Assembly (NCBI GenBank): GCA_027186245.1
Contig: CP114489.1
Coordinates: 4,719,501-4,783,500, forward strand
Direction: 5' to 3'
Source: Coriaria nepalensis
Lineage: Eukaryota; Streptophyta; Magnoliopsida; Cucurbitales; Coriariaceae
DNA: 64,000 bases
Shown here: positions 1-64,000 of the stretch, in pieces
How the letters are laid out: every line of letters begins with the position of its first letter
Position numbering within the stretch: position 1 is the stretch's first letter
The notes under the pieces: generated by a model
Told to the model about the DNA's origin: nothing
Seen by the model: the letters and a program-made list of their open reading frames with translations, nothing else
Database searches by the model: none
Made by a program: the position numbers and the translations under genes

Positions 1-479
1 ACATAGAGATATACTCTGTACCTTTTAAAATATTCACAAGAGTTTGGAACCACTTTCCCAAAGTTACGCATCTACTAAAAAAATGTGGATCAGCCTTCTC
101 GCCTGTTGACTTTAAAACCGTTGACATGTTTTCCATTATGAAACGAAAAGAAATATAAAAATGATAGTAAAATTAGAATATATTAGAAAACGATGGTAAT
201 AACATAAATAACAACAAATCAAATAAGGGTACTTACTCCTTATGTGGATTTTTTGGGTTTGACCACCTCTTAATTTTGTCTGCCATCTCCTTATCGGGAA
301 TGGGTAATAGATCAAGAATTTCACTCGTGGTTACTACTTGGGAGGCAACGACAATAGTGTTTGGTGTCGGATACGCGAACTGGGACTTCATATATTTTCT
401 CTGCTTGCATTATGTCTTAGAGGGTAATGCTAGCATTGTTTTACAAATCGATCTTGTCTAACGTACTATAAATAGAACA

Positions 480-2203
480 TAAGAAATAAACGGGTCGATT
501 AGAAAATCCAAAGGGTCAGTTGACCTCAATGGGCATAGTCGTACTGTCTAGTTGAGGCCAATGTTTGAGATACAACGGAGCCATTGAACTCAATTAGACA
601 TGTACAATTGACCCGTTGAACTCAATCTTAGTCAAAATCTTTAATTCTCATTCGATGAGGTCAACAAGCCTGCTTCAATTTTTTTTTAAAAGAGAAAATA
701 ATAATAATAATACTTACCATGTCTAGCTACTTTCCTGACATCAGTTTGGGCCTTTGTATCCTTTTTAAGTGTGAGGTCAACTCGAGGCTTTTCCTCTTCC
801 TCAATCTGGGCCTCCTTCTGGACTTTATCCTCAGGAATGTGTTTGAAGGATAAGGGAATGTTCAAATCATCTTCATTAAGAATGGAATTAAAAGATATTA
901 GTATTTTAAATATAATTATATATGAATAAACAGTTGTAATCAAATTAATGCTTATCATCTTTGGGCTTCTCAACTTGGTGCTCTACCCCTTTATTTTGAG
1001 CATAAGTTTGGGTGAGGTCAATTATGGTATCTTGGGGGCGGGGATTTTCAATCGAAGGATCTATCATTATCTTGGTATGGGCCCCTACCTATCCCTCAGC
1101 CCGGACCTTGTCTTGGACTTCATCCTCAACAACGGTCTTGCTAGTTCCCACAATATCTAACAAATAAATGATACAAGTATTTTATAAATGATTGACTAAT
1201 TGACTAATCAAAATTAATGCTTACCATCTACCCCTTCCTTGGTATGGGCCTCTGTATTATCTGTTTCATGCTTACTAGCTCCCGAAGGTAAAAACAACTA
1301 TATTATAGGCCTATACCTCTCTCTCAGTTTGGGCCTTGTCCTGAACTTAATCATTGTCCTAAGCTTCAAATCCTCTTATTGAATTGACCAGTAGATCTAA
1401 GAGATAAAAGATATTAGTATTTTATCTTATACACTTTAACATGTCAAAATAAATAGCTAAGATGAGATCAGCAATCTAGTACAGAGTTGTGGAACTCAAC
1501 GAATCATAAATAATAGACCCGTTGATATCAACAGTCTAATTTGCAAGACCCTTTGAAAAATTATAAATATCCAAGATTAATGCTCACCAATTGTAACTTC
1601 ATCCACAACATCCCCTTCATCATTTTGGAACTTAAGCAGCTTATCGCCATAAAGATCCAACCCTGTTGAGGTCTGAACTTAAGCAACTTATCGCCCGCAA
1701 GTCCAACTTTAAATGCACCATCCCTTTTATCTTTCTTGCCCACAATCGGTTTGTCACCATGATGACTCAATTCTGTTCAGATCTGAACCCCAATAGTTAT
1801 CTCAGCCGATGAGGCATCCACCATCTCAACGTTATCGTTGTGATGACCACCATGCTCTGCCATTAAAGATAAACCATTTTACATTTCATAATAAACAGTT
1901 GATAAGTAGAACTTAACAAATCATAATAAATAGATCGGTCGAACACAACGACATCTTTTACCACATCTATTGAACCTAGCGGTTCATAAACAAAAGACAC
2001 GTTGATATCGATGGGTGGATGTAAAATGCCTGTTGAAACATATGAGTACTTTTAATGTATTAAAATTAGTGCTTTACTATGTCCAGCTTCAACCCCACCG
2101 ACCAGATACTTATCATAATGATCCACATGCTCATCATCCTCATCCTAGAAGTTTATCCAGTAATCATCCACTATAGTGTAAAAATCATATAAAACATATA
2201 AGA

Positions 2204-2235
<32 letters not shown>

Positions 2236-3100
2236 CATTTTTTTTTCTATCAAGTATATTATAAAAATGAAAACTAATATTCTTACAATGTTGATCAACT
2301 TCATCTTCTTCAACTCCATTGCCATAGGAGTTTTTACGATTTAACACATTAAGAGTTCGCTCGATCTGTACCAATCTCCAGTTGAATTTGTTGAATTTAG
2401 AAATGGTACGCTCCATCTGTACCAATGTCCGATCGAATTGGTCGAATTTAGAAATGGAACACTTCGTCCACTCCAATTTTTCACCAAATCCATCAAGTGT
2501 CCCATATAAGCTAGGAATGAAGTTCTGCAGCTGAGGATCGGGTCTAATATCTCTCAAGCACCTGGCTTGAATGTCAGGTATTATTGCTAGAGCAGTACAC
2601 ACTTCTCCTATTTGATCACTATCTTCAGGCTATTGAACGATAGGCGGCTCAACATATTCATTTTCTTGAGATTCTACTCCACCGGTACCCGACATATAGT
2701 CTTGGACCAGTTCTTCACTTAACGATATTAAATAAGGATTTACTGTAACCTAAATAATAACATTGATGTTAGATTGTGGTCTATTTATTAGTAAAATGCT
2801 TAAGAGTAAAGCACCTATTTATATCAACAAATGAGTTATAATCGAACCGTTGATACCAACGGGTCATATTTATAAAAGCCCGTTGATATCAACATGTCAT
2901 TTATCTCAACATGTCAAATGTAGTTGAACTTCTGATATCAAAAAAATACTTATATGCAACCGTTTATTTCAATGAGTCCTTTATAAATGACAAATTGATA
3001 TTGGAGGCCCATTTAATAACGACCTATTTATATCAACTAGCTATATTGTAACTGACCAGTTAACATCGACGGTTCATTCTTAAATGGCCCTCTAAGATCA
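480..3100. repeat. Dispersed palindromic minisatellite
   Basis: A short motif close to the palindrome CCGTTGATATCAACGG recurs in degenerate form at about 512, 612, 1517, 1998, 2846, 2879 and 3057, often next to the word gggtc or gaccc. Spacing is irregular, so this is not a simple tandem array. The copies lie between stretches that look like minus-strand exon remnants, which suggests they expanded in introns or intergenic parts of an old element. No function is evident. Confidence 0.45.
2283..2602 (-). other. Unrecognised minus-strand coding remnant with an internal 17-residue repeat
   Basis: An open stretch of about 105 codons ends at a possible splice donor (GTAAGA) near 2283. It contains two consecutive, nearly identical 17-residue blocks (pattern KF-x-x-F-x-R-L-V-Q-x-E-R-T), so a 51-bp unit has been duplicated at about 2384-2455. 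I do not recognise the family. It lies 1.1 kb downstream, on the same strand, of the DUF1985-like segments and could be a later part of the same decayed gene. DUF1985 genes often run on into charged or coiled regions and a Ulp1 protease domain, but no protease catalytic motif was seen. Function unknown. Confidence 0.3.
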
Positions 3101-3739
3101 GTAGGACTTTTGTTCCTTACGAATTTAGTTCAGAAGTAAAAAGGTTGTTGAGTAAGAATGAAGAATAAAAGTTATTGTAGCTCAAAACTAACCGTTGGAT
3201 TTAAGAGGGCCTTGTGGAAACTGCCAAAATGACGACATCTGATTTATGTATAAATGGTCATCCTTTATTGCCCAATTTAATATGCGAGGCATCTTGGTAC
3301 TTTCCAAATGCGGTAGTGGTTGACAAGGAAATGCAATGATGGCAAAGGCGGTAGTGGTATCAGGACTATAGCTACATTGTAAACTTTCGCTTTAACATTG
3401 TAAAAAGTAATAGTTATAAATATTTTGCTACATAGCAAAAGCTTGGCCTATAATTTGAAAACTTTTGAATAAATATTTTGAAATCTCTTAGTGGAGACAT
3501 GTACATTGAATAGTAGCCTAATAGCATACTTTTTTCCTCTGTATAATAGATTTTTCTATGAAACAAGAAATCCTTTTTACAATGCAAGTTCTTAAAGGGT
3601 TCTTGAAACTAATTCCTTAGTGGGAAAATAAAAAAGAATTTTACTTTGATTTTATGAGGAAATGTTAATAGTGTAACAGTCCGAACAGCGCAAGTCACTA
3701 TACCATCAGTAGATATAACTGCTCAATGTTGGTTTTTTT

Positions 3740-4445
3740 TTCTCTTTACCGACGAGGTCAGTCTCCAAGAAGTATAACATCGGCAATTTCACACGATCAA
3801 TATCCTCTTAATGCTTGTCAAAACCATTGAACACCTCAAGTAACAGGTCGAATGTAACTTGTTGTCCTTTGCCTTTAAAGTATCTTTTCTTTATAAATTT
3901 ATTCTGTTTTTGGTCACTAGGGGGATCCCTTGATAAGGATCGATTGTTTAGGTTGGTAATCAAAACGAACTATCGCTTGGAGAAACATAAAGGTTGATCA
4001 TTAATTTGAAACCATAACTCTCTTTCCCCTTCTTTGGTGTGGATCGATAGGGCTGTAGATAATTTAGCAGAATATTGGAGTGCAGCCTCTACATCTCAGA
4101 AGTGCCTGAAGCATGATTCCATGAAATATATCCTCTTAATGCTTGCCAAAACCATTGAACACCTCAAGTAATTGGTCGTATGTAACTTGTTGTCCTTTGC
4201 CTTTGAAGTATCTCTTCTTTATAAATTTATTATGTTTTTGGTCATTAGGGGGATTCCTTGGTAAGGATCGATTGTTTAGGCTAGCAATCAAAACGAACTA
4301 TCGCTTAGAGAAATATAGAGATTGATCATTATTAATTCGAAGCCATAACTTTCTTTCACCTTCTTTGGTGGAGATTAATAGGATTGCAGATAATTTAACA
4401 GAATATTGAAATGCAGCCTCTACTTCTCAGAAGTGCCCGAAGTAT
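3740..4445 (-). mobile_element. Degenerate DUF1985-like coding segments, tandemly duplicated (probable Mutator-like element remnant)
   Basis: On the minus strand two adjacent copies read, across stops and frameshifts, as F-V-L-I-x-x-L-N, then N-K-F-I-K-K-R-Y-F-K-G-K, then V-T-F/Y-D-x-L-L-E-V-F-N. Downstream comes a K-L-x-x-L-Y-F-L-E stretch. This order (an FALITGL-like word, RYFKG, an LEEAF-like helix, LYFLE) is what I know from plant DUF1985, commonly carried with a Ulp1-type protease by Mutator-like transposons. No terminal inverted repeats or transposase were found, so assignment to a transposon is inference. In-frame stops mark it as non-functional. Confidence 0.5.
3800..4443. repeat. Two-copy tandem direct repeat, about 325-bp unit
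   Basis: Unit 1 covers 3800-4126 and unit 2 covers 4127-4443. Both begin with atatcctcttaatgctt and stay collinear throughout with scattered substitutions and small indels; unit 2 has an extra few bases near 4330. The short plus-strand ORFs at 3815-3997 and 4143-4325 exist only because of this duplication and are not genes. Confidence 0.85.
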
Positions 4446-5315
4446 TAATTTTAATATAACGTTTGAATATTAAAAGCTCCAACAATTGCACTTCCTTACT
4501 ATTCAACAACCATGCATGTTACACTTTCTGACAGTAGCTCTATCACACTCTTAACAATTGGTGTTTCCACGGTGTATTTTCGACCGCATATTTACCGAGT
4601 TATTATTTGTGACAAAACAATATCTCCATATATATGCCTGTGTGAATTGACTTATAAATGGGAGTTATATTTACAATTTGAGAGCATGATATATTGTTTG
4701 GAGAAATAACGTGTATTTTTCTCCAATTTTCAGCCTTGAAAAAACTAACGTTTAGTGAAACTAAAATTTAGATTTCGTAAAATTTTGTGGATCAATCTAG
4801 AATTCTATCTGGGTTCCAAAATCTAGATTGATTCCATACGGGTTGCTCGAGAACATAGATCAATTCCATCATTTTTTTTTATTTATTATTTTTTTATTTT
4901 TTAATATAAATTATTTGTAAATTTTAAATAAATTTTCTCATATTTTAAAAATTATAAACAAATCCTTTTAAATTTGCCATAAACTATAAGTATGCCCTTA
5001 TTTTTATGAAACATTATATGTTTAATTTAATTATTAATAGTCTCACTACCAAATTTGACGGTTAATCAATTTTTTTACAAGTAAAAAACTTAAATGTTAG
5101 CTATAAAGAACACGTAAAATGTGTAGTGATACATGTGCTCTTAAAAGCTACATTTAAAAGATAATCATAAATCAAACATAATCACTTGATATAAACTCAT
5201 TTCATTTCATTAAATTCCTTGTAATTTTTGAATTACATTACCCGAAATAATTAAAATAATAACGGTAAAAAAATTATCTTGTCTGGTAATGAAAACCATA
5301 TTAATATATCTATAT

Positions 5316-5346
<31 letters not shown>

Positions 5347-5660
5347 GAGAAGATCTTGATCGTAGATGTTTCTTAAAATTATACATTTCATACAACATAT
5401 CACTTATTAGGCATTCATGCATTTGATCAAACTTCATGCATTTGATCAAACTTCATGCATTGAAAAGAATAATAAACTATTTACAATATTCCTTTTTTCT
5501 TTATTTTGGTAACAAAATATTCTTCGGTAGATTTTTTTTTCTTTCCATTGAATAAGAATAATAAACACTAAACTACTTCATTTTGTTCAAACAAGTTATT
5601 TCTTCCTTGCCTTCTACCTCTAACACATGAAAACCTACTGGATAAACTAAAATAAACTAA
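4446..5660. other. AT-rich spacer, nothing recognised
   Basis: No coding, RNA or element signature was found. A long A run lies at 5318-5341. A 16-bp direct repeat (catgcatttgatcaaa) occurs twice around 5415-5445. Confidence 0.5.
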
Positions 5661-5677
5661 AATAGAATAATTCGACT

Positions 5678-5685
5678 GGATATGC
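5678..5685. promoter_or_regulatory. P1BS (PHR1-type) site GGATATGC upstream of MIR399 hairpin 1
   Basis: It matches the palindromic consensus GNATATNC bound by PHR1-family MYB-CC factors under phosphate starvation. It lies about 85 bp upstream of the 5p arm of hairpin 1, with a weak TATA-like cataaata at 5701-5708 between them. The motif is short and arises by chance in AT-rich DNA, so position rather than sequence gives it weight. Confidence 0.4.
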
Positions 5686-5739
5686 TACTTCTCTAGCTCC
5701 CATAAATAACACTCGAGCTTCATGCCCTGTGATCATCAT

Positions 5740-5885
5740 ATTGACTTGCAGTAGCATTACAGGGCAAGATCTCCATTGGCAGGCAGTTACTCACAGATAT
5801 GCGATTATACATTCATGATTCTTTTCTAGTGTGTTGTGCTCTGCCAAAGGAGATTTGCCCAGCAATGAGAGATCATCTGCAAATT
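5740..5885 (+). ncRNA. MIR399: MIR399 hairpin 1
   Basis: The precursor of microRNA399 represses PHO2/UBC24 mRNA during phosphate starvation. The 3p arm carries the 21-nt mature sequence at 5842-5862, beginning TGCCAAAGGAGATTTGCCC and ending AG, which is canonical miR399. The 5p arm at 5762-5782 reads GGGCAAGATCTCCATTGGCA and gives the expected star. Pairing continues outward (attac against gcaat, then gcag against ctgc at the base). The loop is about 60 nt. It is the first of six same-strand hairpins of this family. Confidence 0.92.
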
Positions 5886-7265
5886 TTCTCTCTAACATAA
5901 ATTTATGCTATACATTTCTATTCACCACCAATGTTTATGTCTTGCCAACAATTCCCTGTAATATTTCTTAGTAGCATCCGGTTTATGGTCAAATGTGTGT
6001 CTCGGCCAGCTACTTAAGTATGACTCTGCTTTCGCAACAATAATTCATATTGGTAAATATTATAATACTTACTGTCCAACTTAACCCAAAGTTTCGGTTT
6101 AACTAAAATGTTGTAGCCAAAACCATGGCAACCGGAATGTTGCATACATTTGTAACGTGATTCAACGAACTTGATCCAGGTCGTTCTATGGTACAACCGA
6201 TTCGGGCCTTTCTTCTGTTGGACAGGAAACTTGCATTGGCGTTATCGGTTTTAAGAAGATAGAGAGATATCATCCAAATAATTTCGAGATTATTCCGAAA
6301 TTACTATATAATCTAATTGTAGTCAAATCTCGTATTGACTTGATTCTGTTCAAATCCTTACCTTCGAGGATATGAGTTTGACGTGGTTGCTTTCTTTATG
6401 CAAGAAGTTTCTTTCTAAGCCGTCTTTTGAAATTGAAGATATAGTAAGGGAGGCATCATCATTAAATTGTGATAAATATAATGCCATTAAAGATACGCCC
6501 AAATTTGGTCCATGTTTTTGTTATATATATATATATATATATGTATGTATAAGAGCATAAAATCAAGCTCAAATTAAAGTTGTTCAAATCAAACACTTCA
6601 TATCAAAAGAGAATATGGGACCACTATCAAAATCCAGCCTCGAGTTTTTTCAAGCATAGAAATCAACTTTTGGTCCTCTACGCCATATGGGAAAGAATAG
6701 ATTAAGAATATGCTCTTGGATCTACCACAGTTTATCCTTCTTAACTTGCCCCCTCTTTTCTCAGATTCTCACCCTATAATATTGACTTCTAATTTCAGTA
6801 TCTTATACTCTCAAATCATATATAGCGTATTGCTATGATGTTTTTTCTTTTTTTATATACAAATATAAAATTATTCATTGTCATTTCACCATATAATGCA
6901 AATTATGTTTAACTAACACTATTATTATGAAAATAGCTATTGGAGAATGAAGTAACCATACAAATTGTCATATAGAACAATCAAAGATGTGAAAAGAGAC
7001 AAGTGTTGACCTACTGAGTACTTGAACAAGTTCTATGTACTTTGATCTGAAAGGAAATTTTTTTTTTAAAGTTTATTTATGAGTAATTAAGATTCTCTCA
7101 ATAAGAAAATCTCTACTTCATATATTCTAATAAATTGAGGAAGAGAGAATATCGTACCAAATAAAAAATGGAAGGTCTTAAACAACACTTAATAAGAAAG
7201 ATAGACTGTTTGATTAATTGTAAATTGATTTGAAGTTGAAAACCTAAATTTTTACAAATAGCTCC

Positions 7266-7304
<39 letters not shown>

Positions 7305-7584
7305 TAAGTGAGGTGTAGACTATAATAAATGTGGTGTAGACTCATTCATATACATAAGTTACGTGGACGTATATAGAATAATAAAAAATGAAAAATTGTT
7401 TGGACCAAAGAAATTTCTCTCTCTTGCTCTCTTTTTTATCTAGAATAAAGGGTTGGTGACTTACCCTCCCCATGTAGAAAACGGAGGTTTGTACTTTGTA
7501 CCATAAGATATGCTGGCTCAAGGCTACCCTTAAATAGTTGGGTCCTGACTCTCAAAATACCAACACTAGTACTAATTTCCTTCC
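5886..7584. other. Intergenic spacer between MIR399 hairpins 1 and 2
   Basis: No gene is recognised. It holds (AT)n runs at about 6522-6542 and 7266-7299, and a P1BS-consistent octamer GAATATGC at 6706-6713. A near-P1BS AGATATGC (first base wrong) at 7506-7513 is followed by a TATA-like ttaaatag at about 7530. The order of the last two elements relative to hairpin 2 resembles that at hairpin 1. Confidence 0.45.
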
Positions 7585-7735
7585 ATTGAAGTTGAATTAC
7601 AGGGCGAGTTCTCTATTGGCAGATCATGATCACTTAGAAATCGAGATGCAGAGGAGTCATCAGCTTTGCATTTCTATAGCTAGCGTGCCCTCTGCCAAAG
7701 GAGATTTGCCCAGCAATTCTCTGCATGCACATTGT
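7585..7735 (+). ncRNA. MIR399: MIR399 hairpin 2
   Basis: The 3p mature sequence at 7693-7713 is identical to that of hairpin 1 (TGCCAAAGGAGATTTGCCC plus AG). The 5p star at 7602-7622 starts GGGCGAGTTCTCTATTGGCA and pairs with it through the usual mismatches. The flanking tgaattac and gcaattct extend the stem. The loop is about 70 nt. The same mature sequence on a different star and loop suggests an old duplicate of hairpin 1 under selection for the mature arm. A short plus-strand ORF running through it is incidental. Confidence 0.92.
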
Positions 7736-7739
7736 TATC

Positions 7740-8130
7740 TACCATTAGGTGTCAAAACAGGCCGGCGGACACAGGCCCGACACGATTTGTTTTGAGACTG
7801 TTTATCAAAAGCTCAGTCAGGTACAGCCCATGTATTATATAGGCCGGCCTGTGCTGGGCCTAAAAGAAAAACCCTCCACAGGGCACGGCCAGAAGACCAG
7901 GAATGCCATACATGAGCCCAGGGGCGGAGCCAGGATTCCATTACAATGGGGCTCAACTTAAACTCTTATGAAAGGGAAATATCCGAAAATTAGAGGATGC
8001 GAGACAAAGCCCCACAATTCGGTAAAAATATATTATCAGGCTTTTTCATATTAAATATATTAAATATTTAATTTTAACACTCGCATTCTGTTTTAATGTG
8101 AGCCTAAAAGCTTTGAGAAATTTACAATTT
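7740..8130. mobile_element. GC-rich repeat followed by a hAT-like terminus
   Basis: 7750-7915 is unusually G/C-rich for this window, with ggcc words in both orientations (ggccggcg, taggccggcctg, gggcct). At 7919 the sequence caggggcggagccagga begins a stretch that also contains ggggctcaac. From memory this resembles the end of a plant hAT transposon related to TTF/MYM-type zinc-finger transposases. No matching opposite end was located, so it may be a truncated element. Confidence 0.35.
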
Positions 8131-9752
8131 AAACCTAAAAATTCAAAAAAAAAATTGTTTTAAGGAGAAATTCGAAGAACTAATAAGAAGAAGCAGAGTA
8201 GTACGTCCATCAAAGAATCAAAGAAAGATACCCTCAAACTATTAGCTTCTTATAAGGTGAAGAAAAAAATGGTGGAAAAGTTGCTTAATTTGCTATCACG
8301 GAGAGAAAGAACGAAAGCAACTAAAAATGGGTTTGGTTGGACAGAAAATATTCCTCGGAAAAGGAAAGTATGAAGACAGGATACTGATTTTTCTTTAAAT
8401 AAATAAATAAAACAGATCTCACTTAAGAAAGATGAAAGAAAAGTAAGAATGGAAGCTATTAATAGTAGGACTGTAGGGGATTGATGAAGAATAGATTGTA
8501 TCTAAACAACAGGAGTCTTCTTTCAAAATCAAAATGCTACTCTGCTTTTTAGGCACAAATCCATCAAATCCCTTTTCAATTACTATTATCTTTTCAAAGG
8601 CATTTAGCAAACAAGTGGTGGACAGAGAGGGATGCAGACGGACGATCAGAGACAACTGATAAGTATTCATGATACAATTAAGCATAAATTAAAAAAAAAA
8701 AAAATTAATTGTGTGAAAAACCGAACCGACAGATATGTACGTGTGGTAGACATGCCGCATTGAATCTCATAATATTGAATAAGTATGTATAGAGTCTTGA
8801 TGAGATGAAATAAAATAAAATTCATTTTTGACTATATTAAGCTTGTAAGTCATGTAAGAGAGTCTTGTATGGTGCCTTCAAGGTGCTGCACTTAATTTGA
8901 TATTAATCATTCATTAATCAGCTATAGACCTAAGGGTTTATATTTGATTGATATTCTAACTAATTTGTTATTTGTAAGCATGTAATGTAAGTGATCGCAA
9001 TATTCCAATTAGATCTAGTTATGGATACATAGGGGATACTAGTTTAAGTACTTTTTATGTTATTAAGAACACTTTGAGTTAAGTTTAACTAGTAAATATA
9101 TAGTTGGCTAAAAACACGTAGGATCATATTCTTCTAGAGGTAAGAAAATGAGTTATATGAAACATAACTACGAAAAATTATTTTGCTACCTTGCATGTGT
9201 ACTAAGGTTGGTTACTGATATATAAGACTAAAATATTCTTGTGGAAGTCCTTTTTCCCACTAGAAATTTTTTTTTTTCCAATACACATTAAAGGGTATTG
9301 TGCATTATAGAAAAAATAGTGGAAGTTAAACTAAAATTAAAATATCTCTTAATTCTATTTAAAAGTTGATAATATTTAAAAAAGTTGGTAATATTTCTTA
9401 ATTCCCGATAATCGGGAATTTTCCAGTATGACTCGGACCGGATCAAATGACCGATTAATTTGCCTTTTAAAAAAAAGTTAATATTTAAGTTAAAATTCAT
9501 GTAAGGAAATTATGTGAAATTTATTTAAAAACTAGGAACTAATTTGGGGTAAAAATGTAGCGCCAGCCTTATTAGTTATTTATTGAGGGAAATTATGAAT
9601 ATCTAGTAGGTGCATTACTTTCTTTTTCTTTACTTGAAATTCTTTTGTTTGCAGAAATACCGTAAAAATTTGAATTTTTCATACAATATTGCAGAAGTCT
9701 TTAGCATAAAGAATTAATCCCAAAACCTTTTTTAACACACTTCATTCTTTTC

Positions 9753-9755
<3 letters not shown>
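8131..9755. other. Spacer, nothing recognised
   Basis: AT-rich DNA with only short incidental ORFs on either strand. No RNA gene, element end or conserved protein word was seen. It ends at an (AT)n microsatellite at 9756-9787. Confidence 0.5.
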
Positions 9756-9789
<34 letters not shown>

Positions 9790-9889
9790 GTATACAATGA
9801 TAAGTTTTCTAGAAGATTCTTCAGTTTTACTTTTTTCACAGGTTATGTCATATATGTACAATCTCACGGGGGCGACCTCCTTCATTCGC

Positions 9890-10190
9890 TCGGACTTTAA
9901 CCTACCACTTTGCCTTTGTGATTCCCTACAACACAGGGTGAGCATCTATCTTCTATCTTACGGCTTCACCATAACCCCTTCATCAGGGGTTTGGCTTTAT
10001 TCTTGAGTCTCTTTTCTTTGTGATCCATAGTGTGTACCAGTCTTTCTTCATACGTCATATTTTCTTGGAGTTCAACGGGGTCAATCTCCAATACATGCGA
10101 GGGATCAGATACATAGTTTTTTCACGTGGATACATAGAATACATTGTATACAGAGGACATCTCTGACATTAGTACAAGCAGGCAACTTTG
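9890..10190 (-). mobile_element. Ty3/Gypsy integrase C-terminal (chromovirus-type) fragment
   Basis: Read on the minus strand, 10190 to 9930 gives Y-V-S-D-P-S-H-V-L-E, then L-Q-E-N-M-T-Y-E-E-R-L-V, then D-H-K-E-K-R-L-K-N-K, then P-L-M-K-G-L-W. This is the stretch after the integrase core and at the start of the chromodomain region of chromovirus Gypsy polyproteins (family pattern YVPDPSHVL...YEE...ILDRKE...LRNK...VLW). Stops and frameshifts follow. No other pol domains are attached. Confidence 0.65.
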
Positions 10191-10374
10191 CCGATACATT
10201 CTATTATTTCAAAAAGTCTAATATACACATGTGAACGTGAAACATAGTATGAATAGTCTATTTAAGGATAGCAATAAGTACGAGTAAAAGTCTGGGAGTG
10301 GAAGGATGTCGCTTATAGTATTAAATAAAGGAAATGTTAAATAATGCAGGCGTATTTGCAAGAAGCATTCAAGC

Positions 10375-10990
10375 CCAACTAAAATTTCAAGAACGAAATT
10401 TTTATAAAGAATGGAGAATGTAATCCCCCAATTTTTTTAAAATAGGCATAATAATTGAAAAATAAATTTAAATTAGACTTATTAGTAAATTTTAATTTTC
10501 ACCTATACATAATTTCAATAATAGAAATAATATGATATGAAATCCTTTTAGTAATTTTTAAATTTTAAAAAGATTTTATAATAATTTTTAAAATTTAAGA
10601 TGATTTAAATTTAAATATTAAAAAAAAAAGTCGCTAATGTGTCGAATGACACGTTAAGTGTCATCAAACACTTAATGATATGTCTTAAAAGAGACATGCA
10701 GACTAGATTAATGTCCTATTAATGTGTCACGCCCTTCCCTTTGCTATAAATAGGCCACGACCATTGAAAGAAATTCAATGAAAAAAAAAAGATAAATAAA
10801 TCAGCAAGAACAAAGAAAACGTGAGGGAGAGAATAAAGAAAGGAAAAGAAAGGAAAAGAAAGGAGAGAAAGGAAGAAAAGAAAATAAGAGGAAAAAGAAA
10901 ATTAGGAATTTTAAATTGTCAATCTTTTCTAAAGCCTTATAAGTATAGTCTTATTGCAACACATGAATAAAATGTTGTTTGTTTATTGTT
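10375..10990 (+). mobile_element. Probable Gypsy polypurine tract and start of a 3' LTR
   Basis: The words caagaacgaaatttttataa and atggagaa lead into tgtaatccccca at 10419. This is the layout at the pol end, polypurine tract and 3' LTR start of chromovirus Gypsy elements. A good TATA box (tataaatagg, 10745-10754) lies about 330 bp in, as expected for an LTR promoter. The right end is not defined and no second LTR was found. Orientation is opposite to the integrase fragment at 9890-10190, so these are two separate remnants. Confidence 0.5.
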
Positions 10991-11588
10991 ATGGTTAATT
11001 AAAATTATTATATTAATTGATGATAGTATTAATTATTAAGTATGTGACTTGTAGAAAATATTTATCCTGCTAAGATTATGTTAGGATTATGATTACAGCA
11101 CGTTATGTATAAATGAAATGATTTTATTACCATGATAGAAATAAGATTTATGACTAGTATGAACATAATGTAGTTTGATAGTTTAAGAATAGTATAAACT
11201 TTAAACATGCTACGATTAAATGCATATGTTCATATTTCTAGAAGTTAATGTGATGCTAAAATGAATCATAAGCGTACAAATACATAACATAAAAATGAGG
11301 TGTTGCTGAGTCAAAAGAATGATCATTTGTCGATAATAAGGAACCCCATATAGTTCTAAAAGAAAATGTCATAAGTGGATTGTTGCAATAGTCATAAGCG
11401 AACTGTTAATTTGATATCAGTTGAATTACCAATGGCAGAATCCTTCGGACCCAAGTATAAAGAAGGATAGAGAATCATTAATTCTAGATATAAGTCACAA
11501 AGGCATTAATTTAAGGTAATTATTAAAAGATTAAGACATATAAGTATTGCCTTACTAATCCTATCTTTATGTTCCAATAAGGCTATAC

Positions 11589-12170
11589 TTACATGTATTC
11601 ATGAAGCGCGTCCAACACTTCTTCCGGCATGGTATTCTTCTTAAGGAGGTGAATACCATCACCATCTCTCTTGTCAATCTTTCCGATTTTAGCCTTGTCT
11701 GTTATTGCAATACCATATATAAGTGCATTACTAAAATCATTTGTAAAAGAACTATGTTGGTTATTGATAGTCTTGTTAGCAAGAATCAATATGCTTTTAT
11801 TAGTTGGAGGCGTATAAGTGATAATATTCTCTTTTCCCAAGGTCTTGCATAGTTATCATCTAAATAGGGGTGCTCTAAAATGTGCTTCTAAAATTGACCT
11901 TATGAAAAACTATGATATGATTAGATGAGACCTTATTCAAAGGTTCCCGAGATTATTAATTTTCTGCTTATGTTTGTTTCTTGGATTATGGCTTGCATCA
12001 CTACTACCTCTTTTTCGGTTTCTCTTAATGGGGAGCTTATGGGGGTTTCTTTAAGAGTAATTGGAGTATTCAGCAGGGGACCCTATATTCCCTCCTATCT
12101 CTTTGTGATTTATATGAAAATTTGCTAGAGACTTCTTAATGGAAAGTTTTTGGTGTTAATCATAATTTCC
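11589..12170 (+). mobile_element. L1-type LINE reverse transcriptase remnant
   Basis: The plus strand encodes, with frame changes, V-N-T-I-T-I-S-L-V, then C-N-T-I-Y-K-C-I-T-K-I, then S-L-V-S-K-N-Q-Y-A-F-I-S-W-R-R-I-S-D-N-I-L. Further on come W-I-M-A-C-I-T-T-T-S-F-S-V-S-L-N-G-E-L and S-Y-L-F-V-I-Y-M-K-I. These follow conserved blocks of plant L1 reverse transcriptase in the correct order (CNTIYKCI, QSAFI-GR-ISDNIL, WI-AC-T--FS-S-NG). Key residues are changed (G to W before RRISDN) and the catalytic block is not seen. It is a dead 5'- and 3'-truncated copy. The ORF on the opposite strand is a shadow. Confidence 0.75.
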
Positions 12171-12914
12171 TCTTTTTTATATATTACTTACTTTCCAAAA
12201 AATAAAAATGTTATAGAAAGGGAATTATTAGTTCACTTCTAGCTTATCAAATACTATTGAATTTAACTCGATTATTTATCAAAACATGAAAAGAGTAATA
12301 TATAATAAATAAATAAATAAATATAAAAACGCAATGGCATGCACTTCAGGGAGAGTAGGATCGATTGCCCTTTTCTTTATTTACAAATCCATATAGATAT
12401 ATATATACTTAACCAAGGTCTGTTTAAGCTAAGAGGTCATAAAATCAAGCTTTTATACAAAAAGAAAGATTAAAAGTTTAATACTAATACTTAAATGCTA
12501 AAACTAAACATATTGATGAATGATAATTACACCATCATTCGACATAAACTTTTTAGAAGTTACCTGACAAAAAGATCTTTGGCCTAAAACAAAAAAAAAA
12601 AAAAACTGACAAAAAGATCTGATGACTTTGTTTTTCCAAATACCTAGTTTCACATCAGTTCATTGTTTTTATTTTTATTTATTTATTTATTTTATCTGGG
12701 TCTAAGATTTCGTATCTTACTCTCGGGCCCTAGGGCTAGGCCTTGGGCTATATACTGTATCTAGCACTTGTTTTTCCCGATCGTCATCTGCAATACTAAA
12801 GAACAAAAGTTAAAAATAAAATAAAATAAAAGGATACATATACTACTAGAGAGTAGTATCCGATTTCAGATCAGAATCACTCGAGACTTCAAAGATCGAT
12901 CAATATATGATACT
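12171..12914. other. Spacer upstream of MIR399 hairpin 3
   Basis: AT-rich, with no gene recognised. It has (aaat)n and (tttta)n low-complexity runs at about 12303-12325 and 12667-12694. A small palindrome (gatactactctctagtagtat on the minus strand) lies near 12841-12860, possibly in the pri-miRNA promoter or leader. No consensus P1BS site was found here. Confidence 0.4.
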
Positions 12915-13055
12915 TTGAAATTGAATGGCAGGGCAAGTCTCCTTTGGCAGAAAAGAATACAACACAAGTAATGAAGCACCCATAATGCAGCCATTATATG
13001 TATATCATGAACTTCTGCCGAAGGAGAGATGCACTGTCATTCTCAGTAACTTGTT
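12915..13055 (+). ncRNA. MIR399: MIR399-type hairpin 3 with altered mature arm
   Basis: The 5p arm at 12931-12951 begins GGGCAAGTCTCCTTTGGCAG, a standard miR399 star. The 3p arm at 13016-13036 begins TGCCGAAGGAGAGATGCACT. Pairing is good (aatggcag against ctgtcatt, then ctcctttggcag against ttctgccgaaggag). Compared with canonical miR399 the 3p sequence keeps the seed-like 5' part but differs at positions 5, 13-15 and 18. It could be a diverged family member or a decaying copy. It lies only about 100 nt upstream of hairpin 4 and may share its transcript. Confidence 0.8.
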
Positions 13056-13121
13056 AATCCCTTGCATCCTCCAAACTTATCATCAATCGCTAATATTGTT
13101 GCATGGATGCATGCATGCGTG

Positions 13122-13275
13122 GTAGCTTAGTTGAATAGCAGGGCAAGTCTCCTTTGGCCGAAACTATAGCACTAGATAATTAATATAGCTAGAGTTTGCA
13201 AATAATTATCAATTAATTACTACGCAACAGTTTCTGCCAAAGGAGAATTGCACTGTTATTCTTCTCTACCCATAT
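13122..13275 (+). ncRNA. MIR399: MIR399-type hairpin 4
   Basis: The 5p arm at 13141-13161 begins GGGCAAGTCTCCTTTGGCCG. The 3p arm at 13235-13255 begins TGCCAAAGGAGAATTGCACT. It is a miR399 mature sequence except for A instead of C at position 18. The stem is long and clean (ttgaatagcag against ctgttattc; ggccgaaact against agtttctgcc). The 105-nt gap to hairpin 3, the shared strand and the similar 5p arms indicate a tandem pair, probably on one primary transcript. Confidence 0.85.
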
Positions 13276-13790
13276 GAATTCCTAGCTGCTGGCTAGCGCT
13301 TTTGTTCTCGATCATGTTGTGAATAATTTGCCTTCAGGAAATTTTTATTTATATGAGTGATTCGGACATTTGAATAAGGATATGCCAGCTTGGGAAATGC
13401 ATAAGGGTTTATGCCATGGATCATTCCCCATTTGTATCGGCTCCTTTCTTTCACTTTTTTTTTTTATTCTTTTTTTTTCCTTCTTTTTTTTACTGTTTCG
13501 ATTATGGTGCAGAAATGGTCCCCTAGCTGTTTCATGGAATATATAGATTGTACATAAAATCTTGGATAAGAAGGCAAGTGTTTTTAGCTACAAAAGAACC
13601 AAATTTGTTTTTCCGTTAATTAAAATTATATTTTCCGGTATTTAAACGTATGTACTATTAATAGTATAATCTTACTCTGTTGATTCTAGCTTTCACGAGC
13701 TGAAGTTGTAATAATTTGTTTAGGAAGAAGTACTTAAATGTCAACCAAACACAGATACTAATAAATAAATAATGCACCTTCAGGCAACAA
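13276..13790. other. Spacer between MIR399 hairpin 4 and the tRNA
   Basis: No gene is recognised. It has a T-rich tract at 13455-13495 and a P1BS-consistent octamer GGATATGC at 13378-13385. That site is downstream of hairpin 4 and 1.1 kb upstream of hairpin 5, so no target can be assigned. Confidence 0.4.
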
Positions 13791-13807
13791 GCTGGAATAG
13801 CTCAGTT

Positions 13808-13840
<33 letters not shown>

Positions 13841-13864
13841 GAGGTTCCAGCCCTCCTTCTAGCG
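13791..13864 (+). tRNA. tRNA-Asn (GTT)
   Basis: It folds as a standard cloverleaf: acceptor stem GCTGGAA against TTCTAGC, D arm with AGTTGGTTA, anticodon arm with the loop CTGTTAA giving anticodon GTT (Asn), and T stem GGAGG against CCTCC. The discriminator is G and a T-rich stretch follows within 25 nt. The T loop reads TTCCAGC, whereas the usual plant sequence has a purine after TTC. This puts a C at position 57 and changes the internal B-box promoter, so expression may be reduced. Confidence 0.9.
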
Positions 13865-14464
13865 TTATTAATTGCATTTTCTTTAATCATTAATGTCTCA
13901 TATCATATTTTTTTTCTTGGACGGTAAAATTTCATGTCCTTTAAGAATGTTTCCTTCTAGAGTTTATTCATTTATTATTATTACGAAATCCATTCACTTT
14001 ATGTGTAAAATATATTTTATGTATGTATAGAGTGGTTTTCTTTCCATTTATATCATTCTCCAATCATATCCCATAGTTACTGTCCTTTTCTTGTCCCCTT
14101 CATTTGGTTTAGATGCATTTCTCTTAATACTCACTTCAAATTTGTATCAGAAACATAGACTCCCTCATTTATCATCTCTTACTTTCTTATTTTTCCGGCA
14201 CCAAATTAGTATCAATTTGAGAGGAGTCCAACCTATTTTAGACAGTTGCTCTCATTTGTAGTAGCATCTCATATTTTCCTGTAACGTTCTCATCATCCTA
14301 ATTCAAGATAGTATCGTCATAGTTGCATCCTAAATTCCCCTTTATATCGCCTATCGACCTTTCATTCTCTCGCCTGATCTCTAATCTCCCATAAGGAGAT
14401 TATGCACAATAAGAAGCAGTAGTCAGTAGAGAGTGAAAGTCTCTTAAATTAGGCAGTAATTGAT
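13865..14464. other. Spacer upstream of MIR399 hairpin 5
   Basis: No gene is recognised. A TATA-like ctttatat at about 14339-14346 sits roughly 130 bp upstream of hairpin 5 and could be its core promoter. No P1BS site was seen in this interval. Confidence 0.35.
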
Positions 14465-14585
14465 TGAGAGAATGGCAGGGCAATTCTCCTTTGGCAAAGA
14501 ACACAGCATGCAATTATACATGAACCTTGCACGTGCAATTTTGTTCCTTCGCCAAAGAGAACTCCCCTGTTATTCCTCAACCACA
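14465..14585 (+). ncRNA. MIR399: MIR399-type hairpin 5 with decayed 3p arm
   Basis: The 5p arm at 14478-14498 begins GGGCAATTCTCCTTTGGCAA, an intact miR399 star-type sequence. The 3p arm at 14549-14569 begins TCGCCAAAGAGAACTCCCCT. Against the family it has lost one G of the AAGG run and carries other changes. The fold persists, with outer pairing aatggcag against ctgttatt, but the mature arm would not match PHO2-type sites well. Two P1BS-consistent octamers (GGATATGC at 14722-14729, GTATATGC at 14747-14754) lie downstream. Confidence 0.7.
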
Positions 14586-14999
14586 TGAAATATGTAGATT
14601 TCTGTCTCCTGCTAAGATTTTTTTACTTGAATTCCTACGCATTCTTGAGTCGCTGCATACAGCTAAACAGCCACCATGCACCATCCCATTTTATGGTATA
14701 CAATGATTCGCACCTTGACTTGGATATGCTGTTCAAAACTCCAATAGTATATGCCAGTACAATTCCAAGCACATCCAGAACCGATCTCTTTTCAATTTTC
14801 ATGATCTTATTCTTACAACGTTATATGGTAGTCCCCAGTTAGTCCTAACTCTCCAATCGTTTATTGAATCAAATGGAATATATTCTACGTACGTACGTGC
14901 CAATGCGAGATACCCTACTGTTGTATCGGCCCCTAGTCTTGTGACTCTCTTGTCAATTCTTGATCAATCTAACTTTTGCATTAGCATTTTGGAATCAGG

Positions 15000-17040
15000 A
15001 GGCCAGCTAGCTAGTTATAAAGTGCGTGGCACTTTTCATTAGCTATAAGATTTTATGAAACCTGGTTTAATATCCATTTTATCTCCACGACTCGCGAAAG
15101 GACTTTTTAGTTGGTCTCTACCTCATAAAATAAACTAAGAAAACTAGGATTTACACGAGAAACTTTGGTTAATGATCTTAACTCTTTGAAAATAAAATAA
15201 AGTTGGGATTAATCCTTAAATATTTGGTGAATTGGTACTTCAAGTTACGCTTAAACTATTTCTGACATTGTCCTTCCACTTTTATCTCACCGCCACAACT
15301 ACTATTACCACCATTTCGACCACCGTTACTATAACTATCTCTATCATTCCGCCTTTATCACTAATACTCTAACCGACATCAGATATTCTATCATCTACCA
15401 ACCTTTCCACCAACATTTTTCTTACCACTCTCTGCACCGTTATGGTTGCTGTCGTTGCTTCAACCATTGACCACAGTTCTTGTGAGTGGTAGAGTCAAGA
15501 TATGTCAATGGTGGAGGCTAATTACCTAAAACAAATTTAGTACGCATATTACAAAAAATTTCTAAAATCTGTATTCAAATCTTATTGCTATAATTATATT
15601 AAAAGTGACAAATTGATAGATACAAATACTTGTAAAGTATTACAACTTATAAAAGTAGGAAAAAATGGTTATACAAAAATATTAAGATAAAATAAAAATA
15701 ATCAAAACACTAAATGTTTACAATCTTTCCTTTTGAGTATGCATATTTTGAAACACATGCAAGATGGATTCAGTTTCAATTATTGTAAATGTCTTTCTCA
15801 ATAAAAGTGACCAAACAATTATCCATTCATTAATCTCTCCTTCGATTATGCAAATGGTTCTTCAAAATCTTCATAGCAGAGAAAATGTTTTTCACAGTTA
15901 CAATTGCCACTGGTAATATTAAAACTAGTTTCAGCAAGTATGCTCTTTAAATATTGTCTCATTTATTAAAATGATAATCTGAAATTTTAGTTTGTAAGTC
16001 AATATCTGAAGAAAAATCATCCAACTGAACCAACTCTATGACATTTTTTTATCATTGCATCTTCAATAGCATCTTGACTATTCTTCTCTTAAACTGAAAG
16101 ATTTTATCCATCGTTGATTTTCTCTTGAAATACTTTTTCATAGTTAAATTTAATTACTAATCAAAACTCAATTTCTCTGCAAATCACACAAAACACGTCC
16201 ACAAATTCAAATTCAATTTCAATTTCAATTTCCCTGAGGCTCACAAAAATCAATTAGTAGAATTCTAAATTAACTAATAGTTTAAGGTAGTACTGATTAA
16301 ACTATTGTAACCACAATCATAAAAAGACAAAACATACTTTTATCTATACATTTTTTTATCTTATATACCTATATTTTACTTTTATTTTCATTAGAAAAGT
16401 CACCCATGATTAAGCCGTCTGAATTTTATTCTCATCAAATTCTATCATTCCTAATTCATTTCTAGATTTTGTTTAAACCCTATCATTTTCAAGAATAATG
16501 AGTTGTACATAAAAAGAACCATAATGTCGAATGGTGGAAATAATTGTGATCAGAATGGCGAACTTACATAATGATGGTGGAGACAGTAGGTAAGGGAGAT
16601 GTTGGTGAAACAATGATGAGGGTTTGAATGATAGTGTCTTAGTGACAATGGTAAGATAATGAGGATTAAGGGTGGATGAAGAAAATATTTTAAGGGCGGG
16701 TAAAAAAAGTAAGGATTGCATATACATAATTTCTTTCTTTTTTCTTATTATTTTTTATTTTTTATTTAACTTAAAGAAAAAACATTAAGAAAATTAAAAA
16801 TGCGATTGTACAAAAATAAACATTTGGAGACTAATTTATTTTAAACCTTTAGATATGTGGGTATATGTATTACCATACTAGAAATATTGAATTTTAATAA
16901 GGATGGAGAAATATGCATAATAAACAAAAATTTACGATAATATTTTGTAACAAAAAAATTTAAATAAGAAAAAAAAATCTATGATAAAGTTTTTGGGGCT
17001 CATTTTAATTTTCCCTGAAACCAAACACAAAAATATAATT
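15000..17040 (-). mobile_element. hAT transposon remnant (transposase dimerisation domain at 15719-15960)
   Basis: On the minus strand, 15960 to 15719 reads L-V-L-I-L-P-V-A, then F-S-A-M-K-I-L-K-N-H-L-H-N-R, then D-N-C-L-V-T-F-I-E-K-D-I. This is the C-terminal dimerisation region of hAT transposases of the TTF-zinc-finger class (family pattern LPVATASVERAFSAMKI-K--LRN...L-D-L---IEKDIF). Stops interrupt it. Toward 17000 the words ggggctcatttt and ttccctg look like a hAT end (CAGGG on the minus strand). Cca/tgg-rich low-complexity DNA lies at both flanks (15285-15480, 16540-16690). Outer limits are approximate; no target duplication was identified. Confidence 0.6.
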
Positions 17041-17657
17041 TGAACTCAATAAATTTGACCTGAATTGACTAAAATTAGAATATCAATGCCAATTCCAATT
17101 CCAATTCTAATTCCAATTCCAAGAACAAAAAGCACACAACATTCATAGGATTTCATTATAGTCTAAACGGTAAATGTAACTTAAGAAAGGAAAAGACTAA
17201 AGTGAGGAAAATAATGCATGAACGATCTAAAAGCACACTTATAAGATCCCACAGAATGTGCTCTCTTGAATTCTTTTGTTTTTTTTCTTAAAAAAAAAAA
17301 TTATATGAGCACTTTCTTAGAAACAAATTTTGTCCCTCTTGTACATATCTAGTACAAAATATGTATAGTTGGAATAACCATGCGTTCTTCTTGGAGTTAG
17401 TTACGTACGTAAAAACCCATGGAAGAAAAAAAAAAATAGGGGGGGAAAAAGAATTGGCACCCATTAATTTGCGTTAAATATTTTGAAAGCAACCTTTTGC
17501 TTTCCCTCTAAGGAATTGAATCAACGATGGATTAACAGGCAAGCATGCTGGTTTAGTATGCAAGCTGCAAAAGTACTAGGTAGTGCCTTGGAAATGCATG
17601 CAACACATGCAGTAACATGAACATATGGAGATCATATATTATTATCGATTAAGACAT
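17041..17657. other. Spacer upstream of MIR399 hairpin 6
   Basis: No gene is recognised. It contains a short imperfect (ccaatt)n-like stretch around 17087-17120. The rest is AT-rich. Confidence 0.4.
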
Positions 17658-17665
17658 GCATATGC
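17658..17665. promoter_or_regulatory. P1BS site GCATATGC, distal, MIR399 hairpin 6
   Basis: It matches GNATATNC exactly. It is about 140 bp upstream of the TATA box at 17799 and 216 bp upstream of the 5p arm of hairpin 6. It is one of two sites in the right order relative to a TATA box and a canonical miR399 hairpin. Confidence 0.5.
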
Positions 17666-17744
17666 AAAAGTGTATAAGTCCACACAGCAGGAGGACCACT
17701 TGCTCTATACGAATTACAGGTCAGTCGCCAGAGGATGTGCTAGA

Positions 17745-17752
17745 GAATATGC
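17745..17752. promoter_or_regulatory. P1BS site GAATATGC, proximal, MIR399 hairpin 6
   Basis: It matches GNATATNC exactly. It lies about 54 bp upstream of the TATA box at 17799. Paired P1BS sites just upstream of the TATA are consistent with induction by PHR1 under phosphate starvation, by analogy with known MIR399 promoters. Confidence 0.5.
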
Positions 17753-17797
17753 TTGATCTCTCTGCCCATTAACTGCACTTACGAGTTTTCTCAGTCC

Positions 17798-17807
17798 CTA
17801 TATATAC
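17798..17807 (+). promoter_or_regulatory. TATA box of MIR399 hairpin 6
   Basis: The sequence ctatatatac sits about 60 bp upstream of the hairpin base, leaving room for transcription to start near 17830-17840 and still include the whole stem. Confidence 0.5.
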
Positions 17808-17857
17808 ATGAAGATATTATGACTGCAAGTCCCAATTAAGTAAGCATGTACAATCTA

Positions 17858-17962
17858 GTGTAGATGCATTACTGGGCGATTACTCCTCTGGCAGTCAGCA
17901 AATAGCATCAGATGCAGGCTCACTGCCAAAGGAGATTTGCCCGGCAATACATGGTCTCTATT
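17858..17962 (+). ncRNA. MIR399: MIR399 hairpin 6 (miR399f-type mature sequence)
   Basis: The 3p mature sequence at 17924-17944 begins TGCCAAAGGAGATTTGCCC and ends GG, the form I know from Arabidopsis miR399f. The 5p arm at 17874-17894 begins GGGCGATTACTCCTCTGGCA and pairs with one bulge. The outer stem is gcattac against gcaatac. The loop is short (about 29 nt), so this is the most compact hairpin of the cluster. It also has the best promoter arrangement (two P1BS sites and a TATA box). Confidence 0.92.
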
Positions 17963-18879
17963 CTTCTTCCATCAATCTAAAGGTCATACACACCCAAATG
18001 GAAACTCTCATTTGTTTTTGACCTCTCAAACAGAATAGGTAACTTTATTTGTGAATATATATATATATGTAAATATATTCTTTTTTACGTATATAGTATA
18101 TATAAAATCGGAGCACTCGTTCGAACTCTGTTGAATGCGGAGCTAAAATGCCCATCACAATATGTTAAATCCACGCCCATATTGCAATATTGGTTATCTC
18201 CCACATGTTTCTTTTCCCTGTTTGCACTTTCCAGCACTCACCCAGTAGTCTAGCAATTTCCCTGTAACTTCTTTGAGAGTCCCCAATTTTTTATACGAGA
18301 GGGGACAAAAAAAAAAGGAATCTTGTAATGAGGCAACGCCATAAGCATCGAGTTTGAGTTCACATATGTTGAAGGGTGCACACATAAAATACAGAGTCAT
18401 AATAAAACTAAACTTAATTCAAATAATTTAGTTTTTTTCATAAACCATACTAAGTTTTTTTCATACCTAATAAAAACACTAATTTATCTCCCTCTTAGAA
18501 TCATTCGATTATTACTTTACATATTTATTATATATATATATACAGCGAATCTAAGTGGCGGGTGGGTGTGTTAGTCCAGATCAATTTAATTTAAATTTAT
18601 TTTTAAAATTTAGGCACTATTTTTGCAGAATTTCGGTGCTGATAAAAAATAATAAATAAATTCTAGCTGCAGCCTCATTTTTCTATCATCTCTTAAGAGC
18701 TTTTTCTCTAAAAAAGGAACTAAACTTTTTTTCATTTGAATCTTTTCATCTCTATTTGATATTCATTTTCTTTATTTTAAATAAGAAGTTTTTAAGGGTG
18801 ACGTAGTTTACTGCAACAAATGTTTCTTTTTTATTATAGGTCATGGGCTCAATCTCCTACGGTTGATGTAGGGAAAATT
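17963..18879. other. Spacer, nothing recognised
   Basis: It holds short (AT)n runs at about 18056-18068 and 18527-18541. No gene, RNA or element signature was seen. Confidence 0.45.
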
Positions 18880-18883
18880 CAGC

Positions 18884-19445
18884 GCTGCATAATAATTGAC
18901 AAAGTTATCGGAAATTAAACGGTCTTAACTATTTAATTAATAAATAAATAAAATTTAAATAAATAACTGTAATAAATATGGGCATGCCATAAATATAAAG
19001 TTGATTTTATACTTATTTAAAAATTTAAATGAATATAATAAATATACTATCATTTTATTAAGGAAACTAAATCTAACTCTTATGGTGTATAGACAATGAA
19101 AACTACCTCAACAAACGGTCTTGATTATGACTTCATAATCATCATACTATTTGATAGATTTCAAACAATTCACTAGTAAGAAGTCTCACCGACCATGCAA
19201 ATTTATTGACATTTAGAAAATTAATCCCCGTATAATAATTGACAAGTACTTTGAGAATTGTACGGTCTCAATGATATGACTAATAAAAGCAAAAAGCAAA
19301 AAGAAATTACTACAATAAATATGAGTGTGCTAGAAATTTAGAATGAATTTCACACTATTAATTAAAAATTTAAATGAATATAAAAAATGTGTTATCATTT
19401 TACTAAGAAAATTAAATATAATTAGTATGATGGATAGGAAAATGA
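18884..19445. repeat. Diverged two-copy direct repeat
   Basis: Copy 1 (about 18884-19110) and copy 2 (about 19229-19440) share the same order of words: ataataattgacaa, acggtct, ataaatatg, aaaatttaaatgaatata, then tatcattttactaag or tatcattttattaag. They are clearly homologous but diverged. No terminal repeats were identified. This could be part of an old duplicated element. Confidence 0.55.
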
Positions 19446-22218
19446 TTTAAGGATAATCTAAGTCTTACTTTTTTTTAACGTATCTACTTACAAGCGGATT
19501 GAATTAGAAGTTAAAAATAAATGAAGAACGATTAAAAAAATTAAACTTCAAAATAATAAATATTTGACATAAATAAAAGACACTTGATTAAAAGAAATCT
19601 TTTGAAAGCAAAATAAATTCAAGAAAACTTTGATAAAATTGAAATTAACTGCGATCTCTACACTATGACATGTAATGAAATCTACATTATGTATATTCCT
19701 AAGATGCAATACATGAAAGGAATAAATAAGAAAAGAAAAAAAGACGTCTAATCCTTGAACGATAGATCGAGACTTACTTTTGGATGAGAATCTGATGGTC
19801 ATTATTCGTAAGAACGGATCTTAAGGAATTAGAGACATACTTTCCCGGAGGAAAAAGAAAAGTGTCGGACTTGAATAATATCACCGGAGGATAGAGAAAA
19901 GTATGGTATTAGCTCGGTTTTTTATCGGTAAGTATTTGAGTGTGTTGGTAATTTTTGATGATTGAAAAGATGCCTTTTGCCTTCACCAAAACTTTATATT
20001 TTTACGTACACGAGTTGATTGCATGGTTGTAATTATCCTGAAGTCGATCTTCCCTTCCCTCTTCTTAGGCGCCACTTTACCTATTTCTTGGGTCCCAACC
20101 TTTTTTTGGTGGCTTGCTACTTGAATGAGTTTTCAATCGAATATGATCAACATAGGATCCAAATTCATTGAAATAAATCCCCTTTCCATTTCCCTCTAGA
20201 ATTTCAGCCACTTCTCCTTTTTTCTCTCCTTAAATTTTAGCAATTTTTGTATCTAATACCGTTTGACTTCCGACTATTTTTTGGAAAAAATTGTTTGAAC
20301 GAGCATTTTGGATCATATCTATTGAACTTCATCTAAAACTCCTCCATCCTTTATCAATTTTGGCCAAATATCTTCTTCTTCTTAGGTTTTAGCCGAAACT
20401 TATGGGTAGTGAAAATTTTATATTTTCTTAAGACAGTTGAGATCACATCTTAACTAATCATTGTACAAGCAATGTACGGTCATTTTTTGCACCACATCAT
20501 TAATCCCAATGACTTCTCTATTTGTTGCAACCATCCTTATAGTTAATCTGAATTTATTCTATTTAAATTGTATTCAATCGACCGGGATCCATTAATACCT
20601 TGTTAAAATTAATTTTAACCGTTAACTAGTTAAATTAATCATTTTTAAATATAATTGATTTGCATTAGATTCAAAACGTAGCCTAATTACACGTGTTAAA
20701 TATTTTTCATGTATTAACACTCACAAATTCGTTTTTATCCATTCATTTTTTTTTATTGTTTATTCAATTCTCCACTACTTCCGCCCTTTTTAATTTTTTT
20801 TTCTTCATTTTTTCCTTTATTTTTATTTTTTTCATTCTTTACTTCAAATTTTTTTAATTATTATGATATAAATCATAGTTTTAAAATGTTTAAAGCTATA
20901 GACTTAATTTTTTTTTTTTATTATTTCTTTCACTCTCATACCCTCCTCATTGTTCAATTTTCAAAAATTAATATGATTCAAATGAGATTTTTTTTGTTTA
21001 AAATTAGGTATAATAATAAAATATACAAGATATCATAATATATTTAATTTCCTATTCAAACTTTTGTTTTTATAACCAATGAAAAAACTAGTTTATATAT
21101 TACATATTAAACAACCAAAATTTACTTGTTTTATTTATTTATGTTGATGTCGGAAAAATCAATCGATAAAAAAGGCCTTAGGATTTGTACAAGTATATAG
21201 TTTCCATGTGACATCCATGCGACCGGCATTTAAAACTTTTTTAACTCCGAATTTATCTTCTTCATATATATATATATATGTGTGTTCTTCTTATCTTCTT
21301 TTGAACTTTTCCATATTCTTCCCCCTAATTATTTTTTTCATTTTGACCTCAACTCAATTGATGGAGTTCAAGCTGCATATCAATGGTGGTCGAGCTCCAA
21401 TCCTGGTGATTGGACCGACCTCCAATTGATCTCGAGCTCTAGTCATGGAGTTTGACGTCAAGCACCATCAATCACATTGGGGTTGAAATGAAAAGAAAAT
21501 ATTATTTAGTAGAAGAAAATATAACTTTTAGAGTTATAAATATATAAAAAACAATGAATTTGGGGTGAAAAAAATATAAAATACCGGAATAATCAGATCT
21601 ATTAAAATAAATGAAAAGATAATAATAGAAAATTCATTATAAATAATATATCTTTGTATCATGTTGTGATTATAACAACACAAATTTTTTAGAATTCACT
21701 ATAATCAATATTAACTTTAGAGAGAGTTCATTATACTTTCTCCATAAGCTTTTTTATGATTATAGATCGTCACCATGATCTCAATTTTACATAGTCGACT
21801 CATTTGCCTATCAAACACGTTGGTTGGTAACGGATCATTAATTCTAAAAATCTATTACACCAAACACGTACTTATTAAAAAAGAAAAAAATAATACTAAA
21901 ATAAAATAGAACCGAGTGGCGCATGTTGCTATGGATTATGCATGCACGGCACAAGCATGATTAATATATATGAACACAATTAATACGAGAATGTGAACAC
22001 AATTACCGTCCAAGGTTGAAGCCGGAGTTGCCCAAGTTCGTCGCCAGCTCGATCTTGTAATTCACGAGACTTATGCGGAAATTATTTGAGTATTCAACTC
22101 AAAATAATTAATTGGTTGACTTCGTTTTCATGCTAATGCAACTAATTATCTACGCTTTGTTGATCAGTAGGCATGATTAATTTCTTAATTTTTCGTTGAA
22201 ATAATATATTAATTAATC
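19446..22218. other. AT-rich intergenic region, nothing recognised
   Basis: Only short incidental ORFs occur, with no conserved protein words. It has an (AT)n run at 21265-21279 and T-rich tracts near 20740-20930. The stretch 21355-21480, with agctcca and gatctcgagctc words, is slightly less AT-rich but encodes nothing I recognise. Confidence 0.45.
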
Positions 22219-22226
22219 TTTTATAT

Positions 22227-23062
22227 TAGGTATGAGCGTTAAATCGGATATTGTTATATTCGATCCGATGCAAACGAATACATTTTTTATGTATCGGATA
22301 GGGTATCTAATTCGGTAGGAAAAACTTAAAGAAGATCCAATTAGATCCAATCCTTATAAGATCATATCAAATTCAATGAATATATGATCCGTTATTTTTT
22401 TCTTAAACTTTATGGATCAATTTTTTTGATATAAATTAAAGTTCAAACTTCGAATGATATAAACATATTATAATAATTTATGTACAATATTTAAGTTCTT
22501 TGCTCTATTTTTTGTTTTAGTAATTGTCAAAGTTATACAATAATAATGTACTTTAATAATTTATAATAAATTAAATTGTGTTTTATAAATAAATTTGAAC
22601 AACACAATAGTTAAATTATGTCTAATTATTATTTAAAATTTACTTGCAAACTGAATACAAATCATCACAAATTTATGACAACTGTCAAAATGGTGCCGTG
22701 ATTTAATGAAGAAGCCATCAACGAAGAAAACTTTTCTTCATGGTGAAGGGCTAGCCGAAAGACAGTGCCGGAGGAAAAGCAACGCTAGAGCGGAGAGGTG
22801 GGAGGACATGAGAAGAATAGTGGTTCTTATTAGGTCTACAATTTTAGCCTCTTAAGTCTTAAGTTTTTTTTACATCTTACGTTTGCATGAATTTTGAGTT
22901 TTTTTTTTTTTTTTGAATTACGGGTAACCAATCGGATGCCCGTAATTTAACGTATCAAATCCATAATAAATTTGATTAAATTGAATATCCGATTCAATCA
23001 AATTATTTAAGAGTATGATCCGACACGGATCGGATCGAACTCATATATTTTGCTCATGCCTA
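22227..23062. mobile_element. Non-autonomous hAT element with 11-bp terminal inverted repeats and 8-bp target duplication
   Basis: The left end is taggtatgagc at 22227-22237. The right end is gctcatgccta at 23052-23062, its inverted repeat with one mismatch. The element is flanked by a perfect 8-bp direct duplication, ttttatat, at 22219-22226 and 23063-23070. An 8-bp target duplication with short terminal repeats starting TAGG fits the hAT superfamily. The 836-bp interior has no transposase, and cggat/atccg words recur near both ends. A less AT-rich part (about 22680-22830) may be captured sequence. Confidence 0.8.
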
Positions 23063-23502
23063 TTTTATATGATTGACATGAATGAAAAACGCTTTTGTTT
23101 TTCTTTTCATGGTGTGATAAATAAATAATTATTATATAATTTTTATTAACAAATAAAAAATAACCGATGTAGGCAAAATAGTGCAACCGTGTTACTATAT
23201 ATATATATATTGTTTTTTTTTAAGTTTTCTTACGTTAAGTCCGGACAATATATGGTTAAAGCTTAAAACTAGAATAGTTTATGTGTGCACGTGTGTGTGT
23301 TTTAAGACGTCCATTTTTAATAAGGCTCCTTGGAAAGTTCGGTAACGAGAAGGGATTATTTGGTAAGAAGCGAAAAATTGTTCAACGAAAGGCTCTCATA
23401 AAAAACGTGTGGTCAAAGTATGAATCAACTCCGACGACATTAATTAAGGTCAAACTAAGGGTTAAAATAGTTGGTTCATGTACTAAACCCACACTATAAA
23501 TC

Positions 23503-23982
23503 TTGAAGGAAGAACCAAAAAGAACTACTTCCGTCTTGTGGAGAAAACCCAGACCTTCTAAAAACACCATAACAACATCAGAATCAGAAAACATCACACA
23601 TTCCGCCATATTAATGAGAAGCTTGAGGTCTGATTCAAGTGAAAGTAAGAAGAGCCATTCAGACTTAGAATTGAAGGAGCTAAAAGGGTTTATGGACATG
23701 GGATTTGTGTTTACAGAAGAAGCAAGATCAGATTCAAACTTGGCTTCAATCGTGCCTGCATTGACCAGGTTGGGCAAAGTAGAGGATAATCATTATGATC
23801 ACGAAATTGACGAGTCGGGTATCTCAAGGCCTTATTTTTCTGAATCATGGGATGATCAGCTAAAGAAGAAGAAGGGAAACCCAGTATTGATTATTTGGAA
23901 GCTTCCTTCACTCGATAATGAAACTGACATGAAACATAGTCTTAGAGCTTGGGCTCATACTGTTGCCTCCATTGTTAGATAA
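23503..23982 (+). CDS. DUF1685-family protein (5' end unresolved)
   Basis: The C-terminal region carries the plant DUF1685 signature: S-D-L-E-L-K-E-L-K-G-F-M-D-M-G-F-V-F, then S-I-V-P-A-L-x-R-L-G-K, then R-P-Y-x-S-E-x-W-D, and at the end L-R-A-W-A-H-T-V-A-S-I-V-R before the stop. The family is plant-specific and its biochemical function is not known. The reading frame is open from 23500 but has no ATG until 23614, which would give 122 aa. Family members usually have a first exon with a D-S-x-W-F-E motif that I could not find upstream. Either an acceptor near 23505 joins a distant first exon, or the 5' end is lost. The upstream hAT element (ending at 23062) is close enough to have disturbed the promoter. 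Confidence 0.7.
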   Translation: MKEEPKRTTSVLWRKPRPSKNTITTSESENITHSAILMRSLRSDSSESKKSHSDLELKELKGFMDMGFVFTEEARSDSNLASIVPALTRLGKVEDNHYDHEIDESGISRPYFSESWDDQLKKKKGNPVLIIWKLPSLDNETDMKHSLRAWAHTVASIVR

Positions 23983-26320
23983 CAAGCTCATAACTTATAA
24001 AGTAACAGAATTCCACCTTTTCTTCCCTTTACTTTCGTTGATTTGTGTACAAAATTCTTTATAACTGTCGGTGATAAAGCATTTAGTCTTAGTCTTGGAG
24101 TATACTTGCTTCTTTTTTATTTGGATTAGATGACACAGAAAGAACCTTGTTTTGGGCCGTTTTCTGGAACATTTCAAGGGGTCTTTAGTAGGCTTCCAGC
24201 CTTCTTAATAGTGATTTCGGGTTCACAACCCATTTTATAAGAACATTTTATTCGAGAATTATCATTTGTTTTGCTAGTCCTGAGAAAATGTGTATAAGAC
24301 AGCTACAAGTAAGATGAATTCTTTGATATACAACTAAAATATCATACTCAGATATTACACCACCCATCTTACCATTATCTATTACTTAATTGGCAGCATT
24401 TCACCTAAGAAACTATAATCAGAATAATGCCTTCCAGTTTATTCACTTTTTTTTTTTTTTTTTAATATCTAGACTCCAAAGGGTATTTTTGTCATTTTAG
24501 TGACTCAACAAGAATTTGCATCCATAATTATTTCATAAAGAAAATTGAATTAATCCCTAATTTTATTATAACTTATATCAAATTCTCAAAACATATAAAA
24601 GTTATATATAATGAATACGTAATTTTAACTTTAAATTATAATAAAAATCTAATTTTATTAAATATAAATAAAATAATAGATGAAATGATCTATACACGTT
24701 ACATATTTATTAAGTAATAATTATAATTCTAAATTTATCTAAATTTATAATCTTTATTTATATTTTTATCATTTTTAATTAAAATTTGATATTTTTAATA
24801 CATTTTTCTTTTTCTTCTCCATTTCCACCTTATCAGTTCCCACGATCCTCCTTTACTGCCAACCTTTACCTCTAATATATTGTTGATGCTAACATTTTGC
24901 ATACACATAGCAAAAGATAATTGGTTTTAAATTTAAAATAATTTGAATCGGCAAGTAAGAATCGGTTAATTAATCGATCATTTAAATTGAATAAGTCAGC
25001 CGATTAAAGGAAATGTTTGATCTGTTTAATGGAAATTCGGCTAAATACAAAGTATAGAACTTATTCCTTCTAAAGGTGTTGACCGATATAGATCTATTCA
25101 ACGATCTCTAAATTTTGGAAATCAACTCCTTCAAATAGTTTTATAATTTGTATAGTTCAAATGGTTATATAATTTGTACTGTTGTTGTGTATTGAAAGAG
25201 CTCTATAACAATAGTTTATATCATCTCATTCTTATTTATGATGGAATAAGTTTGATAGAACGAAATATTCAATTTTTCATATCAACCATTTTTATACATC
25301 GTCACTAACAAAATAATAATCGAACATTATGTAGGTTTCATGGTTGCAGAATATTTATCAAATTAGATGGAGAAGAAATATATAGCATTGATTATTTTTC
25401 ATTTATTTTGGTACAAATTATATCGAATGATGATTCTAGTCTTTTTTACATCAACTTTTTAAAAGATTGTCCGTCCTTATGGATCATTATTGATTTTTGG
25501 AACTATTAATTGATAATCGCAACACTATTTTATGATAGTCATTCATTCAATCGTTGATATCTACGAATTTGGATACATCATTTTAGAACTCTGTGATACC
25601 TTCTTTCATTCTTGGACTTACTACTTCTGTCGATTTCTATGGCTCAAATATGACATTCATTATAGGACATACTGTAAAAAGGATTCGCCGCAATATTAAA
25701 GAAATTGAAAACTCTGCATGGCGCAAATCAACATTTGGAAAACAATATTATTTTCTCAATTCATTATATGATAGAGTGGAGTCCATCACTCCATTGAGTC
25801 AAATTAGACATGCCTTTAAATGACTAATAAAACCTTAAGCTAAGTAAGAGAAAGAGAAGAAAAAAAAAAAAATCAGAGTCGGAAACTTCGGTGCAGTATA
25901 TAAATGGATCTTGATCATTCCTTAGTATCACATTCACTTTTTGGGTTCTCATACTTCAAGCAATGAAGGTCAGGAACAATAGTTCCTTCAATTCCATACT
26001 ACTATTTTCATGCAACCCTGTCATGCCTCTAGGCAAGTCTAAAGATTATATTCTGCAAGATCATCCAAGGTTCTAGTGATGCAATACACCTGACCGTTAT
26101 GAGAGGTAAAGACCACTGAATTTTGAAGCCGGCAAATGCAAAGAGGACCATTTATGTCTCAACACTACGAGCACGGCACTATGAACAATTCTTCTGAACC
26201 TCTCTACTTCGAGCGGATAAGAGCAATGCAGAAATAACAAGATTCAGAGCTCCTCTAATGGTTTCTGCACTGTCATGACAAGGAGGATCAAATAGAGGTA
26301 GCAAGCCAATAAATTGCCAT
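23983..26320. other. Intergenic region, one unrecognised ORF
   Basis: AT-rich with no conserved domain seen. An open frame at 25593-25823 on the plus strand (76 codons) has no family I recognise and no splice or promoter context, so it is not called as a gene. A T run lies at 24449-24463. Confidence 0.4.
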
Positions 26321-26700
26321 GGACCCTAGACTCTCTTTTGTCTTCTCAGTAACTTCCTGTAAGACAACAGAAAATACAACATAAGTACAGGGTGTTGAGT
26401 TGACAATAAGAATATGTAGAAGTTAACATTCGAGTCTTCTCACAAGAATTACAAAAAATCCTTCTTCTTTGGCTAAACAATCTATTTCGTGAGATATTTT
26501 GAGAAGAAGAAAAAAAGGAATCGCAGAAGATAGAGTAGGGGAAGAAAACCAGAAACTCAGAAAACCCGAAACAAAACAAAAAAATTAAAGGAAGGGGAAG
26601 TGAAAATCAACCTCAAATGCAGGATTCATGAACAAAGTTTTGAGATTTTTGCGAGAAGGAGAAATCGAAAAGGAGTATAAAGCTCTGTTTCGTACAAGTA
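26320..26700 (-). other. Possible 5' exon and leader of an unrecognised minus-strand transcript
   Basis: On the minus strand a CT-rich leader precedes an ATG at about 26631 encoding M-N-P-A-F-E. A GT (GTTGAT) follows, then about 250 nt with intron-like composition ending in a pyrimidine-rich tttacag at about 26355, then a further open stretch, [11 protein letters not shown]. After that stops appear. It looks like the start of a real or former gene, or a non-coding transcript. I cannot assign a family. Confidence 0.25.
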
Positions 26701-27221
26701 CCGCGAGCTTCAAATTTAGGGATTTGGATCTTTTTCTTTAATAAATTCCGCCACATAGCAGATGGCTCCGATCAGCATGAGGGGTCGCCTCTAACATACT
26801 GGGCATGTTTTGATTCAATAGAATACCAGCTGGCAGAAGTGGTAAGTGCTACTATGCCAGAATTTCTCCAGTCAGAAAGAATGTCGTTGGTTTTATTAGT
26901 TTGGCTTGCATTCATGATTATTATGTCGATTAAGTAGACTCAGTTTAAGATAATAAAAAATGTTTGATTCGACAACATTCAGTTTAGACTCGGAAAATTA
27001 ATTAAACGCGTTTGATTGTGGTTTAAGTATCTATTCACCCTCTTGAGATGTAAATCCGACATTGCCTAAGGTTAAAGACTTGGAAGTTGCAGCCAAAAAC
27101 CTTGACCCTTTTCCCCACATCACTTTCATTTTTTAGGACAAAAACCAGCTGTAATCTTAACACACTTCAAGCTCACTTCCACTTAGCTAAGCTCACTACC
27201 CACTTCTCTCCCTCCTCAACC

Positions 27222-28520
27222 ATGAAACCACGGCCACAAGCTTTTCTCCTCACTCTCCTCCTCCTCTTTTCCGCCGCTTCCCCCGCCGTTCCTCGACCAC
27301 TCTCCCCCACTCCTGCGCCAACTTCCTCCCCATCACCAAACAAAACCACTCCCGCCACGTCATCATCTTCCTCAACTCTCGACCCAAAACAACTTAGGGC
27401 CCTCCAATCTCTCAACATCCCCACCTCAAGAGACCCATGCATTCGGCCTTCCTTTCACAACGCCACCGATTGCGATTTCTCCAAGCCATTCCGCCACCTC
27501 ACCTCACTCCTCCTCGTCAACTGCTCAGACGACGTCGCTTTGTCCTTCACGGCCCTCAAATCCCTCTCCACCCTCCACACACTTCAGTTCCTCAATTGCC
27601 CCATTTCCCCTATCCGCTTCCCTTCCGAACTCATCTCTTCCCTCCGCTCCTTCTCCGCCGTTAACAGCCTCCGGAGGCTCTCCGGTGTCTGGCTCAGCCG
27701 CCTCCAAAACATCACCGATCTAACCGTTTCCAACGTCCCTGTCTCTGCCTCTGGCCCTTATGTAATTGTAGGCAACATGAAATTTCTCCAGTCCTTAGTC
27801 ATTTCTCACGCAAATCTTACCGGATCTATCCCTAAACACCTCAATCTCAATCTTACCCACATTGATTTTTCCGGCAATAAGCTCGAAGGAAAAATACCCA
27901 GTTCGATTACACTTCTCGAAAACCTCGAATATCTAAATCTGTCCTCTAATTCACTCAATGGAGAAATACCCATTTCAATTGGTGACCTGATGTCCCTTCA
28001 AAATCTCTCCTTTGCCTCGAATTCTCTTTCCGGATCCATCCCTGAATCAATGTCAGCCATTCCGGGACTACTTCACTTAGACCTGAGCTCAAACCAGTTT
28101 AATGGGACGATCCCGAGATTCATTTCGGAAATGAAGAGCTTGAAGTACTTAAATCTCGAAAACAATGCGTTCCATGGGATTATGCCTTTTAATGGATCGT
28201 TTCTGAAGAGATTGGTTGTGTTCAAGATAGGTGGGAATAGTAATTTATGTTATAACCATTCAAGTTTGTCATCAAAATTGAAGCTTGGGATTGCTCCCTG
28301 TGATAAGCATGGCTTGCCTATGTCCCCACCTCCGGCTAAGGACGACTCAACTTCGGATGATAGTGGCAGTGATTATGATGATGATGATGAGGATGATACG
28401 AGTAAGAAGAAAGATCACCATCATGGGCCTAATAAGGTAGTTCTTGGAGTTGCAATCGGGCTTTCTTCTATTGTGTTCCTCATTGTTTTCTTAGTTCTTC
28501 TATCAAAGTGGTGTGGTTGA
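27222..28520 (+). CDS. RLP51: LRR receptor-like protein, RLP51/SNC2-RLP55 type
   Basis: A single-exon gene of 432 aa. I chose the ATG at 27222 over the in-frame one at 27087 because it starts a clean signal peptide ([20 protein letters not shown]) and gives the length of Arabidopsis RLP51 (about 431 aa). Order: signal peptide; a Pro/Ser/Thr-rich linker (about residues 27-70); an N-terminal cap with paired Cys; about six to eight LRRs with the plant L-x-x-L-x-x-N-x-L-x-G-x-I-P pattern (residues 190-365); an acidic stalk (about 395-415); a KKKDHHH patch; one membrane segment near 410-430; and a tail of only about four residues (K-W-C-G). There is no kinase, so it must signal through partners. 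The membrane segment starts G-V-A-I-G, a GxxxG motif. In Arabidopsis this family is linked to immunity (SNC2). Confidence 0.88.
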
Positions 28521-29605
28521 GTTACTTTACAAGTTAGAAGATCATGTTTAGAGTAGGCGAAATTTCAAATTTCAAATATGAGAGATGAGTTTGATTCATT
28601 TATTATTATTCGTATACATTTAATCGTCAAAAAAAGAAGTTGAAATTGAGAGAGAACGAAATGGAAAAGTTCAGAAACCAGGAACGTGAACATCATTAAT
28701 TGGTGTTTTCATGATGGCCATGCTCTGTTCCTAATGAGCAGGGGGAGATATCGCACTGGCCAGTGGGGTTTCAATTTTATTTTATTTTTTATTTTTGACC
28801 GTTAGGGTGTATTATTATTTCTTAGCTTACTACATACAAGGGATTTGAAGTCTAAAAGTAAGTTGAGTTTCCCTTTTTTATCCTTTTTTCTTTTTGAGGT
28901 AATTAAGAAACTACATTGAGTTGGGAACACGTTATGCTTATTTACGTTTTTGTTGTTTTTTTTTCTCCTTTACGTACAAGCATTTTCATGTATGCATTTC
29001 TTTCTTCACGCAAATTATTTATTTATTTATGAATGGTTCGATTATTACCTAAACTGGCACTACTTCGCTTTAAATGTGATTCGCAATGAACATGAATGAA
29101 GGGTCTTAGGTCCCAAAGAGGCCTAAATGCTTAGAGACGGTCCACTTTCAATGAAGCTCCTCTGTTTTCAGGGTTTTTTATGGTATAAGGAGGCGATATG
29201 GACATCTCTTTTCTTTTATTGAGAAATCGATAACATTGCTTACAATTAAAACGGAACACTAAGTACATAATTGAAAATTATTCTACGTGGGACCCACCTT
29301 TGATTACAATTAATAACTAAAAAAGAAAAAGAAAAAGAAAAAAAAGAAAAAAAAGAAAAAAGAAAAAGGCATCAGCCCATTTAGAGTGATGATTCGCAGA
29401 TGGGAAGTTATGAAGAGTGATGATTTTTTCTGCCTCATCATCTACCATATGGATCATCATGGTTACACCAAATGAGGGGCCGACCTACCAAGTTGTCAAT
29501 CTTGTTCTATCTTGTTTATGTCTCACGGGCAAAAACACCTATGATTTCCGCAGCTGTCCTGTTTCAGCATCCAACGTTGTGACTAGTGGGAGAATATCGG
29601 AATTT
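28521..29605. other. Spacer downstream of the RLP51-like gene
   Basis: It holds the 3' UTR of the RLP gene. A T-rich stretch lies at 28770-28800 and a purine-rich (aaaag)n run at 29318-29368. No gene was recognised. The next gene runs toward it on the minus strand. Confidence 0.5.
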
Positions 29606-32049
29606 CATACCAGAAACCTCAACAAGAACGAGACCCATCTTTAAAATAATGAAACCGATTGAAATCCCTCAACACGATCTCCCTCATAGTAGCCTTGGAC
29701 ATAAACTTAGCCATCTCATGAAAGTCCCCACAAACCCGTAAATTCTTCGTTACCCTAATCGTCTTTCCTGGCGGCAAACTCAATTTCCCGAAAGCCATGG
29801 CTAATTTCTCACTGTGACCATAAAGAGCAACTTCTTCCTCCACCTCATCCCCGTTAATCAAAGCATACTTCGTTTTTTAACTATACCCTTCTTCCTTCAT
29901 CCTCACTCTCATCTTCTTTAGTACTAGGTCTATCTTCTTAGCTTGAGGATGTGAACTATATTCCCAGCAACAAAGATATTGACTTCGCCTTTGACCTCTA
30001 TCCAACTACACCTCGGATTCTTTTTCAAACCTCTTCGGCTGATTTTCTGCCTCATTTTCTTCACCTCTTCCCACTTCTCAGCCTCCGCATAGATGTTAGC
30101 CAAAAGCGCATAATAGCATGTGTTTTCTGGCTCCAATTCGAAAACATGTTCCGCCACTTTCTCAGCTAATTTAACATCATGGTGAATTCTACAACCACAC
30201 AGCAAAGCACCCCATATTGTAGCACCTGGCTTCATCGGCATTTGTTCGATGAACCTATATGCTTTTGAAAGTTTACCCATTCGAGCAAGAAGATCTACCA
30301 TGCAAGGATAGTGCTCGAAGTTAGGCTCAATGTTATATTCGTTTTTCATAATGTTAAAGAACTTCCATCCTTCATCCAAGCGTAAAGTATAGGACGAACG
30401 ACACTTCGTCGGGTTGAATCCTAGAAAGTCTCATCTCATTAAATGCATTGATAGCTCCATTTCGAAACCCGTGCATGCCATACCAGCTATCATCACTGTC
30501 CATGAAACAAGTTCTTTTTCTAGCAATCATATCAAATAGTGATTGTGCAATAACTAATGCCCCACATTTTACGTACATATCAACAAGCGCGTAAACAACG
30601 TATTTATCTGAATAATTTCGGTTTTTCAAAATGTATCCATGGATCTCTCTTCCTTTATCTAAAGTCGCAAGGCTAGCACAGGCAGGAAGAACACATGCCA
30701 TTGTTACGTTATTCGGTTTCAATTCTCACTGCATCTGCAAAAACAAATTAAGTGCTTCATTGGGAAGAGAGTTTTTGGAGTAACCTCCAACCATTGTTTT
30801 CCATGATATAATGTCTCTCATAGTCATTTTATAAAACACCCTTTGAGCATCTTCCATGCTGCCACATTTAGCATGCATATCCATGAAAGCATTACACACA
30901 AACAGATTGGACTCCAACCTATGATCTCTAACATAGTCATGAATACTTTTCCTGTTATCCAAACACCCTAGCACCTGCATGAAGAATACTTGTTAATGGT
31001 GAAAATATCCGGCTTCATTCCTTCACATTTCATCTTATGGAATAGTTTTATAGCAATCATTGAAGTCCATGTTACAACACTTCTTTCTTCCATCTTATCA
31101 AATACTTTTATGGCACCAGTCAAATCCCCACATATTTGCACAACCCACAAGAACATTCACCATAGTAGCCAAATCCACATCAATATCAGCATACAACATG
31201 TTTATACAGAACTTAATTGCCTTCTCTGAAAGACCCCATTTGTAACATACCCGCTTATCATAGTGTTCCTTGATATGACATCTCTGTCAGGCAATTCATC
31301 GAACTCCTTCCGTGCATTTTCTATCTTTCTACACTTGAAGTAGAAGGCATTGAGTGAATTCACAACGGTGTTAAAATAATCAAAACCCAACCTGTATAAA
31401 CGACAATGAACTTGTCTAACTTCTTCTACCCTACCAACTGCAGCAAAGCATTTTAAAATACTCGAAAATGTAGAAGAATTCGGGTCAATTTCCAACATGA
31501 GCATCTTCTTGAACAAAGATATGCTTTCTTCAAATTTTTCGATTTTAGCATACTCACTGATCATTAAGTTCCAGAGGTAAACTTTGTTATTCAAGACCTT
31601 ATCGAAAATCCGTCTCCCGTTTTTCAATTCGCTGCAATTTACGTCAACTAAAATCCCATTAGAATCGATTATGGAATGGACCCTTTTACCATCTCGTAGA
31701 GACTTGTGTATAGCACAAAGTTGCAAGACGGAACAATAAGCTTTCAAGTGGAGATCAGATTTTTTAGACCTGCTAAGAAGTTCTATAGCCCTTTTTAGAT
31801 ACCCATTTCACAAAAATTGAAAATTTCGGTGTTAACATCAATTTTGACATTGTTATTGGATTTGATTAGTGAGGCAGAAGCACAAGTATATGTACAATGA
31901 GTCGAAGTAGAAGATGATGAAAAACCTTTTGAAATTGGTTTCAGGAAGAGAAAAGAAGTTGGGGATTTTTCGTGGATTGAGTTGTGATCATTGTGGGCAA
32001 GCGGAGAAGAAAGCCATAATATATGAGAGGTTTTTACCGCCATTAACAT
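29606..32049 (-). pseudogene. DOT4: DOT4-like PPR-DYW editing factor, pseudogene
   Basis: Read from 32049 to 29606 on the minus strand, the pieces align in order with Arabidopsis DOT4 (At4g18750): an N-terminal plastid-targeting-like part, PPR repeats such as K-A-Y-C-S-V-L-Q-L-C-A and D-V-I-S-R-N-T-M-I-S-G-Y, then WGALLCGCRIHHDVKLAEK, the E region, and the DYW deaminase with G-H-S-E-K-L-A-M-A and R-V-C-G-D-F-H. DOT4 is a plastid RNA-editing factor for rpoC1. Here the frame breaks at about 31800, 31230, 30970, 30725, 30375 and 29925. In the zinc-binding CGDCH the second Cys is now Phe. A TGA replaces an Arg codon at 29616-29618, just before the final G-F-W. No single message could encode it. 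Confidence 0.88.
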
Positions 32050-32237
32050 GGCTTGAAAAGGTAGAAAAGTTTTTTATACCAACAAACGAAAGATTAAAAA
32101 GAGCAGTGAATTTATGTGAAGAGCGAGGTGAGACACATGGTTAGCAACCTTGTGGACTGAGTGCTTTTGGATACGCATATATATATATATATATATTCTC
32201 TGAGGGTCTGAAAATTTTCCGGGAAAAATCTAAAGAT

Positions 32238-33225
32238 ATGGATATACTTCGCTTTCCTGGTTTTCTCTCTCTGGGCAAGAGACTCGTTGTGGGAAGATCC
32301 ATTTTCTTTGTAAAAGGTACGAATGTATTCCCGAACTTGCTTTTATCAAGCTCGATCTCTCATTTGGTTTCAACTTAAATTGATGTAGTCTGGATATTTA
32401 GGGTCATGAAATTTTGTGGGCTAAATATGTGAGGGATCATTCTTGATGCAGCTTGTTAAATTTGGCTGAGATATTGCAGATGCTGCTACTTCACTCTTTA
32501 ATTCCAGAAACCGTTCCCTGCTATTATCTATTTCTTCAAGTGGACGATCCGAAGGAGAAAGACGAGAACAACCTTCCCGGAGAAGTTCCGACTCAGGAAA
32601 AAAAGCGGCAAAAAACAATGTGAATAAGAGCAAGAAACCCAACTCATCTAACCAGGAAGAGATCATTGCTCTATTTAGACGGATACAATCATCCATTGGT
32701 AAGGAACGGTCAACCAAAAGCAGTAAGAAAGAAGATTCCAACTCATCCAAATATGCAGCAGTTCCAGCAGATTCATTTCTTAGGGTTCTTGGTGAATCAA
32801 GCAAAGAAGCTAAAGGTGACTGCATTATTAATTTATTGATTATTACCATAATGTCTGTTTTGCTTTCTTTTTAGATTTTCTAATTTTGTTCGGGTAAAGG
32901 TGGAAAAATGTTAAGAAACAGCAGAAGAAAGTCTGGCGAGGAACAGAGTACACGGAATGGTAGCCGGCAGGAAGAGTTTAAGTTATCTCGGCCACCTTCT
33001 AAATTTGTGAAGAAATCACCAATTCCATTTCCCTCTGCCCAAAGAGTAAAGGTACTCGAGATGAGCGATGAAGAAGCCGAGCCAGGAAATGGAATAGAGG
33101 AGTTGAAGTTGGCAATAACAGAAGAAATGAAACTTGCTCAGCTGAAAGAAATAGCAAAGTCTAGAGGAATTAAAGGTTACTCCAAACTGAAGAAGAAAGA
33201 GCTTCAACAATTGCTCACATCCTAA
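32238..33225 (+). CDS. Rho termination factor N-terminal-domain protein (At4g18740-like)
   Basis: Three exons, 32238-32316, 32480-32815 and 32900-33225, joined at GT-AG sites with matching phases, give 741 nt, which is 246 aa plus stop. The N-terminus is basic and Ser/Leu-rich without acidic residues after the first few, which suggests a plastid or mitochondrial transit peptide. The middle is Ser/Lys-rich. The last 35 residues form a Rho-N/SAP-like helix-turn-helix: L-A-Q-L-K-E-I-A-K-S-R-G-I-K-G-Y then L-K-K-K-E-L-Q-Q-L-L, a nucleic-acid-binding fold. It is transcribed divergently from the DOT4-like pseudogene, with starts about 190 bp apart. The Arabidopsis neighbour At4g18740, also annotated with this domain, has about the same length. 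The precise role is unknown. Confidence 0.8.
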
Positions 33226-33556
33226 AGCCCCTTTCGCTGCAAAATTTCCTTTACACTCCCCTTCTGCTTCTTGTTATTTTGGAAAGTGGAATTTTTTGCT
33301 TTGCATTCTTTACCCTTTTATCGAGTGAAATTGGACAATATGAATGGCATGAAAACTAATCAAAAAAATGAAAGCATCTTCAAGAAACGATAAGAAACAA
33401 AACACAAAATCCACCATTAAGTCCTATTGATCACTCCGAAAGGAAATAGAGTCTGATAGACTAACAAGTAGAGAAGGTATTAAGGGGTATAACAAATTAT
33501 AAAAATCAAAACAAGGCCAGTTCATCATTGAGTACACACTGAGATTTCTATTTCTC

Positions 33557-34764
<1,208 letters not shown>

Positions 34765-34858
34765 TTGTATTCTAATTGTGGCGATTGAGATTAACGCAGC
34801 TAAGGGGAAAGAGGTACAGAGTGAGGGGGAGATGGCCAGATTGCCGAATCCTAATTTC

Positions 34859-34866
34859 TAGGGTTT
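34859..34866 (-). promoter_or_regulatory. Telo-box (AAACCCTA) in the RPL11 promoter
   Basis: The plus strand reads tagggttt about 95 bp upstream of the ATG. Telo-boxes are typical of plant ribosomal protein promoters. A pyrimidine-rich leader (minus strand, about 34800-34840) follows it. The equivalent place in the duplicate at 42228-42235 is mutated. Confidence 0.6.
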
Positions 34867-34935
34867 TTGTTACGTGCTGGGAATGTGGTGGTCCGCGGAT
34901 GAACGGAATTGACGTTAATGCCCCCTAAACGGTTT

Positions 34936-35640
34936 AAACAGAAAACCCGGTCTATATTATTACTTTTAACTTTTCACTATATAAAAGTGAAACATAATAA
35001 ACCCGGTGATAATGTGGACTATGTCATGATCGAAAAATGGGCTACGGATCCGCTCCGTTATCCGCACTTACTTATTATATATGTTCCGTAAAATGAAGTA
35101 CATAGCAGTATATATCTGCTCCGTACTTTTTTTCTTTTTTTAATTTATAATTATGGTTTCATAAAGAGAGAACGTTTGAGCTAATAATAAGCATATCAAG
35201 ACGATGCGGCAAAAAGATAGGAAATTTGGTAATAAAGTACTAAAAGATGCAGCAATATTTTCTTTAGGTAACCAAAATAATTTCTTTACTTTAAGCAAAA
35301 CATGCAGCAATTGAAAAAGGGTGACGGAGGGGATGCAATGACGTCGAAAACTGTGAATGGAGTGGGTCACCGAATGCAGACGACATTGGAATCCGAGAGG
35401 GACTGGTTAGCCGATGGTCTGGGTGGCGCTTATAAGGGAAGACTTGAGTGGAGAGGAGGAGAGCTTCAGGAGGACAATAAATCTAAGAGGACAATAAATC
35501 TCATTTTAGATTATTTTCTCATATTTTCCCGAATGAGAACTATAAGTTTACTAACTAACTTTAGTGTCTATAATGAAGAAATGGAATCTTCTTAACCTTT
35601 CAACATCGAAGATATAAATGAGTGAAACATACTTGCAACT
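34936..35640. other. Spacer between RPL11 and LRR kinase 1
   Basis: It holds an incidental ORF at 35302-35595 with no recognised family. The left part (to about 35035) is matched by 42280-42440 and belongs to the duplicated segment. Confidence 0.45.
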
Positions 35641-35847
35641 AACACCAAACTACCAAGCCTCATTTATAACCAAAGAAGCAAACGGGAGCCACATGTTGAT
35701 AATACCTGGTCTCTTTCATCTTAATTTCTACCTCGTGACCTCATTGGGTTGTTATTTGTCCAAAAATTAAGTAGGAAAAAAAAAAAAAGAAGAAGATATT
35801 TTACAATGAGCTAGGTCTTCTAGCCAGTCGACTTTAACAAGCTTCCA

Positions 35848-35855
35848 TATAAATA
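35848..35855 (+). promoter_or_regulatory. TATA box of LRR kinase 1
   Basis: tataaata lies 70 bp upstream of the ATG. The surrounding leader (ataatgcagtttagct and neighbours) is conserved in kinase 2, where TATAAA lies at 44975-44980. Confidence 0.55.
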
Positions 35856-35924
35856 TATGTCCAGTAATGCAGTTTAGCTGCCTTCGTCCATAATCAATTT
35901 TTTTTTCCCTGGAAACAGTGGAAT

Positions 35925-38900
35925 ATGGGAAAAACTAGCTTACTCTTTTTCCCTACGGTGCTTCTATTTGCACAGTTTATTGTCATTAACTCTGCTATGA
36001 CTGTGGAAAGCATCACCGCCGATCAATTGGCTCTCCTTACTTTCAAATCCCACATCACTCTGGATCCACTTAATATCTTAGCCAACAATTGGACTAACTC
36101 AAGCTCATCATGCAACTGGATTGGTGTCACTTGTGGCTCTCGCCATAGAAGAGTGACGAGCTTAGAACTTGCTGACATGGGTCTTGGAGGCAGCATTCCT
36201 CCCCATTTGGGGAACCTCTCATTCCTTCGTGTCCTTAATCTTACTGGAAACAATTTCCGTGGACATCTTCCGACCAATTTAATGAGCTTGCGCCAACTGA
36301 AGTTGATCGATTTGAGGTACAACGATTTTACTGGCAGCATTCCACAATGGTTTGGAGATTTATCAGAATTGCGTTTTTTGGGCCTTCAAAATAACAGTTT
36401 CAGTGGTACTGTCCCATGTTTTCTGTTCAACGCATCAAAGTTGGAGACTTTGAACTTGGCTTTTAATTTCATTGAAGGAAACATCCCATATGAGATTGGC
36501 AAGCTTCGAATGCTTCATGAATTGGTAATAACTGGCAACCGATTTTCAGGATCTATACCCTCGTCACTCTTCAATATTTCCTCACTCCAAATACTCGGTG
36601 CAGCAAATAATAGTTTGTCTGGTACTCTTCCGGATGATACATGCAACTACCTTCTTGAACTCAATTCCCTTAGCTTGTCGGGCAATGAGTTAAGTGGCAA
36701 TCTTCCTTCAAGTTTAGACAAATGCGACAAACTTCAAATGTTAAGTTTGTCAGTAAATAAATTTACAGGACCCATACCAAGGGGTGTTGGAAATTTAACA
36801 AATCTTAAGGAACTGTATCTCGATTTGAACTACTTAAGGTCAGGTATGTGCCCTCATTCACACGTAATTATACATTATATGCTCGTGTCTTTAGTGATTC
36901 CGGTGATTAAGAATGTCGTCGCTATTGACTTTGCAGAGATTCCAAATGAGATTGGTAATTTATTAGAGTTGGAGTTGTTGCATCTTGGATCCAATAGCAT
37001 ATCGGGAATGATTCCGTCTTTCCTGTTTAATATGTCCTCTTTAAGGGCATTGGGCCTTCAAAGAAACAACTTGTCTGGTGCTCTTCCTATCAATATATAT
37101 CTCAATGTTCTTGAATGGATAAATCTTGATACTAATCAACTCAGTGGAAGCATACCCGCAAGTATTGGTAACATGACCCGGCTAAAACAGATTGGACTTG
37201 GAAACAACAAATTGGCAGGTATACTTACATTTATAAAACTTAATAATACGAATAATATCTTTAAATGATATTTTGTGTACATTGTGACAGGGATAATACC
37301 TCAAGAACTTAGTTATCTTCAGAATCTAGAATTTTTATCGCTGACGGAGAATAGAATGATTGGTCAAATTCCATCCTCGATTTTCAACCTATCAAAATTA
37401 GTAGTCCTTAGCCTATCATTCAATATGCTCTCAGGTGGTCTCCCATCAAACATGGGCATTGGTCTTCCAAATCTTGAGGGATTCAGTATAGCATTTAATA
37501 ACATCAATGGAGTTATTCCTGATCATATCTCCAATGCTTCGAAGCTTACTATTCTGGATGCTCAAGAAAACTTATTATTTGGCGTGATTCCCTCCAGCTT
37601 ACGCAATTTAATCCACCTCCAGTGGCTTAGTCTAAGGTCTAACAATCTTACCATTGAATCTCCATCTACTACAAGCGGAGGCTTCTTTAATTTTCTATCA
37701 AACCTTCGACATTTGAGAATGTTGGATTTATCAGAAAATCCATTGGGTAGTGCATTCCCCAATTCCTTAGCTAATCTCTCTACATCACTTCAACAATTGT
37801 TTATTTATTATTCATCAATGAATGGTCGCATCCCAGAAGATATTGGTAACTTAAGTTCCTTGACGAAACTGAACTTGAAAGGCAACAATTTTATCGGAAA
37901 AATCCCAATATCAATTGGTAGAACACAACTCCAAGGTTTTAATCTTGGAAATAATAGCTTAGAAGGAAACATCCCTAACGAGCTTTGTCAAATGAAGAGA
38001 TTATTTAGTTTATCGTTAACTAACAATAAGCTTTCTGGATCAATTCCTTCTTGCTTTGCTAATCTCACAAACCTGAGATATATCTCTTTAGGGTCTAACA
38101 ACTTAAACTCCACTATCCCCTCCACATTTTGGAGCTTGATGTATATCCTCAGTGTAAACTTTTCATCCAATTTTCTTGAGGGATCTCTTCCAGGAGAAGT
38201 TGGAAATCTAAAGGTGTTGACCGATATAGATCTATCCAACAATCACTTATCTAGTTACATTCCAAGTAGTATTACAGGCCTTAAAGATTTATCTTATCTC
38301 TCATTAGCCCAAAATAAACTAGAAGGCCTCATTCCTAAAGCAATCGGTGATCTAGTGAGTTTGGAAACTTTGGATCTATCTGGTAATGAGTTATATGGTG
38401 AAATTCCCAAGTCATTGGAAAAGCTTTCTCATCTCAAATATTTAAATGTTTCATTCAACAAGCTACGAGGAGAGATTCCAAGTGAAGGTCCCTTTGTTAA
38501 CTTCTCTAGTCAATCCTTTTTGGGAAACGATGGGCTGTGTAGTGCTACCAGACTTCAATTTATCCCACTTTGCAAAGGGGATCGAACATCAACAAAAATG
38601 ACAGAAATCTTTCTTAGATATATCCTTCCTCCAATCTTGCTAAGTATGCTCATTATCATGATACTCGTTTGGAGATTTCAAATAAGAAAGCAAGGGAATC
38701 ATGTCGAGGTCAAGACAAGTTTGTTGCCTCTAACAACACGAAGTAGAATCACGTATCATGAGATAGCAAGAGCAACAAATGAGTTTAGAGAAAGCAATCT
38801 ACTTGGTTCGGGGAGTTTTGGGTCAGTCTACAAAGCAATGTTCTCAGATGAAACAATTGTTGCGGTAAAGGTTTTCAAAATAAAAGAAGAAGATGATCAA

Positions 38901-39764
38901 GGGTCCAGGAGCTTTGATATTGAATGTGAATTACTAAAACGTATTCGGCACCGAAATCTTATCAAAATTATTACTAGTTGCAGTAATAATCTTGACTTCA
39001 AAGCCATAGTGCTAGAATACATGCCAAATGGAAGCCTTGAGAAGTGGTTGTATCTCACCGATCACTACTTAAATATCCTTCAAAAGTTGAATATAGTGAT
39101 TGACGTTGCATCAGCTCTAGAATATCTTCATCATGGCTATTCGATACCTATTGTACACTGTGATTTGAAACCGAGTAATGTATTGCTCGATGGAGATATG
39201 GTCGCACATTTGACAGATTTTGGGATTGCAAAACTCTTGGGTGAAGGTCATTCTATTACACGAACCATGACCTTGTCCACTATTGGATATATGGCTCCAG
39301 GTGATGTGCTTTATTCTATATATAGTGAACATACTTCATTTTTTTATTTTAACCACTAATGGATTAAATAGCTCCATTTTTTTTTTTAAATATGATAAAA
39401 TGTGTTCTTACTGCGAGCAGAGTTTGGATTGGAAGGAACTGTTTCGACAAAAGGAGATGTATACAGCTATGGCATACTCCTCATGCAAACCTTCACAGAA
39501 AAGAAGCCCACAGATGAAATGTTTGGCGGAGAATTAGATTTGGTTCACTGGGTGAAGCAGTCATTTCCCCATGCAATATTCCATGAAGTTGTGAACCCCA
39601 AATTGCTGATAGGCTCGGAAAACATGTCCAGTATGGAAGAATGTGTATCGATGGTTTTAGAATTGGCATTGGCTTGTTGTGCAGAATCACCAGGAGAAAG
39701 GATAACTATGAAACATGTCTCAACTGCACTGCACAAGATCAAACTCAAATTCCTCTGCAATTAG
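35925..39764 (+). CDS. LRR-XII receptor-like kinase 1 (non-RD)
   Basis: Four exons, 35925-36843, 36937-37218, 37291-39300 and 39421-39764, give 3555 nt, which is 1184 aa. Intron 1 is open in frame, but its splice sites match those of kinase 2, where it contains a stop. Order: signal peptide (residues 1-24); N-terminal cap (D-Q-L-A-L-L-T-F-K then S-C-N-W-I-G-V-T-C); more than 25 LRRs (about 75-800); C-terminal cap; membrane segment about 841-863; kinase about 900-1180. The glycine loop is G-S-G-S-F-G, with Lys927, H-C-D-L-K-P-S-N at 1023-1030 and DFG at 1043-1045. Cys precedes the catalytic Asp1025, so it is non-RD, as in FLS2, EFR and Xa21. Likely a plasma-membrane immune or pattern receptor of the At3g47570 type; ligand unknown. 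Confidence 0.92.
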
Positions 39765-40439
39765 AACTAGTTTGCTTCTTCATTCAATTTTTATTCAAAA
39801 ACAGATTGCCTCTTCCAGTTATCTCCAATTATTAGAAATAATTTGTTTGTTTTCCTATTAATGTAGGTCTTCGGCTATTGTTGCTTTCCTATTAGTTGAG
39901 AACAGAGGAAATAATTGATAAGAGAAATGCAACGTCAATAGATATTACATTTCATCTGGTATATTTCTAGCTTCATTTATCCACCAATCTGGAAAAGGTT
40001 GGGAGTGTTGGACTGGGGCCAAAACCATATATCTGATCCAAGAAGTCAAGCCCGATCCTAAGAGGTTAAATCGCACACAAAGGCAGAGTTGGGTCTAAGA
40101 TTTGGGGAACGACCCTATCCCGAGGTCAGACCTGTTGAGCGGAATCGATGCACAATTAGCTAGCAGCCATGCTTCGGTATTTGTATGACCCCAACATGGA
40201 CATACGAAGATGGCAGTGATAGAGGTCGAACTAAAATGAAAGGTCATAACTATTGGAATTATTAAGTGAGATAATGAATACGCTTTAATTTGGCCAAAAA
40301 AATAAAGAATAAGCTTTAATAGTTTTCGTAACTGAAGGTGGAGTTATAATTGGGCAATAAATTCCCTCGTGAAGTTACTATATTAATGAGCATTTAATAG
40401 AGAAGTTTTTGTACTAAGAAGATATAAATAGGACGTGAA
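39765..40439. other. 3' flank of kinase 1 and unassigned spacer
   Basis: 39765-39960 is homologous to the 3' flank of kinase 2 (48870-49015) and is probably 3' UTR. 39965-40430 is less AT-rich and looks like degenerate repeat DNA (possibly LTR), but I found no partner for it in the window. Confidence 0.45.
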
Positions 40440-41817
40440 TCACCAACATAGGACGACCACTTCCAGAGAGCTTGTGAGTTCAAACATTGTCAAGGAGCCA
40501 AGATCCTTGCTTTTTTCAATTGTATCAATCTTGGAATCAAATTTAGAAGGCACACTAATAAGTATTTTGTCAACCATCATCTTCTTTGTGACCTTCTCTC
40601 CAAGATTCTTCATTTGATTTGAGACTTACATCATTCTACTAGCATAGTCTTTGATGGACTTGGAATCCTTTGTCTTCAATCTCTCAAGATCCCTTTTGAG
40701 GTTCAAGAGTATAATGCTCCTAACTCTTTCAGTTCCCTGAAATTCTTTCTTCATAGCATCTCGGGCTCCTTTGGCATTCTCTAACCCAATAATCTGAGAG
40801 AACATCTTGTCTTCAATTGCAGATTGGATTAAAGCCAAAGCTCTGTAATTGTTCTGTTTCCCATTCTTCTGTTGCTTGATCTGCTCCAGTGTGTAGTCTA
40901 CCTCCTCCGATGATGGAGCATAGCCATCCTCCACTGTCTCCCAGAGTTCACGAGCATGAAAATAAGTGGTCATTTTGGCATACCAGAACTGATACCTTCA
41001 TCGCTGAAAACTGATGGTAAAAGTATGTTAACATCTTGATTAGGGGCCATGATATTTCTTTCATATTTTTTTTTTTTTTTTTGGCTTTAGTTTGGGAACT
41101 AACTAGTGAGAATGATATTATTTTTTATTTTTCTCTGTTATCTTGTTAGAATTAGAGGACAAAAACTCAGTTTTGTCTCTCAAGTGTAAGAAGAACATAT
41201 TTGAGCAACAAATCAAAGAGAGAAAGAAAGTTCTGCTGGAAAAGTTTCTTACTAATTTCATTAAACATAAATCAAATTTGAATACAAACATAAAGCCAGA
41301 TTAAAGTACATAAACAGTAGTCCATTATACGGGCACTCTAAACTAAGATTAAAACTTACAATCAACTAATGATCTATACCTTAATATCATCAAAAGACAG
41401 CTAAACAAATTGACTCACTTTTGACTTAGATCTAAGTTTTCGAACACTTTTACATGTGCAAGTGGATCCCTAGAGGCCAAAAAGGCCAAAAATAATCAGC
41501 AGCTTCCAATCTTCACAAGCAGCTCCAACACCACCATTGTGTCATCATATCAAACTTGCTTGAACACAAAAACTAGTCGTTGGAAAGCATTAAAACATAA
41601 TTTAGCTCTAAACCGGAAAAACAGAACAGTGTAGGCAGATGAGGCTCCATCTTGACTTCTACTGATCCGATCAATGTGAAACTTGTTCCTACGAGTTCTA
41701 ATTGATCTTGGAAAGTTTTTAGCTGGAGAGTCGATGCTAAAAAGTGATCCAATCAAAAAGTAAACTTTTTGGATCTTCATCCTCCATTAATGAGCAGAAT
41801 GATCAATTCTTCAAACA
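40440..41817 (-). mobile_element. Copia element fragment: 5' LTR (41144-41817) and gag
   Basis: The minus strand carries a probable 674-bp LTR beginning TG at 41817 and ending CA at 41144 (TGTTTGAAGAATT at one end, AATTCTAACA at the other). A degenerate primer-binding site (about 8 of 11 positions of TGGTATCAGAG) follows. Gag comes next: M-T-T-Y-F-H-A-R-E-L-W-E-T-V-E-D-G-Y-A-P, and further on K-D-Y-A-S-R-M. This is a UBN2-type Copia gag. A frameshift lies near 40985 and coding similarity ends by about 40440. No protease, integrase, RT or second LTR is present. It sits just past exon 3 of the RPL11 duplicate. Confidence 0.75.
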
Positions 41818-41825
41818 ATTAATAC

Positions 41826-42144
41826 CCTTGGAGAAGACTAGAGTTTGGCCACTGAGTTGCTCCAGCACCTGGAAATAAAAAGGATAGTAAAAATAAGATT
41901 AGAAAAAATAAAAAATAAAAAATAAAAATAAAAATTCGGGGTCGAAGGAGGTGGGGAACCTTGGCGGCTCTGGTGATACGACCACCGCTTTCACCGATGG
42001 ACGGAAGCTTCTTCTCCCGCATGGGGTTGGGCTTAGATTTCCCGCATGGGGTTGGACAGCTTCTTCTCCGAAGCCTGAGTGAGATTACAGTGACAGAAGC
42101 TTAAGAGATCAAAGAAAACGTATGCGAAAGATTTTACTTACCAT
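41826..42144 (-). pseudogene. RPL11 5'-part pseudogene (exons 1-3)
   Basis: Collinear with the real RPL11 gene at 34429-34764: ATG at 42144-42142, intron 1, an exon-2 copy (about 42073-41963) and exon 3 (41871-41826). Exon 2 has an in-frame TAA after M-R-E-I and a local duplication of ccccatgcggga. Exons 4-5 are absent; the Copia LTR begins within 10 bp of exon 3. Homology continues upstream through the promoter to about 42440, but the telo-box is lost (ctccagtttt in place of ctagggtttt). It was carried along with the kinase duplication. Confidence 0.88.
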
Positions 42145-42444
42145 TTGTATTCTGAGATTAGCGCAGCTAAGGGAAAGAGGTACAGAGGGAGGGAGAGATG
42201 GCCAGATTGCCGAATTCTAATTTCTCCAGTTTTCGTTACGTGCTGAGTGCTGTGATTGCTTGTGGACGAACTGAATTGACGTTAATGCCCCCTAGACGGT
42301 TTGAACTTTGAACTTCCGAAGACAAGAAAATGGGATGTGAAAACCCGGTCTAATCTTATTACTTTAGTGTATATATAGTGTATATGACGAAGAAATATTA
42401 ATAAAGTGAAACATGAAAGTGATAGTTTGTAGTATGTTATGATC

Positions 42445-43090
42445 GAATAATAAGTCCTAAGACCCTATATGTTCATTGGAAACAACAGATCAATCTAAAT
42501 ACGGTCGACCGCTTTGACCATGAAGATGAATGCAAGTTAGAGGCGAGTCATTTAGATCTTAAATCCGACGTCCAATAGGATCTGGTATATAGATTTAATA
42601 CCATATGAAAATTCTTAAGAGGATTGAAGACAAGCACACAAATGATTTTGCTTACATGCTTGCTTGCTGAAATATACAGCAGAGGCTTTCTATTTATAAT
42701 GAAAAGATGAATGATTAGAAGTACAAAAAGCTCATATTTGGTTGCTTAAAACAAAAGCTAACCTACGATAAAAGCTACCAAGTAATCAGGATGATTAAAG
42801 TTTGGCTAAAAGAAGAGAAAAGTCAGCTTAAGGCATGGCAATTGCAGCAAAAACTTACTGTTACAAGTATGCTTTTTGCTCCAATAAGAACCACTGGTCC
42901 ATAACAGCTAAAATGCATCTTTGGTGTTAGAAGAAATTTATCACCAAAAACTTCAATGTTCTAACTTGAACAATTAAGGTCGTTTCAACGGTAACTCACA
43001 TTTTTTGGTTTCTGGGTTTTTTGGTTCTTCGATTTTGCATGTGTTTTGTTTTAATTACATTACAAAAGGAAGAGAAATGACTTTTAATAT
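42445..43090. other. Unassigned spacer
   Basis: No gene or element signature was recognised between the RPL11 pseudogene flank and the kinase relic. Confidence 0.4.
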
Positions 43091-43096
43091 GATAAA

Positions 43097-43985
43097 CATG
43101 CAATATTCCATGAAGTTGTGTTATCTGAATTGCTAGCTAATAGATTTCGAAGACATCTACGCTGTGAACAATGTGTTGTTGGTAGTATTTTGAAATCGAG
43201 ACTTGAAATACGTAATGAATATATTTTTCAAAATATAATATTTTCATTCTCCCAAATTGTTTTAGGCTACTATAAAAATAGTTTTCGGGATATGATAAGC
43301 TTATACAAAGTCTCATAAGCAACATTAAAACTTTGTTCTTAATATTGATATTGTTCTAAATTTATTCAGACATTATAGGTTTTTCATATTTATAGACAAA
43401 ATTGGAACTTATTCATTAAACAATATATTACTCCACACCTTAAAAAATAGTTAAAATATATTTGAATTTTCGGAATTTAAATTTCAACGGTAAATAACTA
43501 TTTTAACTATCCACCATTTTAATTAAATCGGTAAAATTATATCAGTCAACCATCGTGTGTGGCGGCCAACGCCATGTCGCAAACGTGCCAAGTGCACCTA
43601 ATAAGCGCTAAAAGCATCTCGCGCGTGAGTGTGCGAGTCTCAGTCAAACCCCAACCTTTATATATTTTTACAAATACTCATTATTTGTAATTGCTTATAA
43701 ATGCTTTGAAAACTTTATCCTTTTTCAATATGAGATACATTTATAAAGTATTTATAAAATATTTTTTTGGCTTGGGCTTTTAACTCAATTTATACTCTTA
43801 ACCATTATTATGAAAAAAATCCAACATGTGTATCATATGTTCTGGAATTTGTTTCAACGTGTTCTCCAGAACCACCGGAAGATAGAGTAACACTATGAAA
43901 CATGTCACAAGTGCTCTCCAAAGATTGAACTCAAATTCCTCACCTATTAGTAGTGAGTTTGCTTCTTGGTTTCCTTCCATCTTTT
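43097..43985 (+). pseudogene. Relic of a third LRR-XII kinase (last exon only)
   Basis: 43097-43120 is identical over 24 nt to the last kinase exon (around 39569 and 48674: catgcaatattccatgaag and on), then decays within about 30 bp. 43858-43985 matches the end of the same exon and the 3' UTR (gaaccaccggaagatagagtaac; atgaaacatgtcacaagtgc; ctcaaattcctc; gtttgcttctt). About 740 bp of unrelated sequence separates the two parts. Frameshifts and missing sequence make it non-coding. It shows that at least three kinases once stood here. Confidence 0.75.
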
Positions 43986-45048
43986 GTAATTTATTATTAT
44001 TATGAATGTCGTTTTATAACTTTCGTCAACTGTTATAATATTAGTGGAGAAGAGAAGAGAGGAGAAGAGAAGAAAGGGAGGTCTCCGGTGCTGCATATAA
44101 TGAAGTTAAATAAAATGATGAACTAAAGTAAATATCCTAATGCAAAAAAGCAAAGTGATGCAAGTTCTGTAGATACAAACCATGGACTCAAGACATTGTT
44201 ATGTTAAGCATGAAAAGTATATATATAAACATTTCAAATATGCAGAAGTTCTTAAAACCAAATTCTGGTTGCAGAAGTTAAAAAATTTACACCGGAAGGA
44301 TTCTTCTTTGTTCAATATTTTGTGTGATAAGAATAAAAAAAAAAAAAATACAAATAATGCAAAATTGAAATAGTATATAAATATTATATTTTTTGTTTGG
44401 CTGCACATGAGAAAATAGGAATAAGTAGGGGTAAGAACATTAAAAAATATCTATCTTGGTGGGAAATGGAGTAATGACTTTTTCATTCAATTAAAAATTT
44501 AAAAATAATTTTTTAAATTCATTGTTCTTCGAATTAAATTGTAGAATCGAATGAAAAATCATTCCATTCTCACAAAAAAAATCTAACCAAACATATTCTA
44601 AAAACCTCATAATCTCTGGATATTTATATATTAGTTAAATTATATCACATATTATTCAGTTAGGTCACATACTTAACTTAGTTACTCGTGTGATGTTGAT
44701 GCTATACTTAACTTTCTTATCTTCTCTAGAATGAGAACAACTTGTTGACTGACTTCAGTCTATTCTAATAAACCGGAACCACATGTCGACGATACCTCTC
44801 CTTTTCATCTTAACTTCTACCTCACGGCCTTACAAATTTAACTGTTTGCTCCAATTTTCTCACTGTGGGGCTGTAAATAGTGACAGTACTTCTCCGGAAA
44901 TTGAGGGGAGTGGAAAATAAATAATTTACAATGACTTGTGGGTCTCCTAGCCAGTCAACTCAAACACGTTTTTATATAAATGTATGTACAATAATGCAGT
45001 TTAGCTATCTTCATCTATAATCAGTTTTTTCTGGAAACAACTGGTAAC
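43986..45048. other. Spacer and promoter of LRR kinase 2
   Basis: 44040-44090 is purine-rich (agaagagaggagaag). An ORF at 44182-44373 has no recognised family. From about 44755 the sequence is homologous to the promoter of kinase 1 (35640-35924) and contains the TATA box at 44975-44980. Confidence 0.5.
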
Positions 45049-48000
45049 ATGGGAAAAACTAGCTTCCTCTTTTTCCTTGCAGTGTTTCTATTTGCACAGT
45101 TTATAGTCACTAACACTATTATGACTGTGAAAAGCATCACCACTGATCAGTTGGCTCTCCTTGCTCTCAAATCCCATATCACTCTGGATCCACATAATAC
45201 CTTAGCCAACAATTGGACTACCTCTAGCTCATCATGCAACTGGATTGGTGTCACGTGCGACTCTCGCCATAGAAGGGTGATAAGCTTAGAACTTGCTTAC
45301 ATGGGTATCGTAGGCACCATTCCTTCATATTTGGGGAGCCTCTCATTCCTTAGACTTCTTAATCTTACCGGAAACAATTTCTGTGGACATCTGCCGACCA
45401 ATTTAATGAGCTTGCGCCAACTGAAGTTGATCGATTTGAGGTACAACAATTTTACAGGAAGCATTCCACAATGGCTTGGAGATTTATCAGAATTGCGTTT
45501 TTTGGGCCTTCAAAATAACAGTTTCAGTGGTACTGTCCCATGTTTTCTGTTCAATGCATCAAAGTTGGAGACCTTGAACTTGGCTTTTAATTTCATTGAA
45601 GGAAACATCCCATATGAGATTGGAAAGCTTGGAAAACTTCAGATTTTTCGAATAAGGGGCAACAGATTGTCAGGATCTATACCCTTATCACTCTTCAATA
45701 TTTCCACACTCCAATTGCTCGACGTATCAGTTAATAGTTTGTCGGGTACTCTTCCGGATGATACATGCGATCACCTTCCTGAACTCGATTTGTTTAGCTT
45801 GTCTGGGAATGAGTTAAATGGCAATCTTCCTTCAAGTTTAGACAAATGCAACAAGCTTCAGATATTATCTTTATCTATAAATAAATTTACAGGACCCATA
45901 CCAAGGGGTATTGGAAATTTAACAAACCTTAAGGAACTGTATCTCGGGTCGAACTCCTTCAGATCAGGTATGTGCCCTCATACACATGTTTGTATATGAT
46001 ATGTTCGTGTCTTTAGTCATTCTGCTGATTAATATAATGTTATTGTTGTTGACTATGCAGAGATTCCAAATGAGATTGGTAATTTATTAGAGTTGGAGTT
46101 ATTGGATCTAACATCCAGTAACCTATCAGGAATGATTCCGTCTTTCCTGTTTAATATGTCCTCTTTAAGGACATTGGGCCTTCAAAGAAACAACTTGTCT
46201 GGTGCTCTTCCTATCGATATATATAGAGATAATCTCAATGTTCTTGAATGGATAAATCTTGATACTAATCAACTCAGTGGAAGCATACCCGCAAGTATTG
46301 GTAACATGACCCGGCTAAAACGGATTGGACTTGGAAACAACAAATTGGCAGGTATACTTGCATTGGTTATAATAATAATAATAATAATAATATAAATATC
46401 TTTAAATGATATTTTGTGTACATTGTAACAGGGATAATACCTCAAGAAATCAGTTATCTTGAGAATCTAGAGTTTTTGTCTCTGAGAGATAATATAATGA
46501 GTGGTCAAATTCCATCCTCAATTTTCAACATGTCAAAATTAGTAACTCTTGACCTATCAGTCAATCAACTCTCAGGTAGTTTCCCATTAAACATGGGAAT
46601 TGGACTTCCAAATCTCGGGTTTCTCAGTTTATATTCTCTTAATCTTTATGGAGTCATTCCTGACTCTATCTCCAATGCTTCAAAGCTTTATTCTTTGCAA
46701 GCTCAAGAAAACTTATTATCTGGCTCTATTCCCACAAGTTTATGTAATTTAATCCACCTTCAGCAGCTTGATCTCTGCTCTAACAATCTTACCATTGAAT
46801 CTTCATCCACTCCGGGTGAGGACTTCTTTAGTTGCCTATCAAACCTTCGAAATTTGACATCTTTGGGTTTGGGAAAAAATCCATTGAATAGCCTTTTCCC
46901 AAATTCCTTAGCTAATCTTTCTAAATCACTTCAGTACTTATGGTTTGATCATTCTTCAATGAATGGTGACATCCCAGAATATATTGGAAATTTAAGTTCT
47001 TTAATAGAATTGAACTTGACTGGCAATAATCTTATGGGAAAGATCCCAACATCAGTTGGAAGGATGCAACTACAAGCTCTGTATCTTGAGAATAACCGCT
47101 TAGAAGGAAATATTCCTGATGAGTTCTGTCAACTAGAGAAATTATTTCGTTTCTCGTTAACAAACAATAAGCTTTCTGGATCAATTCCGTCTTGCTTTGC
47201 TAATCTCACAAACTTGAGATTTATCTCTTTAGGGTCTAACAACTTGAATTCCAGTTTCCCCTCCACATTTTGGAGCTTGATGTATATCCTCAGTGTAAAC
47301 TTTTCATCCAATTTTCTTAACGGATCTCTCCCAGGAGAAGTTGGAAATCTAAAGGTGTTGACCGATATAGATCTATCGAACAATCAGTTATCCGGTCACA
47401 TTCCAAGCAGCATTGGAGGCCTTCAAGGTTTATTGTATCTCTCATTGGCACAAAATAAACTAGAGGGCCTCATTCCCAAATCATTTGGTGGCTTGTTAAG
47501 TTTGGAAACTCTAGATCTATCTAGTAATGATTTATATGGTGAAATTCCCAAGTCATTGGAAAAGCTTTCTCATCTCAAATATTTAAATGTGTCATTCAAC
47601 AAGCTTCGAGGAGAGATTCCAAGTGAAGGTCCCTTTGTTAACTTCTCTAGTCAATCCTTTTGGGGAAATGAAGGGCTTTGTAGTGCTACCAGACGCCAAT
47701 TTATCCCACTTTGCAAAGTGGATCGAACATCTACAAAATCGAAAGAAATCTTTCTTAGATATATCCTTCCTCCAATCTTGCTAAGTATGCTCATTATCAT
47801 GATACTCTTTTGGAGATTTCAAATAAGAAAGCAAGAGAACCATGTCGAGGTCAAGAAAAGTGTGTTGCCTCTAACAACACGGAGTAGAATCACGCATCAT
47901 GAGATAGCAAGAGCAACAAATGAGTTTAGTGAAAGCAATCTACTTGGTTCGGGGAGTTTTGGGTCAGTATACAAAGCAATGTTCTCAGATGAAACAATTG

Positions 48001-48869
48001 TTGCGGTAAAGGTTTTCAAAATGAAAGAAGAAGATGATCAAGGGTCCAGAAGCTTTGTTATTGAATGTGAATTACTAAAACGTATTCGGCACCGAAATCT
48101 TATCAAAATTATTACTAGTTGCAGTGATAATCTTGACTTCAAAGCCATAGTGCTAGAATACATGCCAAATGGAAGCCTTGAGAAGTGGTTGTATCTCACC
48201 GATCACTACTTAAATATCCTTCAAAAGTTGAATATAGTGATTGACGTTGCATCAGCTCTAGAATATCTTCATCATGGCTACTCGGATCCTATCGTTCACT
48301 GTGATTTGAAACCGAGTAATGTATTGCTCGATGGAGATATGGTTGCACATTTGACAGATTTTGGGATTGCAAAACTTTTGGGGGAAGGTGATTCTATGAC
48401 ACGGACCATGACATTGGCTACCATCGGATATATGGCTCCAGGTGATGTTAAAATATATACGTAATAATTTCCTTTATTTATTATTTTAATTATTGATCGA
48501 AAAAATGTGTTCTTACTGCAAGCAGAGTTTGGATTGGAAGGAACTGTTTCGACAAAAGGAGATGTATACAGCTATGGCATACTCCTTATGGAAACCTTCA
48601 CAGTAAAGAAGCCCACAGATGAAATGTTTGTTGGAGAATTAAGTTTGGTGCAATGGGTGAAGCAGTCATTTCCCCATGCAATATTCCATGAAGTTGTGAA
48701 CCCCAAATTGCTGATAGGCTCGGAAAACATGTCCACCATGGAAGAATGTGTATCAATGGTTTTAGAATTGGCATTGGCTTGTTGTGCGGAATCACCAGAG
48801 AAAAGGATAACTATGAAACATGTCTCAACTGTACTGCACAAGATCAAACTCAAATTCCTCAGCAATTAG
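45049..48869 (+). CDS. LRR-XII receptor-like kinase 2 (non-RD), tandem duplicate of kinase 1
   Basis: Four exons, 45049-45967, 46061-46351, 46432-48441 and 48526-48869, give 3564 nt, which is 1187 aa. Exons 1, 3 and 4 have exactly the same lengths as in kinase 1; exon 2 is 9 nt longer (R-D-N present in I-Y-R-D-N-L-N-V-L). The same order of signal peptide, cap, LRRs, membrane segment and kinase is intact: G-S-G-S-F-G, A-V-K, H-C-D-L-K-P-S-N, DFG and A-P-E across the last intron. It is also non-RD. The kinase is nearly identical to kinase 1, while the LRRs coded by the first third of exon 3 differ strongly. Intron 2 has an (ata)n run. Predicted plasma-membrane receptor; ligand unknown. Confidence 0.92.
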
Positions 48870-49092
48870 CACTAGATTGCTTCTTCTTGATTCACTTTTT
48901 ATTCAAAAATTGTTTGCCATTTCTAGTTCTGTCCAATCGCTTCTTCGGCTATTGTTGAGAACGGAGGAAAGAATTGATTGAGAAATGCAACTCCAATAGA
49001 TTTTACATTTCATCTGGATAACTATAAAATTTGGCCAAATAAAACACAACAGGAGAAGAAAGAAAAATGGGAAAGAGAACAAAGACATCTGG

Positions 49093-51974
49093 TCATGAGG
49101 CAAAGTCTCTTTTTTTAGGCTTCTTCCTTCTTCTACTATCCATCATCAAAGAAATAGTTTTAATCTGGAAATGATGCTTTTCCTTTTCTACATCTTCACT
49201 TGATATGATAGACGGACATGTTTGAGATGGGGGGAAGAAACGGTTGAGGTTGAAAGGAAGAGTATAGAACTCTTCATTCTGACTATCTCCTTTAAACATC
49301 CGGAATTTGGCCCACCATGGCATACCTCTATCTCTTGCACTATCCTTGTACTCAAGTGTGTTGTCTAAGAAAACAGCAACGATTAATCCAACCGTTGGAG
49401 ACGAGAAGAAGATCGTATTGAGGAAATCATTGAACTGTGCGTCAAAAGTCAACGCAAGTTAGTCTTAAAATAGTATTTCTTACGGAACAATGAAGACAAG
49501 AAAAACAAACAAATGAACTATTTACCCATCCAGCATTTGTAAGAGATAGAGCACGAAAGGCCTTCACAGTGTATTCTCTAAAGAACACAGACACAGACAA
49601 TCCTAGGAACAAGGTGACGCCTGTTATGAACAGGTTCCTATTGAATTCAAGTTGGTGAATTGCAAAAGTGATAGCCCCACCGAAGCTGAGAAAAACAAAT
49701 TTTGAGGTAAGGAATTTAATGTATGAAGAATCAAAATAGAAAAATAAAGATGTACTTACCAACAAGTCCAAACAAAACACAATAAACAGCAGTAAATATG
49801 GGGAAGGGTATTGATGCAAACAAAGCTTCAAACTTCCCTTCAAATCGTTCGAATTAATGTTGACCGAACAAGATCAGACAAAACATGTACATAGTAATGT
49901 ACATGAAAGTAATGAAATTATCTCTTACTTACCTAACATAGAGAAAAATATAATAAATCCAGCCGAGATTTGAATAACTCTGCGGCTTCCAACTCTAGTG
50001 CTTCCAAGAAGTCCTATATTTTCTCTGTTTTCATTTTTCCAATTGGATCAATAAAAGTGAGAAAACTTTTTTCAGGTGCCAAAATCCAATAAGCATCATT
50101 TAACCTTTACTTACACAGAATCTGTGGACCTAGTCAATGTTCCAAAAAGCCCATCTAGAAGAATTCCAATTCCCTGCCACCAAATTCCACGGCTAAGAAC
50201 ATGAGCTGGAGGTGGAGTTGCACTTGCTAGACGAGATGCAACCTTGTTTGTTCCAGTTGACTAATCGAAAACCTCAACCTCAATCACTGATTACTAGAAA
50301 ACACTACTGTTTGGGTTTTTAACAACTTCCCAAGTTTGTAAAATAAATTAGTTACCTCAATCAATGAGACAAGAACAGCAACCATCATTCCAAAAGCATG
50401 ACCGGCATCAAAAGTAGGATCACCCCATTGAAGAGGGTATGGAATTTTTATCCTAGAACCAAAAAAAATAATTCAAGAAAAATATCATAAACTAAGTCTT
50501 AGCATATGTTCAATTCCTAGTATTCAAACTAAGCAATTTTTTTTTTGTACAAACCATGGGGCAGAAGAAATGAGATTGGCCTTATCAGTCTGGCAGTTCA
50601 TCTGGGTAATATCGAGGCGATGTCTATAAGCACCACTTGCCGTTAAGAGATGTGCATAAGCCCATATAACGGTGACGGTTATAAGAAGAGCAAATCTTTC
50701 CAATATTGGAAGTTGTCTTGTCTGAAAACTTTTTAGATACTGCACCATATATATAACATAGTAAGCACAATGATATACCGAAGTAAATCCCCATAGATTT
50801 ATGGCATGAGATATTTGATTAGTAGAGTCGAAATCCCGATTTCGACACAACGCCCCACCTGATAAGTTTCAATTGAAAATTAAATATTGCAATAATAGTA
50901 TAATTTAATAATGGGGAAAAAAGAACACTACTGAGCAATCGGGTAAATTTTAGTATACCACAGGAAAGCCTGTATCAAACAAGCCAAAGCCGACTAATGA
51001 AATAACAGGGAGCATGCCAAGAGGGCTGAAGAACCTGAACTTGAAAAGAATGCCCTCATTATAACTTATCGAAGATTTAATTCATATTTTACTAGTTTGG
51101 TATTTTCTTTGCTCTTTTTGTTTTCTTTTGAAGAAGAATATTGTACCTGGAACAGAGCCCATAACTGACTATATCCCAATATAATCTGTATGCTTGATGC
51201 TCCTATTAAAGCTCCTTGAACTTCTCTCATTGTGCTGAGAAATCTATATTACAAAACATGTCCAAAATGATTATCATAAACCAAAACTCTGTTTTTAAAC
51301 AGAGTAGCGATAACTGGAACCCGAAATCGAACAACTAACTGTATGAGGATCTTCGATACTGGTTAAAGAAGAATCATGAATCATGGATATAAACCATAAA
51401 TGCATAAGACCCTCCAATTACTGTAGGTAATCTAGTTCCGAACAGTGTTTGTAGCAGTGTATTGATACCTTCTACAAAAAGCAGTGTTTGTACTACTCTC
51501 ACCTTATCACCCTAAAACCATCAAAGAATCCATAAGTTCCACGTTTCAAAATTGGAGGGAAAATTTCAGAAAATATAATAAGAGATGAGAAATTTGGACT
51601 CACGTCTGTGCCTCCCATTAAAGGAACAAGGAAAGAAGGGATCATGACTGCAGTTCCTAAGACCAGAATGTAATGTTGAAAACCAAGAGCTATTGCCTCC
51701 CCTGTGCTTTTATTATGCAAAGTGAGAACATTTCCGACACATAAAATTAGGGGAAAATAAAAAATAAGACCTAATAAAGATTGGATTTGGGATTTCAAAA
51801 AAGAATTTTATTAAGTAGTGTTAGGAATCGAAATCTATAAACAGACAATGGAAATGGAAGTTAATTACCCCAAGATGGATTGGAGTCAATAAACAGAGAA
51901 TGGAAATCGAAATCTAAGCCTTGAAGTTGGTCCATAGGTGGGTGGCTTATCTCTTCTGGTTTTGGAGTTTCCAT
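49093..51974 (-). pseudogene. Nucleobase-ascorbate transporter (NAT) family, pseudogene
   Basis: Minus-strand, about 12-13 exons, starting M-E-T-P-K-P-E-E-I-S-H-P-P-M-D-Q-L-Q at 51974. Successive exons match plant NAT transporters: G-F-Q-H-Y-I-L-V-L-G, F-G-T-R-L-P-T-V-I-G-G-S-Y, F-F-S-P-L-G-M-L-P-V, I-P-Y-P-L-Q-W-G, the signature E-N-I-G-L-L-G-S-T-R, and R-G-M-P-W-W-A-K-F with N-L-N-R-F-F-P-P. It has several lesions. A deletion and frameshift after G-G-S-Y-A-F-M-V gives TGA at about 51380. The conserved G-T-G-T-G is G-T-L-T-R at about 50140. A TAA lies in the C-V-E-I-G exon near 50800. A one-base deletion after N-S at about 49640 gives another stop. Intact members are multi-pass uric acid/xanthine-type permeases of the plasma membrane. 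Confidence 0.85.
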
Positions 51975-52095
51975 GGCTGCTAAAATCCACAGAGAGAGAG
52001 GGAGAGAGAGGAGAGGTTAATGACAGTGAAGAGCTGAGAGGGGGGGAAGCTGGTGGATAATGTTGACAGATTCTATAGAACTTTTATTGAACATG

Positions 52096-52998
52096 TTACC
52101 ATTGCTCATATTGGAAGGAAGGTTTACCTTTATCTGCATTGGAATAGAAAACAGCATTACCACCAATAGCTCTATGTGATTCTTCTTCGATCAGCGTTGC
52201 GTATGCATCATCCACTGAAGGCTTCATTAAAATCTGGCTACGAAGAGGAATATAAGACTCATTTAATCCCATTAGAAACTGAAATAGTTTCCTGTGTTCA
52301 TGTTTTGCCATACAACTATCACACGAAGGTTCTAATGCCTCGTATTCATCCCATAGTTCTTTCATTGCACTGTAATGTCCAGCTATGTCATTCCCACCTT
52401 GATTAGTTGAATAAATCATCTTCTGCAAGGTAAATACACGAGTTCCATTAATCTTTTGGAATCGAGATCGCAAATCTTTCCATACTGTAAAAGCTGATTG
52501 TGAATACACAATTCCTATGTACAATTCTTTTGACACTGTGTTCATTATCTAGCTTAATACGCATGCATTCATTCTGTCCCAATTTGTTGCCATCACCGGA
52601 TCATCTGGTCTCAAGCAGGTTCCATCTACGAAGCACATTTTATTCTTCGCAATTAACGTTATCGTCATGGCTCGGCTCCATATTCCATAGTCTTGAGTTC
52701 CAGTCAATTGATGTGGAATGATTACAATTCCTGATGAATCTGTTGGATGAAGGTAGTATGGATGTGAGAAAGGATCTTGAATATTTGAAGAAGAAGCCGT
52801 AGAACTTTCTGTCATGGCGATGCTGAAATTTACAGAAAAAAATAGAGTGTTTGCAGAAAGAACAGAGTGTTTCGATGCAGAAAGCTTGGAGAAGATTCGA
52901 TCGGATTCAATCTAGATTCATTTGCAGCGGAAATAGGTTCTTGATTTCAAGAGCACTCCTGATGGATTGCTCTGATACCATGTTAAGAATCAAAGAAT

Positions 52999-53033
<35 letters not shown>

Positions 53034-53164
53034 AGTGGAGAGAGGGAGAGAGGAATCTCATTTTCTCTGTATTTTTTCTTGCTTTACATGCTGAATATGT
53101 ATTCATTATATACACGTATTATGGTGCTGACTAGACAATTAATTATTGAAACAATAAAATAACA
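52096..53164 (-). mobile_element. Copia element fragment: 5' LTR (52981-53164), primer-binding site and gag
   Basis: On the minus strand the LTR begins TGTTATTTTATT at 53164 and ends GATTCTTAACA at 52981 (184 bp). It has a TATA-like tatataatg and a (GA)n tract at about 53001-53028. The primer-binding site TGGTATCAGAGC, complementary to initiator tRNA-Met, follows immediately (52980-52969). Gag starts at 52815 (M-T-E-S-S-T-A-S-S-S) and is of the Copia type (Q-L-T-G-T-Q-D-Y-G-I-W-S-R-A-M). A TAG replaces the expected Trp at about 52547, then the frame continues to 52096. Pol and the 3' LTR are missing. It ends about 120 bp upstream of the NAT pseudogene start. Confidence 0.85.
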
Positions 53165-53469
53165 AATGACGAGTTAACTACTCTTTCTGTTTGCCTCTTG
53201 ATCTTTCATCGCCTCTAGCTCCTTGATCTTTGTTTTTGACCTCTGTATCTTCTAATAAAATGCCAATGAAGAAAAAAAAAAAACAAGAGTTGAAAAGGAG
53301 AAGATAACTTTTCTCGTTATTTTGTTATGTCTTGTGATTATCAGCAACTAAAAGATAAAAAATAATTCTCCTTTTTTATAAGATCCAAAAAATGTTAGAA
53401 GTCAAGAACTTGAACCATGACATATATACGTATCTTCGTACTTTTATCAGATTAGTTACATGGACTTCT

Positions 53470-54673
53470 ATCCTATTTCAACAATTAAAACGTGAAAATG
53501 AAAAGAAGCTCGGCCACCAACATGTGGCGAGAGAAATCAAAGTGATTGTGGGAGGACTTGAAGGGAGAGACTCGGGTCGGCATAAGAGCAAATGGATAAG
53601 GAGCTTAAGGCAGGCTGAGGTGCTATCCATATCGTCATCCCTTCAGAAAAGGGTATCACTGGACATCACTTTTAACAACTTAGACGAGGAAGGGGTAGTG
53701 TACCCCATAATGATGCTCTCGTCATCTCGGCCAATGTCGCCACTACCCTAATACATCGGATGCTTGTGGACTCAGGCATTCCGGTGGATGTCTTGTCCTT
53801 GTCTACCTTCAACAAGATAGGCATCAGCAATGCTGACCTAAAGCCTATCAATACTCCTTTAACAGGATTCTCGGGAAGGTATTTTGTATCCTGAGGGGAT
53901 GATAAGCTTGCCAATGATTTTAGGCGAGGGGGCCCCAAAGAGCTACTGTCATGGTAAACTTTATGATCGTCAATTTCCGATCAGGATATAACATCATCCT
54001 ATGACGTCCTTCCATCAATTCCCTAGGACCTATCATTTCCACCAAACATCTAATGATGAAATTCCTCACTGAGGGAGGAGTGAGAATGGTTAAAGAAAAC
54101 TAGGAAAGCTCAAAAAGATGTTACTTGACCTTGCTCAATGAGGGCGGCATCAGCCCAAAAAGAGAAGTCCATATAGTTGATAGTGCCCAACCAATGGACG
54201 AGGAAGAAAGTAATAAGGCTGGAAAAGATGTAAAAAGAGAAGAAGATAGAAAGAGGAGGGTGAGGGTCTCCTCAGCGGAAGCACTTCGGCAAATTAAATT
54301 TGCTCATGGGAGAAGACTACGAGTAGGAATGGGGTTGACCGAAATGGATTTGAAGGGTGTTGTTCAGACCCTGGAAAAAAATATAGATATCTTCGCCTGG
54401 GAAATTGCCGAGCTGACGAGCATTACTGAGAATGGCATAGTGCATCAGCTCAATGTCAAGCCCGGGGCAAAACCCGTGAGGAAGAGAAGGAGGAAGTTCA
54501 ATGAGGAGAGGAATAGGGCAACAGCTAAGGAGATGAAGAAGTTGTTGGCTGTAGGGGCAATCCGTGAAGTGCAATTGAAGAACTCAACACCCTATAACAG
54601 CTCAACAATTTGGAATGCTTATTTAACACCTAAGAAAAAGGAAGAGCATAGTCTAATACTTGTCTTAGACTAA
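53470..54673 (+). mobile_element. Ty3/Gypsy (Tat-lineage) gag end, protease and RT start, degenerate
   Basis: The plus strand reads R-E-I-K-V-I-V-G-G-L-E-G, then L-D-E-E-G-V-V-Y-P, then after a frameshift D-A-L-V-I-S-A-N-V-A and M-L-V-D-S-G (aspartic protease, D-S-G). Stops follow. From 54125 a clean frame gives the linker and the start of reverse transcriptase, with D-I-F-A-W, K-F-N-E-E-R-N-R-A and L-L-A-V-G-A-I-R-E-V. It ends at V-L-D before the RT catalytic motif. Non-functional. The antisense ORF at 54857-56400 belongs to the same element type. Confidence 0.75.
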
Positions 54674-54856
54674 TCTATGTTATCTGACAAACTCAACCCT
54701 AAGTGTTCATTTTTTCAGAAAAGGAGGAAGAAAGATTAAGTATTGAAGAGACAAGTAGGGAGAACTCAAGTATCATGAAGACAAGAGAAAGATTGATTTC
54801 ATTAATAAACTCAGGGATTACAAAAAAAAAAAAATAACAACAACAACAAAATAAGT

Positions 54857-56400
54857 TTATACACCAATTGAAGGGGAATGGTCAACCCTTGTTACATTAT
54901 CATAAGCAAAAGGTATAGTCCCCTCCTCGGCAGCCCCCACCTCAGCCACCTTAACCTCAGTTGGCCCACCACCCATAATTTCGGCCCTCGCCTCAGCTTC
55001 AAGATCTTTGTCACTTGGAAGCTCGATTTCGTCTAAGTTAAGAGAAGAAAACTTCAACTCAACGATGACAAGACATGATAGAAAGCCTTTCTTGTTGATC
55101 TCGGTCTTTAAATTGGAGAACTCCTCAGACTCTAGATAGTTAGCCACCGTAGCCTTCTCGATATATGGAACTTGGGCCTTGAGCTCACCCAACTCAGCTC
55201 GAGCAGCCTCTAACTCAGCTCGGGTAGCCTCCAACATAGCTCTAGTAGTCGCCAAGTCCACTTGAACCTCTTGGAGCTATCTACCGAGCCAGCCTTCCTC
55301 AGGTCGGCCTCCTCATGGTACCATTGGATAAGTTGATTCTTTTCCGAAGTCAGCTCTTTAATCAGATGAACTAATGCGAGGGTGCTCTGTTTTAGCCTCC
55401 CATTTTTGGAATGCAGGTGCTCGGCCTCATCTTGCCAAAATATTTGAACCAAGGCACCCACAATGGCCGAGGCAATCTGGCACTATAACAAAAGAACAAT
55501 GTTAAAAGAGGAAAAAAGAAAAAGATATATATAAAAACAAACAAAACTTACGGTGGAAAGACAAGCAATGAGGATCTCGTGCACCTCGGGAAGAGGAAGC
55601 CCTATTAGCTTCAGATTTTCTTAAGACAAATGAAGCTTAGAGGTCTCCCTCATGTGCTCCCTTAGAGATCCCTTATTGAGCTGCGGCTCCAACGTGGGCC
55701 CAGTCTCTTCTTCAGGCTTGCTTATGATGGCTTCCTAAACCATTTCATCAGCCTCGGAGAGTAGCAGATCAATTTTAGGCGTGCTCCTCTCTTGAAATTC
55801 TGTACAGAGGGAGTAGTGGGAAGTCGGGCATTGCTAGTGCTCGATCAGAATAAACCATTTCTCTTTCCAATGTTTGTTGGCTTAAGAGAGGCCAGTTATT
55901 AGTTTTCCCTTCTCCAAAGTAGCATAGTACCAACCCTAGTTGGTCCGGCTCAAACTCACTAAGGAATGAAAGAAAGTGCTTCGGGAAGCATGCCCAGTCT
56001 GCTCAAAATATAACATGAATAGCCCCAACAAAGTTCTTCAAGCATTTAGGACTAGCTGACCCGAGGGCAATCGCCAGGTGTGTAGTAGGGACTGTAGGAT
56101 GGGATGGACTGGAACCCAGAATCCCCATGTAAATATATCTATATAAACGACAATCTCCTCTAAACGGTCAATACCCACCATTATTATCCTCTCGTGCTCC
56201 TTTGGCACTTTGATGTTGATACAGGAAGGGATGTTGTACTCTGTCAAAATGAAGAACATATCATCCTTGTAATGGTCTGCTCGAGGCCGAGCCGCCCCCT
56301 TAACCTTCCTCTTCGGTTTAGGTCGAGCCTTTCTAGGCATATCCCTCTCGAATGTACCTGACCATAAATAGGGGAACAAGTCAACCTCAGGTGGAATGTT
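54857..56400 (-). mobile_element. Antisense ORF of a Tat-lineage Gypsy element (putative gypsy-type transposon domain)
   Basis: Convergent to the pol fragment. From 56379 downward: P-R-K-A-R-P-K-P-K-R-K, then F-F-I-L-T-E-Y-N-I-P, then F-T-W-G-F-W-V-P-V-H-P-I-L-Q-S-L-L. The last resembles the plant domain named putative gypsy type transposon (Transposase_28). Further down (55461-54857) come coiled-coil regions rich in A-E-L-E-A-A-R-A-E-L. An additional antisense ORF between pol and the 3' LTR is a known trait of Tat-lineage Gypsy elements. The frame is broken at about 56038 and 55260. Confidence 0.7.
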
Positions 56401-56429
56401 CCAGTAAGCTGAAAGTACGACCTAACTAG

Positions 56430-56690
56430 TTGAGAGGGAATAATTAAGGAGGATTCTAAGGTTAGTCTACTTGGTAAAAATTGCCTAAGTATTGAGAAAT
56501 ACTTAGGTATGGTGTCAACTGGGCATCTTAACTGAGGAGGATCCTAAAGTCAGCCAACAAGGTGAGAATTAACTAAGTACCGATAGATGACTAAAGAGAA
56601 TCCTAATCAGCCAACAAGTTGAAAATCGCCTAAGTGTGGGGACACACTCCTAGACCTAGGCCTCAGTAATAAGCAAACACCTACGAGGAA
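56430..56690. repeat. Imperfect repeats in the Gypsy 3' region
   Basis: Words such as gaggatyctaa, cagccaacaag and gcctaagt recur two to three times at irregular 60-100 bp spacing. Repeated segments near the 3' end are common in Tat-type elements. Confidence 0.4.
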
Positions 56691-56904
56691 AGTTCCTATG
56701 CCTATTCTGGATCGAAATGCAGTTTTCAAAAGGAAAATAAAAGTGGGAAAAGGTTTGTATCAAGAACACTCATGAAAATTTTAGTTTGCCGACCATCTCC
56801 TCAGTCGTAGTTTGTTGTGGTATACAGATACCGATCTATAAGCCATATTAAAAACATAAAAATTCTTTGTGGTGGATGAAAATCTATATCAACAACATTG
56901 ATAC

Positions 56905-57030
56905 AAAACAAGTTTGACATCTAATAAGACTCAGAGAGTAAGACAGAAAACAAGTTTGACATCTAATAAGACTCAGAGAGTAAGATAGAAAACAAATTTG
57001 ACATCTAATAAGACTTAGAGAGTAAGACAT
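56905..57030. repeat. Tandem repeat, three copies of 42 bp
   Basis: Copies start at 56905, 56947 and 56989, each beginning aaaacaagtttgacatct (third copy aaaacaaatttgac). A second short duplication (ttttaataaagtagagctaa) occurs at about 57053 and 57099. They lie in the presumed 3' untranslated part of the Gypsy element. Confidence 0.9.
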
Positions 57031-57420
57031 TTAATTAAACTTCTTTTTCAAATGTTTTAATAAAGTAGAGCTAATTCAAACTTACTTCTTTATCAAGCGT
57101 TTTAATAAAGTAGAGCTAATTCATAATTATAAAAACTAAATATACACATTTAAACTCTAGAAAACTATCCTCACCGTGTATATTTCTCCACTCTTATTCT
57201 CTCTATCATGTAATAATCAAACTGTTAAAAAGAGAACTAGACGGGAATGATTAGAACAGGAAAAAAATAAGCGTAGGCCATATATAAAACAAGTTACTCA
57301 AGAATGCATATGAGAAAGAAGCTAAGAAATAAAAGATGAGTACTATATAAAAATATAAGATACAAAAAATAAAGATAAAGAAATAAAAAGATAAAGAAAA
57401 GTAGTAATGATAACATTCTT

Positions 57421-57611
57421 TATAGGAGCATGTAATAATAGGATCATGAATCCTCTTTCAGAAGAGACAAGTAATAAGTGGGGATTCTTTAGCTTCCTTA
57501 AGCCCACCTTAGGGGACAACAATTCCTTACCCATTTCCCTCCTCCTACCCCCTCTTCTTGTTACTTGTCTCTTCTGAAAGAGGATTCATGATCCTATTAC
57601 TTGCTCCTATA
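57421..57611. repeat. Near-perfect inverted repeat (hairpin) with an 80-nt loop
   Basis: The left arm 57421-57477 (starting tataggagca) is the reverse complement of the right arm 57558-57611. There are only two substitutions and a 3-nt indel over about 54 bp. The loop is 57478-57557. It lies about 230 bp beyond the stop codon of the MEE62-like gene. It could be a foldback/MITE-type element or a young inverted duplication able to form small RNAs. No terminal target duplication was clear. Not a miR399 copy. Confidence 0.85.
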
Positions 57612-57839
57612 AGATGACCCACATAAGTTTATGGCGTGAAAAAAATTAAGACAGACCCGCACGGTTCCCCCATTAAAACAAGAAGAACAAGAAACTCGCA
57701 GCATTTCTGACGCTATAACAAGGGTACCATGGTCTTTTTCCATCTTTAAAAAATAGACACGTTTTGGAGTACAGGCTCTGCGCTTTGGAAACTTAATGGA
57801 GAACTGTGATAACAACACGTCGGCGAGGGAAAGTGGAGA

Positions 57840-60047
57840 TCACGTGAGTCCGCTGTGGGTGGTGGGATTCAGTAGCTTTATGTCTTTCAGAAGACCTACA
57901 ACCTGTCGCATCGTGGGTCTCTTCCCAGGTGTCTCTGCCGTGCACAAGTACCCGACTCGGAGACTCTCCTCCATCTCACTCACCAAGTCACCGCCGAGTC
58001 TCAACCTAGGATCCAAAGCGTTCACACCTTGCCCTTCTCTCACCAACCTCCTCACCCACACCACCGTCTCCGCCGTCCCAGGCCTCCCCGTCAGAAGCTC
58101 CATCAACACCACACCGAAACAATACACATCCACCTCAGCACCACTACTTTTATCCGTCCCGACCCGAATTTTCCGAAACCCGAAATCCGCAATCCGAGGC
58201 TCAAAATCATCCGCAAGCAAAATATTCGACGTCACCAGATGACCATGCACGATCGGTTTAGACCCAGCATGATGCAAATACGCCAGCCCACGCGCTATTC
58301 CAACCGCAATACGGTGGCGCGTGTGCCAACCCAACTTCGCAGGCGACGACAGAGTACACCCGCCAACAACATTATTAATCTCCCACGTGTCACCGCTCCA
58401 GTCCTCCACGTTGGTGTGACCCGTCGGAAGCTCATGCAACCACCTCTGCAAATCTCCGTTCGCCATAAATTCACACAACACCAACTTCTCTCTACCTATA
58501 AATCCAAAAATAAGAATAATCATTGCACATCTAGAAATTCGTAACGCGAAGCAATAAAGTCTACGCAGGACGACGCCGTATCTGAAAGCTGACTTGTGAG
58601 GGGAGGGAATTAAACTTTTTGCAGGTACCTGCAATGCAGTAACCAGAGAGAGGTAATAGATTTGGGTGCTTCAACGTGGATAGATTTTCAAACATGGTGA
58701 CAGCGTCATCATGATCAATATCTCTTGCGCTTTCTAATATCTTGATTGCCACGTGGATATCTCCTGGTAGGACAGCTCTATAAACGGGCCCACACCTTCC
58801 TTCGGAGAGTAAGGACTCTTTGCCGAAGTGTGACGTGGCGGCGATCAGGTCCTTGAAAGTCAAACTGATCAACGGCTTCTCGAACATCACTACCGGAGCG
58901 GACGACGGTTCTTTGATGTCTGCAATCCACGACGTTCCTGACTCGGTTTCGAACTCGAACGGACCGGATTTCAGGCCGGGGTTTGAACCGGCTGTGAAAT
59001 GGCCCACTTGGTTTTCCTGGACTGGGCTTGTTTCCTTCGGCAAAAGCAGCAGGCAATACAAACCACCGTTGAAAGAAACAAAACTGTAGAGAAGGCAGAA
59101 GACAGAACCAGAACCAGATTTTTCTTGTTCTTCGATCTGGGTCTATCGATTTTTCTCATCTTTTCATGAACAGGTTTATGATTCCGACGAGGATGAAGAT
59201 TAAAGCTGCTTGAAGTTGGCGTTGGAGTTTTCGAAACGTTATAGATCGTTAATTTTCCAGCTTGAACAAACGCTGATTTTCCGAATTTCGTGTACAGCTT
59301 GGTTGAATCGATCAGTCCGGTGAAGTTGTTAAACGAAATGTTTAAGAAGTTAAGGGAATTAAGAGAAGGAAAATCTGACGGGAAGTTTCCGGTCAAAGAG
59401 TTGTTCGACAGGTCTAAATACTCGAGCGAGTGAATAACAGAGATAGGCTTCACTTTTCCAGAAAAATTGCAGCTTGAAATCTTCAGACGCGTTAAATAAG
59501 TAAGATTTCGAAACCCAGAAGGCAGAATCCTTAGATTATTATGGGAAAGGTCTAAAGTTCTAAGCTTTGACAAGGAAGAGAGGCGGACCAGATTAGTAAA
59601 CCTGTTGTGGGAGACGTTGAGGGTGTGAAGTGGCGACGAAAACGAACCGTTGTGGCCGTCGAAAGAGAATCCGACGCTTCCTCCGAAGCGGTTATGGGCC
59701 AGATTGATTTGAGCCAGGCCAGGTTTGGCCCAGACCCAGCTGGGAACAGATCCAAGGAGAGAGTTTTGCGACAGATCGATGGAGCGTAGATTCGACATGT
59801 TTCTGAGGAATTTCCAGGAGATAATTCCGGTGAGATTTCTAGCCGGAAGGTCTATGTGCGTGATCGGCGGTGGGTTAGAGCAGTTTGAATGAGATTGGAG
59901 AAGAAACAATGAGAGGTTGAATCCAGAGACAGAGCTGAATGCTTTTGAGATCATCTCTCTGTCTGTATTATTAATGCTGTTGCATTGTGCTTCCGCTGTT
60001 GCCAATAACACCGTTAAGAAAATGAATATCCTGCAAATTAGTTTCAT
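57840..60047 (-). CDS. MEE62: MEE62/CaMRLK-like LRR receptor kinase with atypical kinase; frameshifted as read
   Basis: Exon 1 is 60047-58629 and exon 2 is 58495-57840, with a GT-AG intron after G-Y-C-I-A-G. Signal peptide [15 protein letters not shown]; about eight LRRs; membrane segment [15 protein letters not shown] with a Cys-rich end; kinase-like domain; C-terminus at T-H-S-G-L-T. It resembles At5g45800 (MEE62, about 666 aa). Total coding length is 2075 nt, one short of a multiple of three. The frame breaks in the ccccgg run at about 58971-58979, giving a TGA after Q-T-P-A (358 aa), while the rest continues in another frame. The kinase has V-A-I-K and A-D-F-G, but H-G-H-L-V-T-S-N replaces H-R-D, so the catalytic Asp is missing, as in the Arabidopsis protein. 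Confidence 0.85.
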
Positions 60048-60154
60048 CCTTCTTCTTTTCTCCAGATTTTCAAATTTGATCCATGGGAGACGGAGAGGGA
60101 GAGAGAAGAGGAGCGTAGTGAGTTTAGTTGAAACAGAGCTCTTAGCTAGGTAGC

Positions 60155-61490
60155 CAGCCTGATACGTATTTTAAAGAGGTTAGTGACTTAGTGTTAGTGA
60201 AGTGGGAGGCAACGGTTCTGTTAAGTTCAACGGAAAAAAGTGAACGGCGGGATAAAGAAGAAATAACATGACATTGTATTATTGTGTGGGCTGCATATGA
60301 CATTTCTTGGTGTTGACTATGTGTGATAATGGTCAAAGGGTTCTATATACTCTAGGACGATTTTGTCCTTGACACTTGTTAAGATTACGTTATGGATCAA
60401 TGTCATTAGTATTAACTTAACGACTTTATATAGGTGTCGGTTCATTTTCGACTAACTATATAGTATATATAGTATTTTCTAAAATATATTATATAAATAA
60501 AACATTATTAATTTATAATTAATTAAATAATTAATAAATTTAAATTTTACATAAATTTATTGAATATTTTAATATTTACTGCGGTTTATTAAAGTTGTGG
60601 GCCCGCAGTACATGCCCTTACGCTGCTTTTATATATAATATATATTTTGAAAGGTGTAAACCGATATGCCATTATTCTACGTTACTTTCTTCTTCTCAAT
60701 TCTTACAGGCAGTTTGGTTTGGTGAATTCAGTGTACTCTTAATTCGGAAGCAGACAGCTAAATACAGTACCCGCCTTAAAAGAGTACTTAACGGCACTCT
60801 ACTCCACCCTTTTTTTTTTTGTTTTTTGTTTTCTAAACAATATTATTATTATTAGTTGGGGGCAATTATCGCCCAGACATAACTAATGAAGCCACCGGTG
60901 TCAAAGATATCGAACTAATCATTAATGGTCGGAGGAGGTAGGTCCCACTCATGAAATGAGAGTTTGAGGTATAAATGTTCCGACTAAATCGGATCAATAC
61001 TATAGTGTTGATCTTAGATGGACATCCTTATTTCAAAAACTCACTTTAGTGATTGTTAAGGAGGATAGGCGTACCTGTGTGGTTAAAATATTATGCTACA
61101 CAACAATGAAGTTGAAGTCTAACGGATAAGGATACCCTGACACAAATAGTGGAGAGCAAATATTTGATTATGTCATGGCACAATTAGAGGAATAATAGGA
61201 ACACTAGGTCACTACTAATATGTACTAGTCGGATTGTGCCACTTGTAAGGATGCAACTGATATAGTCCCTCATTAGATTGTATAAATATCGAAACTCTAA
61301 ATGAGTCAAAGATGAATCACTCTTCACGATACAAAGCTCACTTTATTTTTTAAGGGAAACAACTATCCTATAAAAACTAACTTAAGCATTGGAAGGGCTG
61401 TGTCATACACAACCTTGAGATACCCTTACTTTTCTTGTACAGGAGTAGAGGCCTAGTTGAGGAGCATATTGATGTTGCCTGGACTAAAAT
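60155..61490. other. Promoter side of the MEE62-like gene and repeat-like spacer
   Basis: 60155-60850 is AT-rich intergenic DNA with no gene recognised. 60860-61440 is more balanced in composition and precedes Gypsy gag on the same strand, so it may be LTR or leader sequence of that element. No LTR ends could be fixed. Confidence 0.35.
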
Positions 61491-63300
61491 TAAGCATCAA
61501 CAATTTGGTACCAATGGTGAGGATGATTTTTGGTCTCCATTTTCGAAAGTTCTTTCAGTTAGGTGTGAGAAGGAGTCTGGAAAGATGAAACAAGGTAGTG
61601 AGAATGTATAGGGAGACCAACCTCTTCCCTCTCTACTGAATGTAAATGGAAGGAGATCAAGAAGTTCTACCAAGGATGTAAAAGAAGGAGTTGTGAGGGA
61701 AATCACCACCTTTGAGACTAGCATGGGGGAGAATGAAGAAGAATGAAGAAGTTCTTGTAGGATTGATTCAAGCTTTGGAAGCAATGCAAAGGACTATGAC
61801 GAACCAATGGCGACAACTGAACTAGTTCATCAATGAGAGGATTGAAGGGGCTATACGACGTATTTGAAATGAGTTGGGAACTTAGCATGCACCTCCCCCT
61901 CCTTCCCCTCAAGTAGAGGATAACCTTGTGAATAGGGTTGAAAATGGTGTTCACCAAATGGGAGTGGAGTTGAGTTTTGTAAGAAATTTAAAATGCTCGA
62001 GGTAGCCTTGAAGAAGGGTGGCTTGAAGTAAGAAACAGATGAGGAGGATAATCCCTTCATCAGAGAATTTTGGATTATCTTATGCCTAAGAAGTTTAAAC
62101 CTCCTTAGTTCAATTCTTATAGAGGAGATTATGGCCCTAAAGACTGCATTAAATCCTACAAAACTATTGTGAGGTTTAATGCTCTAAGTGACAAATTGAT
62201 GTGTCAAGCCTTCCATATTACTATAACCGGCCTGACAATAGATTAGTACTGAGCCTTGGCTCCCGGCTTCAACAATTCTTTCATTGAACTAAAGATTCAG
62301 TTTGTGGCCAGCTTCTCAGGGGCCAAGACATTGAAGAAACCAATGGTCAGCCTTTAAATAATTAAATAACAATATGGTGACTCTCTGAGTGATTATACTA
62401 ATTAGTTTCAAACAGAAGCTTAGAGTGTGGACCGACCTCTTGATTTAAGGGTATTGCATGCATTCTTGGTAGGTATTACTAATGAAACCTTGTTATCCAA
62501 GTCTAGTGAGAGGTGTTTTGAGTCATTTGTTGAGACCTTCAAGGAAGCAAGGAAGATTTCCTACAACTGTAACATTAATGCGGCTTAAGCGAAGAGAAGT
62601 GAAAGTCGAACTGAGTATTCTAAGGATGGCTCGGATTTTAATAAGAGGAAAGAGTACTCGAGAGAAGGGTCTGAGTGGAGGGATGATAATAAGATAAAGG
62701 AGGGAAAGAGGGTAAGTCCATATAAGAGAAGTTGGTTGCCTCAATTCATGAAACGTTCACTCCATTAATGGAAAGTATTGAAGTGATCTTCACCAGGCTA
62801 AAAGGATAAAATTTATTCAGACATCTGACACCCATATAAACTCCACGGGGCCAGCATGATAGAAATGTGTACTACCACTATCATGATGATCATGGACATA
62901 AGACTTATGATCACACTCACCTTAAAAGGGAAATTGAAATTGGTGCAAAAATGAGGGATTAATAATTTTCTTCATAGGGGTGGATGAGGATGAGATGAGC
63001 GAGGTGATAGAAGGATTGAGAACCATTAAAAAGGTGGAGGAGAAAGGGCTAAGGTCAATCTGGAACACCAAAGGATCCAAAGAGAAATTCATATTATTGT
63101 TGGAGAGCCAGATGGATGTGATAACGGACATCAAAAGGAGTGGTACCGAGACTTGACTTAGGCTATAGTCTTTTATATCAAAGCTTCATCAAGAATTAAG
63201 GACAATCTAGATAGATGAAGTGACGAAGATGGGATAGTTTATCTACATAATAAAGCTTTGGTTGTCTCAGCAAATATATCCACTATGTTTATCCATTAAG
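61490..63300 (+). mobile_element. Ty3/Gypsy gag and protease start, heavily degenerate
   Basis: On the plus strand, across many stops, it reads P-K-K-F-K-P-P, then D-Y-G-P-K-D-C-I-K-S-Y-K-T, then C-Q-A-F-H-I-T-I-T-G-L-T. F-V-A-S-F-S and S-L-S-D-Y-T-N come next, then R-V-L-H-A-F-L-V-G, as in the Gypsy gag (Retrotrans_gag) domain. Further on come R-E-I-H-I-I-V-G and A-L-V-V-S-A-N-I-S-T with V-L-V-D at about 63250-63310. These are the same stations as in the fragment at 53470-54673, so both derive from related Tat-lineage elements. Confidence 0.65.
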
Positions 63301-64000
63301 TTTTAGTTGATATTGTAATGACTCGCACTGTTCGGATCCCCACATTGCTATATTTTTTCCTTATTTATTTAAATCGACATAATTTTTTTTTTTTGTACAT
63401 TTTATTTTTTACGAAATGAATTTTAAAAGGTTTTTCTTTTCCTTTTCCTTTTTTTTTTTAACTTGTCATAGTATACAAAAACTAATACTATATTTATACA
63501 TTTTCTAAGGCTTAACCAATTCTTGCCAAAATACCAAACTTTTAGTTATTACTTTTTACAACATCTTATATGGAAGCTACAGTGCTTGCTAAGTCCCGAT
63601 ACCCCTACCACCTCCATCATCACTGCACCCCTCTGGAAGCTTGTTAGCATAAGTCACTCATTTGCTTACCCTTTATGTCTACAACATAAACGTAAGTCGT
63701 GAGCTTTCGCTCAGCAAGCACAATTTATATCTCACAAAATAGTTATGATTACATGCAAGGTACGAACATGTGACATGTCATGACTTTAGACTTATATTCC
63801 TTATCGAGGTTATCGCCTGCTCTATTCTTGAGCTTTCTAATATTTTCTTACTTTTTTCATTTTATTGGGCCCTATGTACGTACTAATTGAGCTCTTGACA
63901 CATGGAGAGTCGGGGGAGCGACCCTACTGAGCTAACCAAGGTCTTTCCATTTCATGCCTCTACGCATGCATTAACATAATCCCCTCGTCGTTGGCCTCTA
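63301..64000. other. Repeat-like tail, probably Gypsy LTR sequence
   Basis: At 63315 tgtaatgactcgcactgttc abruptly replaces the protease reading, so another element probably inserted there. A degenerate inverse of this motif (tgtaacagtccgaacagcgc) occurs at 3673. The stretch near 63690-63715 (gtgagctttcgctcagcaag) is also typical of LTR DNA. No complete LTR could be delimited before the window ends. Confidence 0.35.

Follow-up and report, generated by a model that had tools for sequence, protein, structure and literature searches.

Six MIR399-type hairpins of mixed orientation, with upstream PHR1-binding sites and PHO2-type genes in the same genome

We identified six MIR399-type stem-loops in a 64-kb window (the whole stretch of DNA analysed here), in the order H1+, H2+, H3−, H4−, H5− and H6+, and consider it very probable that they are six MIR399 genes in five units, driven by PHR1 and silencing PHO2, that arose by local duplication and inversion. 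miR399 is a small RNA described from plants starved of phosphate. The hairpins, their better strands, the PHR1-binding sites (P1BS), the target sites and the paralogous blocks were all observed directly. A preliminary description had placed six MIR399 hairpins here on one strand; the six are at the places it gave, and Rfam scores, P1BS positions and a duplicated block on contig C6 show their strands to be mixed. The features are as follows, with Rfam RF00445 scores in bits.

5678..5685: P1BS GGATATGC, at −72 of H1
−49 of H1: TATA-like CATAAAT
5750..5872, plus: H1, MIR399 hairpin; 65.6 on plus, 50.9 on minus; z −5.1
5842-5862, plus: H1 mature 3p TGCCAAAGGAGATTTGCCCAG
7506..7513: one-mismatch P1BS AGATATGC, at −84 of H2
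−60 of H2: TATA-like TTAAATA, at the same position in the C6 duplicate
7590..7723, plus: H2, MIR399 hairpin; 72.2 on plus, 45.6 on minus; z −5.3
7693-7713, plus: H2 mature 3p TGCCAAAGGAGATTTGCCCAG
12919..13046, minus: H3, MIR399 hairpin; 62.8 on minus, 50.4 on plus
12949-12929, minus: H3 mature 3p TGCCAAAGGAGACTTGCCCTG
13129..13265, minus: H4, MIR399 hairpin; 69.6 on minus, 62.0 on plus (cut-off passed on both strands)
13159-13139, minus: H4 3p 21-mer GGCCAAAGGAGACTTGCCCTG, without a 5′ U
13378..13385: P1BS GCATATCC in sense, at −120 of H4
−88 of H4: TATAAAT
14466..14579, minus: H5, MIR399-type hairpin; 53.5 on minus, 42.0 on plus; z −6.3
14496-14476, minus: H5 mature 3p TGCCAAAGGAGAATTGCCCTG
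14722..14754: two P1BS in sense, GCATATCC at −150 and GCATATAC at −175 of H5
−116 of H5: TATA-like CATAAAA
17658..17752: two P1BS, GCATATGC at −204 and GAATATGC at −117 of H6
−63 of H6: TATATAT
17862..17954, plus: H6, MIR399 hairpin; 71.0 on plus, 52.7 on minus; z −5.7
17924-17944, plus: H6 mature 3p TGCCAAAGGAGATTTGCCCGG

Nine cores TGCCAAAGGAGA with 0 or 1 mismatch lay between 5770 and 17935 on both strands taken together. With up to 2 mismatches the whole window held 21 core matches, against 5.8 (sd 2.5) expected by chance, a number reached in none of 100 shuffles of the window. The MIR399 identity was borne out by RF00445, which scored the better strands at 53.5–72.2 bits (E-values 3.9e-15 to 1.2e-9). 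H1, H2, H3, H4 and H6 exceeded the family cut-off of 57 bits and H5 fell below it (E = 1.2e-9); we thus term H5 MIR399-type, from its 21-mer, duplex and P1BS. No further RF00445 match at E up to 1 was found in the window, and the other core matches (40765−, 56196− and others), lacking such a match, were ruled out as extra MIR399 copies.

All six intervals form single stems, as the preliminary description had expected of a folding check, with z between −5.1 and −8.3 on the preferred strand. Up to five mismatched positions in a single stem is the usual threshold for a miRNA duplex, and it is the one that we applied; H1 to H6 leave 1, 1, 4, 3, 2 and 2 of 19 mature positions unpaired. Folding energy proved of no use as a strand test, because the opposite strands fold well too (z −3.6 to −8.1), so that the proposed check is blind to a strand error. 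Covariance-model scores, on the other hand, favoured the ++---+ order at every hairpin. Read on the better strand, five of the six hairpins match TGCCAAAGGAGANTTGCCCNG, which we take to be the miR399 3p mature consensus, exactly, and H4 departs from it at position 1 only. The 3p 21-mers of H1 and H2 are identical, and the predicted product of the H5 minus strand is a canonical miR399 sequence, a 21-mer carried by most miR399 papers found in our literature search and shared with soybean miR399C1 (PMC4214822). The earlier sorting into three canonical, two variant and one decayed member therefore does not hold: none of the six is decayed as a hairpin, and both the decayed member and the variant count go back to the plus-strand reading of H3, H4 and H5, which should be read on minus.

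The same order emerged from the P1BS. Four of the six hairpins have one within 250 nt upstream and none has one within 250 nt downstream; given that 5.5% of 250-nt windows contain a P1BS, the binomial P for four of six is 1.3e-4. Ranked by the number of hairpins with a P1BS within 250 and then 1000 nt, ++---+ comes first among the 64 strand assignments, three others tying with it at 250 nt. For H2 the nearest exact P1BS upstream lies at −884, outside the 250-nt limit, and its C6 duplicate keeps the exact GGATATGC at −84. H3 has no P1BS of its own and presumably shares that of H4, which stands at −339 of H3. The TATA-like boxes, picked out with a loose pattern, are candidates.

H4 and H3 lie only 82 nt apart on the same strand, and this close pair recurs in two paralogous loci, where the gap measures 71 nt (C6) and 85 nt (C1). 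Neither a P1BS nor a TATA-like box occurs in the gap of the window's pair, and the P1BS and TATAAAT before H4 are the presumed promoter of an H4-H3 unit. Judged from this arrangement, H4 (first) and H3 (second) probably form a dicistronic unit and would be co-transcribed. At C1.c, a TATAAAT falls between the two paired hairpins, and the C1 pair could accordingly be two units.

Genome-wide we counted at least 22 candidate MIR399 hairpins, six of them in the window, which makes it too strong to suggest, as was done earlier, that this locus could determine how the species responds to phosphate starvation. A duplicated block on contig C6 is collinear with the cluster (++--+), five of the six window hairpins having counterparts there in the same order and orientation. 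The partnership of H1 with C6.1 rests on order and orientation: blastn gave no alignment between them and both sit on long unresolved branches of the tree. That tree, of 21 hairpins, has a 100/99-supported branch splitting 16 clustered from 5 dispersed ones. The H3 3p 21-mer is identical in C6.3 and C1.c. The H4 paralogs favour the same strand as H4 (61.9 versus 52.4 bits for C6.4, 73.3 versus 57.0 for C1.b), and the products of this type do not begin with U, the first bases being GGCC in H4 and C6.4 and AGCC in C1.b. C5.1–C5.3 run counter to the upstream placement of P1BS: theirs stand 35–42 nt downstream, and the 250 nt upstream contain none. Exact cores number 62 in the genome, against 25 for a reversed-pattern control; 38 of the 62 belong neither to a MIR399 hairpin nor to a PHO2-type array, and were set aside because their tails match at only 0–3 of 7 places and so look like chance. 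An RLP51-like gene shared 64–79% identity with the 120 proteins listed out of 1232, none of these exceeding 79%, and a second gene had no closer match.

The 316-Mb genome of the window holds at least three PHO2-type genes (C1, C5 and C6), each with four upstream miR399 sites, 12 in total, so that the link to PHO2 made in the preliminary description is supported. UBE2O-type SH3 and UQ_con domains were found in the C1 and C6 genes, and the C5 gene was assigned by visibly similar ORFs. Over the eight C1 and C5 sites, the best pairing penalties of the better strands were 0.5 for H1 and H2, 1.0 for H6, 3.5 for H3 and H5, and 4.5 for H4, against 5.5 (H1), 9.5 (H2), 9.0 (H6), 6.5 (H3), 12.0 (H5) and 4.5 (H4) for the opposite strands. 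Pairing thus agrees with ++---+ at five of the six hairpins and ties at H4, whose mean penalty over these sites slightly favours plus (5.06 versus 5.19) and whose strands tie exactly over the four C6 sites. H1, H2 and H6 pair almost perfectly with their best PHO2 sites, and H3, H4 and H5 are mismatched at position 13 at all 12 sites; the locus may therefore supply graded miR399. That the H3 class has a target of its own was considered and rejected: each of the 29 genomic sites with at most 3 mismatches to its complement belongs to a MIR399 hairpin or a PHO2-type array. In soybean, the mRNA of a phosphate transporter is likewise cleaved by miR399 (PMC3673897), and PHO2 need not be the sole target of miR399.

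Taken as a working model, the cluster would comprise five transcription units: H1, H2 and H6 on plus, and the H4-H3 pair and H5 on minus. Under low phosphate, active PHR1-type factors would bind the P1BS just 5′ of the TATA-like boxes, inducing primary transcripts that would start shortly before each hairpin. Dicing would release the 21-nt miR399 from the 3p arm, and cleavage of PHO2/UBC24 mRNA at the sites 5′ of the ORF would raise phosphate uptake. H1, H2 and H6 would be the strong class, with H3, H4 and H5 perhaps weaker. Local duplication and inversion would have produced the arrangement, which has duplicated blocks on other contigs.

A layout with every hairpin transcribed on plus and one member decayed is a reading to which we give almost no credence. 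All six do fold on plus with similar energy, and plus-strand H4 scores over the cut-off, starts with U and equals the minus form in its pairing to PHO2. Rfam nevertheless prefers minus by 12.4 (H3), 7.6 (H4) and 11.5 bits (H5), the nearest P1BS upstream in the plus sense lie at distances of 6205, 6415 and 1080 nt, pairing to PHO2 is poor for H3 and H5 on plus, and the better conserved arm of H3 and H4 among paralogs is the minus-strand 3p arm; on these grounds, H4 pairing being tied, the layout was rejected. Transcription and dicing of both strands of some hairpins, yielding two miRNAs from H3 or H4, also seems highly improbable. Both strands reach the cut-off at H4, and likewise at C1.a, C1.b and C1.c; near-palindromic stems, however, routinely fold both ways, and the downstream 250 nt are free of P1BS at every hairpin. 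The plus-strand 21-mers of H3 and H4 found no match in literature retrieved by miR399-form searches, nor did that of minus-strand H4.

There is a modest chance, greater than for either of these although we still hold it unlikely, that part of the cluster is silent, its duplicates no longer being expressed. This would fit the proximal P1BS of H2, one base off the consensus that the C6 duplicate keeps, the visibly altered C6 partners of H1 and H6, and the missing 5′ U of H4. It sits badly with the six paralog comparisons involving H3, H4 or H6, in which the 3p 21-mers differ at 0–1 of 21 places and the loops at 6–32. Rather doubtful, too, is a deliberate grading, in which H1, H2 and H6 are strong and the 5′-U-less first product of the conserved H4-H3 dicistron acts as a built-in brake in three duplicated loci; that product might then enter a different Argonaute or serve as a dampener. 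Our preferred reading remains five PHR1-driven units silencing PHO2.

The cluster resembles the PHR1-miR399-PHO2 pathway and RF00445 in its hairpin model, 3p mature product, P1BS 5′ of most units and PHO2-type genes of the same genome with several complementary sites 5′ of the ORF. It differs from the RF00445 norm in the H4-type products without 5′ U, the position-13 mismatch of H3–H5 and the score of H5. The soybean releases used in PMC3673897 and PMC4214822 presumably share coordinates. Small MIR399 clusters are indeed known in plants, as had been remarked: in soybean, miR399a, b and e lie within 9.2 kb on Gm05 (34958613-34967778) and miR399c and d on Gm08, each with minus as its listed strand, and miR399a-d, whose mature sequence TGCCAAAGGAGATTTGCCCAG is identical to that of H1 and H2, were reported as Pi-induced, with PHO2 cleavage reported by RACE (PMC3673897). 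Further members are listed on plus at Gm05 34951411-34951523 and Gm08 9114310-9114422; for these two a TGCC sequence stands under a miRNA-5p header, so the strand entry may be unreliable (PMC4214822). The rows of these papers thus give four (Gm05) and three (Gm08) members compared with six here, and, unlike H4-H3, show no close pair. According to Merchan et al. (2009, PMC2812943), plant miRNAs that cluster at short range tend to share a strand, which points to co-transcription, and the homologous clusters under 10 kb of that study are named for miR166, miR169 and miR395; the MIR399 cluster of the window is mixed in orientation overall.

With comparable soybean clusters published, this one illustrates well, without being exceptional, a type already known, and understanding of the miR399-PHO2 pathway is unchanged. 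Strand and integrity are corrected for half of the cluster, and annotation, primer and knock-out design depend on both. The genome gains a MIR399-PHO2 parts list, with its candidate hairpins and PHO2-type genes, and the H2 promoter site, the position-13 split and the conserved close pair allow the divergence of duplicated miRNA genes to be put to the test.

Core miR399 stretches with at most two mismatches occurred 21 times in the window, against a mean of 5.8 after shuffling (none of 100 shuffles reached 21), and the Rfam MIR399 model (RF00445, cut-off 57 bits) matched both strands at all six places where the preliminary description had claimed MIR399 stem-loops within 12 kb. One strand scored better at each place, and the hairpins are listed below, numbered from left to right, with that strand and the score of the other strand in brackets.

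5750-5872, plus strand: H1, 65.6 bits (50.9)
7590-7723, plus strand: H2, 72.2 bits (45.6)
12919-13046, minus strand: H3, 62.8 bits (50.4)
13129-13265, minus strand: H4, 69.6 bits (62.0)
14466-14579, minus strand: H5, 53.5 bits, below the cut-off of 57 (42.0)
17862-17954, plus strand: H6, 71.0 bits (52.7)

All six intervals folded as single stems, with z of -5.1 to -8.3 on the better strands; since the range of the opposite strands (-3.6 to -8.1) overlaps this one, folding energy cannot choose the strand. The single-strand layout proposed earlier did not hold, because Rfam favours the minus strand for H3, H4 and H5, which had been read from the wrong side. The tally of three canonical, two variant and one decayed members stems from that misreading: on its minus strand, the supposedly decayed H5 terminates in the canonical mature 21-mer TGCCAAAGGAGAATTGCCCTG.

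We then searched the literature for the exact 21-mers of H1 to H5, in RNA and DNA letters. The H5 form was present in 18 of the 23 papers matched in RNA letters and in 12 of the 16 matched in DNA letters. A table of PMC2822795 gives it for grapevine MIR399A and MIR399H, it appears at least twice in PMC2831844, the full-length correction superseding that article, and it is also soybean miR399C1 (PMC4214822). The 5p arm of this soybean entry agrees with that of H4, read on the minus strand, at 20 of 21 places. Among the papers listed, the minus-strand 21-mer of H3 occurred in one, on Lilium (PMC5811567), and neither the minus-strand form of H4 nor the plus-strand forms of H3 and H4 occurred in any, in either alphabet.

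Having fixed the strand order ++---+ from Rfam, we counted sites for PHR1 (P1BS, consensus GNATATNC in PMC2936532 and PMC7941915), of which the 64-kb window contains 16. A site lies within 250 nt upstream of four of the six hairpins and downstream of none; against a background of 5.5% of 250-nt windows the binomial P is 1.3e-4, H3 and H4 not being independent. Among the 64 possible strand orders, ++---+ ranks first by sites within 250 and then 1000 nt, three others tying at 250 nt. A TATA-like box, defined by a loose pattern with no null, follows the nearest P1BS by ~23-54 nt in H1, H4, H5 and H6. Upstream of H2, a P1BS with one mismatch lies at -84 (7506-7513) and TTAAATA at -60. Unlike this one-base-altered site, that of its duplicate on contig C6 matches the consensus at the same distance, a possible regulatory divergence following duplication. 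Neither a P1BS nor a TATA-like box was found in the 82-nt gap between H4 and H3, and therefore this pair, in which H4 comes first, is proposed as a dicistron. The close pair also occurs on contigs C6 (71 nt apart) and C1 (85 nt).

The window corresponds to C9:4719501-4783500 in an assembly of 20 contigs totalling 316 Mb. Genome-wide, RF00445 identified 15 distinct places above the cut-off and six below it, H5 included, and pattern search added a C6 remnant of 33.3 bits. As the RF00445 search scores only the best candidates, the total of 22 candidate hairpins is a lower bound; 17 of them fall into four clusters on C9 (six), C6 (five), C1 (three) and C5 (three). A P1BS lies within 250 nt upstream of 13 of 21 hairpins, and of the remnant as well, compared with 6.9% of 250-nt windows in pooled genomic stretches.

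C6 matches the window collinearly, piece by piece (6031-7745, part of which has two C6 matches, and 12421-14001; 72-88% identity save one short piece) and again around H6 (78% over 341 columns). Its order, ++--+, provides partners for H1 (by order and orientation only), H2, H3, H4 and H6; no H5 partner was found in the C6 block. For the DUF1685 gene adjoining the window cluster on the right, a relative carrying the Pfam domain stands next to the C1 cluster, and blastn gave matches next to the C5 copies. When 21 hairpins, without the remnant, were placed in a tree, one branch (support 100/99) parted 16 clustered from five dispersed hairpins; the finer order is unsure, since eight of the 17 internal branches are weak and long branches come together. 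The C5 copies (11676603, 11684355 and 11692109; ~7.75 kb spacing, with DUF1685-like pieces in the regions) look like a tandem triplication. Two of them bear CGCCAAAGG in place of TGCCAAAGG, and all three have a P1BS 35-42 nt downstream rather than upstream.

Comparison of paralogous hairpins also bears on the strands. H3, C6.3 and C1.c share an identical minus-strand 3p 21-mer, with 0-5 differences per 23 nt in the 5p arm; for H4, C6.4 and C1.b the figures are 0-1/21 (3p) and 1-3/23 (5p). Given these lower counts, the minus-strand 3p arm is the better conserved one in both sets, as expected for a mature miRNA. Exceptions are two dispersed pairs (3p versus 5p, 1 versus 0 and 2 versus 1), H4-C1.b (1 versus 1) and H1-C6.1, whose 3p arms differ at 3/21.

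By tracing arrays of the reverse core we located three genes of the PHO2/UBC24 type, the miR399 target, at ~916 kb on C1, ~12.144 Mb on C5 and ~5.679 Mb on C6. The C1 and C6 genes proved to encode UBE2O SH3 and UQ_con domains, and the C5 ORFs are visibly alike. By eye, the ORFs of the C6 gene (C6:5675000-5684900) are more divergent. Each gene has four complementary sites, further degenerate ones excluded, upstream of the first long ORF, presumably in the 5′-UTR. When pairing to the eight sites on C1 and C5 was scored by a position-weighted penalty, the best values were 0.5 for H1/H2, 1.0 for H6, 3.5 for H3 and H5 and 4.5 for H4, versus opposite-strand values of 5.5 (H1), 9.5 (H2), 9.0 (H6), 6.5 (H3), 12.0 (H5) and 4.5 (H4). 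The tie of H4 slightly favours plus in the eight-site mean (5.06 versus 5.19). At the four C6 sites, scored for both strands of H3 and H4 and the preferred strands of the others, the ranking was unchanged and H4 again tied. At each of the 12 sites, the forms of H3, H4 and H5 are mismatched at position 13. One C6 site has a C opposite position 13, which pairs there with the G present in the dispersed GTTGCCC miR399 class. With up to three mismatches, the H3 complement occurs at 29 genomic sites, each of them in a MIR399 hairpin or a PHO2-type array, against 0 for the control.

Other features were observed in the window. A tRNA-Asn (GTT) gene (13791-13864, plus) lies between H4 and H5; its collinear counterpart (7433-7506 of the C6 stretch) reads tRNA-Lys (CTT), with 61 of 74 bases identical, which probably reflects decay of one copy or, less likely, an anticodon change. 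A weak snoMe28S-Am982 match (12508-12575, plus; 33.9 bits versus a cut-off of 49) is likely due to chance. A receptor-like protein 51-like open frame occupies 27054-28520, plus (64-79% identity among the 120 matches listed of 1232). Two tandem LRR receptor-kinase-like genes, alike by eye (35868-39764 and 44995-48869, plus), are broken into several open stretches, domains having been run on one stretch; Copia-type gag-like open frames lie nearby (40626-40997 and 52096-52548, minus).

Arabidopsis carries a MIR399d-f cluster. PMC2812943 names miR399 as one of the families with known homologous clusters, and soybean has MIR399 clusters of the same kind, with a mature sequence equal to that of H1 and H2 (PMC3673897, PMC4214822), which recurs in our exact search; soybean miR399 is reported to cleave a phosphate transporter mRNA too (PMC3673897). 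Taken together, the six-hairpin cluster is real, looks functional and belongs to a known kind. What the analysis contributes is the corrected strands, an H5 that is canonical in mature sequence, a division into two pairing classes when matched to the PHO2-type genes of the same genome, and a probable H4-H3 dicistron found at three loci.
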